From the NCBI GenBank assembly GCA_028818755.1, contig JAPPNF010000171.1, forward strand, positions 1 to 64,000: DNA of 64,000 nt, given 5' to 3'. A model generated the notes under the pieces. The model did not search any database. It saw only the letters and a list, made by a program, of their open reading frames with translations, and had not been told where the DNA came from. Position numbers and translations under genes: made by a program. The stretch comes from Deltaproteobacteria bacterium. GTDB lineage: Bacteria > Desulfobacterota > Binatia > UBA9968 > JAJDTQ01. Positions 1-64,000 of the stretch are shown here, piece after piece; the first letter of the stretch is position 1; every line of letters starts with the position of its first letter.

Positions 1-232
1 CAGCATTTCAGTACCTTACAGCCCCCTACACGCCAACGTGTCGGACACTACTGATGATACTTGGAAGTTGGTGTTCCAGCTTATGCTCATATTTCCGGAA
101 TCCCGGACGGAAACGTTCTTCCTTTGTGGGCCGCGACAGGCGGCAAAAGCACCCTCCTAAGACAATACTATCCGGACGGATACGGCGGCTCCCCAGCGGT
201 ATCGAGGTGGACTTCATCCTCGGGGACTTGCG

Positions 233-1420
233 TCAGTCCCCTGGAAAAAGCAGCCGGCGCGTGTGCCGCGCGATCATCAGGTCCTCGTCGGTGGGGATGA
301 CGCGCACGGTGCAGCGGCTGCGCGGGGTGCTGATGGTGCCGGCGTGGGCCTGGTTGCGTTCGGCGTCGATCTCGATGCCGAGGTGAGCGAGGCCCTCGCA
401 GATCCGCCGGCGGACCGGGGCGGCGCGCTCGCCGATGCCGCCGGTGAAGACCAGGGTGTCCAGGCCGTCGAGGACGGCGGCCAGGGCGCCGGCGTGCTTG
501 CGCGCCTGGTAGCAGAAGAGGTCCACGGCCAGCGCCGCTCGTGGGTCCTCGCGCGCCGCCAGCAGGGTCTTCATGTCGGGGCTCAGGCCGGAAACGCCCA
601 TCAGGCCGGCCTCGCGGGTCACCAGCCGCTCGATCTCGTCGGCGCCCCAGCCGCGTTCGCGCACCAGGTGGATGAGGACGCCGGGGTCGAGGTCGCCGCT
701 GCGCGTTCCCATCATCAAGCCGCCGGCCGGGGTGAAGCCCATGGTGGTGTCCACGGGCGCGCCGTCGCGCACCGCCGCCATGCTGGCGCCGTTCCCCAGG
801 TGGGCGACGATGACCCGGCCGCGCGCCGCGTCCCCCAGTGCGTCCAGGACATACTCGTAGGACAGGCCGTGGAATCCGTAGCGGCGCACGCCCTCCTCCC
901 ACAGGGCGTCGGGCAGCGCGAAACGCTGGGCCAGTTCCGGCATACGGCGGTGGAAGGCCGTATCGAAGCACGCCGCCTGCGGAAGATGAGGAAAACGCGC
1001 CGCCACGGCCTCGATGCCGGCGACGGCGCCGGGCAGATGCAGCGGCGCCAAGGGGACGAGGGCGCGCAGGTCCGCCAGCAGGCGCCCGTCCACCCGTTCG
1101 GGAGCCGAGTGGTCCGCGCCGCCGTGCACCACCCGGTGTCCGACGGCGCCGGGCTCCGGCAGGCGCAACCGGGCGGCCGCCCCGAAGACCGCGTCCACCG
1201 CCGCCTCATGGTCGGAGAAGTCCTCCTTCCGCTCCAGGAGGAGGGGTCGGCCTCCCTCCGCACCGCGCACCCAGAGCAGCCCTTTCGCCAAGCCGATGCG
1301 CTCCGCCGCGCCGGACGCCAGCAGCCTCTCGCCCGCGGGTTCCGCCTCGTAGAACGCGAACTTGAGGGAAGAGGAGCCGCTGTTGAGCGACAGTATGGAA
1401 TTCCCCGGGTCCACTCCCAT
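233..1420 (-). CDS. ackA: Acetate kinase
   Basis: [25 protein letters not shown] start, GHRVVHGG, FDTAFHRRMPE, RYGFHGLSYEY, HLGNGASMAAV, FTGGIGER motifs; start overlaps upstream stop (TGATG). Confidence 0.95.
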   Translation of the reverse strand: MGVDPGNSILSLNSGSSSLKFAFYEAEPAGERLLASGAAERIGLAKGLLWVRGAEGGRPLLLERKEDFSDHEAAVDAVFGAAARLRLPEPGAVGHRVVHGGADHSAPERVDGRLLADLRALVPLAPLHLPGAVAGIEAVAARFPHLPQAACFDTAFHRRMPELAQRFALPDALWEEGVRRYGFHGLSYEYVLDALGDAARGRVIVAHLGNGASMAAVRDGAPVDTTMGFTPAGGLMMGTRSGDLDPGVLIHLVRERGWGADEIERLVTREAGLMGVSGLSPDMKTLLAAREDPRAALAVDLFCYQARKHAGALAAVLDGLDTLVFTGGIGERAAPVRRRICEGLAHLGIEIDAERNQAHAGTISTPRSRCTVRVIPTDEDLMIARHTRRLLFPGD

Positions 1421-3789
1421 CAGCGGGACCAGGTCCAGTTGCGGATCTCCGGCAGGTCCTCGCCGTAGCGGGCGATGTGCTGCCGGTGGTCGATGAGCCT
1501 GTCGCGCACCGCCTGCTTGGCGTAGGCGGCAATGTTCCCCAGCCTGGGGACCCGGTCGACGACCGCCTCCACCAGGTGGAAGCGGTCCAGCTCGTTCAGC
1601 ACGGTCATGTCGAACGGGGTGGTCGTGGTGCCTTCCTCCTTGTAGCCGTGGACGTGAAGGTTCCCGTGGTTGGTGCGCCGGTAGGTGAGGCGATGGATCA
1701 GGTATGGATAGCCGTGATAGGCGAAGATCACGGGGCGGTCGGTGGTGAAGAGTACGTCGAACTCCCGGTCGCCGAGCCCGTGGGGGTGGTCCTCCGCGTG
1801 CTGCAGCTTCATCAGGTCCACCACGTTCACCACCCGGACCTTCAGGTCGGGAACGTGCGCGCGCAACAGGTCCACCGCCGCCAGGGTCTCGATGGTGGGG
1901 ACGTCGCCGCAGCAGGCCATGACCACGTCCGGCTCGGCGCCCTCGTCGGTGCTCGCCCATCCCCAGATGCCGATGCCCGCGCTGCAGTGCTTGACCGCCG
2001 CGTCCATGTCCAGCCACTGGGGCTCGGGCTGCTTGCCCGCGACGATGACGTTGACGTAGTCGCGGCTGCGCAGGCAGTGGTCCGTGACCGAGAGCAGCGT
2101 GTTGGCGTCGGGCGGGAAGTACACCCGGATGACGTCCGCCTTCTTGTTGACCACGTGGTCGATGAAGCCCGGGTCCTGGTGGCTGAAGCCGTTGTGGTCC
2201 TGGCGCCACACGTGGGAGGAAAGCAGGTAGTTGAGGGAGGCGATGGGGCGCCGCCAGGGAATGTGGCCGCGGGTGGTCTTGAGCCACTTGGCGTGCTGGT
2301 TGAACATGGAATCCACCACGTGCACGAACGCCTCGTAGGTGGAGAAGATGCCGTGCCGCCCGGTGAGCAGGTATCCTTCCAGCCAGCCCTGGCAGGTGTG
2401 CTCGCTCAGGATCTCCATGACCCGGCCGTCCGGAGACAGGTGGTCATCCCCCGGGATGGTATCCGCCATCCAGGCGCGGTCGGTGACCTCGAACACGGCG
2501 CCGAGGCGGTTGGACGCGGTCTCGTCCGGACCGAACACGCGGAAGTTCCGGCTCTCCAGGTTGCGTTCCATGACGTCCCGGAGGAAACGCCCCATGACGC
2601 GGGTCGCCTCTCCCACGGCAGCGCCGGGCCGCGCCACCTCCAGGGCGTAGTCGCGGAAGTCCGGCATCTTCAGGTCCCGAAGCAACAGGCCGCCATTGGC
2701 ATGGGGATTGGCCCCCATGCGCCGCGTCCCCTCGGGGGCGAGCGCCGCCAGCTCCGGCACGAGCCGTCCGGCCTCGTCGAAAAGCTCCTCCGGGTGGTAG
2801 CTCTTCATCCATTCCTCAAGCAGCCTCAAGTGGTCCGGCTTGACCGTCAGCTCCGCCAGGGGCACCTGGTGGGAGCGCCAAGAGCCCTCGGTCTTGAGCC
2901 CGTCCACTTCTTTCGGGCCGGTCCAGCCCTTCGGGGTACGCAGGATGATCATGGGCCAGCGCGGACGGGTTGTGACGCCGGCGCCACGCGCCTCTTGCTG
3001 GATGGCGCTGATCCGGCTCGTGACCGCGTCCAGAGTCTCGGCCATGAGCCGGTGCATCTCGGGTGGGTCCGAGCCCTCCACAAAGTACGGCTCGTAGCCG
3101 TAGCCCACGAACAGGCTCTCCAGCTCGTCGTGGCCGATGCGCGAAAGGATCGTGGGATTCGCGATCTTGTAGCCGTTCAGATGGAGGATGGGCAGCACCG
3201 CGCCGTCCCGCGCGGGATTGAGGAACTTGTTGGAGTGCCAAGCCGCCGCCAGCGGGCCGGTCTCGGCCTCGCCGTCGCCCACCACGCAGGCGACGATCAG
3301 GTCCGGGTTGTCCAGGGCCGCGCCGTAGGCGTGGGAAACCGCGTAGCCCAACTCGCCTCCCTCGTGGATGGAGCCCGGGGTCTCGGGGGCCACGTGGCTG
3401 GGGATGCCGCCGGGAAACGAGAACTGCTTGAACAGCAGCCGCATCCCTGCCTCGTCCCGGGACACGTCGGGATAGACCTCGCTGTAGGTTCCCTCCAGCC
3501 AGGTGTTGGCCACGAGCCCGGGGCCGCCGTGGCCCGGGCCGGCGACGTAGATGACGTTCAGGTCCTGCGCCCGGATCACGCGGTTGAGGTGCGTGTAGAT
3601 GAAGTTCAGCCCGGGGGTGGTGCCCCAGTGGCCCAGGAGCCGCGGCTTGATGTGGGCAGCGGCCAGCGGCTCCTTCAGCAAGGGGTTGTCGAGCAGATAG
3701 ATCTGCCCGACGGACAGGTAGTTAGCGGCTCGCCAGTAGGCGTGGAGCGCCTGCAGTTCCGCGTCGGAAAGCGCGCCGACATGGGTCAC
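1420..3789 (-). CDS. xfp: Phosphoketolase (xylulose-5-phosphate/fructose-6-phosphate)
   Basis: [69 protein letters not shown] start overlaps upstream stop (GTGA); the longer ORF upstream is out of family. Confidence 0.95.
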
Positions 3790-4853
3790 AGCAGACTCTT
3801 GCCGCCGAAGCGGCTCTTCCACTGCTCGATGACCTCCTTGTTGTAGACGTTGTCGGGCACCTCGCCGCGCAAGGCGGTCAGGACCGAGCTGGTGGCCCAC
3901 ACCACGCCGGGGTGGAGTCCGCTGCCCTTGTTGGAAGAAACCATGTGGGGCGACATGATCACCTTATCGCCGAGCTTCCGGAGCGGGCTGTCCATGGACA
4001 GGGGTTCGTCCTCGAACACGTCGAGGACCGCGCCCGAGATGACGTCGTTTTCCAGCGCCTCGGTGAGCTCCGACTCGTTGACGCAGTAGCCGCGGGAGGT
4101 GTTGATGAAGATGGCGTCCTTCTTCATCTGCGCGAACTGTTCCTTGCCCATCATGTGGCGGGTCTCCTTGGTGAGGACCACATGGAGGGTCACCACGTCG
4201 GACTCCTTCAGAAGCGTCGCCAAGTCCACCTTCTCGACTCCGGCTTCCTCGAACTTCTCGTCGGGCACGTAGGGATCGCAGGCGATCATGCGCATGCCCC
4301 AGGGCTTCATGAGCTTGGCCACGCGGGTGCCGATGCGCCCCAACCCGATGATGCCCAGCACGATGCCGGGGTAGCCGTCCATTTCGCGGGACCCCACGTA
4401 AGTTCCCTGGTGGCTCAGGTCGCGCCACTCGCCGCCGCTCTTCAGGTGACGGTCACGCTCGCGCGTACGCTTGAGCATGGTCAGCATGCCGGTGATGGTG
4501 CCCTCGGCAACCCCGCCCCAGTTGGACTCCGTGGGCGCGTGGCACACCATGATACCCATCTCCGTGGCCGCATCCACGTCCACGTCGTCCACGCCGATGG
4601 TGTACTTGGCCACCACCCGGAGATCCTTGGAGGCTTTCATGATCTCCTGGCTGATGGGAGAGCTTCGGATGGAGGTTCCCACCAGCGCATGAGCGCCCTG
4701 GGCCATGGAAACCATCTCCGCCTCGTTGTCTCCCTGGGGGTTGTGCCAACCGGCCTTGCCCAGGACCAGCTCGCAGCCGTTGTCCTCGAGCTTCCGGTGG
4801 GAGTCACCCTTCTCATCGTTGGGAGCGAATATGAACACCTTGGCTTTGGCCAT
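3786..4853 (-). CDS. D-2-hydroxyacid / phosphoglycerate dehydrogenase family protein
   Basis: [21 protein letters not shown] Rossmann motif, [25 protein letters not shown]; start [11 protein letters not shown]. Confidence 0.85.
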
Positions 4854-4971
4854 TGGATTCCTCCTGTGTCGTCGCGCGCGTAGCGTTCCGTCGTTGTCTG
4901 TACGAGCCACGAAAGTTAATATGAGCCGGCGGGACAGGTCAACCACGACCCACGATGCGGGAACCACCGAC

Positions 4972-5631
4972 ATGCTTCTGAACACGGACATATCGCGACG
5001 CGTGGTCGTCTACACGGAGGACATGCCGTGGACCGACTCGCCGCTTGCCGGGGTCCAGCGGCGCATGCTGGAGCGCGACGGCGAGGAGGTGGCGCGGGCA
5101 ACGAGCATCGTCCGCTACGCGCCCGAGCGCAGCTTTTCGGCACATTCCCACGGGCTGGGCGAGGAGTTCCTGGTGCTCGAAGGCGTGTTCTCCGACGAGC
5201 ACGGAGACTATCCTGCCGGCACCTACGTGCGGAACCCGCCGGGCTCCCGGCACAGTCCCCACAGCCGTGACGGCTGTACGCTGTTCGTGAAGCTCCGGCA
5301 GATGGACGCGGAGGACCGCCAATTCGTGCGCGTCGATACCGCGGCCGCGCCGTGGTCTCCGGCGAGCCAGCGAGGTCTTTTCATCATGCCGCTCCACTCC
5401 ACGGACAGGGAAACCGTCGCACTCATGAAGCTCGAGCCGGGGACGCGCCTGGCGCGGCGCCATCATCCCGCGGGCGAGGAGATATGGGTGCTTGAAGGCG
5501 TTCTCGAGGACGACGAGGGCGCCTACCCCAAGGGAACCTGGCTTCGCAACCCTCCGGGCAGCTCACACGTGCCCCGCACCCGCGCGGGCTGCATCTTCTA
5601 CACCAAGACAGGTCACCTGACGGCGGTGTGA
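4972..5631 (+). CDS. Cupin protein with two related cupin repeats (ChrR-like)
   Basis: Repeated pattern HSHGLGEEFLVLEGVFSDEHGDYPAGTYVRNPPGSRHSP / HHPAGEEIWVLEGVLEDDEGAYPKGTWLRNPPGSSHVP; the start could instead be 4921. Confidence 0.8.
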   Translation: MLLNTDISRRVVVYTEDMPWTDSPLAGVQRRMLERDGEEVARATSIVRYAPERSFSAHSHGLGEEFLVLEGVFSDEHGDYPAGTYVRNPPGSRHSPHSRDGCTLFVKLRQMDAEDRQFVRVDTAAAPWSPASQRGLFIMPLHSTDRETVALMKLEPGTRLARRHHPAGEEIWVLEGVLEDDEGAYPKGTWLRNPPGSSHVPRTRAGCIFYTKTGHLTAV

Positions 5632-5759
5632 CCGGCGTTGCGTGCCGTCGGGAGCCGGGCCGAACCAGCACGAGAGCAGCACCCCGGCACGCCCGGGCTC
5701 GCCAAGGAACCGGATGAGCCGAGGCGGGCGGCGACGGAATCGCGGCTGGCCCACCGGCC

Positions 5760-6629
5760 TTACCAGTGCCGCCCGAGCGTCACGCAGATGGCGCCCGACA
5801 CCACCAGCAAGGTGCCGAAGACCACCGCCGGGGTGGTGTTCTCGACTCGGCGCAGCACGATGCTGGCCAGGAGCACGGTCCATACCGGCGAGGTGGCGGT
5901 CATGGGCGAGACGACCACCGTCGGACCCGCCGCCAGAGCGAAGAACAGGAGCAGGATCGCCAGGGTCTCGCAGGCGCCGGAGATGGCGAGGGGGAGTATC
6001 GCCTTGCGGTGCCAGACGATGGGGTCCCGGGGCAGCGGCAGCGCCAGATAGGTGGTGAAGCAGCCCAGGGAGACGATCCCCACCAGCGCGGCGAAGAAGA
6101 GCGGCTCATCGGCCAGGAGCATGGCGTATCGCCGGATGGGATGCACGGTGGAGGTCATGACGGACGTCGCCACCGGCAGCAGCAGGTACCAGGGACGAAA
6201 GTCGGGGATCTGCTCGTCCATTCTCCATGAGGTGAGCGCCGTGCCGCCGACGATCAGCAACACGCCCGCGAGATTGAGGGCATTGGTCTGCTCCCCCAGC
6301 ACGGTGACGCCGATCACCACCGTGAGCATGGGGTGCGTATTGCGCAGGGTGACAGCCCGGGACACGCCCACCTTGGAAATGGCCAGGTAGTGGCAGGTGC
6401 GCAGCACCGCCTGCAACAGGCCGGTGGCGGCCACGAGGTAGAGCGCGGTGCCGGGAACGGCGGGGATCCCCTGGGTGAACAGGACGATCGCGGGCAGCCC
6501 GACGGCGTGAATCGACAACGAGAAGAGCGTGGCGGTATTGGGCGTCGAATACCGCATCCCCCACCGGGCCGAGATGTTCGACGTGGCGTAGGAAAAGGCG
6601 GTGAGGAGCGCGAGCAGTTCGGCGGACAT
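5760..6629 (-). CDS. DMT/EamA family transporter
   Basis: About 10 hydrophobic helices, two EamA-like halves (SAELLALLTAFSYATSNISARWG...). Confidence 0.8.
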   Translation of the reverse strand: MSAELLALLTAFSYATSNISARWGMRYSTPNTATLFSLSIHAVGLPAIVLFTQGIPAVPGTALYLVAATGLLQAVLRTCHYLAISKVGVSRAVTLRNTHPMLTVVIGVTVLGEQTNALNLAGVLLIVGGTALTSWRMDEQIPDFRPWYLLLPVATSVMTSTVHPIRRYAMLLADEPLFFAALVGIVSLGCFTTYLALPLPRDPIVWHRKAILPLAISGACETLAILLLFFALAAGPTVVVSPMTATSPVWTVLLASIVLRRVENTTPAVVFGTLLVVSGAICVTLGRHW

Positions 6630-6850
6630 CTCTTTCCCAACGGACGCAGGCGAGCAGGAACGGCATCGGCGTGGCGCGCCGGAGGCGATACCGCTGTTTC
6701 AGGGCCTAACCCGGATGAAGGGAAAATGCGAACACTCCACGGGAAACGCTGAAGAGACACGGAAGTTGACAGCGCACGCCGGTCATGGCAAGTCAGCACT
6801 TCGCATTCCAGGCATTCGGGACTGCCTGAACGAGACTTCATGAGGATCAC

Positions 6851-8386
6851 ATGTGGGAAGCGTCCATAGAGGCGGCGGAGAAGCTCTTTTCCCTCGGGCC
6901 GCTGCTGGTCATCCTGCTGATGCTGCCCATCGCGCTGGTTTCGGGCCTGATGCCCGGGGGGAACCTGCCGGTGGCCGTGGTGCTGCTGGGGTTTGCCGGG
7001 TACGTGGACCCGTGGATCACGGTGACCGCCGTGGTCTTCTTCCTGGCGGCCAGCGACATCACCGAGCCCGTCCCCTCCATCCTCATGGGCATTCCCGGCG
7101 CCCGCTCGGCCCAGGCGACGATCCTCGACGGCTACCCGCTGGCCCGCAAGGGCCTTGCCGGCGTGGCCCTGGGCGCCAGCTACATGTGCACGCTGGTGGG
7201 CGGCATTATCGGCGCGATGGCGCTCTTGCTCGCGCTGCCCATCTCCCGTGAGCTGCTGAGGCTGTTCGGCGCCGCCGAGTTCTTCCTGCTGTCACTGCTG
7301 GGCCTCATGTGCGTGGCCATCGTCAGCTCGGGCGCCTTCGTCAAGGGCATGCTGACGGCCTGCTTCGGGCTCGCCATCTCCATGATCGGCTTCTCCGTCA
7401 TCGGCGGCAACACCCGCACCACCTTCGGCATCGACTACCTCTGGGACGGCATCCCCCTGGCCCCGGTGGTCATCGGCCTGTTCGCCCTGCCCGAGGTGGT
7501 GGACCTGGTGGTGTCCAACACCCCCATCGCCCGCGAACGGCTGGAGACCATGCTGAAGGAGGCGGACAAGGACGTCTACAAGGGCATGAAGGAGGCCCTC
7601 AACAACAAGTGGCTGCTGGTGCGCTCGTCGCTCATCGGCACCTTCGTGGGGATGATGCCGGGCATCGGCTCCAGCGGGGCGCACTGGATCGCCTACGCCC
7701 AGGCCCGTCATACCGAGAAGGGCGCCATGGAAACCTTCGGCACGGGCGACGTGCGCGGCGTCATCGCCGCGGACTCGGCCAACAACTCCGTGGACGGGGG
7801 CGTCCTGATACCCACGGTGGTGTTCGGGATACCGGGCAGCGGCGGCATGGCCATTCTGCTGGCGATCCTGGTGCTGTCGGGGGTGCAGCCGGGTCCGTCC
7901 ATGCTGACCGAGAACCTCGACCTCACCGTGAGCCTAGTCTACACCATCGTGCTGGGCAACGTCATCGTCGTGCCCATCATGCTTTATTTCGCGCCCACCC
8001 TGACCCGCGTCGCGGCCATCTCCCCCAACATTCTCGCTCCCATCATCATCGGGCTGGTGACCCTGGCCGCCTTCCAGGCCACCTATTCCATGGAGGACCT
8101 GGGCCTGGTGCTGGCCTTCGGCGTGCTGGGCCTGTTCATGAAGCGCTACGGCTGGCCGCGCCCGCCGATCCTCATCGCGGTGGTGCTGGCCGACATCGTG
8201 GAGAAGTACCTGTGGCTCTCGGCCAACACCTACGGCTGGTCCATGTTCGGGCGCCCGCAGTTCCTGTCCATCGTCGTGATCATGATCGCGGTGATGGTGG
8301 TGAGCCTGCGGATGCAGCAGGGGGCCAAGAGGGCGGCGGAGGAGTCCACGGGCGAGAGGCAGGACCCCGACCTGGATGACGACTGA
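6851..8386 (+). CDS. tctA: Tripartite tricarboxylate transporter large permease (TctA family)
   Basis: GLMPGGNLPVAVVLL, DITEPVPSILMGIPGARSAQATILDGYPLARKG, FVGMMPGIGSSGAHWIAYAQARH, NNSVDGGVLIPTVVFGIPGSGGMA; polytopic. Confidence 0.9.
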   Translation: MWEASIEAAEKLFSLGPLLVILLMLPIALVSGLMPGGNLPVAVVLLGFAGYVDPWITVTAVVFFLAASDITEPVPSILMGIPGARSAQATILDGYPLARKGLAGVALGASYMCTLVGGIIGAMALLLALPISRELLRLFGAAEFFLLSLLGLMCVAIVSSGAFVKGMLTACFGLAISMIGFSVIGGNTRTTFGIDYLWDGIPLAPVVIGLFALPEVVDLVVSNTPIARERLETMLKEADKDVYKGMKEALNNKWLLVRSSLIGTFVGMMPGIGSSGAHWIAYAQARHTEKGAMETFGTGDVRGVIAADSANNSVDGGVLIPTVVFGIPGSGGMAILLAILVLSGVQPGPSMLTENLDLTVSLVYTIVLGNVIVVPIMLYFAPTLTRVAAISPNILAPIIIGLVTLAAFQATYSMEDLGLVLAFGVLGLFMKRYGWPRPPILIAVVLADIVEKYLWLSANTYGWSMFGRPQFLSIVVIMIAVMVVSLRMQQGAKRAAEESTGERQDPDLDDD

Positions 8387-8931
8387 TGGAGGGAGGCGGG
8401 AACATGAGCCCGGGCAACGATCCGGCGGGTGCGACACGGCGCGGCTTCTCCCTTGAGGTGGTGGGGGAGATCATCCTGCTGGTTATCGTCGGCGCACTCT
8501 TCCTCTACATGTTCATCGAGTCCTTCTCCTGGCCCACGGGCTCGGCCCTGATGCCGCGTATCGCCATCGTGATCGGCACGCCGTTCTGGGTCGCCCGCCT
8601 GATCAGCCTGGTCCGCAGCACCCGGGAGGCCTCGCCCGACATGATCATGGACCTGGGTTTCCGCACCGGCGCCGATCCACGGGGCGAACGCGTACGTTTC
8701 GCCCGCATCTGTCTCTACATCGTGGGCCTCTACGCCGCCATCTGGCTGGTGGGGTTCCACATCGCCATCCCCCTCGGAGTCTTCTTCTACGTAAAGGTCT
8801 GGGGCCGGGCCGGATGGATCTGGTCCACGATCCTGGGGCTCCTGTTCCTGGCCCTGATCGTGGGGGTCTACGACCGGTTCCTGAACGCCACCTGGCACGA
8901 CCCGCCGCTTCTCAGGCTGTTCTGGGGTTGA
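8386..8931 (+). CDS. tctB: Tripartite tricarboxylate transporter small permease (TctB family)
   Basis: About 4 TM segments, overlaps the TctA stop, 181 aa. Confidence 0.75.
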   Translation: MEGGGNMSPGNDPAGATRRGFSLEVVGEIILLVIVGALFLYMFIESFSWPTGSALMPRIAIVIGTPFWVARLISLVRSTREASPDMIMDLGFRTGADPRGERVRFARICLYIVGLYAAIWLVGFHIAIPLGVFFYVKVWGRAGWIWSTILGLLFLALIVGVYDRFLNATWHDPPLLRLFWG

Positions 8932-8940
8932 CCCCAACGC

Positions 8941-8976
8941 AAAACGGCCATCCGCCGGGTGACGGATGGCCGTTTT
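8941..8976. terminator. Bidirectional rho-independent-type terminator between convergent tctB and tctC
   Basis: AAAACGGCCATCCG-CCGGGTGA-CGGATGGCCGTTTT: perfect 14-bp stem, 8-nt loop, A-tract/T-tract on either side. Confidence 0.85.
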
Positions 8977-9006
8977 CCTTGATGCCCCCCGAGGGGTGCC
9001 GCCAGC

Positions 9007-10107
9007 CTATTTGATTCCCATCAGCCTCTTGAGCAGCTTCTCGCCATCGGGCGTGAGCGACTGGTAGCGCTTGAGCCCGTCGTTGAAGTCTTCCGCGGTG
9101 CCCAGCGCGACCTCGTAGCCCGCGACCCCGGCGGCCTTCAGGAATCCGGCGTCCTTGGTGGTCGCCTCGAAGGCCTTCTTCCACGCGTTGTACATGTCAT
9201 CCGGCACCTTGGGCTGGAGCACGTAGATGCGGCTGAAGGTGTTGAACCTCTGGGCCACGAGAAAGGCGTTCTGCTGCTCCTCGGTGGACTTCACCACCTC
9301 GAAGAGGTGCGGCACCTTGGTGGCTCCGAGCTTGCCGATCCAGTCCTTGGAAGGCTCCTTCTCCCACCAGAAGATGGGCGCCACCTTCTTGTCGGTGATC
9401 CACTTCGGGAACAGCCGAGGCACGTTCTCCTCGACGCAACGGTCGACGCCTTCCACCTCGTCCCGGTCAAAGGCGGCCATGATCTCCGACGTGCCGCCGT
9501 AGCCGTAGACCATCTTGATCGGACCGCCCATCTCCATCACGAACTGGGGTCCGATGCCGAAGGCCGCGCCCGGGGCGTTGCCGCCGTTGGTCACGGGCTT
9601 GCCGCGCTTCACCAAGTCCGCGTAGGTCGAGCCGATGCTGCGACGCACGCACCAGATGCGGGGCACCTCGCCGGCGCTGGGGCTTCCCAGCACGCGCACG
9701 GTCTTGAGATCGAAGTCCGGCACGTCCTTGCCCGCCAACTCGCGCTGGACGAAGCGGGGATGGAGCAGACCCAGGGTCATGCCGTCCGGCTTCGCCTTCA
9801 TGGCCCGCCGCAGACCGCGGAGCTGGCCGGCTCCGGGGACGTTGCGGACGATGAAGGACGGGTCGCCCGGCAGGAACTTGCCCACGAAACGGGCCACCAG
9901 CCGGGAGAACGTGTCGTAGCCGCCGCCCGGCGCCGAGCCGACGATGATGTTCACCGGCTTGGACTCGAAGACTTTCTTCAACTCCGCATCGGAGCGTTGC
10001 GCCCACGCGCCGGAGGGGACCAGCAGCGAAACCGCCAGCACCGCGGCGAACAGCCCGCCGAAGAGTCGCAGCGACCGGCTCTTTCTGGTTAATGCCTCTG
10101 CAAACAT
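9007..10107 (-). CDS. Tripartite tricarboxylate transporter substrate-binding protein (TctC/Bug family)
   Basis: Signal peptide (LFGGLFAAVLAVSLLVPSGAWAQ), VNIIVGSAPGGGYDTFSRLVARFVGKFLPG. Confidence 0.85.
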   Translation of the reverse strand: MFAEALTRKSRSLRLFGGLFAAVLAVSLLVPSGAWAQRSDAELKKVFESKPVNIIVGSAPGGGYDTFSRLVARFVGKFLPGDPSFIVRNVPGAGQLRGLRRAMKAKPDGMTLGLLHPRFVQRELAGKDVPDFDLKTVRVLGSPSAGEVPRIWCVRRSIGSTYADLVKRGKPVTNGGNAPGAAFGIGPQFVMEMGGPIKMVYGYGGTSEIMAAFDRDEVEGVDRCVEENVPRLFPKWITDKKVAPIFWWEKEPSKDWIGKLGATKVPHLFEVVKSTEEQQNAFLVAQRFNTFSRIYVLQPKVPDDMYNAWKKAFEATTKDAGFLKAAGVAGYEVALGTAEDFNDGLKRYQSLTPDGEKLLKRLMGIK

Positions 10108-10203
10108 GAAAACCTCCTTCGCCTGATTGGTTTACGTAAAGATAGCCGTCTTAAACCAGCCGACAGGCTAACACAAGCCTCGCCCGAGAAAAAAGACGTC
10201 TCC

Positions 10204-11442
10204 TCATGCACCCGTGCGCGGCTGCACGGTCAGGCCTCCCCGGTAGCAAAGGGACAGCAGCAGCCCCGTCGCCAGCACGCCGATCAGGCTCATGTACATG
10301 CCGCGGTAGCCGGCCAGCGCGATGACGCCGCCGGAGAGCGCCGATCCCAGCCCCGACCCCAGCGGGAAAGCGATGGAGAAGGTCGCCATGGTGACGCCCC
10401 GGCGCTTGGGATCGCCGCGCTCCATGGCCAGGGCCAGCGTCGTCGAGACGCCCAGCGCGTAACCGAAGAAATACAACGCTCCGGCGACCGCCATCAGAGT
10501 GATGTCGGAGGCCAGCAACACCAAGGCGACGCCGGCGATCTCCAGCACATACGACGCCGCCACCGCCGGCGCCCGGCCGAGCCGGTCCGACACCCGGCCG
10601 AGGAGCGGCCGGCCCACGACGCTGGCCAGTCCGATGGCCGCGAAATACCAGCCGAGGCTCTCGATACCCACCTCCCGGGCGTAGAGGACGATGAAGGAGT
10701 TGAGGCCCGACCAGGGCAGGTTCATGCAAAACAGCAACAGGGCGATGAACAGGATTCCCCGGTCGAAGTACGTCCGGGAGTAGGTCCTGAGACGGCCGCC
10801 GGCCGTCCCGCCGCCCGCCGCCGGAGGCGCCGGTCCGGGTGGCGCGGCGGGGGGCGAGGGTTCCTGCTTGACGCCCCTGCCGCATACCTGGGCAAGGGCG
10901 GCGGCGAAGAGCGCCACGGCGCTCGACAACGCGAACACCGCGGCGTAGCCGCCGGCGGGAAGGCCGATGATCCACAAGGCCGCCGGAGGAAAGAACAAGG
11001 AGGCGCTGCTCTGTATGCCGGAGTAGTAGCCGCTGGCTTCGCCGCGCCGGTCGGTGGGGACCACGGCGGCCAGCAACGCGTAGCCGCTGGTGTTGATGCC
11101 GGCCCAGGCAAAGCCCCGCAGGACGTTGGCCGTGAAGGCGCCTTCCACGTTCGGGACGACGAAGATCAGCACCGTCAGGCAGAGACCGATGCAACTCAAG
11201 CTGAGGACCCGGAGCTCTCCCCCGGAGTCCACCCACGTGCCCACCAGCGGCCGGATCACGATGCTGGTGGCGCTGAAACACGCCAGCAGCAGCCCGACCA
11301 TGAAGGGCGAGCTGCCCAGGTGGTCCAGGTACAGGGGCAGCGTGGGGGTCAGGACCGCGTGATGCCCGTAGGCCAGGAACTGCGACGCGCTCAGCAGGAT
11401 GAACGTGCGCGTCCAGAAACTCGGCCTGGCCTGATCCGGCAT
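10204..11442 (-). CDS. MFS transporter
   Basis: 12-TM pattern, 412 aa, PLVGTWVDSGG and PLLGRVSDRLGR loop motifs. Confidence 0.85.
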   Translation of the reverse strand: MPDQARPSFWTRTFILLSASQFLAYGHHAVLTPTLPLYLDHLGSSPFMVGLLLACFSATSIVIRPLVGTWVDSGGELRVLSLSCIGLCLTVLIFVVPNVEGAFTANVLRGFAWAGINTSGYALLAAVVPTDRRGEASGYYSGIQSSASLFFPPAALWIIGLPAGGYAAVFALSSAVALFAAALAQVCGRGVKQEPSPPAAPPGPAPPAAGGGTAGGRLRTYSRTYFDRGILFIALLLFCMNLPWSGLNSFIVLYAREVGIESLGWYFAAIGLASVVGRPLLGRVSDRLGRAPAVAASYVLEIAGVALVLLASDITLMAVAGALYFFGYALGVSTTLALAMERGDPKRRGVTMATFSIAFPLGSGLGSALSGGVIALAGYRGMYMSLIGVLATGLLLSLCYRGGLTVQPRTGA

Positions 11443-11499
11443 AAGGCTTCGGTGTCCGACGTGGAGTGGTTGCCGCCGAGGATGTGACCGAGGGCGTTG

Positions 11500-12327
11500 T
11501 CAGGCGTGGCGCTTCACCCAGGAAAGGATCACATCGTTGGTAAGCTCCGGGTCCTGCCAGAAGAACCCGTGGGTCTGCCCTTCCAGCACCTTCAGTTCCG
11601 CGCCCGGGATGCGGTCGGCCAGCACCTGGGCCTGGGCCACGTGGTTGCTCCCCACGGTGTCGCCGTCACCGATCAGAACCATGGTCGGGCACTTTACGTC
11701 CTGGAGACGGTGGGTGCCCTCGAAGCTGTGACGCGCCATGACCAGGTGGACGAACTCCGGCAGCCTGGCGTGGGTTTCCCAGGCGAGCTTGTAGAATGCC
11801 TCCACCTCGGCGCCGTGGCTGGCCCGGTAGTCCGCGGTGAAGAAGGTGTCGGAGTCCACGATCTCGTCCCGGACGAACTTCTCGAAGCCCATCTCCACCA
11901 GTTCGTAGACGAGCTGGTGCGGCAGGCCCGGAACGCAGTCCGGTCCGGCACGGCCCGCGGTGCCCGAGCCCGCGGCCGCCATGATCAGGCTCTTGATCCT
12001 GCCGGGAAAGTTCTGCGCCAGGGACAGCGCGATGCGCCCTCCCATGGAGTGGCCGATGAAGTGGGCCGACGGGCAGCCGATGTGATCCATCAGCGCCACG
12101 ATGTCCATGGCCATGAGCTCGATGGTGTAGACGCTCTGCTCCGCCACCGAACGCCCGCAACCCCGCGGGTCATGGAAAATGAGACTGATCTCGTCGGCCA
12201 GCGGCATCTGCGAGGGCTTCCACACCTCGCCGGAATAGGCCGTAGAGGGCACGAAGATCAGCGGCTCCCCCTGTCCGTGGGTCTCGTAATAGAGGTCGAC
12301 GCCGGTGGCAAGCTTCACGTTGGGCAT
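11500..12327 (-). CDS. Alpha/beta hydrolase
   Basis: FHDPRGCGRS, FIGHSMGGRIAL nucleophile elbow, C-terminal GDGDTVG and GQTHGFF; strong SD upstream of ATG. Confidence 0.85.
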   Translation of the reverse strand: MPNVKLATGVDLYYETHGQGEPLIFVPSTAYSGEVWKPSQMPLADEISLIFHDPRGCGRSVAEQSVYTIELMAMDIVALMDHIGCPSAHFIGHSMGGRIALSLAQNFPGRIKSLIMAAAGSGTAGRAGPDCVPGLPHQLVYELVEMGFEKFVRDEIVDSDTFFTADYRASHGAEVEAFYKLAWETHARLPEFVHLVMARHSFEGTHRLQDVKCPTMVLIGDGDTVGSNHVAQAQVLADRIPGAELKVLEGQTHGFFWQDPELTNDVILSWVKRHA

Positions 12328-12441
12328 GGGTTCAATCCTCCTTGAACGGGCGGGAAATCAGCCCTCTGACGGTCCATGGGATCAATGGCCCACTTCTTAC
12401 ACGGAATCATTCTTTACCGCTAACGGCTTGCCCTTCCCGTC

Positions 12442-12470
12442 TTGACAGGTATCCTCAATTGGAACATATG
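12442..12470 (+). promoter_or_regulatory. Possible sigma70-like promoter upstream of topB
   Basis: TTGACA (12442-12447), 17-nt spacer, weak -10 CATATG (12465-12470). Confidence 0.3.
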
Positions 12471-12561
12471 CACTGTTCACACGGCTCACACGCTCCCGCT
12501 GGACGCCTGGAGGGGCGGACGCCGTTCGCTTTGCGGGTTGCTACCGGGTCGAGACATCCAT

Positions 12562-15447
12562 ATGGGCAAGGCACTGATCATCGCGGAGAAGCCGTCGGTG
12601 GCCGCGGACGTGGCCAGGGCCCTGGGGGGCTTCAAGCGGCACCAGGACTATTTCGAGAGTGACGACTACGTGCTCTCATCGGCCGTGGGCCACCTGCTGG
12701 AGCAGATTCCCCCGGAGGGGACCGAGGCCAAGCGGGGCAAGTGGAGCTTCGCCAATCTGCCGGTCATACCGCCCTACTTCGATCTCAAGCCGATCCAGAA
12801 GACCGCCTCCCGGCTGAAAACGCTGGTCAAGCTGATCAAGCGCAAGGACGTGGACGCGCTGGTCAACGCCTGCGACGCGGGACGGGAAGGCGAGCTCATC
12901 TTCCGCAACATCGTCCGCCACGCCAAGGCCAAGCAGCCCGTCAAGCGGCTATGGCTCCAGTCCATGACCCCCGACGCCATCCGCAACGGGTTCGTGAAGC
13001 TGCGCGAGGACGAGGAGATGCAACCCCTGGCCGACGCCGCCCTGAGCCGTTCCGAGGCGGACTGGCTGGTGGGCATCAACGGCACCCGCGCCATGACCGC
13101 GTTCAACTCCAAGCCCGGCGGTTTCTACAAGACCACCGTGGGCCGGGTGCAGACCCCCACCCTCGCCATCGTGGCGGAGCGCGAGGCCGCCATCCGGGAC
13201 TTCAGGCCCGAGCCCTACTGGGAAGTGACGGCCACGTTCCGGGGGGAAGGCGGCGAGTACGAGGGACGCTGGTTCGACGAGAAATTCCGGAAGAAGGACA
13301 ACGAGCCCAACGCCCGGCCCGAGCGGATCTGGGACGAGGCAGCGGCCGAGGCCATCCGCGAGAAATGCTCGGGCAAGGAAGGCAGCGCGACGGAGGAGAG
13401 CAAGCCCACGCGCCAGGCGCCGCCGCCCCTGTTCGACCTGACCAGCCTTCAGCGCGAGGCCAACGCGCGTTTCGGACTGAGCGCCAACCGCACCGTGCAG
13501 ATCGCCCAGGCGCTGTACGAGCGGCACAAGGTGCTGACCTACCCACGCACCGATTCGCGGGCGCTGCCGGAAGACTACGTGAGCACGGTCAAGGACTCGC
13601 TCGGGATGCTCAAGGGCACGGACTACGCGCGGTTCGCCGACACCATCCTGGAGCAGGGCTGGGTCAAACCCAACAAGCGCATCTTCAACGACGCCAAGGT
13701 ATCGGACCACTTCGCCATCATCCCCACCACCGAGGCGCCCAAGCGGCTCAACGATATCGAGCAGAGGATCTATGACCTCGTGGCCCGGCGCTTCCTGGCA
13801 ATCTTCTACCCGCCAGCGGAGTTCCTGGAAACCACCCGCGTCACCCGGGTCGAGAACGAGCCCTTCAAGACCACCGGCAAGGTCATGGTCAAGGCGGGCT
13901 GGCTGGAGGTCCACGGACGGGACAAGCAGGGCGACGAGACGCTGGCGCCCCTGCGAGCCCAGGCCGCGGAAGGCACGGGGACGTCCGTAAGAGTCGAAGC
14001 CGCCGAAGACACCCCGGCACCGGTCGACGACGCCGGCGCGCGGACCGACCAGGGCGCCGTCACCGTCAGAACCCTGGATGCAGAGGTCAAGCCGAACGAG
14101 ACCCGGCCGCCGGCGCGGTACACCGAGGCCACGCTGCTGGGCGCCATGGAAGGGGCGGGCAAGCTCGTGACTGACGAGGACCTGCGCGCCGCCATGGCGG
14201 GCAAGGGGCTCGGCACCTCCGCCACCCGGGCATCGATCATCGAAGGGCTCCTGGACGAGGACTATCTTATCCGGGACGGCAAGGAGCTGCACGCCACTTC
14301 CAAGGCCTTCATGCTCATGGAGCTGCTGAACGGCCTGGGCGTCCGGGAGCTCACCAAGCCGGAGCTCACCGGCAACTGGGAGTACCAACTCTTCCAGATG
14401 CAGGGCGGCAAGAAGAGCCGCGACGAGTTCATGGGAGAGATCGCCCAGATGACCCGGCAGATCGTGGACCGGGCGCGGCAGTACGAGCACGACACCATTC
14501 CCGGCGACTTCGGCTCCCTCTCGGTGCCGTGCCCCAAGTGCCAGGGCGAGTTGCACGAGCGCTACCGGAACTACCAGTGCGTGAACTGCGACGTCAGCCT
14601 GCCCAAGATCCTGGCCGGACGGCTGCTGAGCGCCGAGGAGATCGAGAAGCTGATCGAAGAGGGCCAGATCGGGCCGCTGCAGGGATTCCGCAGCCGTCAG
14701 GGACGGCCCTTCGCCGCCGTGCTGAAGCTGTCCCCCGAGTTCCGCATCGCCTTCGACTTCGGCAACGAGTCCCGGAACGGAGACGGCGAATCCGAACCGG
14801 GCGCGGATTTCACCGGCCAGGAAACCCTGGGGCAGTGCCCCCGGTGCGCCGGGCGCGTGTTCGAGCTGCCCATGCGCTACGTGTGCGAGAACGCCGTGGG
14901 CGACGCACGGACGTGCGAGTTCAGCTCCGGCAAGATCATCCTCCGGCAGGAGGTGGCGCGGGAGCAGATGGTCAAGCTCTTGAAGGAGGGCAAGAGCGAC
15001 CTCCTGCCGGGCTTCGTTTCGTCGCGCACCGGGCGGCGGTTCAAGGCGTTCCTGGCTTTGCAGGACGGCAAGGTGGGCTTCGAGTTCGAGCCTCGCGCCC
15101 CGAGGAAGGCAGCCGCGCCCGCCCGCGCCAAGGCGGCGGCGAAGGCGGACTTCTCGGGTCAGGAACCGCTTGGGAAATGCCCGCGCTGCGGCGGCCGGGT
15201 GTTCGAGTGGGATTCGCAGTACGTGTGCGAGAAGTTCCAGGCCGAGAAGAAGCCGTGCCGCTTCAAGGCCGGCACGGTGATCCTGGAGCAGCCCCTGGAG
15301 CGGGTCCAGATGGCCAAGCTCCTGGACGAGGGCAAGACCGATCTCCTGCCCGGTTTCGTCTCATCCAAATCCGGCCGCTCGTTCGCCGCCTGGCTCACCA
15401 CCGACGACGACGGCAAGGTTACGTTCGAGTTCCCGCCGCGGGACTGA
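12562..15447 (+). CDS. topB: DNA topoisomerase III (type IA) with C-terminal zinc-ribbon/topo C-terminal repeats
   Basis: MGKALIIAEKPSVAADVARAL, ACDAGREGELIFR, LTYPRTDSRALP, three C-terminal CPxC modules; start reassigned from ORF start 12442. Confidence 0.93.
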   Translation: MGKALIIAEKPSVAADVARALGGFKRHQDYFESDDYVLSSAVGHLLEQIPPEGTEAKRGKWSFANLPVIPPYFDLKPIQKTASRLKTLVKLIKRKDVDALVNACDAGREGELIFRNIVRHAKAKQPVKRLWLQSMTPDAIRNGFVKLREDEEMQPLADAALSRSEADWLVGINGTRAMTAFNSKPGGFYKTTVGRVQTPTLAIVAEREAAIRDFRPEPYWEVTATFRGEGGEYEGRWFDEKFRKKDNEPNARPERIWDEAAAEAIREKCSGKEGSATEESKPTRQAPPPLFDLTSLQREANARFGLSANRTVQIAQALYERHKVLTYPRTDSRALPEDYVSTVKDSLGMLKGTDYARFADTILEQGWVKPNKRIFNDAKVSDHFAIIPTTEAPKRLNDIEQRIYDLVARRFLAIFYPPAEFLETTRVTRVENEPFKTTGKVMVKAGWLEVHGRDKQGDETLAPLRAQAAEGTGTSVRVEAAEDTPAPVDDAGARTDQGAVTVRTLDAEVKPNETRPPARYTEATLLGAMEGAGKLVTDEDLRAAMAGKGLGTSATRASIIEGLLDEDYLIRDGKELHATSKAFMLMELLNGLGVRELTKPELTGNWEYQLFQMQGGKKSRDEFMGEIAQMTRQIVDRARQYEHDTIPGDFGSLSVPCPKCQGELHERYRNYQCVNCDVSLPKILAGRLLSAEEIEKLIEEGQIGPLQGFRSRQGRPFAAVLKLSPEFRIAFDFGNESRNGDGESEPGADFTGQETLGQCPRCAGRVFELPMRYVCENAVGDARTCEFSSGKIILRQEVAREQMVKLLKEGKSDLLPGFVSSRTGRRFKAFLALQDGKVGFEFEPRAPRKAAAPARAKAAAKADFSGQEPLGKCPRCGGRVFEWDSQYVCEKFQAEKKPCRFKAGTVILEQPLERVQMAKLLDEGKTDLLPGFVSSKSGRSFAAWLTTDDDGKVTFEFPPRD

Positions 15448-15464
15448 CCGGCGGGGCGCGCGGG

Positions 15465-15986
15465 TTACGGTTTCCCGAACGTGGCCACCCGGTCCACGCG
15501 GCACTCGAACAGAACGCGCTTTTCGTCGATGACGGGATCCCTGAGCCCGTAGGGCGGCTCCTGGCCCGTGTACTTCGTCCACATGCGGTCGATGTGCTCG
15601 CCGGCCCGCTCGCCGCCGGGCTCGCCCTCGCGTATCTCGTTCACCACGGTGGCCTTGATGCTCATCCAATGGTACGGATTCTGCGGGTTCACCAGCAGCA
15701 TCGTGAGCCGCGGGTTTTTCCGGATCCAGCCGCACTTGGCCCGGTGCGAGGCCGTGTTCACCAGCACCTTGTCGCCGTCGTAGTCGAACCACATGGGCGT
15801 CAGGTTCACCCGCCCATCCGGACCCGTGAGACCCAGCGTGACCGTGATCGGCATGTCCAGCAACTGCTTGTAGGTCGGGTCCAGGTCCTCCAGGCTCCCG
15901 GCCTTCTTCCTTTCGCCGATGGCGAACTGACCCTCCTGCAGGCCCCCGGACACGTCCCTGAACTGCGCTACGGTGAAATCCGCCAT
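15465..15986 (-). CDS. Pyridoxamine 5'-phosphate oxidase-like (PPOX class, possibly F420/FMN) protein
   Basis: VTLGLTGPDGRVNLTPMWFDYDGDKVLVNTASHRAKCGWIRKNPRLTMLLVNPQNPYHWMSIKATV. Confidence 0.8.
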   Translation of the reverse strand: MADFTVAQFRDVSGGLQEGQFAIGERKKAGSLEDLDPTYKQLLDMPITVTLGLTGPDGRVNLTPMWFDYDGDKVLVNTASHRAKCGWIRKNPRLTMLLVNPQNPYHWMSIKATVVNEIREGEPGGERAGEHIDRMWTKYTGQEPPYGLRDPVIDEKRVLFECRVDRVATFGKP

Positions 15987-16030
15987 GGATGCCTCCTCCA
16001 GGATGTTTGTGAGAATTGAAACGGTTCGCC

Positions 16031-16831
16031 CTACAGGAAGTCCCGGATGGCCTTGAAGGACGCCTCGGGGTTGGCGAAGAAATAGCTGTGCCGCTCGCCC
16101 GGAAGGACCACCAGGCGCGCGCCCGGGATGCCCGCGGCCAGGATGTCCGCGGAGGTCCGGTGGTCCATGTCGCTGGTGACGCTGCGGTCGTCCTCCCCCA
16201 CCAGGACCAGCGTCGGCACGGTGATGTCCTTGAGCCGGTGGCTCGTGTCGTGCCCCTGTCGCGCGATGACATGACGAAGGTAGAACTCCGGCGGGCACGG
16301 GTTGGCCATGCGCACGTCAAGATAGGCCTGGACGCGCTCCGGGTGTTGCTTCGCGAAGTCGTCGGTAAAGCCCACCGCCACGGAGCTGTCGCTCACGTAG
16401 CGCTCGTAACCCATCTCCACCATCTCCTTGGCCAGCTTGAGGGGGATCCCCTTGGTATTGGGGAAGGAGGCGCCGCTGGACGCCAGGATCAGTTTGCTCA
16501 CCTTCCCCGGGTGGTCCAGGGCCAGGAGCTGCGCCACCCGGCCGCCCATGGAGTGCCCGCAGACGACGGCATCCCTGGCGTCCACGTGGTCCATGATGGC
16601 CGCGACGTCGTCGGCGAACATGTCGGTGGTGTACGGGATGGACGGCTTCCCGGAGCGCCCGGTGCCGCGGTAGTCGTGGGTGATGCACATGTGGTCCCGG
16701 GAGAACTCCGGCACCGGGTACATCTTCCAGACCTCGCCGTCGCAGGCGGTTTCGCTGATGAAGACGAACGGACGACCCTCGCCGGTCACCTCGTAGTAGA
16801 TCTCTACGTCATCGCGTTGCAGGATCGACAC
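16031..16831 (-). CDS. Alpha/beta hydrolase
   Basis: THDYRGTGRS, VCGHSMGGRVAQLLAL, LVGEDDRSV, GERHSYFF; GTG start preceded by GGGAGG. Confidence 0.85.
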   Translation of the reverse strand: MSILQRDDVEIYYEVTGEGRPFVFISETACDGEVWKMYPVPEFSRDHMCITHDYRGTGRSGKPSIPYTTDMFADDVAAIMDHVDARDAVVCGHSMGGRVAQLLALDHPGKVSKLILASSGASFPNTKGIPLKLAKEMVEMGYERYVSDSSVAVGFTDDFAKQHPERVQAYLDVRMANPCPPEFYLRHVIARQGHDTSHRLKDITVPTLVLVGEDDRSVTSDMDHRTSADILAAGIPGARLVVLPGERHSYFFANPEASFKAIRDFL

Positions 16832-16890
16832 GGATTGAACCTCCCGGATGATTCGTTTGAGAGCGCGTGATATCACGCCAGGCGACGTCC

Positions 16891-17008
16891 AGGGAAACTC
16901 TGATCAAGCTCCCGTTCGCCCTATGCCCTTCGACAAGCTCAGGACAGGCTTCGCGAAGCGAAGTCGAAGGGTGCCATCTTGCCGGCAGAAATCAATCAGA
17001 GCTTCCCT
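16891..17008. repeat. MITE-like element containing the dispersed REP-like core
   Basis: Imperfect terminal inverted repeats AGGGAAACTCTGAT (16891-16904) / ATCAGAGCTTCCCT (16995-17008) around CGTTCGCC..CCCTTCGACAAGCTCAGGACAGGCTTCGCGAAGCGAAGTCGAAGGG. Confidence 0.6.
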
Positions 17009-18083
17009 ATGAAAGACCGTACAGGGCCGCCGGGTTGTCCTGCAGGATCTTGTCGGCCTGGCGGGCGGTGATGAAGCCCTCCTTCCCCATCTCCCTCAGC
17101 ACGTTCAACGTACGGATCTCCGCGGACTGATCCGCGTGGCTGTAGTCGGTTCCGGCCACGAGATTGTCCTCGCCGCAGTGCTGGATGATGTAGGGCAGGT
17201 CTTCCACCGTCTGGCACGCCACGTAGAACCGCGACTCCTTGAGCAGGTTCTTGTTCATGTCGAAGGTGAACAGCCAGCGGGCACGCTCGTGACGCGCCCG
17301 CAACTCCGCCAGCGCGAACGGCACCCACGAGGCCATGGCCTCGATGAAACCGACCCTCAGCTTGGGAAACTTCCCCGGCACCTCGGCCATGACCAGCGAG
17401 TTGAAGGCATCGATGACCGGCGTCGTGATGTTGTGAAGGCTCAGGATCGTGGCGTCGGCGTCGGTGAGGGCCGGGTCGCCCGTGCCGGTGTGGACGCACA
17501 CGGCCATGTCGAGGGCCTCCGACTCCTGGTAGAGCGGAAAGAAGTAGGAGTCGCCCGCGCGCCTGTTGCCGCACTCGAGCCCCTTCTTCATCCAGCCGCA
17601 GGCCCCGTTCTCGCGGGCGAAGCGCATCTCCTTCACCGCCTCGTCCATGTCGCCCATGGGCAGCAGGCAGATCCAGCGCAAGCGGTTGTCGCTGAGCTTC
17701 CACCGGTCCGCCATCCAGCGGTTATAGGCCCGGCGCAACGCGTGCTCGATGTCGTCCCGCGGACTCCAGCGCAGCAGGAACGTGGTCGGGTAGCACACCT
17801 GCACGTCGATGCCCAGCTCGTCCATGTGGCGCAGCCGCGCCGGCACGTCCAGCAGCTCGCGCGTCTCCACCGTGGTCTCGGTGCGCTTGTCGTCCCTGAC
17901 GCGCCGCACAAGGAAGCGGCCGTCCACGCACCAGTAGCGGTTGTACCCCTGCGGCTGTGTGCCTCCCGAACTGGCGGGGTCCTGCATCACCGTGACCGGG
18001 GTGTACCGCCTGTAGGCCTCGTCGATGTAGGCCCAGGTATCCTCGGTTTCGTCCACGTGGGCGTCGGCGTCGATGACCAGCAT
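17007..18083 (-). CDS. Amidohydrolase_2 family metal-dependent hydrolase (TIM barrel)
   Basis: MLVIDADAHVDET, CVHTGTGDP, HCGEDNLVAGTDYSHADQSAE motifs. Confidence 0.85.
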   Translation of the reverse strand: MLVIDADAHVDETEDTWAYIDEAYRRYTPVTVMQDPASSGGTQPQGYNRYWCVDGRFLVRRVRDDKRTETTVETRELLDVPARLRHMDELGIDVQVCYPTTFLLRWSPRDDIEHALRRAYNRWMADRWKLSDNRLRWICLLPMGDMDEAVKEMRFARENGACGWMKKGLECGNRRAGDSYFFPLYQESEALDMAVCVHTGTGDPALTDADATILSLHNITTPVIDAFNSLVMAEVPGKFPKLRVGFIEAMASWVPFALAELRARHERARWLFTFDMNKNLLKESRFYVACQTVEDLPYIIQHCGEDNLVAGTDYSHADQSAEIRTLNVLREMGKEGFITARQADKILQDNPAALYGLS

Positions 18084-18289
18084 GGCACCCAAAATAGGAC
18101 CCGGAAAGGACAGGTGTCAAGTATCCCCGGCGGGTTCGAGTTCCGTCCCGGTCATGGCGACGGGTTTCAAGGGAAGAATTGCAGATCAAGGGCCGAGTAA
18201 CTATAGTGGAACACTTGATTTGTAATGCCGGCATGGACGCCCGTTACGGAAGTGGACTTCGGACGGCATCAGGCTTAGGCTATGAATAA

Positions 18290-18344
18290 CTCCAGAGGGA
18301 AGAGCAGTCCGGTCCGTTGGTCCGGACTGCTCTTCCCTCTGGAG
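18290..18344 (+). repeat. Perfect 23-bp inverted repeat (hairpin) in the 5' leader of the downstream aspartic protease gene
   Basis: CTCCAGAGGGAAGAGCAGTCCGG (18290-18312) / CCGGACTGCTCTTCCCTCTGGAG (18322-18344), 9-nt loop; SD AGGAG at 18351 and ATG at 18364 follow. Confidence 0.9.
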
Positions 18345-18363
18345 TTTCGCAGGAGAATCATCA

Positions 18364-18738
18364 ATGGGTACAACCTACGTTGACGTCACCATCCGGAATC
18401 CCGCGGACCGGCGGCGAAACTGGACCGGGAAATTCCTGGTCGACACCGGAGCCTTCGACTCGCTGGTTCCGAGGCGGCACCTCGAAGAGATCGGGCTTCA
18501 ACCGAGGGGACGACGCGACTATGTACTTGCGGACGGGAAATCCACCGCCTTGGACATCACGGTCGCCGAGATCGAATTCGAAGGGGAAATCGTCGGCGGG
18601 ACGGTCGTTTACGGCGAAGAAGACGCACAGCCGCTGCTCGGCGTCACCGCGCTGGAGTCCGGCGGTTTCGAGGTCGACCCGCGTAGTGAGGAGTTGAAGC
18701 GGTTACCGGCGGTATTGCTGAAGAAGCTCGTCGCCTGA
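18364..18738 (+). CDS. Clan AA (retropepsin-like) aspartic protease family protein
   Basis: GKFLVDTGAFDSLVPRRHLEEIGL (DTG motif), LLGVTALESGGFEVDP; strong SD. Confidence 0.75.
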   Translation: MGTTYVDVTIRNPADRRRNWTGKFLVDTGAFDSLVPRRHLEEIGLQPRGRRDYVLADGKSTALDITVAEIEFEGEIVGGTVVYGEEDAQPLLGVTALESGGFEVDPRSEELKRLPAVLLKKLVA

Positions 18739-18753
18739 AGCAATCCGGCGAGA

Positions 18754-19968
18754 TCACGACGACTCCACCACCCTCCCGTTCCGTATCACGTGCGCCGGCG
18801 CCCGGTGCTCGCGCAGGGCTTCCAGCACGGACGGAGCCTCCAGCACCACCATGTCGGCCGGGGCGCCAACCTCCAGACGCAGGTCGTCGAGCCCCATGGC
18901 GCGGGCGGCGTCCACAGTGATCATGTCGTAGAGTCGCTCCATGTCGTCCTCGGTGGTCATCCACAGGAGGTGCGCGGCCAGGAACGCGACCTCCAGCATG
19001 TTGTTGCGGCCGAAGGGGTAGTAGGCGTCGGAGACGTCGTCCTGGCCCAAGCAAACGACGACGCCGGCGGCCAGAAGGTCGCGCACGCGGGCGTGGAGCG
19101 GGCCGGTGTGGGGGTCGGTGACAACGGGCATGCCGGCCTGCCGCAGGAGCGCCGCCAGCTTCTGGAAGTACGGCTCGGGATAGAGCGCCATAGCGCGGGC
19201 GTGATGCGCCAGCACGCGTCCCTGCCAGCCGCTCTCGATGGCGTGGACCGCCATCATCTCCAGCGTGCGCAAGCCGGGGTCGCCGGCGTCGTCCACGAGC
19301 ATGGAAACGGGCCGGTCGTTGGCCACCGCGATTTCGAACATCTGGCGCACGTGCTCCCGGGCCGCGGCATCCGTGTACTCGATCCACGGAATCCCGCCCA
19401 CCACGTCCGCGCCCATGGCCACGGCCTCCCTCACCAGGTCGGCCGCTCCGGGCTCCCGCACGACACCGTCCTGGGGAAACGCTACCACCTGCAGCTCTAC
19501 CAAACCGCGGAATTCCTCCTTGGCCTGGAGCAACGCCTTGACGCCCTCGAGACGCGCCTTGGTATCGACGTCGGCGAACGCCCGGATGTGGGTGTTGCCG
19601 TGGACCGCCGCGGCACGGAGCGCCCGTCTGGCGTTTTCCGCGATCCAGTCCTGACTGTACGATTCCTTGACCCGCGACGCCGCCTCGATGGCTTTCATGG
19701 CGCTGCCCATACCTTCGCCGTGATAGGCCAGCAGGGACGACTCCTCGTCCAGCCGCTGCAAGGTGTAGACCTTGTCGAGATGCAGGTGGGGATTGACGAA
19801 GGGCTCGGTGACGAGACCCCCGGCCGCGTCCAGCACGACCGTGGCCGGCAAGTCCGACGATTCCTCGATGGCCTCGATTCGTCCCGCGCGCACGGCGATG
19901 TCGTACAACGCTTCGGGCCGGCGCCGCAGCCGCGCCCTCCGTATCAAGAGATCGGATGGTTCGCTCAT
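18754..19968 (-). CDS. Cytosine deaminase-like amidohydrolase
   Basis: VTEPFVNPHLHLDKVYTL, VHGNTHIRAFADVD, VLAHHARAMALY, VVCLGQDDVSDAYYPFGRNNMLEVAFLAAHL; start MSEPSDLLIRRARL. Confidence 0.85.
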   Translation of the reverse strand: MSEPSDLLIRRARLRRRPEALYDIAVRAGRIEAIEESSDLPATVVLDAAGGLVTEPFVNPHLHLDKVYTLQRLDEESSLLAYHGEGMGSAMKAIEAASRVKESYSQDWIAENARRALRAAAVHGNTHIRAFADVDTKARLEGVKALLQAKEEFRGLVELQVVAFPQDGVVREPGAADLVREAVAMGADVVGGIPWIEYTDAAAREHVRQMFEIAVANDRPVSMLVDDAGDPGLRTLEMMAVHAIESGWQGRVLAHHARAMALYPEPYFQKLAALLRQAGMPVVTDPHTGPLHARVRDLLAAGVVVCLGQDDVSDAYYPFGRNNMLEVAFLAAHLLWMTTEDDMERLYDMITVDAARAMGLDDLRLEVGAPADMVVLEAPSVLEALREHRAPAHVIRNGRVVESS

Positions 19969-20131
19969 GGTTGCTCCCGGTGGGTTTGGATTGCAGGGCA
20001 AGTTTCGGCGATATCCGGCCAAAATCCAACTGAAATGGACCCTCCACGGGTTTCGTAGTAGAGTCCCGGCGGGACCACGGAAGAGGGCGGCGGCCATCCC
20101 AAGTCGGAGAACGCCCTCGCCGATGCGAACC

Positions 20132-21694
20132 ATGATCACTCTGACGAGAGTCATCCCCAACCGCTACCGCGACTCCCTGTCGCTCATGCAGCTCTCTGCC
20201 CGGGCGGCCGAGACATCGGGCGTGGACGCCGCGGCCGTGGTGATGGCGACCGACGGCAACCGGGCGCTGTTGCGCGACGCGGGTCTCCTCGCCGGCGAGG
20301 CCGATGCCGGGGCCGACGACATGCTGGTGGTGGTTCGGGGTGACGACAGGAAGATCATCGAGCAGGTCTTCGCCGCGCTCGAAGAAGAGTTGAGCCGGGC
20401 CACGCCGGCAACCCGCGCTGCCGCGAGCGCCAATGCCGCCCTGCCCCGCAGCCTGGCCATGAGCCTCGAGGAGACACCCGGCAACCTGGCGCTCATCTCG
20501 GTGCCGGGCGAGTACGCGGCCGCCGAGGCCCTCAAGGCCTTGCGGCTGGGGCTCCACGTCATGCTGTTCAGCGCCGGCGTGTCCGAGGCGGACGAGGTGG
20601 CGCTGAAACGGTACGCCAACGCCAACGGCCTGCTGGTGATGGGTCCCGACTGCGGCACGGCCATCATCAACGGCATACCGCTGGGGTTCGCCAACGTGGT
20701 GCGGCGCGGTGACATCGGCTGCATCGGCGCCGCCGGCACCGGCCTTCAGGAAGTGACCACGCTCATCCACCGGTACGGCGGCGGCCTTTCCCAGGTAGTT
20801 GGGACCGGCGGACGGGACCTCTCCCGTGCGGTCGGCGGCCTCTCCACCTTGCAGGCCCTGGACGCTCTGGCCCGGGACCCGGCGACGCGCGTCATCGCGC
20901 TGGTCTCCAAGCCCCCGGACCCCGAGGTGGCCGCACGGGTCCTCGAGCGGGCCCGGCGCGCCGGCAAGCCCGTGGTGGTGAACTTTCTCGGAGCGGCCCC
21001 GGACGTCCCACCGGCGCCCGGTCTCGTCTCGGCACGGACCCTGGAGGAGGCCGCCCGGGCGGCGGTGGCCCTGTCCCAGGGCGTTGCGTTCTCACCCGAC
21101 ACTACGCCCGAACGTCGGACCCAACCGGACGACAGGCTCGCGGACGCAGGTGGCCCAAGGACACCCGGCCGGCGGTTCATCCGCGGGCTCTACAGCGGCG
21201 GCACGCTGGCCGCCGAGGCGGTGCTGCTCATGCGTGAGGCGTTGGGGCCGGTCTACAGCAATACTTCCATGCCGCCGTTCCTGAATGATATCTGGAAGAG
21301 TCAGGGACACACGGTGGTGGACCTGGGCGACGCGCGGCTGACGCGGGGACGTCCGCATCCGATGATCGATCCGCGGCTGCGCGCCGAACGCATCCTGCGT
21401 GAAGCCGCCGACCCGGAGGCCGCCGTGATCCTCCTGGACGTGGTGCTGGGTCACGGCGCCCATGACGATCCCGCGGGTTCGCTGGCGCCAGTCATCCGCG
21501 AAGCGGCGCAGGCAGCGAAGCGGGCCGGCAAACGGCTCTCGTTCGTGGCATCCGTGTGCGGGACCCCCGACGATCCGCAGAACGCGCCTCAACAGGAACG
21601 CAGGTTGGAGGACGCGGGTGTGATCCTGGGCCGCAGCAACGCCGAGGCCGTCCGGATGGCGTTGGAGCTTGCGCGCGACGAGCGGCACGAATAG
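20132..21694 (+). CDS. fdrA: FdrA-like acyl-CoA synthetase-fold protein (carbamoyltransferase-associated)
   Basis: LMQLSARAAETSGVDAAAVVMATDGNRALL, SVPGEYAAAEALKALRLGLHVMLFSAGVS, LLVMGPDCGTAIINGIPLGFANVVRRGDIGCIGAAGTGLQEVT, GLYSGGTLAAEA. Confidence 0.85.
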   Translation: MITLTRVIPNRYRDSLSLMQLSARAAETSGVDAAAVVMATDGNRALLRDAGLLAGEADAGADDMLVVVRGDDRKIIEQVFAALEEELSRATPATRAAASANAALPRSLAMSLEETPGNLALISVPGEYAAAEALKALRLGLHVMLFSAGVSEADEVALKRYANANGLLVMGPDCGTAIINGIPLGFANVVRRGDIGCIGAAGTGLQEVTTLIHRYGGGLSQVVGTGGRDLSRAVGGLSTLQALDALARDPATRVIALVSKPPDPEVAARVLERARRAGKPVVVNFLGAAPDVPPAPGLVSARTLEEAARAAVALSQGVAFSPDTTPERRTQPDDRLADAGGPRTPGRRFIRGLYSGGTLAAEAVLLMREALGPVYSNTSMPPFLNDIWKSQGHTVVDLGDARLTRGRPHPMIDPRLRAERILREAADPEAAVILLDVVLGHGAHDDPAGSLAPVIREAAQAAKRAGKRLSFVASVCGTPDDPQNAPQQERRLEDAGVILGRSNAEAVRMALELARDERHE

Positions 21695-21700
21695 GGCAGT

Positions 21701-23197
21701 GTGGTGTCTGATTCATCGGGTGAGGACATCGACAGCCGAGTGCAGGGAGCCATGATCGAGCATTTGTTCCGCGATGAACTCCGGGTCTTCAACGTCGGCC
21801 TGGATATCTTCGCTGACTCCATCAGCGCCGGCGGCGGCGCCGTGCAGCGGACCGATTGGCGTCCGCCCGCGGCCGGGGACCGGGAAACCGGCGCGGCCCT
21901 CGCCTCCCTGGTCAACCTCCCGGAGGTGGAGAAGGCCAACGACCGTGCGTTCGCCGCCTACCTCGCCGCGCAGCCGGTGCTGGAGGGCATCGGCACGGCA
22001 AGGGACGCTGTCCCCGGAATGGGCGAGCGCATGATCCTCCACGCCGGCCCGCCGGTGACGTGGGAGCGCATGTGCGGCCCCATGCAGGGGGCGGTCACCG
22101 GAGCGATCCTTCTGGAGGGGTGGGCTGACGACCCCGACGGCGCGCGGGCGCTGGCGGCCAGCGGCGGGATCATCTTCGAACCCAACCACCATCACGCCTG
22201 CGTCGGCCCCATGGCAGGGGTCACGAGCCCGTCCATGCCAGTGTGGATCGTGCGCGACGCCGAGCACGGCCACAGCACCTGCTGCAACCTCAACGAGGGA
22301 CTGGGGAAGGTGCTGCGCATGGGCGCGTACGATGGGGAGGTGCTGAAGAGGCTGCGGTGGATGGAGCGGGCGCTGGCGCCGACGTTGAAGGCCGCGCTGG
22401 AACAGCGTGAAGGACTGCCGCTCAAACCCCTTATGGCGCAGGCGCTGCACATGGGCGACGAGGTGCACAACCGCAACGTCGCGGCCTCTTCCCTACTGCT
22501 CCGGGCGCTGCTGCCGGCGCTGTTGGAGAGCGGTGCGCCGCAGGCCCGCATCGCCGAGACCGTGCGCTTCATCACCGGCAACGACCACTTCTTCCTCAAC
22601 CTCTCCATGTCCGCCTGCAAAGCCATGCTGGATGCCGCCCACGGCTTCCCGGGAAGCAGCATGGTCACCGCCATGGCGCGCAACGGAGTGGAGTTCGGCA
22701 TCCGGGTCAGCGGCACCGGAGACGCCTGGTTCACGACTCCGGCGCCGCGCGTCCAAGGGCTCTTCTTCGCGGGATACAGCGTGGAGGATGCGGCCCCCGA
22801 CCTGGGCGACAGCGCCATCACCGAGACCGCGGGCATCGGCGGTTTCGCCATGGCCGCGTCGCCGGCCATCGTGAAGTTCGTGGGCGGCTGCGCCGCTGAC
22901 GCCCTCGGCGCCACCGCCGAGATGGGCCACATCACACTGGGAAGGAACCCGGCGTGGACCCTGCCGGTCCTGGACTTCCAGGGCACGCCAGCAGGCATCG
23001 ACGTGCGCAAGTGCGTCGATACCGGCATCGCGCCGGTCATCAACACCGGCATCGCCCACCGTGAAGCGGGTATCGGCCAAATCGGCGCCGGGGTCACCCG
23101 GGCGCCGCTGGAATGCATGGAACAAGCGGTCACCGCGTTGGCCCGACGGCTTCGGGAAGACGGACAACTCACAACCCGACAAGGAGTCCTCTCATGA
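21701..23197 (+). CDS. DUF1116 family protein (YlbE/FdrA partner)
   Basis: LRVFNVGLDIFADSI, DWRPPAAGD, NDHFFLNLSMSACKAMLDAA, MVTAMARNGVEFGIRVSGTGDAWFTTPA; GTG start; directly downstream of fdrA. Confidence 0.8.
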   Translation: MVSDSSGEDIDSRVQGAMIEHLFRDELRVFNVGLDIFADSISAGGGAVQRTDWRPPAAGDRETGAALASLVNLPEVEKANDRAFAAYLAAQPVLEGIGTARDAVPGMGERMILHAGPPVTWERMCGPMQGAVTGAILLEGWADDPDGARALAASGGIIFEPNHHHACVGPMAGVTSPSMPVWIVRDAEHGHSTCCNLNEGLGKVLRMGAYDGEVLKRLRWMERALAPTLKAALEQREGLPLKPLMAQALHMGDEVHNRNVAASSLLLRALLPALLESGAPQARIAETVRFITGNDHFFLNLSMSACKAMLDAAHGFPGSSMVTAMARNGVEFGIRVSGTGDAWFTTPAPRVQGLFFAGYSVEDAAPDLGDSAITETAGIGGFAMAASPAIVKFVGGCAADALGATAEMGHITLGRNPAWTLPVLDFQGTPAGIDVRKCVDTGIAPVINTGIAHREAGIGQIGAGVTRAPLECMEQAVTALARRLREDGQLTTRQGVLS

Positions 23198-24297
23198 ACG
23201 TAAGCGCATTCAAGGTAGCGATGGGGGCCCCCGACGATGTGTCGGAAGGGCGGAAGCTGCTGGACGCGGGAGCATTCCGGGCCGAGCACGTGGTGGCCAT
23301 CCTGGGCAAGACCGAAGGCAACGGCGGCGTCAACGACTACACCCGGGCGCTGGCCACCCAGTGCTTCCAGTTGCTGATCGCGGAGAAGTCGGGCCTCAGC
23401 ATGGACGACATCGCCAGGAAGGTGCCGATCATCTGGTCGGGCGGCACCGAGGGGTTGATGAGCCCCCACGCCACCATCTTCGTGAAGGACCCGGACGGCG
23501 ACGGCGGCGGCAAGGGCAAGGGCTTTACCGTGGGCACCGCCTATACCCGCGACATGACGCCGGAGGAGTTCGGCACCATGACCCACGTGCGGTCCGCGGC
23601 CGAGGGCGTGAAGGTGGCCATCGAGGACGCCGGCATCGACGATCCGTCGGACATCCACTTCGTCCAGATCAAGACCGGCGCGCTCACCACCGAGCGGATC
23701 AAGGACGCCTGGTCGCGCAACGCGCGCGTCGTCACCACCGACACCTACAAGTCCATGTCCTACGCCCGTAGCGTGGCCGCCCTCGGCATCGGCATGGCCA
23801 CCGGCGAGATCGAGGCCGGCAACGTCAGCGAAGCGGTCATCGGGCAGGACCTCGCCATCTTTTCCAACGTGGCCTCGGCCTCTTCCGGCATCGAGCTGAT
23901 GAACTGCGAGGTCGTCGTCCTCGGCAACTCGCCGCGCTCCACCAGCGGGCTCATCATCGACCACGCGGTGATGAGGGACGCCATCGACGCGGCGGCGGTG
24001 CGGGAAGCGCTCCGCAAGGTGGGGCTCGAGGTGAACGGCGAGTTGTCGGAGCGCGACCAGGACCGGCTGGTGAACATGTTCGTCAAGTGCGAGCCGGACC
24101 CGTCCGGCAACACCCGCGGCCGCCGGCACGTCGTGTTCGAGGACTCGGACATCAACTACACCCGGCACATCCGCGGCGCGGTGAACGCGGTGGTGGCCTC
24201 GGTCACCGGTGACACTATGTGCTACGTCTCCGCGGGCGCCGAGCACCAGGGCCCGGCCAGCGGCGGCGTGGTGGCGGCGCTGGCGCGCAAGACTTGA
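23194..24297 (+). CDS. Ring-opening amidohydrolase (cyanuric acid amidohydrolase / barbiturase family)
   Basis: KTEGNGGVNDYTR, IWSGGTEGLMSPHATIFV, CEVVVLGNSPRSTSGLIIDHAVM, TCYVSAGAEHQGPASGGVVAAL; ATGA overlap with the DUF1116 gene. Confidence 0.88.
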   Translation: MNVSAFKVAMGAPDDVSEGRKLLDAGAFRAEHVVAILGKTEGNGGVNDYTRALATQCFQLLIAEKSGLSMDDIARKVPIIWSGGTEGLMSPHATIFVKDPDGDGGGKGKGFTVGTAYTRDMTPEEFGTMTHVRSAAEGVKVAIEDAGIDDPSDIHFVQIKTGALTTERIKDAWSRNARVVTTDTYKSMSYARSVAALGIGMATGEIEAGNVSEAVIGQDLAIFSNVASASSGIELMNCEVVVLGNSPRSTSGLIIDHAVMRDAIDAAAVREALRKVGLEVNGELSERDQDRLVNMFVKCEPDPSGNTRGRRHVVFEDSDINYTRHIRGAVNAVVASVTGDTMCYVSAGAEHQGPASGGVVAALARKT

Positions 24298-24298
24298 C

Positions 24299-24391
24299 GG
24301 AAACTCTGACAATACCCTTACCACCGTTCGTCCTGAGCGTAGCGAAGCGGAGTCGAAGGACGCCGAACAACCGGGCATAGTCAAAGTTTCC
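24299..24391. repeat. MITE-like copy of the REP-like repeat
   Basis: GGAAACTCTGAC (24299-24310) / GTCAAAGTTTCC (24380-24391) ends around CCGTTCGTCCTGAGCGTAGCGAAGCGGAGTCGAAGGACGCC. Confidence 0.6.
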
Positions 24392-24409
24392 CTGAGGAGG
24401 AGGCTCGTC

Positions 24410-25549
24410 ATGACACAACGTGAACCTTACGGCAGCAGCAAGGGTTTCGAACGACTGGGGCACATCGACATCCCGGGCGGCGGACAGGTGGTGGTGCAGG
24501 GAGACTACGCCTACGTCGGACACATCGAACCGCCCCACGGCACAACCATCGTGGACATCTCCGACCCCCGGAACCTCAAGGTGGTCTCGCGCGTCGAGGT
24601 CCCCGAGGGGACCCACTCGCACAAGGTCCGGGTCCACGGCGACGTCATGCTCGTGAACAACGAACGCTACGGCGGGCCGTCGAAGAACGGCTTTCAGGGC
24701 GGTCTCAGGATCTACGACGTGGCCGACAAGGCCAACCCACGCGAGATCGGCTTCTACCGCGCCGCGGGCACCGGCGTTCACCGTTTCGACTTCGATGGAG
24801 ACTACGCCTACTTCTCGCCGCAGGTGGAGGGTTACGTCGGCAACATCGTGATGATCCTGGACCTGAAGGACCCGGCCCGGCCCGAGGAGGTGGGGCGCTG
24901 GTGGATGCCCGGACAGTGGACCGCAGGCGGCGAGACTCCGAGCTGGCAGGGCGTCCGGCACCGCTGCCACCACCCGCTCCGGCTCGGCGACCGGCTGTAC
25001 ACCAGCTACTGGCACGGCGGCTTCGTCATCCTGGACATATCGGACATGACCCGCCCGCAAAGGGTCGGCGGCCTCGACTGGAGCCCGCCCTACCCTTGCC
25101 CCACTCACACCGCCTTGCCGATCCCCCAGACCGTCCAGGGGCGGAGGCTGCTGGTGGTCACGGACGAGGAAGTGGTGGACCGGCTGACGCCGGCGCCCAA
25201 CGCCTTCATGTGGATCGTCGACATCACCGAGGAGACGCAACCCGTGCCCATCGCCACCTTCCGGGTGCCCAACGACGAACCGTTCAACCCCGACGAATGG
25301 TTCGGTTCGCATCAACCGCAGGAGCAGGTCGAAGGCAACACCATCTTCGTGACCTGGTTCGCCGGCGGACTCCGCGCCGTGGACATCCGCGACCCCTGGA
25401 GTCCGCGGGAGACCGGCTACTACATGCCCGAACCCGGCCAGGGGGAGTCCATCGTCCAGAGCAACGACGTTTTCCTCGACCGTTCCGACGGCCGGCTGTA
25501 CCTGCTGGACCGGCTGTGCGGGCTCGACGTTCTCGAATTTGCCGGCTAG
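24410..25549 (+). CDS. LVIVD-repeat beta-propeller-like protein
   Basis: Repeated YVGHIEPPHGTTIVDISDPRNLKVV / LRIYDVADKANPREIGF / VILDISDMTRPQRVG / LRAVDIRDPWSPRETGY. Confidence 0.8.
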   Translation: MTQREPYGSSKGFERLGHIDIPGGGQVVVQGDYAYVGHIEPPHGTTIVDISDPRNLKVVSRVEVPEGTHSHKVRVHGDVMLVNNERYGGPSKNGFQGGLRIYDVADKANPREIGFYRAAGTGVHRFDFDGDYAYFSPQVEGYVGNIVMILDLKDPARPEEVGRWWMPGQWTAGGETPSWQGVRHRCHHPLRLGDRLYTSYWHGGFVILDISDMTRPQRVGGLDWSPPYPCPTHTALPIPQTVQGRRLLVVTDEEVVDRLTPAPNAFMWIVDITEETQPVPIATFRVPNDEPFNPDEWFGSHQPQEQVEGNTIFVTWFAGGLRAVDIRDPWSPRETGYYMPEPGQGESIVQSNDVFLDRSDGRLYLLDRLCGLDVLEFAG

Positions 25550-25580
25550 CCAGCGGGTAGGCGGCCGGCGGAAACCCTGC

Positions 25581-25610
25581 TTGACAAACTTTCGGCGTTG
25601 CGAGTAACGT
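25581..25610 (+). promoter_or_regulatory. Possible sigma70-like promoter upstream of the TRAP operon
   Basis: TTGACA (25581-25586), 18-nt spacer, TAACGT (25605-25610). Confidence 0.35.
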
Positions 25611-25668
25611 CGGGCCGTTTTTCCGGACCGTCATTGAATCTTCAAGGACGCATCGAGGAGGTATCGCC

Positions 25669-26649
25669 ATGAAGTATGCAAAGCTTTTCGTACCGGGCCT
25701 GATCCTGACCGTGGTGCTGGCGTTTTCCGGCTGGAATCCCGCCGCGGCCGACACCGTCACGCTGAAGCTGGCCACCTATGACCCGAAGACGGCCGTGACC
25801 CTGTCCGCCATACCCAAGTTCATCGAGCTGGTGGCGGAGAAGTCTAAGGGCACGCTCAAGGTCGACTGGATCGGCGGACCGGAGATCACTCCGGGCAGGA
25901 AGCAGCCCGCGGCGGTCCAGAAGGGCGTGCTGGACATGAGCGTGGCCTGGGCCTACGTGCTCCACGTCAAGGCGGCGCAGGTGATGCACCTCTCCCAGCT
26001 CACCCCGGCGGAGGAACGGACGAGCGGGCTCCACGACTTTCTCACGGCGGAGTTCGCGAAGAGCGGTTTCGCCTATCTGGGCCGGACCTCGACAGCCACA
26101 CCCTACGTGCTCGTGAGCACCAAGAAGGCGGAGAAGCCGGGAGATCTGAAGGGTCTGGGGTTCCGAACCTCCGGGATCTACGAGCCGATCATCGAGCAGG
26201 CCGGAGGCCGCAAGGTACGGGTGGCGAGTCCGGAAGTCTATTCGGCCCTTCAGCGGGGCCTGATTGACGTGAGACCGGCCCCCATGGCGACCGTGGTGGA
26301 CGGGAAGCTCTACGAAGTCCTCAAGTACTGGGTGGGCCCCGGCTTCTTCACGGCCCAGAACACGGTGCTTTGCGTCAACCTCAAGAAGTTCAAGAGTCTG
26401 TCCGCCGACCACCGGAAAGTCCTGATGGATGCCGCGGCGGAGACCGAGAAGGGCCTCGTCAGCCTCAAGAAGAAGGAGTTCGACGCGGCCTGGCAGGTTG
26501 CCAAGAAGAACGGCATGGTGCGCATCGACTGGCCCAAGGACGTCAACGACCACTTCTTCAACGAAGTCATGAAGAAGTCCTGGGCACGGGTCGAGAAGGG
26601 CGTCGGCAAGGAGCTGGTCGACAAGATGCGGCCCTTGATGAGCCGGTGA
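25669..26649 (+). CDS. dctP: TRAP transporter substrate-binding protein (DctP family)
   Basis: Signal peptide, KLATYDPKT..., GFRTSGIYEPIIEQAGG, VYSALQRGLIDVR; followed by DctQ and DctM. Confidence 0.88.
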   Translation: MKYAKLFVPGLILTVVLAFSGWNPAAADTVTLKLATYDPKTAVTLSAIPKFIELVAEKSKGTLKVDWIGGPEITPGRKQPAAVQKGVLDMSVAWAYVLHVKAAQVMHLSQLTPAEERTSGLHDFLTAEFAKSGFAYLGRTSTATPYVLVSTKKAEKPGDLKGLGFRTSGIYEPIIEQAGGRKVRVASPEVYSALQRGLIDVRPAPMATVVDGKLYEVLKYWVGPGFFTAQNTVLCVNLKKFKSLSADHRKVLMDAAAETEKGLVSLKKKEFDAAWQVAKKNGMVRIDWPKDVNDHFFNEVMKKSWARVEKGVGKELVDKMRPLMSR

Positions 26650-26793
26650 CCCGGCTCGGGTCGGACACCTGACAGGAGGGCAGCCTCCGCGCCGTCGACG
26701 CCGGACGGACGGCCGCGGGGTCTGCCTTTCCTGTTTCTCATTCACGCTTCACGTGCGCTCTCGGCGCCCTACCGCCGGAAGGGTCAGGCTGCG

Positions 26794-27321
26794 GTGAAGG
26801 TATTCCTTACGAAACTCGGCGTCGCCTGGGACCGTTTCCTGGACGTTTCCCTGGTGATCTCCGCCGTGGCGGTGGTCCTCGCCTCCCTGTTCACGCTTTC
26901 CGACATCGCGAGCCGGCAGTTCTTCGCCTCGGCCCTGGGCTGGGCCATCGAGCTCGCGGAGTATTGCCTCCTCTACCTGGCATTCTTCGGCGCGGCCTGG
27001 CTCTTGCGGGAGGACGGCCACGTCAAGGTGGAGGTGGTGGTGGAGGTGCTGGGCGCCAGGAACCAGGCGTTGCTGGGGATGGTGACTTCGGCCGTCGGCG
27101 TGCTGGTCACCGGGGTTCTGGCCTACTTCGCCACCACCACCACCGTCATGGAGTATATGGCCGGCACCAAGATGTACGAGAGCCCCCTCAAGCCGCCGCT
27201 CTATCCCCTGCTGATCCCCATCCCCGTCGGCGCCGCGTCCCTGTGCATCCAGTTCATGCGCCGAACTTGCAGCTATTACCGCCGCTGGCAAGACGCACGG
27301 ACGCCGGAGGGCGGGCAATGA
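26794..27321 (+). CDS. dctQ: TRAP transporter small permease (DctQ family)
   Basis: 4 TM segments, FTLSDIASRQFF, AWLLREDGHVKVEVVVE; GTG start. Confidence 0.85.
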   Translation: MKVFLTKLGVAWDRFLDVSLVISAVAVVLASLFTLSDIASRQFFASALGWAIELAEYCLLYLAFFGAAWLLREDGHVKVEVVVEVLGARNQALLGMVTSAVGVLVTGVLAYFATTTTVMEYMAGTKMYESPLKPPLYPLLIPIPVGAASLCIQFMRRTCSYYRRWQDARTPEGGQ

Positions 27322-27360
27322 ACGCGCGTTTCTCCAACCCCTTCATCCTCCGTTAACGCC

Positions 27361-28671
27361 ATGGATTGGCCGCTCCTGCTGCTGACGTTCTTCTCGGTCA
27401 TCGTCGTGCTGCTGATGACCGGCCTGCCCATCGCCTTCGTGTTCATGCTGGTGACCGCCGGCGGCGCGTTGACCCTTTGGGGCGGCGGTCCGGGCATGGA
27501 GCTGGTGGTGCTGAACATACAGACCGCGCTGTCCACGTTCACGCTGCTGGCGATCGTGGAATTCACCCTCATGGGCATGGTGATCTTCCATTCCGGCATG
27601 GGCAACACCATGCTCAGGGTGCTGGGCGACTGGCTGGGAGCCGTACCGGGACGCCTGTCCATCCTCGGCATCGCCTTCGCCACCCTGTTCGCCACCATGA
27701 GCGGCTCTTCCCTGGCCAGCTCCACGGTCATGGCCACCGTGCTGACGCCGGAGATGGAGAAGCAGGGCTACAAGAAGCCCATGAGCCTGGGACCCATCCT
27801 GGGCGGCGGCGGGCTCGCCATGATGATCCCGCCCAGCGGCCTCGCCATCATCCTGGCGGCCATCGCCAAGATCTCCGTGGCCAAGATCCTCATCGGTGGG
27901 GCCGTCCCCGGGCTCATGCTGGCCGCCCTCTACATGATCTACATCGTCACCCGGGCGGCGATCCAGAAGGACCTCGCTCCGGCCTACGCGGTGGAGCTGC
28001 CGCCGCTGCCGCGCCGCGTGTACGATACCGTGGTCTACGTCGTACCCCTCGGCCTGATCGTCTTCCTCACCCTGGGGCTCATCTTTCTCGGCGTAGCGAC
28101 CCCGTCCCAGTCCGCCGTCACCGGCGCCCTGGGAGCGTTCATCCTCGCCGCCCTCTACGGCAAGCTCGACTGGAACCTGGTGAAGGTGTCGCTCCGCGGC
28201 ACCGTCCGGGTGTCCACCATGATCCTGATGATCTTCGCCTCCTCCGCGACCTTCAGCCAGATCATGGCCTTCGCGGGCATCACCCGCGGGATCAGCAACT
28301 TCGTCGCCGGCCTCGAGGTAGCGCCCATCCTGATCATCATCGGCATGATGATCGTCGTGCTCATCCTGGGCATGATCATGGAGGTGGTGACTATCTTCAT
28401 GGTCACCATCCCGATCTTCATGCCTGTGGTGATCGCCCTGGGATTCGATCCGGTGTGGTTCGGGCTGCTGATGCTGCTCAACGCCGAGATGGCCCTGACC
28501 TCGCCGCCCTTCGGCACGAGCCTCTTCGCGGTGAAGGCCGCGGCGCCGCCCGACACCACCATGCGCGACGTCTATGTCTCCGCGCTGCCCTTCCTGGCCT
28601 GCGACCTGGTGGTGCTGGTCCTGCTGATCGCCTTCCCGGGCATCGCGTTGTGGCTGCCGAACATGTTGTAA
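27361..28671 (+). CDS. dctM: TRAP transporter large permease (DctM family)
   Basis: LLMTGLPIAFVFM, SGSSLASSTVMATVLTPEMEKQGY, MMIPPSGLAIILAAIA, LTSPPFGTSLFAVKA. Confidence 0.92.
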   Translation: MDWPLLLLTFFSVIVVLLMTGLPIAFVFMLVTAGGALTLWGGGPGMELVVLNIQTALSTFTLLAIVEFTLMGMVIFHSGMGNTMLRVLGDWLGAVPGRLSILGIAFATLFATMSGSSLASSTVMATVLTPEMEKQGYKKPMSLGPILGGGGLAMMIPPSGLAIILAAIAKISVAKILIGGAVPGLMLAALYMIYIVTRAAIQKDLAPAYAVELPPLPRRVYDTVVYVVPLGLIVFLTLGLIFLGVATPSQSAVTGALGAFILAALYGKLDWNLVKVSLRGTVRVSTMILMIFASSATFSQIMAFAGITRGISNFVAGLEVAPILIIIGMMIVVLILGMIMEVVTIFMVTIPIFMPVVIALGFDPVWFGLLMLLNAEMALTSPPFGTSLFAVKAAAPPDTTMRDVYVSALPFLACDLVVLVLLIAFPGIALWLPNML

Positions 28672-28882
28672 GGGAGCTCTCGCGCGGCAAAGCCGGCGCA
28701 TCGAACGGAAAGGAGGTTCGTAGAAGCGGTTGAAATGAAATCCTGGCGTGACGGGACCCGACCATCATGGGACGACCTCAATGACCCTCGGCAACGACTT
28801 TGGCACCACCGTCGACAGCGGGCCGCACCACTTATCGGGAGGCAAATGCCCAAGTAACGTGAGTCCGAAAGGAGAGAAGACC

Positions 28883-29917
28883 ATGAAGCGCCTACGCAAG
28901 CTGACGGGTATCGTTCTCATAGCCGCATTCGTGTTTCCGTTCCTCACGTTTTCCGATGTCGCCCTCGCGCAAAAGAAGGAAAAGATCGTCGTATCGCACC
29001 CTCCGGGGTTCGTGATCGGGATTCTCGACTTCCTCAAGGCCATGGGGCCCCACCTGGATGAATTCAACCTCGAGCTCAGCCTCATTCCGGTCCGCGGCGG
29101 CGCGGACAACGCGACCACGGCCGCGTCCGGACGGGCCGACGTGGCCATGACCTCCATTTCCCCGGTGGTCAACGTGGCGCTGCAGGGCGGTCCCATCAAG
29201 ATCATCAACATCTACGGTTTCGAGGACAGCGAGCACCGGACCGGCACCGTGATCGCCGTCCGGAGCGAAATCAAGGACTGGAAGGGATTGAAAGGCAAGA
29301 TCCTGGGGACCCACCGGCTGGGTTCCCTCAGCGAGATTACCGCCCGCATCCTCCTCAAGGCCAACGGCCTCGAGCCCGGAAAGGACGTCGATATCATCGA
29401 GCTGCCGTTCGGCGGCATGGCGCCGTCCCTCAAGCGGAACCAAGTCCAGGCGCTGGCGTTCTTCCCGCCGTATGTCGCGAAGGTCTACAACGAGGGGTAC
29501 GGGCACGAGCTGGCCAAGACATCGGACGTGATCCCGAAGTTCGCTCGCGAGGGCTGGATCGCCAACAACTCGTTCCTGGAGAAGAGACCCGACGCGGCGT
29601 TGCGGCTGATGAAGGTTATTCTGCTGACGACCTACGATCTGTCCCGTATGAGCAACGAGCAGTATATCGAGCTGATCACCAGCCTCTGGAAGGGCGACAC
29701 CTCCATACTGCCGGACCTGGCGAAGTACAAGATGCTGCGGGACCTGTTCGTTTACGACCCGGGTGCCGTGAAGGACGCGGTGAAGACTCACGTCGACATC
29801 ATGCGCGACTTCAAGGTCGTGAAGAACGTACCTGACGGATTCCTCGATTCGCTGATCGACATATCCGTCATGAAACGGGCGTACGACGAGTTGCGCGCTG
29901 CAAAGCGTTTGCCGTAG
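28883..29917 (+). CDS. ABC transporter substrate-binding protein (SsuA/NMT1-like)
   Basis: Signal peptide; SGRADVAMTSISPVVNVALQGGPIKII, DWKGLKGKILGTHRLGS; adjacent ATPase and permeases. Confidence 0.85.
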   Translation: MKRLRKLTGIVLIAAFVFPFLTFSDVALAQKKEKIVVSHPPGFVIGILDFLKAMGPHLDEFNLELSLIPVRGGADNATTAASGRADVAMTSISPVVNVALQGGPIKIINIYGFEDSEHRTGTVIAVRSEIKDWKGLKGKILGTHRLGSLSEITARILLKANGLEPGKDVDIIELPFGGMAPSLKRNQVQALAFFPPYVAKVYNEGYGHELAKTSDVIPKFAREGWIANNSFLEKRPDAALRLMKVILLTTYDLSRMSNEQYIELITSLWKGDTSILPDLAKYKMLRDLFVYDPGAVKDAVKTHVDIMRDFKVVKNVPDGFLDSLIDISVMKRAYDELRAAKRLP

Positions 29918-30037
29918 AGGGCAGCAACGGATCCCACGTCCGACTGCATCAGGTGCGGCGTCCCTCACGGGGGATGCCGCGCCTGACCGTGCGTGTTGCT
30001 CGCGGATCGAGGGCGTTGACCGAGGGAAGGCGGACGA

Positions 30038-30805
30038 ATGGCCACGCAGGGCCGGCTCGCCGTAGAGTCGGTATCGAAGTCATACCCGGTGCGGGAAGGA
30101 GCCGTTGTCGCCCTGTCGGACGTCACCTTCGAGGTGGGTGCCGGACAGTTCGTCGTGCTCATCGGCCCGAGCGGTTGCGGGAAGAGCACCTTGCTCCACT
30201 GCATCGGCGGTTTCGTAGAGCTCACCGACGGGAACATCCGCCTCGACGATTCGGATATCCGCGGCCCCGGCCCCGACCGGGGGATCGTCTTTCAGCGCGA
30301 AGCCCTGTTCCCGTGGATGACGGTGGAAGACAATCTGCGCGCGGCGCTGCGCCCCAAGGGGATTACCGGAGGCAGTGCGGAGGAACTGATCGACACCTAC
30401 CTCAAGGCCGTGGGCCTCGGCGAGAGCCGCCGGCTGTACCCGAGAGAGCTTTCCGGCGGCATGCAGCAACGGGCGGCCATCGCGCGCACCCTCATCTACC
30501 AGCCGAGCGTGCTGCTGCTGGACGAGCCCCTGGGCGCGCTGGACGCCCAGACGCGCGAGCTGATGAAGGAGTGGCTCGTGGGCATCTGGCTCAAGGAGGA
30601 GAAGACCGTCGTCTACGTCACCCACGACCTGGACGAGGCGGTGTTCCTGGCGCAAAAGGTGGTGGTGCTGAGCGCCCGGCCCGGGCGCGTCAAACGCATC
30701 GTGGACGTCAACCTCCGGTACCCGCGGGACCGCCGGGACCCGCGCTACGAAGAGAAACGGGAGCTGCTGTGGAAGCTGATCCGGGACGAGGTCCGGTTCG
30801 ACTGA
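30038..30805 (+). CDS. ABC transporter ATP-binding protein (SsuB/TauB type)
   Basis: Walker A GPSGCGKST, signature LSGGMQQR, Walker B VLLLDEPLGALD. Confidence 0.95.
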   Translation: MATQGRLAVESVSKSYPVREGAVVALSDVTFEVGAGQFVVLIGPSGCGKSTLLHCIGGFVELTDGNIRLDDSDIRGPGPDRGIVFQREALFPWMTVEDNLRAALRPKGITGGSAEELIDTYLKAVGLGESRRLYPRELSGGMQQRAAIARTLIYQPSVLLLDEPLGALDAQTRELMKEWLVGIWLKEEKTVVYVTHDLDEAVFLAQKVVVLSARPGRVKRIVDVNLRYPRDRRDPRYEEKRELLWKLIRDEVRFD

Positions 30806-30807
30806 GC

Positions 30808-31572
30808 ATGCGCAGAATGAGCCGCGCCCTGCTCGACGGCGTCCTCTACTTCTACCCGCTGTTCATCCTGGCCGCCGTGTGGGAGATCGGCACGGCGTTC
30901 GAGCTGATCGGCGAGGACGTGCTGCCGCGCCTGGACTACGTCTTCGCAACCCTTTGGCGGGGCCTCGGCGACGGTGAGCTGTTGTGGCACACCGGCGTGA
31001 GCCTGTTCCGGGTGGCCGGCGGCCTGGTCATCGCCTGCCTGCTGGGCGTGGCCTTCGGTCTGTGGACCGGCCTTTCGAAACGCTGGGACGCCTACCTGAT
31101 GCCCCTCCTGGTGGGGTCCCAGGCCTTTCCCCGGTCGGCCCTGCTGCCGCTCTTCATCGTGTGGCTGGGACTGGGCGAGACCCAGAAGCTGGTGGTCATC
31201 GTCTCTGTGGCCTTCTTCCCCATCATGATCAACACCTACGAGGGGTTGAAGCGCGTCAACGAGTCCCACGTCTGGGCCGCCCGTTCCATGGGCTACAGCA
31301 ACCGGGAGATCCTCCGCCTCGTGAAGATTCCCTCGATTCTGCCCTACATCATCAGCGGACTCCGCATCGCGGTGCCCATGAGCGTCACCATGATGGTGGT
31401 GGCCGAGATGGTGGGAGCCTATTCCGGCCTGGGACAGTTGGTCATCATCGCGGGACAGACCTACGAGCTTGCCAAGATGTTCGCCGGCATCGTGCTCCTG
31501 GGTCTGATGGGCCTGTTGCTGGACAGCGCCGTCGAAGCGTTGGGGCGCTGGACCACGCCCTGGAACCGCTAG
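30808..31572 (+). CDS. ABC transporter permease (SsuC type)
   Basis: EAA-like region YEGLKRVNESHVWAARSMGYSNREILRLVKIPSILPYIISGLRI; start reassigned inside ORF 29953. Confidence 0.9.
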   Translation: MRRMSRALLDGVLYFYPLFILAAVWEIGTAFELIGEDVLPRLDYVFATLWRGLGDGELLWHTGVSLFRVAGGLVIACLLGVAFGLWTGLSKRWDAYLMPLLVGSQAFPRSALLPLFIVWLGLGETQKLVVIVSVAFFPIMINTYEGLKRVNESHVWAARSMGYSNREILRLVKIPSILPYIISGLRIAVPMSVTMMVVAEMVGAYSGLGQLVIIAGQTYELAKMFAGIVLLGLMGLLLDSAVEALGRWTTPWNR

Positions 31573-31627
31573 GAGCGGTCCGACGGCGTGGCGTTCACCA
31601 GGATTTCGCGAGAAAGGACAGGGTCGC

Positions 31628-32392
31628 GTGATGGAGCGTTTGCGCAGTCTGGGTCCGGGGCTGACCTCGTTTGCGGTTGTCGCACTGGTGTGGGAGAGCA
31701 TCTCTCAAAGCGGCCTCGTGCCCCGCTACTTCCTGCCGCCGCTCAGCGCCGTCCTGGAGGAAGCGTGGCTGCTCCTGGTGCGGGACTCTTCCCTCTACGG
31801 CGACATCGGCATCAGCATCGTGCGCATCGGCGCCGGGTTCGCGCTGTCCCTGGCGTTCGGCGTCGTGTGCGGGACGGCCGCGGGGTTGAGCCGCAGGGCG
31901 GAGAGCTTCCTGGTGCCGTCTATCGGCACCATCGCTCCCGTGCCCAAGGTGGCGTTCCTGCCGCTCTTCGTGGTGTGGTTCGGGATCGGCGAGCTGGCGA
32001 AGATACTCGTGGTCTTCGCCAACAACTTCTACCAGCTCTTCGTCAACACCTTCTCCGGCATCAAGGAAATCGACCAGCGCTACCTGTGGGCGGCCGCTTC
32101 CATGGGGTTCTCCCGCTACGAGCTGATCCGCTACGTGGTGCTGCCGGGATCGCTGCCCTACATCATCAGCGGAGCGCGCATCACGGCGCCGGTGGCCGTC
32201 GTCATCATCGTCCTGGCGGAGATGGTCGCGGCGCGTAACGGCATCGGGTTCTTTACCTACCAGATGGCCAGGGACTACCGCCTGGCGGAAATGTTCGTCG
32301 GCCTGGGCGTGCTGGGCGTCATCTCCATCGGGTTCGACGCCCTCGTCAGCGCCGTCGGCCGGCGCCTGACTCACTGGGAGCCCACCTCATGA
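31628..32392 (+). CDS. ABC transporter permease (SsuC type), second paralogue
   Basis: FSGIKEIDQRYLWAAASMGFSRYELIRYVVLPGSLPYIISGARI; GTG start. Confidence 0.9.
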   Translation: MMERLRSLGPGLTSFAVVALVWESISQSGLVPRYFLPPLSAVLEEAWLLLVRDSSLYGDIGISIVRIGAGFALSLAFGVVCGTAAGLSRRAESFLVPSIGTIAPVPKVAFLPLFVVWFGIGELAKILVVFANNFYQLFVNTFSGIKEIDQRYLWAAASMGFSRYELIRYVVLPGSLPYIISGARITAPVAVVIIVLAEMVAARNGIGFFTYQMARDYRLAEMFVGLGVLGVISIGFDALVSAVGRRLTHWEPTS

Positions 32393-33831
32393 GCACCGAG
32401 AAGATCATCCTCGCCGGCACCCTGCTGTGTTCGGCATCCGAGCCCGTGCTCCGGAACCGGCTGGTGCGGATATCAGGAGACCGGATCGACGCCGTCGAGC
32501 CGCTGCCGGACACCTTCCCGGCGGATGGACGCGACGTGGTGGATGCGCGCGACAAGGTCGTCATCCCCGGCTTCGTCAACGCGCACACGCACCACACCGA
32601 GATCCTGCAGCGAAGCCTCCGGGACGCGCTGCCCTTCGAGCTGTGGCATTTCGAAAGGCGCGGGACCGAGGACATCCTCGATCCGGACTACGACGACCTG
32701 CTCGCCGCCAACCACATCGCCCTGCTGGAATCCCTCAAGCACGGGACCACCAGCGTCCTGCACCATCTCTCCAGAAGACGCGCCATCGACCTCACCGAGG
32801 TCCGGGCCTGCATCGATGCCGCCCAACGGCTCGGCGTGCGCACGGCCATCGCGCCGTCGGCCACCGACGGCGGCTGGCGCGCCGTCCCGGCGCGGGAAGC
32901 GTCCGAGACCGGCGCGGCGGAGATCGCGGGCGTGAAGCGGGCGCTGGACCTCATCGCCCAGGGCCCGGACCATGTCATGGGCGTGGTCGCACCCACTTCG
33001 CTCCACACCTGCTCGGACAGCTTCCTGACCGAGTGCCTCGCCATCGCCGAGGACAGGGACCTCGTCGTTCACACTCACTTCATGGAAACCCGCTCGGAGG
33101 CGCAACAACGGTCGGCGGACGGCGAAACGCCGGTTCGAAGAGCCGCGCGCCTCGGGCTTCTGAAGGCCGGCGTGTCCCTGGCCCATGCCGTGCACCTCAC
33201 CGATGAGGAGCTGGACCTCCTGGGCGAGAAGCAGCCGGCGGTGGTCCACAATCCGTCCAGCAACGCCAAGCTCGGGAGCGGCTTGGCACGGGTGCGGGAA
33301 ATGCTGGATCGAGGCGTTACCGTCGCACTGGGCTCCGACGGCGGCGACACCAGCGACGGCTATTCGATGTTCGACCAGATGAAGATGGCGGCGGTCATGC
33401 GCCGTTGCAGCGTCACGGAGTTCGAGTCCTGGATCACGGCGCGGGAAGCCTTCGCCATGGCCACCACGGGAGGGGCCGCGGTGCTCGGCATCCAGGCCGG
33501 CCGCATCGCACCCGGTCACCTCGCTGACATCTGCATCCTCAAGCCCCGCACGCGCATGTGGCCGTCCACCGAGCTGGTGCAGAGCCTCGTCTACTCCGAG
33601 AACGGCCGCAGCGTCGACACCGTGCTGGTGGGCGGCGAGGTCTTGCTGGAGGACGGCCGGAGCCTGCGCATCGACGAGGCCGAGCTGGCGCGTCAGGCCG
33701 AGAAGCTGGCAGCGAAGGTCGACAGCGCACGTCAGAAGTGGGCGGAACGGAAGCGTGACCCCGAGGTAATGGAGAGAGAGCGTGCCGCGGAGGAGAGTTA
33801 CCGGGAAGCGGCGGCGACAGCGGCGCGGTGA
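32389..33831 (+). CDS. Deaminase/chlorohydrolase-type amidohydrolase (ATZ/TRZ family), paralogue 1
   Basis: VVIPGFVNAHTHHTEILQRSLRD, VHTHFMET, LAHAVHLTDEELDLL, VALGSDGGDTSDGYSMFDQMK, GRIAPGHLADICIL; ATGA overlap with the permease. Confidence 0.9.
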   Translation: MSTEKIILAGTLLCSASEPVLRNRLVRISGDRIDAVEPLPDTFPADGRDVVDARDKVVIPGFVNAHTHHTEILQRSLRDALPFELWHFERRGTEDILDPDYDDLLAANHIALLESLKHGTTSVLHHLSRRRAIDLTEVRACIDAAQRLGVRTAIAPSATDGGWRAVPAREASETGAAEIAGVKRALDLIAQGPDHVMGVVAPTSLHTCSDSFLTECLAIAEDRDLVVHTHFMETRSEAQQRSADGETPVRRAARLGLLKAGVSLAHAVHLTDEELDLLGEKQPAVVHNPSSNAKLGSGLARVREMLDRGVTVALGSDGGDTSDGYSMFDQMKMAAVMRRCSVTEFESWITAREAFAMATTGGAAVLGIQAGRIAPGHLADICILKPRTRMWPSTELVQSLVYSENGRSVDTVLVGGEVLLEDGRSLRIDEAELARQAEKLAAKVDSARQKWAERKRDPEVMERERAAEESYREAAATAAR

Positions 33832-33933
33832 CAAACTGCCGCCTGCCGCGGCGGGGCACGGCGCCTTTTCCGGTCCGCGCTCCGTCGCCACGATCTCCGA
33901 GTCAGGCGGCTTCGCCGGATTGGAGCGACACGC

Positions 33934-35385
33934 ATGACGGACGCAAAGTTCATCCTGGCCGGAACCCTGCTCACTTCGGCTTCGGAGCCCGTGCTCAGGG
34001 ACCGGCTGATCCGCATCCGCGGGGACGTTGTCGAGAGCGTCGAGCCGTTGCCGCCCGCGCCGCCGGAAACGTCCACCGGTGCGCTCGTCATCGATGCGCG
34101 CGACAAGGTCGTCATGCCCGGCCTGATCAACGCTCATTGCCACCACACCGAAGTGTTGCAGCGGAGCCTTCGGGACCGCGTTCCCTTCGAGCTTTGGCTC
34201 CCGGAACGGCGCGGCATCGAGGACGCCCTGGACCTCGGCTACGACGACCTGTTGGCGGCCAACCACATCGCCCTCCTGGAGAACCTGAAGCACGGCGCCG
34301 CCACCGTGCTCCACCACCTGTCCCGGCGCGGCGCCGTGGACCTGCAAGAGATTCGGGCCTGTATCGAGGCGGCCGACCGTATCGGCATCCGCACGTTCAT
34401 TGCGCCCTCGGTAGCGGACGTGGGCTGGCGGCGCGTCGTCCCGGCCCAGGAGGCGTCCGCCGCGGCACTCCAGGAACTCGATCGTCTCGGCCAAGCCCTG
34501 GACCTCGTCGCCGACGGACCGGCGACCGTCAAGGGCGTTGTCGCGCCCAGCTCGCCGCACACCTGCACGGACGACTTCCTGGGCCGCTGCCTGGCAATGG
34601 CCGAGGACAGGGGCCTGCTCATGCACACCCATTTCCTGGAAACCCGGGTTGAGGCCACCCAGCGCACCGCTGGCGGCGAAACCACGGTGGACCGCGCGTC
34701 ACGGCTCGGCCTGCTCCGGCCCGAGACTTCCCTGGCCCACGCGGTGCACCTCACCGACCGGGAGCTTGACCTCCTCAAGGACAAACAGCCGGCGGTGGTC
34801 CACAACCCGTGCAGCAACGCCAAGCTCGGCAGCGGCATCGCGCGCATCCGCGAAATGCTGGACCGGGGCATCACCGTGGCCCTGGGCTCGGATGGCGGCG
34901 ACACCAGCGACGGCTATTCCATATTCGATCAGATGAAGATGGCGGCGCTCATGCGGCGCCCAAGCGAGCCGGACTTCAACGGCTGGATCACCGCGACGGA
35001 GAGTCTGGCCATGGCCACCATCGGCGCGGCCAAGGCATTGGGGCTGCGAACCGGCAGGATTGCGCCGGGCCATCTGGCCGACGTCTGCATCCTGAAACCC
35101 GGCACCCGGATGTGGCCGGCCGCGGACCTGGCGCAGGCTCTCGTCTATTCCGAGAACGGAAGCAGCGTCGACACGGTGCTTGTGGGCGGCAACGTCGTGC
35201 TGGAGAATGGCGAGAGCCCGCACATCGACGAAGCCGTGTTAGGCCGTCAGGCACGAGAACTGGCCGAACGAGTCGAGCGGGCGAGAAGCGAGAGGGCTGC
35301 GCGCAAACTCGCGCCGGAAATCGCCGAACGCCTCCAGGCCGCGGAGCATGAGTATCGCGAAGCCGCGCCGATGCCCAGGAAGTAA
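33934..35385 (+). CDS. Deaminase/chlorohydrolase-type amidohydrolase (ATZ/TRZ family), paralogue 2
   Basis: VVMPGLINAHCHHTEVLQRSLRD, MHTHFLET, LAHAVHLTDRELDLL, VALGSDGGDTSDGYSIFDQMK; colinear with paralogue 1 over its full length. Confidence 0.9.
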   Translation: MTDAKFILAGTLLTSASEPVLRDRLIRIRGDVVESVEPLPPAPPETSTGALVIDARDKVVMPGLINAHCHHTEVLQRSLRDRVPFELWLPERRGIEDALDLGYDDLLAANHIALLENLKHGAATVLHHLSRRGAVDLQEIRACIEAADRIGIRTFIAPSVADVGWRRVVPAQEASAAALQELDRLGQALDLVADGPATVKGVVAPSSPHTCTDDFLGRCLAMAEDRGLLMHTHFLETRVEATQRTAGGETTVDRASRLGLLRPETSLAHAVHLTDRELDLLKDKQPAVVHNPCSNAKLGSGIARIREMLDRGITVALGSDGGDTSDGYSIFDQMKMAALMRRPSEPDFNGWITATESLAMATIGAAKALGLRTGRIAPGHLADVCILKPGTRMWPAADLAQALVYSENGSSVDTVLVGGNVVLENGESPHIDEAVLGRQARELAERVERARSERAARKLAPEIAERLQAAEHEYREAAPMPRK

Positions 35386-35439
35386 GCAAACGCGAACACG
35401 ACAACCGTTAGACGAGCACCAAACGGTTCCGGAGTCAGA

Positions 35440-35595
35440 CAGACGGGTTTGACGTCTGGTGAACCACGCACGGCCCGCGATGTGACCGACGGCTACGCCG
35501 CGGACTGGACGGTGGAGCAATTGCGCGAACCTGCCAGCGGATTGCCGACCGCATCGACGAGCTGACAGGGGCCAGACGCCCCGGCCACACACCCC
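35440..35595 (+). pseudogene. Degenerate C-terminus of a tyrosine recombinase/integrase
   Basis: LVNHAR | ARDVTDGYAADWTVEQLREP | QRIADRIDELTGA read across at least two frames; resembles the integrase tail around the catalytic Tyr (DVTxGY). Confidence 0.5.
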
Positions 35596-35956
35596 GGCCT
35601 GTCAAAACCACGGCCTCTGTCCGTCCACTCGGAGGGGCGCACGCCGGTCAGACGGTCCGCCTTCGCGCATTCTCGAGCTGGTCTGATTTTCAACTGCAAT
35701 ACAGTTTTCCACTCTTGTCGTTGGCGCGCACGGCAAGGGACAGGGAATCCCATGCCCATACAGCGAAATGGCGTCTCGGCGGCAGGATGATCCAGCCGTG
35801 GTCGTCGCCCACGGCCGACAAGTCTTCCTCTGGCGGGCCACGGGGGAGTGTTCTGGAACTGGTTGCCGTGTTGAAGGATCTGGGGCTGCTCCAAATTCCA
35901 GAACCCCAGTCAACCGCCCGACTACGCATCGCCAAGTACAGTGTATCGAATGTGAA

Positions 35957-36484
35957 ATGAAATTAATGCGAACAAAATCGTATTACATACTCAGCGATAG
36001 CGTGCAGGAATTCGATTTGTTGGCTAGGCTGCCGCAACCGGACACTATCACGTTACCGGTATTGACACCGATCGGGACCGATCATGTGCTCGACCCGGTG
36101 AACATCGAGGATTTCTGGGGTCAGGGCAAGCCACTACTAGGTGTGCGCATTCACTCGGTTGCCAATGCAAAGGAGGCTCACCTAAGCGAGCACGGCCACA
36201 TGCCTGGTCCGCGCATTATGGCCGTACAGTCTCTTGTATCCGACCAATCGTCGGCTGAAACCGAACCAAGGTTCGAGGCCGACATCAAGCCACTGTTCCG
36301 GACCCGCGACGTGACCTGTATGCGCTTCGCGGGCTTCGATCTCCACAACTATGACGACGTAAAGGCTAATGCGTCCACTATCTACGAACGGCTCAGTGAT
36401 GGCACGATGCCCACTGATGGGCCTTGGCCACCTGCCGATGTGGAACTCTTCAAAGCGTGGAAGGACGGCGGCATGGCACCCTGA
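35957..36484 (+). CDS. Hypothetical protein with a conserved DIKPLF...FDLHNYDDVKANA...MPTDGPWPP...ELFKAWKDGGM segment
   Basis: Open frame 35768-36484; ATG at 35957 precedes the protein-like part; visibly lower GC than surroundings. Confidence 0.6.
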   Translation: MKLMRTKSYYILSDSVQEFDLLARLPQPDTITLPVLTPIGTDHVLDPVNIEDFWGQGKPLLGVRIHSVANAKEAHLSEHGHMPGPRIMAVQSLVSDQSSAETEPRFEADIKPLFRTRDVTCMRFAGFDLHNYDDVKANASTIYERLSDGTMPTDGPWPPADVELFKAWKDGGMAP

Positions 36485-36485
36485 T

Positions 36486-38045
36486 ATGGCGCGGCTTATA
36501 ACCTTTTCGGCGGCTGTGGTCTTGGCCCTGCTTTCCTTCGCCCTGTCGGGAGGCGCGCAAGCCCAGGGGACGCAAGACCCGCAAACCACAGTCTACGCGA
36601 CCGGAGCGGTCTTCGAGACGGCGGAGGAGCTTGCGGACAAGCCCCGGACGCTCTTGTTCCGGGCGTTTCTTCCCGAACACGTTGACTTGCGCGACCGGTT
36701 CCCCGTCGCCCGCCATCAAGGCAGGCAGAGTTCCTGTGTCGGCTGGGCCGTGGGCTACGCGGCCCGGTCCTACTACAACAGCTCCTCTGAAGGAGGACCG
36801 GGCCTGACGGCCGACCGGATTCCCAGCCCGGCCTACATCTACGACTCCATTCGGAGCCCCGGCGACGCCTGCGACAGGGGCACGAAAATCTCCGACGCCC
36901 TGGACCTGCTTGTCGACGGGGGCAGCCTGACCCACGCCGAATACCCGTACGACGAGGACCTGTGCAGGCGGCCGGGAACGGACGACGTGGCGCGCGCTTC
37001 CAAGTTCAGGATCGCGGGCTGGCAGGTGGTAGATACCGACCGTCTCGATCAGGTGAAGGCGGAGCTGGCGAACGGCCATCCGGTGGTGATCGGCATGCGG
37101 CCCAACAGAGACTTCCACCGGCTGAGAGGCAGCCGGATATGGCGCGCTGGCTTTCCGAATGAGGACGACGGGCATCACGCGGTGACGGTGGTGGGCTATT
37201 CCGAACGCGGCCAGTACTTCACAGTGATGAACTCCTGGGGTCCGGGCTGGGGCTTGGAGGGATTCGGGCACATATCGTACGACACCTTCGAAGACCGGGT
37301 GAAGTACGGCTTCTCGATGCGTATGGCGGATACCCCCGTTGCTCCCAAACCCGAGCCCCCGAGTCCCAAGCCAGCTCCGCCGGTGACGCCTTCCCCGGTT
37401 GTCCCGGAACTCAAGCTGCCGGCCGTGGGATGCGGGCGGCTGAAAATCGAGGAACAAAACGGAAAGACGCTTGTCAGGGGTTTCATCGGCAACCGGGATG
37501 ATCTCACCAAGGTGCGCAAGGCGGCAGAGCAGTCGAAGGCGCACGTGGAGGTGAAACTCCGGCCTTGGCCGCAATGCGAGACGCTGATGACTATCGAGAA
37601 ACCGTTGGCCCATCCGGACAAGCCGTCCTTTTCGCTGCCGAAGCGATCTTACCGGGCGTCTGAAACGCTGGGGTTCGAAGTGCGGATGTCGGGGTTCCAG
37701 GGATATCTGCACGTGGCTTACCTTCAGGCGGACGGCACGGTGGTCAATCTGGTCGAATCCGACCCGTTGACCCTCTCCACTCTGCCGGCGAACGCGAAGC
37801 TGCGATTCGGCGACGGACTGGCCGGGCGGCAAAAGTTTACGGTCGGGGAGCCTTTCGGGAACGAGATGATCGTGGCCCTCGCCTCGAAGAGCCCGCTCTT
37901 TGCGGAGGACCGGCCGCTCGTGGAGACCGAGCGGGAGTTTCTGACGGCGCTGAGAAGGGCCATCATCGCCCGGCCCGACCCGACGCAGCCCGAACGTGTC
38001 GTGAGTGCGGGTTTTGTTGCGCTGGAAACCAAACCGGGGGAGTGA
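36486..38045 (+). CDS. Secreted papain-like (C1A) cysteine protease with DUF4384-like C-terminal domain
   Basis: Signal peptide; QGRQSSCVGWAVGYAARS (Gln/Cys), DDGHHAVTVVGYSERGQYFTVMNSWGPGWG (His/Asn); Pro-rich linker; LPANAKLRFGDGLAGRQKFTVGEPFGNEMIVALASKSPLF. Confidence 0.85.
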   Translation: MARLITFSAAVVLALLSFALSGGAQAQGTQDPQTTVYATGAVFETAEELADKPRTLLFRAFLPEHVDLRDRFPVARHQGRQSSCVGWAVGYAARSYYNSSSEGGPGLTADRIPSPAYIYDSIRSPGDACDRGTKISDALDLLVDGGSLTHAEYPYDEDLCRRPGTDDVARASKFRIAGWQVVDTDRLDQVKAELANGHPVVIGMRPNRDFHRLRGSRIWRAGFPNEDDGHHAVTVVGYSERGQYFTVMNSWGPGWGLEGFGHISYDTFEDRVKYGFSMRMADTPVAPKPEPPSPKPAPPVTPSPVVPELKLPAVGCGRLKIEEQNGKTLVRGFIGNRDDLTKVRKAAEQSKAHVEVKLRPWPQCETLMTIEKPLAHPDKPSFSLPKRSYRASETLGFEVRMSGFQGYLHVAYLQADGTVVNLVESDPLTLSTLPANAKLRFGDGLAGRQKFTVGEPFGNEMIVALASKSPLFAEDRPLVETEREFLTALRRAIIARPDPTQPERVVSAGFVALETKPGE

Positions 38046-38049
38046 AGCC

Positions 38050-38592
38050 ATGAGGAAGACGTTCATCGTCGTCGCGTTGGCGTGGGCTGCCGCCGGATGG
38101 ATGGCATTGGCGGCTGGCGCCCATGCCCAGTCGATTCCCACCGAGGAAGAGATCATCAGAGCGTTGTCGCCGCGTCCCGGCAAGTTCTCCCCGACACGCA
38201 GCTTATCCGGTGCCAGAGGCATCAAGGTCACAGCCGGCCGGAACTCCGTGCCGTCGATCGACCTCAAGGTGAATTTCGCGTTCGACTCCACGAGGCTGGA
38301 CAACGAGTCCCTGCTGACGCTCAACGTTCTCGGTCGGGCGCTATCCAGTGAAGCGCTCCGGGGTCAGAACATCGAAATCGTGGGCCATACGGACGCAAAG
38401 GGAACAGACGAGTACAACGAAGCGCTGTCGCAGCGACGGGCCGCAGCCGTGGTGAGCTACATCGTTCAGAACTTCGACGTGGACGGTTCACTCATCTCGT
38501 CCAAGGGGATGGGCGAGCGGCAACTTCTGGACAAGGGCAACCCCGAAGCCGGGGTGAATCGGCGGGTCGAAATACGGAACATCACGCGGTAA
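38050..38592 (+). CDS. OmpA family peptidoglycan-associated protein
   Basis: Signal peptide; VNFAFDSTRLDNESLLTL, IEIVGHTDAKGTDEYNEALSQRRAAAVVSYI, GERQLLDKGNPEAGVNRRVEI. Confidence 0.9.
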   Translation: MRKTFIVVALAWAAAGWMALAAGAHAQSIPTEEEIIRALSPRPGKFSPTRSLSGARGIKVTAGRNSVPSIDLKVNFAFDSTRLDNESLLTLNVLGRALSSEALRGQNIEIVGHTDAKGTDEYNEALSQRRAAAVVSYIVQNFDVDGSLISSKGMGERQLLDKGNPEAGVNRRVEIRNITR

Positions 38593-38640
38593 CCATGACC
38601 GCCCGCCTCGTTTCGGGCATTCGCAAAGGGAGAGACGGCA

Positions 38641-40356
38641 ATGCGGAAGCTCATGATAATGATGGCTGTGGGGTTCTCGTTGCAGGTTCTCAACGCGCAA
38701 GTTTGGGCAGCCCAACGCGTCGCACTTGTCGTCGGAAACGCAGCGTACGAGCACGCCCCTCGACTGGCCAACCCCCTCAACGACGCCAGCGACATCGGCG
38801 CAGCACTGGTCCGTCTGGGCTTCACGGTAACCAAGCTCGATAACGCCGACTACGACGGGATGCGCCGGGGGCTCAGGGCGTTCACGCGGGCGGCGGCGAC
38901 GGCGGAGGTCGCCCTGATCTTCTATGCCGGCCACGGTATCGAGATCGACGGACGCAACTTCCTGGTGCCCGTGGACGCGCGTCTGGCGAGCGACCAGGAT
39001 GTGGAATACGAGGCGGTGCCTTTGGATCTGGTGTCGCGGGCGGTGGAACGGGCCTCGGAACTACGGGTGGTGATCCTGGACGCCTGCCGGGAGAATCCGT
39101 TCGCCGTCGCAATGAGGCGGGCCGGTGCGACACGGTCGATCGGGCGCGGTCTGGCGCGGGTGGAGCCGGCAGGCGAGTTTCTAGTGGCGTATGCGGCGAA
39201 GGGCGGCTCGCTGGCCGCGGACGGCAAGGGCAGGAACAGCCCCTTCAGCACGGCGCTGCTGGCCCACCTAGAGGAGCCAGGGCTGGAGGTCGGGCTCATG
39301 TTCCGCAAGGTGCGCGATGCCGTGCTGGCCACTACCGGCGGACAACAGGAGCCTTTCGTCTACGGTTCCCTGTCGAGCAAGGGCGCATATCTGAAGGCTC
39401 CGCCGGAAGTACCTGGACCCACTCCTGCAACGTCCCGTGAAGCACCGCTGAAGCCCGGCCTCGTCTCGGTGCGGGCGGCTGCGGAGCAAGTGGCGGCAAA
39501 GCGCGTAGCGGCCGAGAAGGAACTGCTGTTTTGGGAATCGGTGAAGGACAGCAAGGATCGGGCCGAGATACAGGCTTACCTGACCCAGTTTCCCGGCGGG
39601 ACGTACGAAGCCTTGGCGCTGAACCGGCTCAAGCGGCTGTCGGACCGGGGAGCGAAAATGCGGGGTCGGGACGTGGAGGCGATGGAAAGGGCGCTCGGTC
39701 TTGAGCGAACGGAGCGGAAGCGCATTCAGACCGCGCTCTGGGCGAACGGCTTCGATCCTGGCGACCGAGACGGACTGTTCGGGCAACGCACGCGCGCGGC
39801 GATCAGGAAATGGCAGGCATCACGAGGCAAGGTCGAGACGGGGCATCTGGACACAGCGGCGGCGAAGACGCTGCTCGGGGTGGCACCGGACCTGTCCGGG
39901 GGCGTGTGGGCGGAAGCCAAGGGGAGTGGCTGTAAGGTGTGGAACGGCTTCCCTAAGCCCCCAGAGACGGTGAGCTGGACCGGAGCATGCGACGGGGGCA
40001 AGGCAACGGGTGATGGTCGGCTGGTCTGGAAGAATCCTGACGGAGAGTCGTATTACGAAGGCCGATACCGCCAAGGTCAGATGCATGGCCGTGGCACCTA
40101 TACTTGGTCCAGCGGCAGCCGGTACGAGGGTGAATGGAAGAATGGCGAGAAGCATGGCCGCGGCACCTATACTTTTTCCAGCGGCAACCGCTACGAAGGC
40201 GAATGGCGAGACGGAAAGATTCATGGCCCGGGGGTCGGGTACGACAAGTCTGGAAAGCTGCTCCAGACGGACAACGCCATCAACGGCTGTTTTGGTAGGC
40301 GTGATGGCTGGTGGTTTGTTTCGGGCAATACCGCGGAGGCCTGCGGGTTCAAATGA
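38641..40356 (+). CDS. Secreted caspase-family (C14) protease with peptidoglycan-binding domain and MORN repeats
   Basis: Signal peptide; [51 protein letters not shown] (His), [11 protein letters not shown] (Cys); PGB-like [31 protein letters not shown]; three MORN units ([51 protein letters not shown]). Confidence 0.9.
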
Positions 40357-40544
40357 GCTATGCTTGATCCGCGACCCCCGAAAGCTGGCTGATCCAGCAG
40401 ATGCAGTACGACCTTTGGCACGCGCAGAATGACCGCAAGCCGGTCGAGGTCGGGAGGTTCGCCACCGCCTGACCGCCGGGCGCCCGTTACACCAGCCCGA
40501 CAGGAACAGCATTGACATCGTCGTCCAAGGGCACGGCTGGAGCA

Positions 40545-40622
40545 TTTCATCAGCGAGCAGCCGGAAAGCTTCCAATTCGTCCCGGCGGAAATTCTGCTGA
40601 TCGCTCTTGGCGAGAGAGCGCG
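40545..40622 (-). pseudogene. Fragment of a RelE-family (COG4737-like) toxin C-terminus
   Basis: Minus-strand LAKSDQQNFRRDELEAFRLLADEML resembles the AKxxxxNixxxELeALrxLAxelL tail of RelE-like toxins; no intact ORF. Confidence 0.4.
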
Positions 40623-40675
40623 CCGCAGAGAGAGAGTACCGCGAAGCAGCCTCGGCGGTCACGAAGCAGGAGGGC
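40607..40675 (+). pseudogene. C-terminal scrap of a third copy of the amidohydrolase at 32389/33934
   Basis: [17 protein letters not shown] vs paralogue 1 MERERAAEESYREAAATAAR and paralogue 2 RLQAAEHEYREAAPMPRK. Confidence 0.45.
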
Positions 40676-41156
40676 GTGCGGCAGCGTCGGCGATGCTCGG
40701 CACATCTATGTCGAAGTGAAGCACATCTTCCCGCCTGCCGAGCTTGGAGTAGAGCGCGACCGCCGGTTCGTCCACGGGGTCGGCCTGCACGATGACCATC
40801 CAAGCCCCGCGTTCGGCCGCCAACTCCTGGAGATGGCGGATCATGCAAGTCGCGACGCCCTGGCGCCGGTTCTCGGCGCGGACCGCGAGATCGTAGATGT
40901 AGATCTCGCTGCGCGCCTGCTCGAATTTTTGCAGTTCATAGGCGGTAAGCGCTCCTGTCAGCCGGTCCTCGGCATCGAACGCTGCCAGCGCGATGAAGTG
41001 GTCCTTCGCCAGCAACCGCTCGATATAGTCATCGTCCGGCTGACGGGCGCGATAAGTCTCCGGCTGTTCAAATGCATCGCCGAACAAGTCGAGCAAACGC
41101 CGAAAGAGCACCGCATCGCCGCTGGCCAGGTTTCGCACACGGGTCTTGTTGGTCAT
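40659..41156 (-). CDS. GNAT acetyltransferase resembling aminoglycoside 3-N-acetyltransferase AAC(3)-I
   Basis: [56 protein letters not shown]...[29 protein letters not shown] closely follows the AAC(3)-I pattern (FIALAAFD...[16 protein letters not shown]...RRQGIAT...VQAD..DDPAVALYTKLG.REEVMHFDID). Confidence 0.8.
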
Positions 41157-41268
41157 GTCGTCCCTCACTGGTTGCCGTCGGAAAGAGTGACCGCGCGAGC
41201 GGGTTGTCCATCGCGCTCGGCGACGGAGACCGGCCAAGCGCGGGGGAGTCAAAAGGCCTGACGCTCGC

Positions 41269-43413
41269 TTACCCCGGCCGTGCCTCCGCGGCCGCGATTT
41301 CCGAATCGAGCAGCACGCCGCACCCGGGGCAGTACCAACGCTGGAACTCGTATTGGTCCACTAGCAGATCCATCAGGGGACCGGCCTCGGTGGGCGGAGC
41401 CGCACCGAGGGAGCAGGCTTCCCGCCAGTCGCGGTCGCTCTCGCACAGGATATGGCCGCACCGGGCGCATTGGACCCAGGTGCGTTCGCCGAGGTCACAC
41501 AGAACGAGGGACTCCTGGAGAGGATGGCGGACGGCGCCCGTTCCCGTGACGAGAGGCTCGGCAGCGGCCGTCGCGCGAGTGACTGCCGCCTGCCGCTCGC
41601 GCTTCAGGGACTCGCGCTTCGCCCGGGTGGCGTCGTCGTCTACGCCGGCACCCTCCGCGAACACGACGCCGTAGATGGACTCCGCTGCTTCCCGCGACAC
41701 CAGGCCGTCCACCATATCCTGGGCCACGCTCTGCGGTTCCCGCTCCAACGGGTCGCCGTAGCCGCCGCCGTTGGCGCAGCGCAGGTAGAGCAGGTCGTCG
41801 GCGCTCAGGCGCAAGTCGCGGTAGCCCAGCAGGTTGTGAGTGCCGCCGGCTTCTTCCAACTCGTCAGGAAGCGTCTTGTTGGCCACGGCTTGGCGCACGT
41901 CGCTGTCCTCCACGTGCACCAGGATACTGGGGGCGCCGGGGTGTCCTCCATAGATGCCGAACCCCGAGTTCCTGAGGCCGGCTACACCCAGGGCGACGAT
42001 CTGGAGCTTCGCCTCCGGGGCGTCGTGGGTCATGAGGAGGGACTCCTCGCCCGCGCCGCCGCGGAACTTGCCCGCGCCGGCGCCGTCCTGGAGGTGGCGC
42101 CTGTAGAGGTACAGCAGCGGGAAGTTGGCCTCCACCCACTCGACGTTGTGCACGGTGGAGGGCCGGCCCATCTCGATGCCGGCGGTGTTGATGCCGTCGC
42201 CCCAGGAGCGCGCGCCGATGCCGCCCAGTCCCACCAGGGTCGATACGTAGTAGCCGCCGGTCTGGTTGACCCCGGCGTGCCGCGCCAGGCGGGTGCCCAG
42301 GGTCTGGGCGGTGACCTCCCTGGACCACTTCTCGCTGGTGCCGATCATCTGGATCAGCGTGCTGCCGGCCAGGAAACGGGCCACCGCACCGCCGGAGGTA
42401 GTGTTGAGCGACACCGGCGCCGGATAGGTGGGGTTCACGATGGTGCCTTCGGGGGCGATGACCTCCATGACGCGGAACAGGCCGTGGTTCTTGGGCAGGT
42501 CGTAGCCCAGGGTCTGGAGCAGCGACTCGAAGCACGCGCCCACGGTGGCGTGATAGGGGAGGTTGATGCCCACCGGGGCCTGCCGGTCGGTGCCGGTGAA
42601 GTCGAAGGTCAGGAGGTCCCGCTCCTTGGTGAGTTGTACCTGCATATTCCACAGTTTATCGCCGGCTTCGATGTTGCCCTGGGCGCGCCAGACCCCGTCT
42701 GGCACCTCCAGGAGGCGCCGGCGCAACAGGCTGGCGGTGTGGTCCAGCATCTCGTTGGTAACCTTCTCCATGAGCTCGACGCCGTAGTGCCGGTAGAGCT
42801 CCTGCATCCTGGCACGCCCCACGTTGTTGGCGGCGATCTCGCACTTGAAGTCCAGGCCCACCATCACCGGCTGCCGGGTCATGTTGGTGATGGTGTCGAA
42901 CACGTCCCGGCGGATCTTGCCGCGCTCGATGAGCTTGAGGCCGGGGATGCGGATGCCTTCGTGGCAGATCTCGGTGGCGCCCGGAGAATTCCCGCCCGGG
43001 GACATGGCGCCGACGTCGGCCACGTGCACGAAGGTGGCGCTCCAGCCGATCAGCCGCTCGTCCACGTGGATCGGCGAGACCACGTACATGTCCGGCTGGT
43101 GGATGGCTGCCAAGTAGGGGTCGTTGATCAGGAACATGTCGTCGGGGAAGATGCCGCCCTCGTCGGTGAAGCGCTCGATGATGCGGCGCACCGCCACGCC
43201 GGCGCAGCCCACGTGCCAGGCCATGGCGTCGCCCGCGCACAGGACGTCGCCGTTGGGCTGGTAGAGGCCGGCGAGGTAGTCGCGCATCTGGGTGGTGTTG
43301 ACGGTGCCTCCGACCCGCTCCAGCGTGGTGCCGATCTCCTGGGTGATCTGGTAGAGCCGGTGCGAGAGGATCTCGAAGGTGACCGGATCGACGGACAGCT
43401 TGGGTTCAGCCAT
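41269..43413 (-). CDS. hyuB: Hydantoinase B/oxoprolinase-type subunit with C-terminal Zn-ribbon (acetone carboxylase gamma-like) extension
   Basis: [72 protein letters not shown]; tail [19 protein letters not shown]...[15 protein letters not shown]. Confidence 0.9.
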
Positions 43414-43445
43414 GGAATGCTCCTTGTTCACGGCGTCGGGCGGAG

Positions 43446-43505
43446 CCCTTCGACTTCGCTCGCCCTTCGACAAGCTCAGGACTCGCTACGCTCAGGGCGA
43501 ACGGG
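43446..43505. repeat. REP-like repeat between hyuA and hyuB
   Basis: CCCTTCGACTTCGCTCGCCCTTCGACAAGCTCAGGACTCGCTACGCTCAGGGCGAACGGG. Confidence 0.75.
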
Positions 43506-43530
43506 AAAGGCTTCCGTTGCACCCGCATGC

Positions 43531-45633
43531 TCATACCTGCACGTGCATCCTGATGTTGCGGTACTCGTCCATCACCGCGGTGTCGCCCGGGCCGACGACG
43601 ATGGTGGTCACCGGGCTCTCGATGATCGCCGCGCCCCGGATCTCCATCCCCGGCTTGACCCGCTCGAAGTCGTAGATGTCCGCGGGAAGGAAGTCCCGTT
43701 CCTGCTCGAAGTAGGCGTCACGCTTCCCCTTGCGGGCGTCGCCGGGGTCCGCGGTGCCCATGGGGTAGCGCTTGATGTTGGGGTGCTGGATCTTGCCCAC
43801 CGCGCGCAGCCGGAAGGTGATGATCTCCTTGCCCGCCTCCCGGTAACCCGACCCCGGGCCGTAGGACTTCTCGTACAGCTCGTCGAAGGCCTGGTCGAGC
43901 CACTGGAAGTCCTCCATGCCCAGCTCGGCGGTCCCCGGTGGCAGCTCGGCGTTGAGCTCGTGGCACTGGAAGCGGTAGCGCATGTCCAGGCTGCGGATGA
44001 CGGCGATCTCCTCGCCCGCGAACCCCATCTTCTCGAGGTCCAGGCGGGCCTTGTCCAGGAGCCCCGCGAAGGTGGCGTTGACGACCTTGGGGTCCGGCGG
44101 ATACACCAGCCGCTCCGCCTTGCCGTACTCGAACACCACGTCCGAGGCCAACAGGCCCAGGCCGCCATGGACCGACGACGTCATGGGCACCACCACCTCC
44201 CGGATCCCCAACTCGGCGGCGTACCGGCCGCAGTGCACCGGCCCGGCCCCGCCCTCCACGAACAGCACGAAGTTCCGGGGATCGTGGCCGCGCTCCACCG
44301 TTGCCCGGCGGATCAGGTCGGCCATCTGCGCGTTGGTAATGCGATAGAGCCCGCTGGCCGCCTCGGTGAGGTTCATACCCAAGGGCTCCGCCACCTTCTC
44401 CCGGATCGCCCGCTCCGCCGCCGCCCGGTCCAGCCGCATGCGTCCGCCCAGGAAATAGTCGGGGTTCAGGTACCCCAGCACCAAGTCGACATCCGAGACC
44501 GTGGGCTCGGTGCCGCCCAGACCGTAGCTCGCCGGCCCCGGCTTGGCGCCCGCGCCTTGGGGCCCCACCTTCATGAGCCCCTTCTCCTCGTCCACCCAAC
44601 CGATGCTGCCGCCCCCCGCGCCGATGGACTCCACCCAGATCTTGGTGGCCAGCACGGCGTGGCGCAGGATCACCGGGCTGTAGTTCTTCTCGATGCGCCC
44701 GTCCCGCACCAGCCCCACCTTGAAGGTGGTCCCGCCCATGTCGGTGACCAGGATGTTGGGCTCGTCGATCTTGTCGCAGAAGTACTGCCCCCCCACCACC
44801 CCTGCCGCCGGCCCGGACTCCACCAGGCCCACACCCCGGCGCACGCACGCGTCGCTGTCGAGCACGCCGCCGTAGGCCTGCATGATGAGCGGAGCGTTGT
44901 GCAGCCCCTTGGCCGACAGGGATTCGCGCAGGTTGGACAGGTACGACGAGATGGTGGGACCGATGTACGAATTGAAGATGGTGGTGATGGTGCGTTCGTA
45001 CTCGCCGAGGTAGGGCGCCACCTCCGAGGAAAGGCTCACGAACAGGTCGGGATGCCGCTTCCTGATCAACTCCTCCAGGGCCCTTTCGTGGCTGTCGTTG
45101 GCAATGGACCACAGGAGCGAGACCGCCACCGCGGTCACGCCCTCGGCCACCAGCCGGTCCACCACGGCCGCCGCCTCGTCGAGGTCCAGCTCCACCACCA
45201 CCGCGCCCTTGTAGTCGACGCGCTCCTTCACCTCCCCTATCAACGTGCGCGGTACCAGAGGGTCCGGCTTGGTCAAGGCGTAGAAATGGGCGGTCTCGGC
45301 CTCGGTGAGCCCCTCGGTCATGCGACCGCGCATCATGTAGATGCTGTCGGCGAAGCCCTTTGTGGTTATGAGCCCGGTCTTCGCCCCCGAGCGGGTAAGC
45401 AAGGTGTTGTCACCCACCGTGCAGCCATGGAAGAACAGCTTGGCGGTGTGCAGCAGCGCCTCCTCGCCGGTCATGCCCAGGTGCTCCGCGGCGTTGCGTA
45501 CCGCGTTAAGAACCCCCAGCGCGAAGTTGTCCGGCGTGGACAACGACTTGCCCACCGTCAGCTCGCCGGCCTCGTCCACCACCACGCAGTCGGTGAACGT
45601 GCCGCCGATATCTACCCCGAGGTTGTACTCCAT
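43531..45633 (-). CDS. hyuA: Hydantoinase A/5-oxoprolinase-type ATP-binding subunit
   Basis: MEYNLGVDIGGTFTDCVVVDEAG, VTDMGGTTFKVGLVRDGR, ESIGAGGGSIGWVDEEKGLMKVGPQGAGAKPGPASYGLGG. Confidence 0.93.
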   Translation of the reverse strand: MEYNLGVDIGGTFTDCVVVDEAGELTVGKSLSTPDNFALGVLNAVRNAAEHLGMTGEEALLHTAKLFFHGCTVGDNTLLTRSGAKTGLITTKGFADSIYMMRGRMTEGLTEAETAHFYALTKPDPLVPRTLIGEVKERVDYKGAVVVELDLDEAAAVVDRLVAEGVTAVAVSLLWSIANDSHERALEELIRKRHPDLFVSLSSEVAPYLGEYERTITTIFNSYIGPTISSYLSNLRESLSAKGLHNAPLIMQAYGGVLDSDACVRRGVGLVESGPAAGVVGGQYFCDKIDEPNILVTDMGGTTFKVGLVRDGRIEKNYSPVILRHAVLATKIWVESIGAGGGSIGWVDEEKGLMKVGPQGAGAKPGPASYGLGGTEPTVSDVDLVLGYLNPDYFLGGRMRLDRAAAERAIREKVAEPLGMNLTEAASGLYRITNAQMADLIRRATVERGHDPRNFVLFVEGGAGPVHCGRYAAELGIREVVVPMTSSVHGGLGLLASDVVFEYGKAERLVYPPDPKVVNATFAGLLDKARLDLEKMGFAGEEIAVIRSLDMRYRFQCHELNAELPPGTAELGMEDFQWLDQAFDELYEKSYGPGSGYREAGKEIITFRLRAVGKIQHPNIKRYPMGTADPGDARKGKRDAYFEQERDFLPADIYDFERVKPGMEIRGAAIIESPVTTIVVGPGDTAVMDEYRNIRMHVQV

Positions 45634-45673
45634 ATGGTTCTCCATGACGTATGGAACTCTGATTGGTTGTGAT

Positions 45674-45728
45674 GGCGCCCTTCGACTTCGCCTGTCCTGA
45701 GCTTGTCGAAGGGCTCAGGACGAACGGG
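45674..45728. repeat. REP-like repeat between the nitrilase-family gene and hyuA
   Basis: GGCGCCCTTCGACTTCGCCTGTCCTGAGCTTGTCGAAGGGCTCAGGACGAACGG. Confidence 0.75.
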
Positions 45729-45766
45729 ACCTCTGTTGGTGGCAGGCTCGCGCACGGGCCGCCCGC

Positions 45767-46609
45767 TCACCTCCTGATCGCCGCGTACTCGTCGGGTCTC
45801 CGGTCCGTGAAGAAGATCCAGTTCTTGCGCTGGCTCTCCAGCAGGTCGAGGTCCAGGTCCGCCCACACCACGTCTTCCTCGGTGGCGCTGGCGTGCGCGA
45901 CGATCTCGCCGCGCGGGTTGATGATCAGGCTCTCGCCGAAATAGAACTCCGGCGCCCCGCCCCGGTCCACGCCCACCCGGTTGGGCGCCGCCACGTACAT
46001 TACGTTCTCCACCGCCCGTGCGCACAGCAGCATCTCCCAGCGCGAGCGCGCCCTCTGGGTGCTGGTCACCGGCACGCACAACAACTCCGCGCCGTTCAGC
46101 GCGGCGCACCGGGCCGGTTCCGGAAGGTTGCGGTCATAGCAGATGTTGAGGCCGAGCTTGACGCCCAGGTCGGTCTGCACCACCGGGAAGCCCAGGTCCC
46201 CCGGCGCGAAGTAATACTCCTCGCTGCCGCTGGTCCCCACCAGCCGCCCCAGGCCGCTGGGGATCGTGTTCTTGCGGTACTTGGTGAGCCGCTCTCCGTC
46301 CCGGCCGAACACCACCGCGCTGTTGTAGTAGTGGTCCCCTTCCCGCTCGAAGAACGGGTAGACCACCGACAGGCCCGCCTCCCGCGCGATGTTCCGGGCC
46401 TCCGTCACCGACGGACCGTCCTCGGACTCGGCCAGCCGGAAGAACTCCGGGTCGTTGGTGAACGCGGGGTAGATGGTGCTGGCGACCTCGTGAAAGCAGA
46501 CCATGTCCGCGCCCGCCTCGGCGGCGCGCCGCGCCAGCCGACGCACCGCGGCGATGTTCTCCCGCCAATCCACGTTCCCGCTGAACTGTGCGACTGCCAC
46601 CCGCGGCAT
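45767..46609 (-). CDS. Carbon-nitrogen hydrolase (nitrilase superfamily)
   Basis: Glu in CFHEV, Lys in KYRKNTIPS, Cys in GLNICYDRNLPE; start MPRVAVAQFSGNVDWREN. Confidence 0.9.
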   Translation of the reverse strand: MPRVAVAQFSGNVDWRENIAAVRRLARRAAEAGADMVCFHEVASTIYPAFTNDPEFFRLAESEDGPSVTEARNIAREAGLSVVYPFFEREGDHYYNSAVVFGRDGERLTKYRKNTIPSGLGRLVGTSGSEEYYFAPGDLGFPVVQTDLGVKLGLNICYDRNLPEPARCAALNGAELLCVPVTSTQRARSRWEMLLCARAVENVMYVAAPNRVGVDRGGAPEFYFGESLIINPRGEIVAHASATEEDVVWADLDLDLLESQRKNWIFFTDRRPDEYAAIRR

Positions 46610-46611
46610 GG

Positions 46612-48063
46612 TTACCTCCCCGCCGGAAGGTCCGGCGTCTTCTTGTACCATCCCGCGGCCCGCTCGTAGGCATGGCCGACCCGCAGGACCGTCTCCTCGT
46701 CGAAGGGCCTGCCGACGATCTGCATGCCGATGGGCAGGCCCGAGGCGGAAAAGCCGCAGCACACGCTGAGGGCCGGCAGCCCGGTCTGGTTGAACGGAAT
46801 CGTGCACAGCGTGAAAAGGTTGCCGCGGCGGTCCGAGAGCCTCACCTCCCGGCCGTCGATGCGGGCGGAGCCCCGGTCCAGCTCCTCGATGGTGGGCGCG
46901 GGAAACGAAATCGTGGGCACCACCATGACCCGGACGCGCTCGAAGGCCCGCTCGAATCCCTCGTAGATGAGCCGCCGCACCCGGTGCGCGGTGTTGACGG
47001 CGCTGCCGGATATGAGCAGCGAGCCGATGAGGTTTCTCAGCATTCCGGGACTGTAGTCCCGGGGCCGGGTACGCAGGTAACGATCGTGGTCCGGCATGTC
47101 CTCCACCCGGGCGATGCAGACCTGCACCGCCGGCAGAAGTTCCATGTGCGGGATCTCCACCTCCTCGGTCTCCACGCCCAGGGAGCCCAGGAACCGCACC
47201 GCCTCGTCGAATACCTGCCGGACCTCGTCGAACATCAACGCGTCGAAATAGCCCCGGACCAGGCCGACCCGAAGCCCGTCCGCCCCGCCGGACAGGCCGC
47301 GCGTGTAGTCCGGCATGGGCACCTCGGCGCAGTACGGATCCCGCGGATCCGCTCCCGCGATGCAGTTGAGGACCAAGGCGCAGTCCTCGACGGTCTTGGC
47401 CAGAACGCCGAAGTGGTTGATGGAGCCCGGTCCCGTGCCGGGCACCCCGCCGGACAGGCTCACGCGCCCGTGGGTGGCCTTCAGGCCGGCGATGCCGCAA
47501 AGAGCCGCGGGGTTGCGGACCGACCCGGCGCTGTCCGTGCCGATGGACGCCAGGCCCAGGCTCGCCGCCACCGCCGCGGCCGAGCCGCCGCTCGAACCGC
47601 CCGTGGCCCGGGTCACGTCCCAGGGATTGCGACTCGGGCCGTAGAACACGTTGTTGGTATGGCTCGACTTGGCCCACTCGTGCATGTGGGTCTTGCCCAG
47701 GATCACCGCGCCCGCCTCCCTGAGCCTGCTCACCACGGTCGCATCATGGTCGGGCTTCCAGTCGGAAAGGGTCTTCGACCCCGCGGTGGTGCGCACGCCC
47801 GCGACCGCGATGTTGTCCTTGATGGAGATGGGAATCCCGTGAAGCGGCCCGCGGTATTGCCCGGCGGCGATTTCCCGGTGCGCCTGCTCGGCCGCGGCAA
47901 ACGCCTGGTCCTTCATCACCATGGCGTAGGCATTCAGGACCGGATTCAACCGCTCGATGCGGGCCAGCACGAGCCTGGTCAATGCCACCGGCGACTGTGC
48001 CCCGCTGCTGATCTCGCGCGAGAGTTGAGAGATCGTGAGCTTTTCGAGCTCGCGCTCGTCCAT
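46612..48063 (-). CDS. Amidase signature family protein
   Basis: GIPISIKDNIAVAG, TGGSSGGSAAAVAASLGLASIGTDSAGSVRNPAALCGIAGLK. Confidence 0.92.
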   Translation of the reverse strand: MDERELEKLTISQLSREISSGAQSPVALTRLVLARIERLNPVLNAYAMVMKDQAFAAAEQAHREIAAGQYRGPLHGIPISIKDNIAVAGVRTTAGSKTLSDWKPDHDATVVSRLREAGAVILGKTHMHEWAKSSHTNNVFYGPSRNPWDVTRATGGSSGGSAAAVAASLGLASIGTDSAGSVRNPAALCGIAGLKATHGRVSLSGGVPGTGPGSINHFGVLAKTVEDCALVLNCIAGADPRDPYCAEVPMPDYTRGLSGGADGLRVGLVRGYFDALMFDEVRQVFDEAVRFLGSLGVETEEVEIPHMELLPAVQVCIARVEDMPDHDRYLRTRPRDYSPGMLRNLIGSLLISGSAVNTAHRVRRLIYEGFERAFERVRVMVVPTISFPAPTIEELDRGSARIDGREVRLSDRRGNLFTLCTIPFNQTGLPALSVCCGFSASGLPIGMQIVGRPFDEETVLRVGHAYERAAGWYKKTPDLPAGR

Positions 48064-48362
48064 TCCGGTCACTCCATCGGAACTTGCAGACCCTGCTACG
48101 GCCACTAAGTGCCTATACGCGGGAGCCCCGATGGAAATCAAGCCCGCACCTCGGTCTCGCTGCGTTGCCGTGCGTTTGCCGGTTGCGGTATCGGGCGATT
48201 GCCGGGTGGCAAGGCGTGCAAATGCCGGACTGTCCGGCTAGTGCATGCGGTGAGGCTGTAGGTGACACCGTCATGATTGACACGTTGCCGTCGTCTTTGA
48301 GAGAGTCGTCCGGTCACTGACGGCTACCGGGCAGGCCGGCCAAGCACAGGAGCATATAGTCC

Positions 48363-49349
48363 ATGGTTGAACGAGATGACAGCGGCTACATCCTCAGGAT
48401 CGCTTCCCATTCGCCGTCCCATCCCTGGTGGCGCATCACTGACGAGCTGGCGGAGGGCCTGAACGGCTATCGCGAAGAGCCGGGGCTGATCTCCAGCGTC
48501 GGCGTCTTCACCGGCCGGTTCGGGCTCGGGTCTCTGGAGAACCCCAAGACCGTGGGAGCGGGACTGGCGGACGTGGGCATCACCAACCCGCCCGTGAACG
48601 CCCGGATGGCCACCGAGGGTATGGGGCTGTTCAACGCCGGCGTCGGCGAGCTGAGGGCCATCGCGCGGTTTCCCGAACCCGACTACATCTTCTGGCTCGT
48701 GGCCGAGGAGCTCGGCATCCGTTCCATGGAGGACATCGTCGCGCGCAAGCCCGCCATGACCCTGTTGTCGGGCCGGGTGGGGCCGACGGGGCCGGACACG
48801 CTCACCTGGACGGTCGAGCAGGTGATGAAGTGGTACGGCTTCAGCTACGAGGACGTGAACTCCTGGGGCGGCCGGGTGCTGTTTCCCGGCCCCGCGGTCG
48901 TCGGCGTGCCCATGGTGCGGCGTGGCGAGGGCAACGCCATCTTCCAGGAGGGCGTTCACGACGAGTCCTGGGAGGAGTTGGCGGAGGCCAGGCCCATGCG
49001 TTGCCTGGAGCTGGACGAGGGGGCGGTCGCGCACATGGAAGATACGTTCGGCTACGACCGGGCCATTATTCCCAGGGGCCGCCTCAAGGGCATCGAGCGC
49101 GACCTCCTGACCCTGAGCTTCGGGGGTTGGCTGCTGTTCTGCCGGGCCGATCTTCCGGACGAGATTGCCTATCTGCTGGCGCGGACGAGCATGGAGCGCA
49201 GGGACCGGATCGCCGCCCCCTACAAGGACCTGCCGCCTCATCTCAGGGACATCGAAGTCCCCATTACGCCGGAACATCTGTGCACCGGATGCGTGGTGCC
49301 GCTGCATCCGGGGGCCGAACGCTACTACAAGGAGTTCGGCTGCCTGTGA
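48363..49349 (+). CDS. TAXI-family-like solute-receptor protein without recognisable signal peptide
   Basis: LEEKxx-type SLENPKTVGAGLADVGITNPPVNARMA, PDYIFWLVAEELGIRSMEDIVARKP; in-frame TAG directly upstream of ATG. Confidence 0.65.
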   Translation: MVERDDSGYILRIASHSPSHPWWRITDELAEGLNGYREEPGLISSVGVFTGRFGLGSLENPKTVGAGLADVGITNPPVNARMATEGMGLFNAGVGELRAIARFPEPDYIFWLVAEELGIRSMEDIVARKPAMTLLSGRVGPTGPDTLTWTVEQVMKWYGFSYEDVNSWGGRVLFPGPAVVGVPMVRRGEGNAIFQEGVHDESWEELAEARPMRCLELDEGAVAHMEDTFGYDRAIIPRGRLKGIERDLLTLSFGGWLLFCRADLPDEIAYLLARTSMERRDRIAAPYKDLPPHLRDIEVPITPEHLCTGCVVPLHPGAERYYKEFGCL

Positions 49350-49383
49350 TTCAGTGCCGCCGTACATCCCGAGAGGAGTTGCC

Positions 49384-50853
49384 ATGGAACGTGTCGATTT
49401 GCTGATCAAGAACGGGGACGTGGTCTTTCACGAGGGTTGCCGGCCCGCGAATATCGCCATCAGCAACGAGAAGGTCGTCGCCATCCTCAAACCCGGCTTC
49501 GAGATCGATGCGGCGCGCGTCATCGACGCCGCCGGGAAGCACGTGCTGCCGGGCCTCGTCGACCCCGAGGGGCACCCCGGCCATTCGTTTCCCCTCGACA
49601 TCGACCTCGAGACCGAGTCGCCGGCCGCCGCCGCCGCGGGCGTCACGACCTGGGGCATCCAGGACCCGAGTCCGCGGATGGGAAAGAAGCCGTTCGTGCA
49701 GGACACGCGGCCGGAGGACGTCGTTTCGTTCCACGATGTCATGGACATCGCCATCAAGACCGGCGAGGAAAACTGCATCACGGATTTCTACTTCACGCCG
49801 CAGCTCGAAACCGACCAACAGGCCGAAGAGGTTGGGGAATACGCCGAGAAGTACGGCGTAACGTCCTACAAGTTCTACTGCCACGCCAAGCATCCCGAGA
49901 TCGCCGCCAAGCTTTGGTACGTGTACCGTTCGGGGCTGGCCACGGGCTTCGACGACGGGGTCGTGTACAAGACGCTGGAGAACGTCGCCAGGATCGGGCC
50001 GCCGGGAATCGTCTCCTTCCATCCCGAGAACTTCGAGATCGTCCGGGTCTTCTCCCAGCGCCTGATGGACGCGGGACGAATGGACATGGAGGCCTGGACG
50101 GACCGCTCGCCGGATTTCGTGGAGGCCCACCATGTCCGCCAGTACGCCTACCTGGCCAAGATCACGAAGTGCCCGATGTACGTCCAGCACACGACCACCG
50201 CAGAGTCGTTGCTGGCCATCCGCCAGGCAAAGGACGAAGGCGTGGAGATCTATGCCCAGAGCAACCCCGTGTACCTGTGCCTGCCCGCGGGCACCTGGAA
50301 GATCAACGTGCCGCTCCGGTATCCCGAGACCATGGAGATCCTCTGGGAAGCCTGCAAGAACGGGGAGATCGACTCCCTGGGGTCGGACCATGTGGTCTCC
50401 CACGGCACCCGCGCGGAGATGGAGGTGCCCGGCGACGTGTGGAAGACCACCAGCGGGTTCCCCTCCCGGGTAGAGATGATGCTGCCGTTGATGCTGGACG
50501 AGGGCATCAACGGGGGGAGGATCTCGCTGGAGCGGCTGGTGGAGATGATGTGCGAGGCTCCCGCCAGGATATTCGGGCTCTACCCGCGCAAGGGGTGCCT
50601 GCAGGTGGGTTCGGACGGGGACGTGGTGATCGTCGACCTGAAGCGCAAGGTCACCGTTACCAACGACCTGGTCCACACCCGCCCGGCGTGGACGATTCTC
50701 GAAGGGCGCGAGATGACCGGCTGGCCCGTCATGACGATTCGTCGCGGCGAGGTGCTGACGGAATGGCCGGAAGGCGCCCCCAAGTCCCTGATCACCGCCA
50801 CCAGCAAGGGACAATACATTCCGCGCACGCCGGGAAGCCGTTTCCAGTTCTGA
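49384..50853 (+). CDS. Dihydropyrimidinase/hydantoinase/dihydroorotase-like cyclic amidohydrolase
   Basis: DLLIKNGDVVFHEG, KHVLPGLVDPEGHPGHSFPLD, SYKFYCHAKHPE, SLGSDHVVSHG, LYPRKGCLQVGSDGDVVIVDLKRK. Confidence 0.85.
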   Translation: MERVDLLIKNGDVVFHEGCRPANIAISNEKVVAILKPGFEIDAARVIDAAGKHVLPGLVDPEGHPGHSFPLDIDLETESPAAAAAGVTTWGIQDPSPRMGKKPFVQDTRPEDVVSFHDVMDIAIKTGEENCITDFYFTPQLETDQQAEEVGEYAEKYGVTSYKFYCHAKHPEIAAKLWYVYRSGLATGFDDGVVYKTLENVARIGPPGIVSFHPENFEIVRVFSQRLMDAGRMDMEAWTDRSPDFVEAHHVRQYAYLAKITKCPMYVQHTTTAESLLAIRQAKDEGVEIYAQSNPVYLCLPAGTWKINVPLRYPETMEILWEACKNGEIDSLGSDHVVSHGTRAEMEVPGDVWKTTSGFPSRVEMMLPLMLDEGINGGRISLERLVEMMCEAPARIFGLYPRKGCLQVGSDGDVVIVDLKRKVTVTNDLVHTRPAWTILEGREMTGWPVMTIRRGEVLTEWPEGAPKSLITATSKGQYIPRTPGSRFQF

Positions 50854-50871
50854 GCGACGGAGTGCCGGCGT

Positions 50872-52299
50872 ATGCCCGTGAACGATCTGCGTGACTGGAT
50901 CGACCGTATCGACGCCCTGGGCCAGGTCCGCCGCGTGGCAGGTGCCGGCTGCGACGAGGACATCGGCGCCATTACCGATCTTTACATGGAACGGGTGGGC
51001 CGTCCGGCGCTCCTGTTCGACGAGATACCCGGTTATCCGCCGGGCTTCCGGGTGCTCGCCAACGTCACCACGGCGCCCGAACGGATCGCCGCCGCCCTCG
51101 ACATTCCCCAGGGCCTGTCGCTGAGGGCGATGGTGGAGCATTGCCGCCGGTTCCACGGAGCGTTGCCCGGCATCAAGCCTCGGGTCGTGGACTCGGGTCC
51201 GCTTCTTGAGAACGTGGCCACCGGCGGGGACGTCGACATGCTCCGGTTTCCCACACCCAAGTGGCACGAGGACGACGGCGGCCGGTATCTGGGAACCGGT
51301 TGCGCCGTCGTCATGCAGGACCCGGACTCGGACTGGATCAACGTGGGCTGCTACCGGGTGGCCGTCCACGACCGGAACACCCTGGGCATCATGATCACGG
51401 GGGGCAAGCAGGGGCGTCTCATCATGGAGAAGTACTGGGGCCGGAACGAGGCCTGCCCCGTTGCCGTCTCCTTCGGCCATGATCCGCTGATCTACCTGAT
51501 GGCCGGACTCCATGCCGCCTCCGGGGTCTGTGAGTACGACGTGGCCGGGGGAATACGCGGAGAGCCCGTGGACGTCGTGAGGGGCGAGGTCACGAACCTT
51601 CCGCTTCCGGCGACGGCCGAAATCGCGGTGGAAGGGCACATACCTCCGGGACGATTCGAGCCCGAAGGCCCTTTCGGAGAGTGGACCGGCTACTACGCGG
51701 GGGGCCGCGAGAAACAGCCGGTCATCGAGGTCGCGTCGCTGATGTACCGGGACGACCCGATCATCCTCGGCACCCCGCCGCGCAGACCTCCAAGCGACGA
51801 CACCTACATTTCCAGCTTCCTCGGCAGCTCGGCCATCTGGGAGCAGATGGAAGCGGCGGGTGTCCCCGGCATCCAGGGCGTGTGGAATCACGAGGGTTGC
51901 GGCAGTCAGATGTTCATCACGGTCGCCATTGAGCAAATGTATCAGGGCCACTCGAAACAGGCGGCGATGGCAGCCGCCGGCACCTACGCGGGCTCCTACC
52001 TCAACAAGATGATCGTCGTGGTCGACGACGACATCGACCCCACCGATGCGGACGCGGTGCTGTGGGCCATGTGCACGCGCGTGGACCCGGACTCGGACCT
52101 CGACATCGTGCGCAATGCATGGAGCAGCCCCCTGGACCCAATGTCCTACCCCGCCGACCGCAGGAACCTGAACAAGCGGATGCTCATCGACGCCTGCCGC
52201 CCCTGGAACCAACGGGACACGTTCCCCAAGGTGGCGGAGGCCAGCCCCGCGCTGAAGGAGCGTATCCGCAAACGTTGGCCCGAACTCTGCGACCTCTGA
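50872..52299 (+). CDS. UbiD family decarboxylase
   Basis: LRDWIDRIDALGQVRRV, PALLFDEIPGYPPGFRVLAN, PTPKWHEDDGGRYLGTGCAVVMQDPDSDWINVGCYR, ARFEPEGPFGEWTGYYAGG. Confidence 0.92.
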   Translation: MPVNDLRDWIDRIDALGQVRRVAGAGCDEDIGAITDLYMERVGRPALLFDEIPGYPPGFRVLANVTTAPERIAAALDIPQGLSLRAMVEHCRRFHGALPGIKPRVVDSGPLLENVATGGDVDMLRFPTPKWHEDDGGRYLGTGCAVVMQDPDSDWINVGCYRVAVHDRNTLGIMITGGKQGRLIMEKYWGRNEACPVAVSFGHDPLIYLMAGLHAASGVCEYDVAGGIRGEPVDVVRGEVTNLPLPATAEIAVEGHIPPGRFEPEGPFGEWTGYYAGGREKQPVIEVASLMYRDDPIILGTPPRRPPSDDTYISSFLGSSAIWEQMEAAGVPGIQGVWNHEGCGSQMFITVAIEQMYQGHSKQAAMAAAGTYAGSYLNKMIVVVDDDIDPTDADAVLWAMCTRVDPDSDLDIVRNAWSSPLDPMSYPADRRNLNKRMLIDACRPWNQRDTFPKVAEASPALKERIRKRWPELCDL

Positions 52300-52380
52300 C
52301 GTTGCAAGGGTACGGCACCTTCGTGCACCACTTGACCCCCTCCCCCGTATCGGCTGTATTGGGCGGACGGAGCGAATGGC

Positions 52381-54672
52381 ATGGCTGAGGACTATCGCGT
52401 AATCGGCACTCCGGTGGTGCGTCCGGACGGCGCCGAGATGATCTCGGGCCAGGCGGTCTACGGGCCGGACGTGAGCCAGCCGGGGATGTTGTGGGGCAAG
52501 ATCCTGCGCAGCCCGCTGCCGCACGCGAAGATCCGGTCCATCGACCTGGAGAAGGCCCGCTCCGTCCCTGGCGCCACCGTGATCGCGGCCGACGACGTGC
52601 CGGACCGGCGCTACGGCTACGCCATCGAGGACGAGCAGATCTTCGCGGTGGAGAAGGTACGCTACGCGGGTGAGCCCGTGGCCGCGGCCGCGGCGCCCGA
52701 CGAGGAGCGGGCGCTGGAGGCGCTCTCCCTCATCGACGTGGACTACGAGGAGTTGCCGGCGGCGTTCACCGCCGAGGAGGCGGCGCGCGACGGCGCGCCC
52801 CTGGTCCACGAGGAGCTGGGGCCGGCCCGCTCGGTGTACCTGGCGTCGTGGAACCCCGTTCACGGGACCAACATCATCCACCGGGCCTCCCACCATCGCG
52901 GCGACGTGGACGCGGCGCTGGCGCGGGCGGACTACGTGTTCGAGGACACCTTCCATGCCAGCCAGATCCATCACTGCTACATGGAGCCCCACGCCTCGCT
53001 GGCCTCCGTCCGCGGCAACGAGGTGACGGTGTGGACCTGCAGCCAGGAGGTGTTCCAACTCCGGACCCTGCTGGCCGGGCTGTTCGGCATTCCCGAAAGC
53101 CGCATGCGGGTCATCTGCACCAAGGTGGGCGGCGGCTTCGGCGGCAAGATCGAGCCGCGCCTGGAACCCGTGGCTGTGGCGCTGTCGATGCACAGCCGCA
53201 GGCCCGTGAAGATGGTGATGACCCGGGCCGAGGAGTTCACCGCCGCGGCCGGCTCCACCCCGGCCACGGTGACGGTCAAGACCGGCGTCATGAAAGACGG
53301 CACCCTGGCGGCCCGGGACGTGGACTTTCTCTGGGACACCGGCGCCCACGCCGAGGGCCTTCCCCCCAGCAACCGCGCCATGAAGGACGGCAACGGCCCC
53401 TACCGCGTTCACGACCTGCGGATTTCGTCCACCCTGGTCTACACCAACAAGATGCGCGGCACCCAGTTGCGCGGCCTGGGCGTGCCGGAGGGCGCCTGGG
53501 CCATCGAGTCGCAGATGGACATGATCGCCGAGCGCCTGGGCATGGACCCGCTGGAGCTGCGGCTCAAGAACATCCTGCAGGAAGGCGACATCAACTCCAT
53601 CGACGACGTGGTGCAGAGCATCGGGCTTAAGGAGTGCCTCGAAAGCGTGGCGAAGGAGATCGACTGGGGCGAGCCCAAACCCGCCAACGTGGGCCGGGGC
53701 CTCGCCGTCATCGCCAAGTCGCCCACCACCCACTCCAGCATCTCCAGCGCGTATGTGCAGTTCAACGAGGACGGCAGCGCGCAGGTGCTGGTGGGCGCCT
53801 CCGAGATCGGCCAGGGCATGTCGGTGGTCATGTGCCAGATCGCCGCCGAGGTGCTGGGGCTTCCAGTGGAGGAGGTGGGCATCTCGAGCGCCGACACCGG
53901 CACCACCCCCTACGACCGCGGCACCTTCTCGAGCCGGGTGACCTTCTACACCGGCATGGCGGTGAAGATCGCCGCGGAGGACGCGAGAACGCAGTTGCTC
54001 GAGGTGGCTTCCCGGATGGTGGAGATACCGCAGGGCGATCTGGCCGTGGCAGAGCAACGGGTGGTGTCACCCGCCCATCCGGAGCTCTCGCTGACTTTCC
54101 GGGAGGTACTGGAACGGGCCCACACCAGCGAACGGCCGATCCTGGGCCGGGGCTCCTACGGCGGCAAGGGAGACTACCCCACGCTGCCCCACAAGACTCA
54201 ACGGAAGGAGTACGTGCCGGGTTGGAAGTACGCCGCCCAGGCCGTGGAGGCGGAGATCGACGAGGAGACCGGCATCGTCCGGGTCCGGCGCATCGCCTCC
54301 GCCCACGACGTGGGCAAGAGCCTGAACACACTGAGCGTCGACGGGCAAATCGTGGGCGGCGTGGTGATGGGACTGGGGTACGCCCTGCACGAACGGCTCC
54401 AGTTCGACCAAGGGCGGATCATCAACCCCTCGTTCATGGACTACAAGATCCCATCCAGCCAGGAGATCCCGGAGATCACCCCCATCGCCGTGGAGGTGCC
54501 TCTGCCCGAGGGTCCGTTCGGCGCCAAGGGCATCGGCGAGCTGGCCATCGTCGGCATCGCGCCCTGCATCGGCAACGCCGTCTACGACGCCCTGGGGGTG
54601 CGTCTCAAGGACCTGCCGTTGCATCCCGAACGGGTGCTGGAGGCGGTGGAGAGTCAACGGAAAGGCGGATGA
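52381..54672 (+). CDS. Xanthine dehydrogenase family molybdopterin-binding subunit
   Basis: GQAVYGPDV, ILRSPLPHAKIRSID, KVGGGFGGKIEPRLEPVAVALS, GASEIGQGM, GPFGAKGIGELAIVGIAPCIGNAVYDALG; no CODH AYRCSFR loop. Confidence 0.9.
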   Translation: MAEDYRVIGTPVVRPDGAEMISGQAVYGPDVSQPGMLWGKILRSPLPHAKIRSIDLEKARSVPGATVIAADDVPDRRYGYAIEDEQIFAVEKVRYAGEPVAAAAAPDEERALEALSLIDVDYEELPAAFTAEEAARDGAPLVHEELGPARSVYLASWNPVHGTNIIHRASHHRGDVDAALARADYVFEDTFHASQIHHCYMEPHASLASVRGNEVTVWTCSQEVFQLRTLLAGLFGIPESRMRVICTKVGGGFGGKIEPRLEPVAVALSMHSRRPVKMVMTRAEEFTAAAGSTPATVTVKTGVMKDGTLAARDVDFLWDTGAHAEGLPPSNRAMKDGNGPYRVHDLRISSTLVYTNKMRGTQLRGLGVPEGAWAIESQMDMIAERLGMDPLELRLKNILQEGDINSIDDVVQSIGLKECLESVAKEIDWGEPKPANVGRGLAVIAKSPTTHSSISSAYVQFNEDGSAQVLVGASEIGQGMSVVMCQIAAEVLGLPVEEVGISSADTGTTPYDRGTFSSRVTFYTGMAVKIAAEDARTQLLEVASRMVEIPQGDLAVAEQRVVSPAHPELSLTFREVLERAHTSERPILGRGSYGGKGDYPTLPHKTQRKEYVPGWKYAAQAVEAEIDEETGIVRVRRIASAHDVGKSLNTLSVDGQIVGGVVMGLGYALHERLQFDQGRIINPSFMDYKIPSSQEIPEITPIAVEVPLPEGPFGAKGIGELAIVGIAPCIGNAVYDALGVRLKDLPLHPERVLEAVESQRKGG

Positions 54673-54686
54673 AGGCTGTCGTCGTC

Positions 54687-54706
54687 ATTCCCGCGAAAGC
54701 GGGAAT
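54687..54706. repeat. dRS3-like palindromic repeat (ATTCCC-N8-GGGAAT)
   Basis: ATTCCCGCGAAAGCGGGAAT between the Mo-subunit and FAD-subunit genes. Confidence 0.75.
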
Positions 54707-54748
54707 CCAGGGGTGGGGCGGAATCGCCGCACGCTGTAGAGATCGCTC

Positions 54749-55633
54749 ATGGAATGCAATCTGATCCGACCCGCCGACCTCGACGAAGCACTGGCGGCGC
54801 GTGAGCGGTATACCGACGACGCCCTGCCCATCGCCGGCGGTCAGTCGCTGCTGGTGATGATGCGCAACCGGCTGGTGGCGCCGCGGGCGTTGATCGATCT
54901 CGAGCCACTCGAGGCGCTACGCGGCGTAGAGGTGAGCGGCGCCGGCATCTCCATCGGCGCCATGAACACCTGCCGCCAACTGATCGCCTCGCCGGTGCTG
55001 GGCGAGGAGGTCGCCGTGCTGCCGGCAGCGGCCCGGCAGGTAAGCTCCACGGCCGTGCGCAACCTCGGCACCATCGGCGGCAACGTCTGCCACAACGAAC
55101 CCGGGGCCGACCTGCCGCCGGTGCTGCTGGCGCTGAACGCGCGGGCCGAAGTACGTCGGCGTGCCGACGTGCGCCAGGTTCCACTGTCGGAATTCTTCAC
55201 GGGATACTTCGAGACCGCGCTCGAGCCGGACGAGATCCTGTGCCGCATCGACATCGAGCATCCGCCCGCCGGAGCCGTCGGCGTCTACCTCAAGCATGCC
55301 ATCAGCCCCGAGGACCTGGCGATGGTGGGTGTCGCGGCCGTGGTGGTGCCGGACGGAAAGCGCCCGGGCAGCGTGGCCGAGGTGCGCATCGGCATCGGCG
55401 GAGCCGCGCCGGTTCCGCTCCGGGCAGCGAAGGCCGAGGCCGGCCTCGAAGGCGCGGTTCTGGACGCGGAGACGGCCCGGGCCGCGGGAGAGATGGCCGC
55501 CACCGAGGTGGACCCTCCCAGCGACCCCCACGCCGGCGCCGACTACCGCCGCAAGATGGTGTCGGTGTTCGTCCGCAGGGCGCTGCTCCAGGCGGGTAGG
55601 CAGATCGAGGAGAACGGCCATGGCGCTGCTTGA
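54749..55633 (+). CDS. FAD-binding subunit of molybdenum hydroxylase (CoxM/XdhB type)
   Basis: LPIAGGQSLLVMMRNRLVAPRALIDLEPL, STAVRNLGTIGGNVCHNEPGADLPP. Confidence 0.92.
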   Translation: MECNLIRPADLDEALAARERYTDDALPIAGGQSLLVMMRNRLVAPRALIDLEPLEALRGVEVSGAGISIGAMNTCRQLIASPVLGEEVAVLPAAARQVSSTAVRNLGTIGGNVCHNEPGADLPPVLLALNARAEVRRRADVRQVPLSEFFTGYFETALEPDEILCRIDIEHPPAGAVGVYLKHAISPEDLAMVGVAAVVVPDGKRPGSVAEVRIGIGGAAPVPLRAAKAEAGLEGAVLDAETARAAGEMAATEVDPPSDPHAGADYRRKMVSVFVRRALLQAGRQIEENGHGAA

Positions 55634-56081
55634 TCTCAAGGTCAACGGCCAGGAAGTCCAGGTGGAAGCCCCGGAGACGGCGCTCCTGCTGGACGTGCTG
55701 CGCGAGCGGCTAGCCCTGACCGGAGCCAAGCGCGGCTGCGAGACCAGTCACTGCGGCTGCTGCACCGTACGGGTCGACGGCATGGCGGTCCACAGTTGCG
55801 TCGTGCTGGCCGCACGCTGCCCCGGCAAGGAGATCACCACCGTCGAAGGATGCGGCGACGGCATGGAGCTCGACCGCCTCCAGCAGTCGTTCCTGAAATA
55901 CGGCGCCGTCCAGTGCGGTTATTGCGGACCGGGAATGCTCATGGCCGCCCAGGCCCTGCTGGAACGAAATCCTCAACCCACGCTCGACGAAGTGAAGAAG
56001 GGGTTGGACGGCAACCTGTGCCGTTGCACGGGGTATACGCCCATCTTCGACGCCATCCTGGCCTACTCGCGCGGTGAGTAA
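55620..56081 (+). CDS. (2Fe-2S)-binding subunit of molybdenum hydroxylase (CoxS/XdhC type)
   Basis: CETSHCGCCTVRVDG, QCGYCGPGMLMAAQALL, GNLCRCTGYTPIFDAI. Confidence 0.95.
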   Translation: MALLDLKVNGQEVQVEAPETALLLDVLRERLALTGAKRGCETSHCGCCTVRVDGMAVHSCVVLAARCPGKEITTVEGCGDGMELDRLQQSFLKYGAVQCGYCGPGMLMAAQALLERNPQPTLDEVKKGLDGNLCRCTGYTPIFDAILAYSRGE

Positions 56082-57588
56082 CGCACAGACCACCGTCCCC
56101 ACATCCGCCGGAATCGCCGTCGCCGGGGTGATGGTGGCGGTCTTTCTCTTCGCCATCGACGCCACCATCGTGAGCAGCGCCATGCCCACGGTGGTGTCCC
56201 AGCTCGGCGACATCGACCTCTACAGTTGGGTCTTTTCCGTCTACATGCTCACGTCGGCGCTGGCGACGCCCATCTTCGGCAAGCTCTCGGACCTCTACAG
56301 CCGGCGCACCCTGATATTGCTGGCCATCGCCACCTTCGTGCTGGGGTCGGTGGCCTGCGGCGCGGCCCAGACCATGACGCAGCTCATCGTCTTCCGCGCC
56401 GTGCAAGGCATGGGCGGCGGCGCGGTGTACGCGCTCGCGTTCATCATCGTGGGAGTAGTCTTCCCCGTGGAGCAGCGCGCGCGGATGCAGGGCCTGATCG
56501 CCAGCGTGTGGGGCGTCGCCTCGGTGCTCGGCCCGGCCGGCGGCGGGTTCATCGCCGAGTACTGGGACTGGCGCTGGATTTTCTGGATCAACCTGCCCCT
56601 CGGAGTCACGGCCGCCGGGCTCATCATCGCGGGGTTCCGGGAGCAACGCGCCGACGGGGCACGCCGGTCACTGGATCTGGCGGGCGCCGCGATCCTCTTG
56701 TCAGCGCTGATGCTGCTCTTCTACGGCCTTCTGGTGGCAGCCAACCAACTGGACCTGGTCACCGCAGAATCCGTCTCGGTGGTGGTAGGCGTCGCGGTGC
56801 TGTTTGCGCTCTTCATCGTCATCGAAGGCAAGGCCAGGGACCCGCTCCTACCCATGGCCTTGTTCCGCTTGCCCGGGTACAGCCGGCCCACTTACCTGAG
56901 CCTGCTCGCGGCCATGGGCATCTTCGGGGTCATCGGGTTCCTGCCTCTGTACGTCCAGGGTGCCCTGGGTGGCAGCGCCACGCTGGCCGGGTTGACCCTC
57001 CTGCCCTTGAGCGTGGGATGGACAGTGGGAAGCCTTACCTCCGGTCGCGTCACCCCCGTCTGGGGGTACCGCAGGGTCTGCGCAACGGGCATGACCCTGA
57101 TGGTGTCCGGCTACATCCCGTTCATGCTGCTGGAAGAAGCCGGCGGCATGACCGTGATGCTCGTCGCGACATTCGCGTCCGGCACCGGCATGGGCATGAC
57201 CAACGTCACGGCACTGGTCGCCGCCCAGAGTGCGGTGCCGTTCCAGAACCTGGGCGTCGCCACCTCCACGCTCATGCTGTTCCGCACCATCGGCGGCGCC
57301 CTCATCATCAGCATCATGGGCAGCATCCTCCTCCAACGCATGAACGCCGCCTTCACGGTCATCGCCGCGGACCTGAAAGCATCGGTCTCGGAGTCCGTGC
57401 TTCAAAAGCTCCTGAACCCGCAGAACCTCCTCGACCCCGCCACCCGCACGCTGATCCCCGCCGACCTCATGCCCTCCCTCATCGGCGCCCTCGTGAACGC
57501 TCTGTGGTGGGCCTTCCTGGTGGGGCTGACCGCTGCGGTGGCCGGGCTCGTTCTGAGCTGCTTCCTGGAGAGCAACCGGTCGAGATGA
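56074..57588 (+). CDS. MFS transporter, DHA2/EmrB-like 14-TM drug exporter
   Basis: LFAIDATIVSSAMPTVVSQLG, GKLSDLYSRRTLIL, RAVQGMGGGAVYALAF; GTG start overlaps the upstream gene. Confidence 0.9.
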   Translation: MSNAQTTVPTSAGIAVAGVMVAVFLFAIDATIVSSAMPTVVSQLGDIDLYSWVFSVYMLTSALATPIFGKLSDLYSRRTLILLAIATFVLGSVACGAAQTMTQLIVFRAVQGMGGGAVYALAFIIVGVVFPVEQRARMQGLIASVWGVASVLGPAGGGFIAEYWDWRWIFWINLPLGVTAAGLIIAGFREQRADGARRSLDLAGAAILLSALMLLFYGLLVAANQLDLVTAESVSVVVGVAVLFALFIVIEGKARDPLLPMALFRLPGYSRPTYLSLLAAMGIFGVIGFLPLYVQGALGGSATLAGLTLLPLSVGWTVGSLTSGRVTPVWGYRRVCATGMTLMVSGYIPFMLLEEAGGMTVMLVATFASGTGMGMTNVTALVAAQSAVPFQNLGVATSTLMLFRTIGGALIISIMGSILLQRMNAAFTVIAADLKASVSESVLQKLLNPQNLLDPATRTLIPADLMPSLIGALVNALWWAFLVGLTAAVAGLVLSCFLESNRSR

Positions 57589-57642
57589 GACGAGTGATTC
57601 CTCGATCGTGTTGGTATACCGCCTGGCGAATTGAAGGCGTCT

Positions 57643-57762
57643 GGCGCCCTTCGACTTCGCTCCGCTGACGCTCCGCTACGCTCAGGGCGAACGGGGTTGT
57701 CCTAAGAATTCCTTAACTTAACCGTTCGCCCTGAGCGTAGCGGAGCGAAGTCGAAGGGCGCC
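57643..57762. repeat. Inverted pair of REP-like repeats (REPIN-like doublet)
   Basis: GGCGCCCTTCGACTTCGCTCCGC[TGACGCTCCGC]TACGCTCAGGGCGAACGG (57643-57694) and its reverse complement without the 11-nt insert (57722-57762). Confidence 0.8.
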
Positions 57763-57822
57763 GACCCGTGTCCGACGCAGTTTTCAACAACCTGTTAGAA
57801 ATGTCGCATCGCGGGCGTTCCA

Positions 57823-58197
57823 TCACACCCATTTTTCAACGCCATTGTCGACGAACAGGTTCCGGCGCCGGAACGGTGGCGGTGAGTTGGTCAGCAGATA
57901 TAACCGCAGGCTCTTCAACGACGTCGCAAACCACGGTTTTTCCAAGGGCGGGATATCCCTTGTCCAGGCGGGCGGAACCGTCCCCTGGAGCCCGGCGGCG
58001 TATTCGACCATGGCGGCAAGATAGTTCGCTTCGAACGAGGGGAGGCGGACCTCCGGTGCGTGCCGTAGAGTCTCCTCGAATTCACCACCGTTCAGACTTG
58101 CCAGGAAGTCGTGCAACTCGGCAAGAACGTAGGAGCGCGCATGGGGACGCGCTATGAGTTCCCCACACAGAGCCTGAAACTCCTGGTCTTTGCTCAT
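57823..58197 (-). CDS. Hypothetical protein, 124 aa
   Basis: Protein-like ORF: LPSFEANYLAAMVEYAAGLQGTVPPAWTRDIPPLEKPWFATSLKSLRLYLLTNSPPPFRRRNLFVDN; loosely recalls the DUF6036-partner (possible TA) family. Confidence 0.6.
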   Translation of the reverse strand: MSKDQEFQALCGELIARPHARSYVLAELHDFLASLNGGEFEETLRHAPEVRLPSFEANYLAAMVEYAAGLQGTVPPAWTRDIPPLEKPWFATSLKSLRLYLLTNSPPPFRRRNLFVDNGVEKWV

Positions 58198-58285
58198 CCT
58201 ACAACCGTAGCGATCACGGAGTGGGTGTCAACACGCCGTCTTGACATTGCCCGACAGGCTGGCCGACCGACTTCACAGGGCCACA

Positions 58286-58315
58286 TTGACGAAACCGGCC
58301 GCTCTTGTCTATGAT
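58286..58315 (+). promoter_or_regulatory. Sigma70-like promoter upstream of the alpha/beta hydrolase
   Basis: TTGACG (58286-58291), 18-nt spacer, TATGAT (58310-58315); about 44 nt before the GTG. Confidence 0.5.
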
Positions 58316-58358
58316 TCCCGCAGCCTTGCGGCACCCACACAGTCAAGCGGAGGACCGA

Positions 58359-59153
58359 GTGACAACGACGCCCAACTTCACCGAAGAGACCCTCGACATG
58401 GCCGGCATATCCCTGCAATTGCGACGCGGAGGCTCCGGAGAACCGCTGCTGATCCTTCACGGCGAGCTTTGGGTGCCGGACTGGGTCGAGGCACACGAGC
58501 TTCTGGCACAGCACTATTCGGTTTGCGTCCCCTCCCTGCCGGGCTTCGGCACCTCGTCATTCCCGGATTGGTTGATGTCTGTCCGGGACCTCTCTGCCTG
58601 GGTCAACTGGTTCGTACGGGAAAGCGGCCTGGCCACCCCGCTCAAGGTCATCGGCTTCTCCATGGGAGGATGGATCGCCGCCGAGATGGCCACCATGAAC
58701 AGCGCCATTTTCTCGAAGATGGTCCTGGTGGGGGCCGGCGGCATCAGGCCCCGGGAAGGGGAGATCTGGGACTATTTCCTGAACTCCGCCAAGGACGCGT
58801 TCCAGACATCGTTCCACGACCATGAATCGGCCCAGTACCTGAAGTACTACGGCCGCGACTGGACTCCGGACGAGGCCGAACAGGTCGAGACCAACCGGGA
58901 AGCGGCCATCCGCTACCTCTGGCGTCCCTACATGCACAGCGTCACGTTGCCGGACCTGCTGCCGGCCATTGCCACCCCGACCCTGCTCGTGTGGGGGCGG
59001 CAGGACGGCATCGTTCCCATCAGCAGTTGCGAGGCTTACGCGCAGGGAATACCCGATGCCCGGGTCGCGGTCATCGAGGACTGCGGCCACATGCCGGAGA
59101 TGGAGAAACCGGAGGAGTTCGCCAAGACCGTCATCGAGTTCCTGCGGGATTGA
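58359..59153 (+). CDS. Alpha/beta hydrolase
   Basis: VIGFSMGGWIAAEMA nucleophile elbow, VWGRQDGIVP, DCGHMPEMEKPEEF; GTG start preceded by GGAGG. Confidence 0.88.
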   Translation: MTTTPNFTEETLDMAGISLQLRRGGSGEPLLILHGELWVPDWVEAHELLAQHYSVCVPSLPGFGTSSFPDWLMSVRDLSAWVNWFVRESGLATPLKVIGFSMGGWIAAEMATMNSAIFSKMVLVGAGGIRPREGEIWDYFLNSAKDAFQTSFHDHESAQYLKYYGRDWTPDEAEQVETNREAAIRYLWRPYMHSVTLPDLLPAIATPTLLVWGRQDGIVPISSCEAYAQGIPDARVAVIEDCGHMPEMEKPEEFAKTVIEFLRD

Positions 59154-59178
59154 TGGCGGAAGCAGGGAGTAGAGCACG

Positions 59179-60414
59179 ATGTTCATAGGCCACTTTACCG
59201 AAGAGCCCTGGCAGAAAGAGGACTGGCCCGTGGAATGGGGGTCGGGCGTCATGGCGGTCAGCAACAGCGAATACGACCCGGTCCGCGCCGCCAACCTCTA
59301 CCATCGCTACATCGACGAGAAGCAGTACGCCGAGGAGATGGGCTTCGACGGGATCATGGTGAACGAACACCACAGCGCGCCGTTCTGCATGAACGGCGTG
59401 GCCAACGTCAAAGCCTCCATCCTTGCCCGCGTCACCAACAAGGCCAAGATCCTGCTTCTCGGCAATATCCTGCCCATCCACGACGATCCCCTTTGGCTGG
59501 CGGAGTCGCTGGCGATGATCGACGTGATCTCCCGCGGCCGCCTGATCCCCGGCGTGGTCCGGGGCGGCGGCAGCGAGAGCCTGACGCACAACATCCCGCC
59601 CCACTACAATCGCGAGCGCTTCGAGGAGGCCCACGACTTCCTCATCAAGACCTGGACCACCCCCGGCCCGTTCCGCTGGGAGGGCAAGCACTTCCATTAC
59701 CGGTACGTGAACCCCTGGGCGGTGCCCTATCAGAAACCGCACCCGCCAATCTGGGTGCCCGGCACCTCCAGCAGGGAGACGGTGGAATGGTGCGCCCGGC
59801 ACCGCTACCCATACATCATGCTGGCCAGCCAGATCGACCTGACCCAGCAGATGTACCAAGTCTACTATGACACCGCCCGGGAAGTGGGCTATGAAGCCGG
59901 GCCGCAACACCTGGGCTTCATGTTCTTCTTCCACGTGGAGGAAACCGAGGAGCGGGCCATCGAGGTGGGCCGCACCCTGACCCAAGGCGTGCGCAGCCCC
60001 TACGATCCCGGTGCGCAGAGGCCGAAGCCGTGGATCGCGGGCCCTCCGGGCATCGCCACCAAGAGCGCCCGGGCGCTCCGGCGCAAGATGACGGCCGCGG
60101 ACTCGTCCGGCCGCACCCGCGCGGGAGCCCGGGCGACCTTCGAAGACCAGGTGGCCACCCACGGCATGGTCGTCGGCACCCCCGACAGCGTCATCCCCAA
60201 GGTGCGCTACATCCTGGAGCAGCTCAGGCCCGGCACCATCATCTTCCGCACCGGCGACGGCGCCATGGACCACGAGTCGCAGATGCGCACGCTCAAGCTC
60301 ATGGGCGAGGAGGTCATGCCCAAGCTCCGGGAGATCGCCGACGAACTCGGCCTCCCCGGCCCGTACGATATCGACCCCATGACCAACGAACCGGTCGCCG
60401 CCATGGCGTCCTAG
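59179..60414 (+). CDS. LLM class flavin-dependent oxidoreductase (luciferase-like monooxygenase), paralogue 1
   Basis: MFIGHFTEEPWQKEDWP, GFDGIMVNEHHSAPFCMN, LLLGNILPIHDDPLWLAESLAMIDVISRGRLIPG. Confidence 0.93.
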   Translation: MFIGHFTEEPWQKEDWPVEWGSGVMAVSNSEYDPVRAANLYHRYIDEKQYAEEMGFDGIMVNEHHSAPFCMNGVANVKASILARVTNKAKILLLGNILPIHDDPLWLAESLAMIDVISRGRLIPGVVRGGGSESLTHNIPPHYNRERFEEAHDFLIKTWTTPGPFRWEGKHFHYRYVNPWAVPYQKPHPPIWVPGTSSRETVEWCARHRYPYIMLASQIDLTQQMYQVYYDTAREVGYEAGPQHLGFMFFFHVEETEERAIEVGRTLTQGVRSPYDPGAQRPKPWIAGPPGIATKSARALRRKMTAADSSGRTRAGARATFEDQVATHGMVVGTPDSVIPKVRYILEQLRPGTIIFRTGDGAMDHESQMRTLKLMGEEVMPKLREIADELGLPGPYDIDPMTNEPVAAMAS

Positions 60415-60455
60415 CGGCTGTTGGCCTGCGCCACGTTACAGGCCGGGAGGTAACG

Positions 60456-61691
60456 ATGTTCATCGGCCACTTCACCGAAGAGCCCTGGCAGGTCGACAAC
60501 TGGCCCGACGAGTGGGGCACCGGCATCCACAAGGTCAGCAACGCCGAGTACGACCCCAATCGGGCCGCCAACCTGTACAACCGCTACCTCGACGAGAAGG
60601 TCTACGCCGAGGAAGTGGGGTTCGACGGGCTGATGGTGAACGAGCACCACAGCGCTCCCTTCTGTATGAACGGCGTCGCCAACGTGCAGGCTTCGATCCT
60701 TGCCCGCATCACCACCAAGGTGAAGATCCTGCTGCTCGGCAACATCCTGCCCATCCACGACGACCCGCTGTGGCTGGCCGAGCAGTTGGCCATGATCGAC
60801 GTCATCTCCCGCGGCCGGCTGATCCCGGGGATCGTGCGCGGTTCGGGCGGCGAGAGCATCAGCCACAACATCCCGCCCCACTACAACCGCGAGCGCTTCG
60901 AGGAGGCCCACGACTTCCTCATCAAGACCTGGACCACCCCCGGCCCCTTCCGCTGGGAGGGCAAGCACTTCCACTACCGCTACGTGAACCCCTGGGCGGT
61001 GCCCTACCAGAAGCCGCACCCGCCCATCTGGGTGCCCGGCACATCCAGCCGGGAGACCGTGGAGTGGTGCGCCCGGCACCGCTATCCCTACGTCATGCTC
61101 TCGACCCAGCTCGAACTCACCCGGGAGATGTTCAAGGTCTACTACGAAACGGCGGAAGAGGAAGGCTACGAGGCCGGCCCGCAGCACCTGGGCTACATGT
61201 TCTTCGTGCACGTGGAGGAGACCAAGGCCAAGGCCATGGAAGTGGGGCGCACCCTGACCCAGGGAGTGCGCAGCCCCTTCGACCCGGGCGTCCAGAGGCC
61301 CATTCCCTGGATCATGAGCCCGCCGGGCCTGAACAGCCGAAGGGCCGTGGCCCTGCGGCGGCAGATGACGGCTCCGGACGCCACCGGGAAGACCCGGGCC
61401 GGCGCCCTCGCCTCCTTCGAGGACCAGGTGGCCACCAGGGGCATGATCGTCGGCACCCCCGACGAGTGCGTCGAGGGCATCCGCTACATCATGGAGTACC
61501 TGCGCCCGGGCATCATCATCTTCCGCACCGGCGACGGCGCCATGGACCACGAGTCCCAGATGCGCACGCTCAAGCTCATGGGCGAGGAAGTCCTGCCCGC
61601 CATGCGCGACATCGCCAGGGAGCTGGGCCTGCCCGGACCCTACGAGGTGGACCCCGCCACCAATGAGGCGCTTGAGGCGCTGGCTTCGTAA
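60456..61691 (+). CDS. LLM class flavin-dependent oxidoreductase (luciferase-like monooxygenase), paralogue 2
   Basis: MFIGHFTEEPWQVDNWP...; same length (411 aa), highly similar along the whole protein. Confidence 0.93.
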   Translation: MFIGHFTEEPWQVDNWPDEWGTGIHKVSNAEYDPNRAANLYNRYLDEKVYAEEVGFDGLMVNEHHSAPFCMNGVANVQASILARITTKVKILLLGNILPIHDDPLWLAEQLAMIDVISRGRLIPGIVRGSGGESISHNIPPHYNRERFEEAHDFLIKTWTTPGPFRWEGKHFHYRYVNPWAVPYQKPHPPIWVPGTSSRETVEWCARHRYPYVMLSTQLELTREMFKVYYETAEEEGYEAGPQHLGYMFFVHVEETKAKAMEVGRTLTQGVRSPFDPGVQRPIPWIMSPPGLNSRRAVALRRQMTAPDATGKTRAGALASFEDQVATRGMIVGTPDECVEGIRYIMEYLRPGIIIFRTGDGAMDHESQMRTLKLMGEEVLPAMRDIARELGLPGPYEVDPATNEALEALAS

Positions 61692-61803
61692 GAGGCGGCG
61701 CTTTCCGGTCTTTCTCGGAACCTAGGGGCAGCGGAAGAAGGCATTCCGATAGCCGACGGCGGAAACCGCGTTCCGCGAGTCCTTCATCGGGCGACGCGCT
61801 GAC

Positions 61804-62979
61804 ATGAGGAACCACACTTTCGACGCCCTGGTGATCGGCGGGGGAGTCAACGGGCTCTCGGCGCTGTATCACCTCGCGCGGCTCGGCGTGTCTCGGCTCG
61901 GACTGGTGGAACGGTTTTCCATCGGGCACGAGCGAGGCAGCTCGCACGGGGCGGCGCGCATCACGCGGAGCGCGTACACCGCGCCGGAGTACGTGCGCTT
62001 GATGCAATGGGTGCACGGGGAGGAGTGGCCCCGGTTGGAGAAGGACGCCGGCACCCGTCTCGTCCACCCGAATCCAGGACTCTTCGCGGGAGCTCCCTGC
62101 GACGGTTTCAACAGCTACATTCGCGCGGTGGGGCAGGAAGGCGTGGATGTCGACGTGGTCACGCCGGAGGAGGCGCGCAGGCTTTACCCCCAGTTCAAGC
62201 TGGAAGGCGTGGAGCGGGTGTTGCTCGACCGGACCGCCGGCATCGTCGCCGCCGGCGAAACCATGGAATCGCTGGCCCGGTTGGCCGGCGAGAACGGTGT
62301 GCGGATTTTCGAGAACACCGTCGTCCATGGGTTCGACCCCGCCGCCGACCCCGTCACCGTCGAGACCAGCGCCGGCGTCCTCGAGGCCGAGTGCCTGATC
62401 GTGGCCGCGGGCGCGTGGGCGGGACAGTTGCTGCCGTTCCTGGAGCCCAGGCTCGCGGTCGCCCGCCAGACGGTGGGGTATTTCATGCCGCCGGACAACA
62501 TCGACGCCTACCGGCCCGGCCGCTTCCCGGTGTGCATGTACATGGGAGAGGAAGAGAACGACGTGTTCTACGGCATGCCGGAGTTCGGCCGCACCGGCGT
62601 CAAGGTGGCGCGCCACGTCCGGTACGGCAGGAACGACGACCCCGACGACCCGCCGGATTCCGTGGCCCAGTACAGGATCGACGACCTGAACCGCTTCATG
62701 ACCATGTTGTTCAACGCCAGGGGTTGGACCCTCGCCGGCGCCGAGCACTGCCTGTACACGGTTTCCCCCAACGAGGACTTCATTATCGACCACCATCCCG
62801 AAAACCCGCGCATCGCCATCGGCGCGGGCTTCTCGGGCCACGGGTTCAAGTTCGCGCCCCTCAGCGGCAGGCTGCTGGCCGAGCTGGCGTGGGAAGGGAA
62901 GTTCTCCATACCCGAGGCCGAGACGGCACGGCGGCTTTTCTCGCTGGCAGACAAGGGGCAGAGCGTCCATGACGGCTAG
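61804..62979 (+). CDS. FAD-dependent oxidoreductase, monomeric sarcosine oxidase / N-methyltryptophan oxidase-like
   Basis: ALVIGGGVNGLSALYHLARLGVSRLGLVERF, SSHGAARITRSAY, YTVSPNEDFIIDHHPENPRIAIGAGFSGHGFKFAPLSGRLLAEL. Confidence 0.9.
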   Translation: MRNHTFDALVIGGGVNGLSALYHLARLGVSRLGLVERFSIGHERGSSHGAARITRSAYTAPEYVRLMQWVHGEEWPRLEKDAGTRLVHPNPGLFAGAPCDGFNSYIRAVGQEGVDVDVVTPEEARRLYPQFKLEGVERVLLDRTAGIVAAGETMESLARLAGENGVRIFENTVVHGFDPAADPVTVETSAGVLEAECLIVAAGAWAGQLLPFLEPRLAVARQTVGYFMPPDNIDAYRPGRFPVCMYMGEEENDVFYGMPEFGRTGVKVARHVRYGRNDDPDDPPDSVAQYRIDDLNRFMTMLFNARGWTLAGAEHCLYTVSPNEDFIIDHHPENPRIAIGAGFSGHGFKFAPLSGRLLAELAWEGKFSIPEAETARRLFSLADKGQSVHDG

Positions 62980-63048
62980 GGGCACCCAATGGAGTCTCGA
63001 GCGCTGACTTGACGGCAGATCTTCCCGAGAGGGAAATCACGCCGCTGA

Positions 63049-63540
63049 TCACGTGAAGTCAATCTCGTACAGGTCGTAGTGCGACTTGTGCATGCCCAGA
63101 CTGTCATAGGTCTGTTGGGCGACGGCGTTCGTGCGCTCCACGTAAAGGCGTATGCCGCAGACGTCGCCACGGGCCCCGGCAAGGCTCAACACGTGGTCGT
63201 ACATAGCGCGATAGACGCCCTTCCGCCGCCAGCCGGCATCCACGTAAACGCTCTGGATCCACCAGAAGGTGGCGTTGCGCCAGTCGCTCCACTCGTAGGT
63301 GATGAGCAGGCTTGCCACCACCGGAGCGGTGCCGCCTTCGGCTGCGTCCGCGGCCGCCACGAGATAGAATCCCTTCTCCGGCGCTTCGAACACGCCGGCT
63401 ACGCCCCGCCGTAGCGTTGTCGCATCCAGCATCTTGCCCTCGGTCTCCAGGGCCATGGCCTGCTGAAATGCCGCGATGCGCTCTGCGTCCGCCAAGGTTG
63501 CCGTTCGCACGCGTACCTTCGTGTTTGTTCTCTTCGTCAT
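63049..63540 (-). CDS. GNAT family N-acetyltransferase
   Basis: VRVRTATLADAERIAAFQ, WIQSVYVDAGWRRKGVYRAMYDHV, RLYVERTNAVAQQTYDSLGM; start MTKRTNTKV. Confidence 0.88.
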   Translation of the reverse strand: MTKRTNTKVRVRTATLADAERIAAFQQAMALETEGKMLDATTLRRGVAGVFEAPEKGFYLVAAADAAEGGTAPVVASLLITYEWSDWRNATFWWIQSVYVDAGWRRKGVYRAMYDHVLSLAGARGDVCGIRLYVERTNAVAQQTYDSLGMHKSHYDLYEIDFT

Positions 63541-63632
63541 TATTCTCCGTCTGCGAACTCGCCGTTCTCCATTTCCTGCTCCTCGTCTGGATCGTCCAGA
63601 CCCCGACAACGTCCGGGTCACCGACTAACCCC

Positions 63633-64000
63633 TCAGTCCCCCTCCAACAACGGCTCCAGCACCGGCCAGACGTTGTCCAGCAGCCGCGGCTGGGCCTTGG
63701 CGTTGGGGTGGATGCCGTCGCGCTGCATGAGGTTCTCGTCGAGGGCGACGCCTTCGAGGATGAAGGGTACGAGCGCGGCACCGGTCTCGGCGGCGACGTC
63801 GGGGTACATCCGGCGGAAGGCGCCGGTGTAGCGCGGCCCCAGGTTGGGGGTCATCTGCATGCCGGCGAGGACGGGTCTGGCGCCCGCGGCGATGACGGCG
63901 CGGCTCATGGCCAGGAGGTTGGCGCGGATGGAGGCCACGGGGTAGCCGCGCAGGCCGTCGTTGCCGCCCAGCTCGATGATGACGATGTCGGGCTTGTGGA
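63633..64000 (-). CDS. GDSL/SGNH arylesterase (TesA-like), 5' end beyond the window
   Basis: IVIIELGGNDGLRGYPVASIRANLLAM (block III), DGIHPNAKAQPRLLDNVWPVLEPLL (block V). Confidence 0.85.
   Translation of the reverse strand, partial: HKPDIVIIELGGNDGLRGYPVASIRANLLAMSRAVIAAGARPVLAGMQMTPNLGPRYTGAFRRMYPDVAAETGAALVPFILEGVALDENLMQRDGIHPNAKAQPRLLDNVWPVLEPLLEGD

Follow-up and report, generated by a model that had tools for sequence, protein, structure and literature searches.

Gene content of the locus

The window, a stretch of 64,000 nucleotides, originates from an uncultured soil bacterium. An allF-like gene, whose start codon is the ATG at 20132, is followed head-to-tail by allG and by a gene encoding a ring-opening amidohydrolase, and a deaminase-like gene lies opposite (Table 1). 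The allG and ring hydrolase genes overlap by ATGA, the latter starting at 23194 and the former stopping at 23197. Coordinates and profile matches bear out what the original prediction had described, namely three consecutive plus-strand genes, the last two sharing ATGA, facing a cytosine-deaminase-like gene. A promoter scan of the divergent intergenic region found no site.

Table 1. Operon genes and neighbouring features, in window positions
Feature	Position	Strand	Matches and remarks
Cytosine-deaminase/AtzC-like amidohydrolase, 404 aa	18754..19968	-	PF07969 (Amidohydro_3); divergent
AllF (FdrA)-like subunit, 520 aa	20132..21694	+	NF004760, PF00549/PF02629, 3dmy; CoA_binding + Ligase_CoA
AllG (DUF1116) subunit, 498 aa	21701..23197	+	PF06545, 3clq; GTG start
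AtzD/TrzD/barbiturase-family ring-opening amidohydrolase, 367 aa	23194..24297	+	PF09663, NF052395
His-rich LVIVD beta-propeller protein	24410..25549	+	PF08309; directly 3' of ring hydrolase; start set from conservation
TRAP transporter substrate-binding protein DctP	25669..26649	+	PF03480; position kept in relatives
TRAP transporter DctQ	26794..27321	+	PF04290
TRAP transporter DctM	27361..28671	+	PF06808; kept in relatives
TRZ/ATZ-type amidohydrolase (Amidohydro_1)	32389..33831	+	PF01979; loosely associated
Second, paralogous TRZ/ATZ-type amidohydrolase	33934..35385	+	PF01979; 696 bits to first copy

Among solved structures, the divergent gene product comes closest to cytosine deaminase, at 190 bits, followed by AtzC at 175 bits. 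This gene also adjoins allF in G113, G115, G116 and the Rokubacterium L179, and its product is a probable ring deaminase that would supply the ring hydrolase. The TRAP transporter is the probable importer of the ring compound. A TRZ/ATZ-type amidohydrolase stands nearer to the TRAP genes in the relatives L024 and L025 than in the window.

The AllF and AllG subunits and the ring hydrolase

The AllF-like protein scores 510.8 bits against the FdrA model NF004760 (cut-off 433) and 285 bits against the solved FdrA 3dmy; AllG scores 330 bits against PF06545 (E 8e-99) and 431 bits against its solved homologue 3clq. All near-invariant positions are intact in both, 66/66 in AllF and 60/60 in AllG. The window thus contains both the AllF and the AllG expected of an AllFGH oxamic transcarbamylase, and shares with E. 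coli AllFGH and AllK (allFGHK) these two proteins, their order and the near-invariant residues. Its genome differs in having neither AllH nor carbamate kinase, and the partner of AllFG is a ring-opening amidohydrolase rather than allantoin genes. In E. coli, AllFGH converts oxalurate to carbamoyl phosphate, and oxamate formation stops upon deletion of allF or allG and nearly stops upon deletion of allH (PMC11326118).

AllF and AllG might instead act as a CoA ligase-type enzyme making the CoA thioester of a ring-opened acid such as ureidomalonate or malonamate. Indeed, AllF carries CoA_binding and Ligase_CoA domains, is related to the alpha subunit of succinyl-CoA synthetase and matches a model named acyl-CoA synthetase FdrA by NCBIfam, while the genus lacks AllH and carbamate kinase, which are hallmarks of carbamoyl-phosphate chemistry. 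This function is nevertheless unlikely: the same NCBIfam model names E. coli AllF, whose complex is an established carbamoyltransferase (PMC11326118), the cluster shows no ATP-grasp beta subunit, and the same genes are paired with carbamate kinase in relatives.

The ring hydrolase scores 452 bits against PF09663, 437 against TIGR02714 (cut-off 153) and 464 against the cyanuric acid hydrolase equivalog NF052395 (cut-off 360), and is 52% identical to the Moorella cyanuric acid hydrolase (CAH), 51% to TrzD and 45% to AtzD. Three Ser-Lys pairs and three substrate-binding Arg are features of the AtzD/TrzD/barbiturase family (PMC4051656), and all are present here (Ser82, Ser230, Ser346, Lys39, Lys160, Lys298; Arg51, Arg192, Arg324). 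From its family, whose activity is known, the enzyme is predicted to open rings of the cyanuric or barbituric acid type.

The residues beside the catalytic ones depart from those of the solved cyanuric acid hydrolases. Solved CAHs have C45, M81, C161 and A299, whereas the window enzyme has G45, W81, T161 and C299, the last three being specific to its clade. P78, W81, T161, S231 and C299 are common to it and to Rhodococcus barbiturase of actinobacterial uracil oxidation; unlike that enzyme, which has Asn at position 192 (as in 5hwe), it keeps Arg192 and is of the cyanurate type at 14 other positions. In the tree, it falls in a Binatia/Rokubacteria clade apparently sister to the barbiturases (support 96/94, though two long branches meet there) and distinct from the clade of any tested cyanuric acid hydrolase.

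Association of AtzD-family genes with AllFG across genomes

The linkage of FdrA, DUF1116 and ring hydrolase, which the original prediction had set as its own test, is strongly conserved: AllF/AllG and the AtzD-family gene lie no more than 10 kb apart in 18 of 33 taxon groups. It spans several phyla, an archaeal MAG and conjugative plasmids included; AllH and carbamate kinase often belong to the same cluster, and the AtzD-family gene and AllFG are co-oriented in 40 of 41 loci. Counted over whole genomes, AllG occurs in 31 of the 43 that bear an AtzD-family gene, compared with 9 of 148 genomes of the class and 1 of 14 controls. Among the 148, seven have both genes, two AllG only and none AtzD only (Fisher 1e-10, the genomes being phylogenetically non-independent), a co-occurrence beyond chance. 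Within the genus, both are present and adjacent in 7/9 genomes and missing in the other two. On the AllG tree, AtzD association changes 12 times, at least six of them forced by starred branches, and this repeated gain or change fits a functional link. A single origin of the association is unsupported, AtzD-linked AllG being scattered on the tree. The AtzD and AllFG module is real and widespread.

Plasmids and relatives carry the module in several forms. The Klebsiella plasmid pKqs_SB610_3, whose hydrolase is 100% identical to TrzD 5t13, has the order atzF-fdrA-DUF1116-hydrolase-carbamate kinase-deaminase, which includes the gene order of the window; the hydrolase, FdrA and DUF1116 are also found on Citrobacter pE51_002. 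Unlike the window, both plasmids carry AllH, carbamate kinase and other transporters, besides the atzF of the Klebsiella plasmid. The Moorella mulderi operon reads AllH-AllF-AllG-hydrolase-NCS2-AllK; its hydrolase and the solved Moorella CAH share 97% identity. Arthrobacter plasmid pAD51 bears an AllG remnant, carbamate kinase and atzC. In Nonomuraea, barbiturase and AllG are about 41 kb apart, whereas the genes adjoin in the window. A 411-aa protein encoded next to many AtzD genes was considered as an amidohydrolase and rejected; it is a membrane protein that belongs to no Pfam family.

An AtzD-family hydrolase and a nearby AtzC-like deaminase are common to the window and the AtzD-AtzG-AtzE-AtzH-AtzF pathway of the Pseudomonas sp. 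ADP type. The window operon differs by having AllFG in place of AtzE, AtzG, AtzH and AtzF, which implies that the ring-opened product undergoes phosphorolysis, not hydrolysis. AtzE, the rival carboxybiuret amidase, is not carried by AllFG-linked AtzD loci; this exclusion is weak, with five AtzE groups, p ~0.013 by hand and Bradyrhizobium 'AtzE' matches of only ~107 bits.

The nearest published observation concerns nitrifiers, in which allFGHK lies beside the triuret/biuret genes biuH/trtA and was interpreted as serving oxalurate degradation; comammox contigs that bear triuret genes have allFGHK and no trtB (PMC12625717). In these clusters, as in the TrtA/BiuH-like-AllHFGK operons on E. coli plasmids, AllFG accompanies an upstream enzyme of acylurea metabolism, which is an isochorismatase-like hydrolase there and a ring hydrolase in the window. 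Coupling of a ring hydrolase to AllFG is described in no paper of the open-access literature searched, within which the pathway can still be called undescribed, as originally proposed.

AllFG could also serve oxalurate or another purine product, the ring hydrolase being merely co-housed in a nitrogen-scavenging operon. Oxalurate is the known AllFGH substrate (PMC11326118), and the nitrifier clusters were read in this way (PMC12625717). No allantoin-pathway enzyme is present among the window proteins scanned, the AtzD pairing arose repeatedly, and the product common to AtzD- and TrtA-type clusters is carboxybiuret, not oxalurate (PMC7948467), all of which makes this explanation improbable.

Missing partners and the proposed pathway

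AllH (DUF2877) was found neither in the genome of the window with PF11392, which does detect E. coli AllH, nor in nine genomes of the genus, one of them a single contig, with a 13-row profile (E<=1) that recovers divergent AllH in Rokubacteria and others. No arcC exceeds the cut-off in the genus, TIGR00746 giving only sub-cut-off fragments. The five AA_kinases of the genome were rejected as carbamate kinase, being ProB, aspartokinase, ArgB, PyrH and LysW-aminoadipate kinase. The genus has no allophanate hydrolase/AtzF above the TIGR02713 cut-off, only many general amidases, and no convincing urease, only partial fragments of about 20-28 bits, some above Pfam's low cut-off. The amidase at 46612-48141 (minus strand) is nearest to AtzE, yet below cut-offs and 22 kb away.

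Because the whole genus lacks AllH and carbamate kinase, the window system is not E. coli AllFGH as defined, and AllFG would be a two-subunit form or use an unrecognised partner. These absences bear out the reduced complex anticipated by the original prediction. The carbamoyl-phosphate scheme of that prediction agrees with the AllH and carbamate kinase of many relatives, whereas ATP formation via carbamate kinase does not apply here. Lacking carbamate kinase, an above-cut-off allophanate hydrolase and a convincing urease, the genus offers no evident fate for either product, a point against the pathway proposed below.

These losses could mean that the module is decaying, with AllFG inactive and spontaneous breakdown of the ring-opened product sufficient; carboxybiuret, the product of both TrtA and AtzD, lasts about 20 min before turning spontaneously into biuret (PMC7948467). 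The intact near-invariant positions and the joint retention of AllG and ring hydrolase in the genus make decay very unlikely. It is equally doubtful that an unrecognised protein, for instance the LVIVD propeller, replaces AllH beside AllF and AllG. Binatia loci keep the LVIVD gene 3' of the hydrolase, and in the Rokubacterium L179 it adjoins allF. Its product has at least 10 invariant His (alignment of 7 rows), and its nearest match in fold and sequence is a metal hydrolase propeller, the Sphingobium haloalkylphosphorus hydrolase 5hrm, the fold match being only a lead at a model mean pLDDT of 67.6. A separate hydrolytic role is at least as likely, and the protein is a candidate metal hydrolase of the pathway.

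From the genes, their families, the conserved linkage, the absences and the residue patterns, we infer, as the fairly probable function, a catabolic operon for a cyanurate/barbiturate-type cyclic imide, including its substrate, the phosphorolysis step and the two-subunit form. The TRAP transporter would bring in the ring compound, the AtzC/cytosine-deaminase-like enzyme would strip an exocyclic amino group, and the hydrolase would cleave the trione ring, leaving a linear acylurea acid that is carboxybiuret in the case of cyanurate and ureidomalonate in that of barbiturate. Oxalurate and the ring-opened acylureas share the H2N-CO-NH-CO- end. AllF/AllG would act with phosphate on the terminal carbamoyl group and release it as carbamoyl phosphate, leaving allophanate where the substrate is carboxybiuret and malonamate where it is ureidomalonate. 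AllFG(H) would in this way stand in for the amidase AtzE. In many relatives, an adjacent carbamate kinase would turn carbamoyl phosphate into ATP; in the Binatia genus, AllFG would work as two subunits or with an unrecognised partner, and carbamoyl phosphate would supply pyrimidine and arginine synthesis. Biochemistry of AllFG(H) on carboxybiuret or ureidomalonate was not found in the open-access literature searched.

More broadly, and with somewhat less confidence, AllFG(H) may form a widespread, phosphorolytic and energy-conserving route for s-triazine and pyrimidinetrione rings, with a new two-subunit carbamoyltransferase and a hydrolase of separate, barbiturase-sister specificity in Binatia. 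The genes trzD and atzC have long been studied in s-triazine biodegradation. If true, the AllFG(H) route would save energy wasted by the known AtzE/AtzF hydrolases, letting microbes draw ATP or free carbamoyl phosphate out of either cyanuric acid or barbiturate, and would explain why ring hydrolases persist in anaerobes, Moorella and Tissierella among them. Many FdrA/DUF1116/DUF2877 clusters that do not belong to the allantoin pathway, among them those of enterobacterial conjugative plasmids and those beside trzD and atzC, would then gain a substrate class.

The ring hydrolase operon of the window and its neighbours

The operon encodes an AllF (FdrA)-like protein, AllG (DUF1116) and a ring-opening amidohydrolase of the AtzD/TrzD/barbiturase family, hereafter the ring hydrolase. 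The window belongs to a Candidatus Binatia MAG, its nearest named loci being those of Binatia. Coordinates and family matches agree with the original prediction as to the ORFs, their families, the ATGA overlap and the divergent gene. On the same strand, 3' of the ring hydrolase, stand an LVIVD-repeat protein and then a TRAP transporter, DctP-DctQ-DctM. Of the 9 genomes of the genus, 7 have both AllG and the ring hydrolase and 2 have neither; where the contigs of relatives extend far enough, the LVIVD and TRAP genes stand in this order there too.

Genes of the operon and adjoining genes in the window
Feature	Position	Strand	Basis and remarks
Divergent amidohydrolase	18754-19968	-	ORF and family match
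AllF/FdrA	20132-21694	+	ORF and family match
AllG (DUF1116)	21701-23197	+	ORF and family match; ATGA overlap with ring hydrolase
Ring-opening amidohydrolase	23194-24297	+	ORF and family match
His-rich LVIVD beta-propeller, resembles Sphingobium phosphotriesterase	24410-25549	+	

The LVIVD gene is retained in the cluster across two phyla, and at least 10 His of its product are invariant across 7 aligned rows. Among solved structures, the Sphingobium haloalkylphosphorus hydrolase is the top match both in sequence and in fold, the latter from a predicted model of middling confidence. The LVIVD protein is one candidate enzyme of the pathway.

Elsewhere in the window, two tandem paralogous TRZ/ATZ-type amidohydrolases (32389-35385), found near the TRAP genes in relatives, lie 3' of an NMT1-type ABC transporter. 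A gene combining a caspase domain, a peptidoglycan-binding domain and MORN repeats (38641-40356) is preceded by that of a papain-like protease (36369-38045), and a UbiD-type decarboxylase followed by molybdopterin-hydroxylase subunits (50872-55633) forms a catabolic cluster of its own.

Linkage of ring hydrolases with AllF and AllG

The AtzD-family alignment was scanned against 84,980 species genomes, linkage being defined as AllF and/or AllG within 10 kb. The association of FdrA, DUF1116 and a ring hydrolase, which the original prediction proposed to survey, is conserved: among the best 80 of at least 542 loci, together with seed searches, AllF and/or AllG stand less than 10 kb from an AtzD-family gene in 18 of 33 taxon groups. 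These include Binatia, Rokubacteria, a Bathyarchaeota MAG, Moorella, Clostridium ultunense, Tissierella, Amphibacillus, Proteiniclasticum, Acholeplasmataceae, Pelolinea, a second Chloroflexi MAG, Rubneribacter, Enterococcus, Melaminivora (two such clusters in M. alkalimesophila), Huaxiibacter, Nitrospinota and others. Counting loci that share a genome separately, 40 of the 41 linked ones are co-oriented, and AllH (DUF2877) and carbamate kinase (AllK) also occur in many of the clusters. AllG is present in 31 of 43 tested genomes, often at a distance where no AllFG adjoins the ring hydrolase.

Enterobacterial conjugative plasmids carry two arrangements, membrane protein - ring hydrolase - NCS2 permease - AllH - AllF - AllG - AllK - LysR and atzF - AllF - AllG - ring hydrolase - AllK - deaminase - BMP-type ABC transporter - AllH. 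The atzF-containing cluster has a ring hydrolase with 100% identity to TrzD (5t13); Moorella mulderi has one with 97% identity to the solved Moorella cyanuric acid hydrolase (CAH) 6bum. An AllG remnant and carbamate kinase precede the atrazine-pathway gene atzC on Arthrobacter plasmid pAD51 (L172:8001-10694), and an AllG fragment is left 5' of atzC on a Paenarthrobacter plasmid (L171:6001-7562); these remnants point to an AllFG-type cluster as the source of atzC.

In more than 10 taxa the ring hydrolase is adjoined by a 411-aa protein (L033:2460-3695; matches in L051-L076) that belongs to no Pfam family and has about 11 predicted transmembrane segments; it represents a candidate cyanurate transporter family. 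On an Acidithiobacillus caldus megaplasmid (L199), the ring hydrolase accompanies a xanthine-dehydrogenase-like enzyme, ureidoglycolate lyase, AtzE, HpxZ and gamma-glutamyltransferase; this cluster is a different pathway built on the same ring hydrolase family.

The AtzD-family overview tree, a quick tree with several open forks, gathers nearly all AllFG-linked rows in one large part with TrzD and the Moorella CAH; the Pseudomonas ADP AtzD and Bradyrhizobium-type sequences fall outside it. Within this part, Binatia and Rokubacteria ring hydrolases form a clade that a careful tree places as sister to barbiturases (support 96/94), both lying on long branches. AtzD-linked AllG are not monophyletic on the AllG tree (12 changes, at least 6 forced), the window AllG clustering with that of enterobacterial plasmid clusters and one alphaproteobacterial AtzD-linked AllG. 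Of the sequence arguments for a common pathway, the strongest is that the same two enzyme families have been joined repeatedly.

Possible substrates and proposed phosphorolysis

According to the alignment, the catalytic Ser/Lys and three substrate Arg are all there in the window ring hydrolase. Residues P78, W81, T161, S231, C299, I326 and T338 of its clade also occur in barbiturase and are seldom seen in the CAH type; four of them, W81, T161, S231 and C299, adjoin the catalytic S82, K160, S230 and K298. Fifteen other positions are CAH-type, including Arg192, which is described as distinguishing the groups, with Gln given for the barbiturase subgroup (PMC4051656), whereas barbiturase 5hwe has Asn there in the present alignments. 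Owing to this mixture, the enzyme is filed under neither the cyanurate nor the barbiturate type; either compound may be its substrate, and possibly a third.

A H2N-CO-NH-CO- end is common to oxalurate, carboxybiuret (ring-opened cyanurate) and ureidomalonate (ring-opened barbiturate). From oxalurate and phosphate, the E. coli AllFGH forms carbamoyl phosphate and oxamate, a reaction that requires all three genes (PMC11326118). By analogy, phosphorolysis of the ring-opened product would yield carbamoyl phosphate and either allophanate (from carboxybiuret) or malonamate (from ureidomalonate); the presence of AtzF next to TrzD and AllFG is consistent with allophanate being the other product. Triuret hydrolase likewise produces carboxybiuret, whose half-life of about 20 min (PMC7948467) is sufficient for an enzyme substrate.

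AllFGHK adjoins TrtA/BiuH-like genes on E. coli plasmids and in Peptoclostridium, as well as in nitrifiers, including comammox contigs without trtB, where it is interpreted as oxalurate degradation (PMC12625717). On E. coli plasmids pAPEC-O2-ColV and p135-1 (L034, L035), one operon comprises a TrtA/BiuH-like cysteine hydrolase, AllH, AllF, AllG, carbamate kinase, a stand-alone allophanate-hydrolase C-terminal domain and a cytosine permease, possibly a triuret or biuret pathway via carboxybiuret.

The form without AllH and carbamate kinase

The reduced complex lacking DUF2877 and carbamate kinase, first proposed for the window, extends beyond it: a profile that detects divergent AllH in other genomes found none in the 9 genus genomes, one of them a single contig. 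In the same genus, a family-model search with a cut-off found no carbamate kinase, AtzF had no match above the cut-off and urease no convincing one. Since AllF and AllG of the window retain every near-invariant residue, their decay is unlikely; AllFG would act by itself or with an unrecognised partner.

Within the open-access literature searched, a connection of FdrA/AllFGH to AtzD, to barbiturase or to the catabolism of cyanuric acid was found only in PMC12625717, which reports no AtzD in the nitrifiers it describes; an earlier mention of the neighbourhood is possible. The component enzymes are already known, and it is the coupling of the ring hydrolase with AllFG, together with its AllH-less form, that is new as far as seen.
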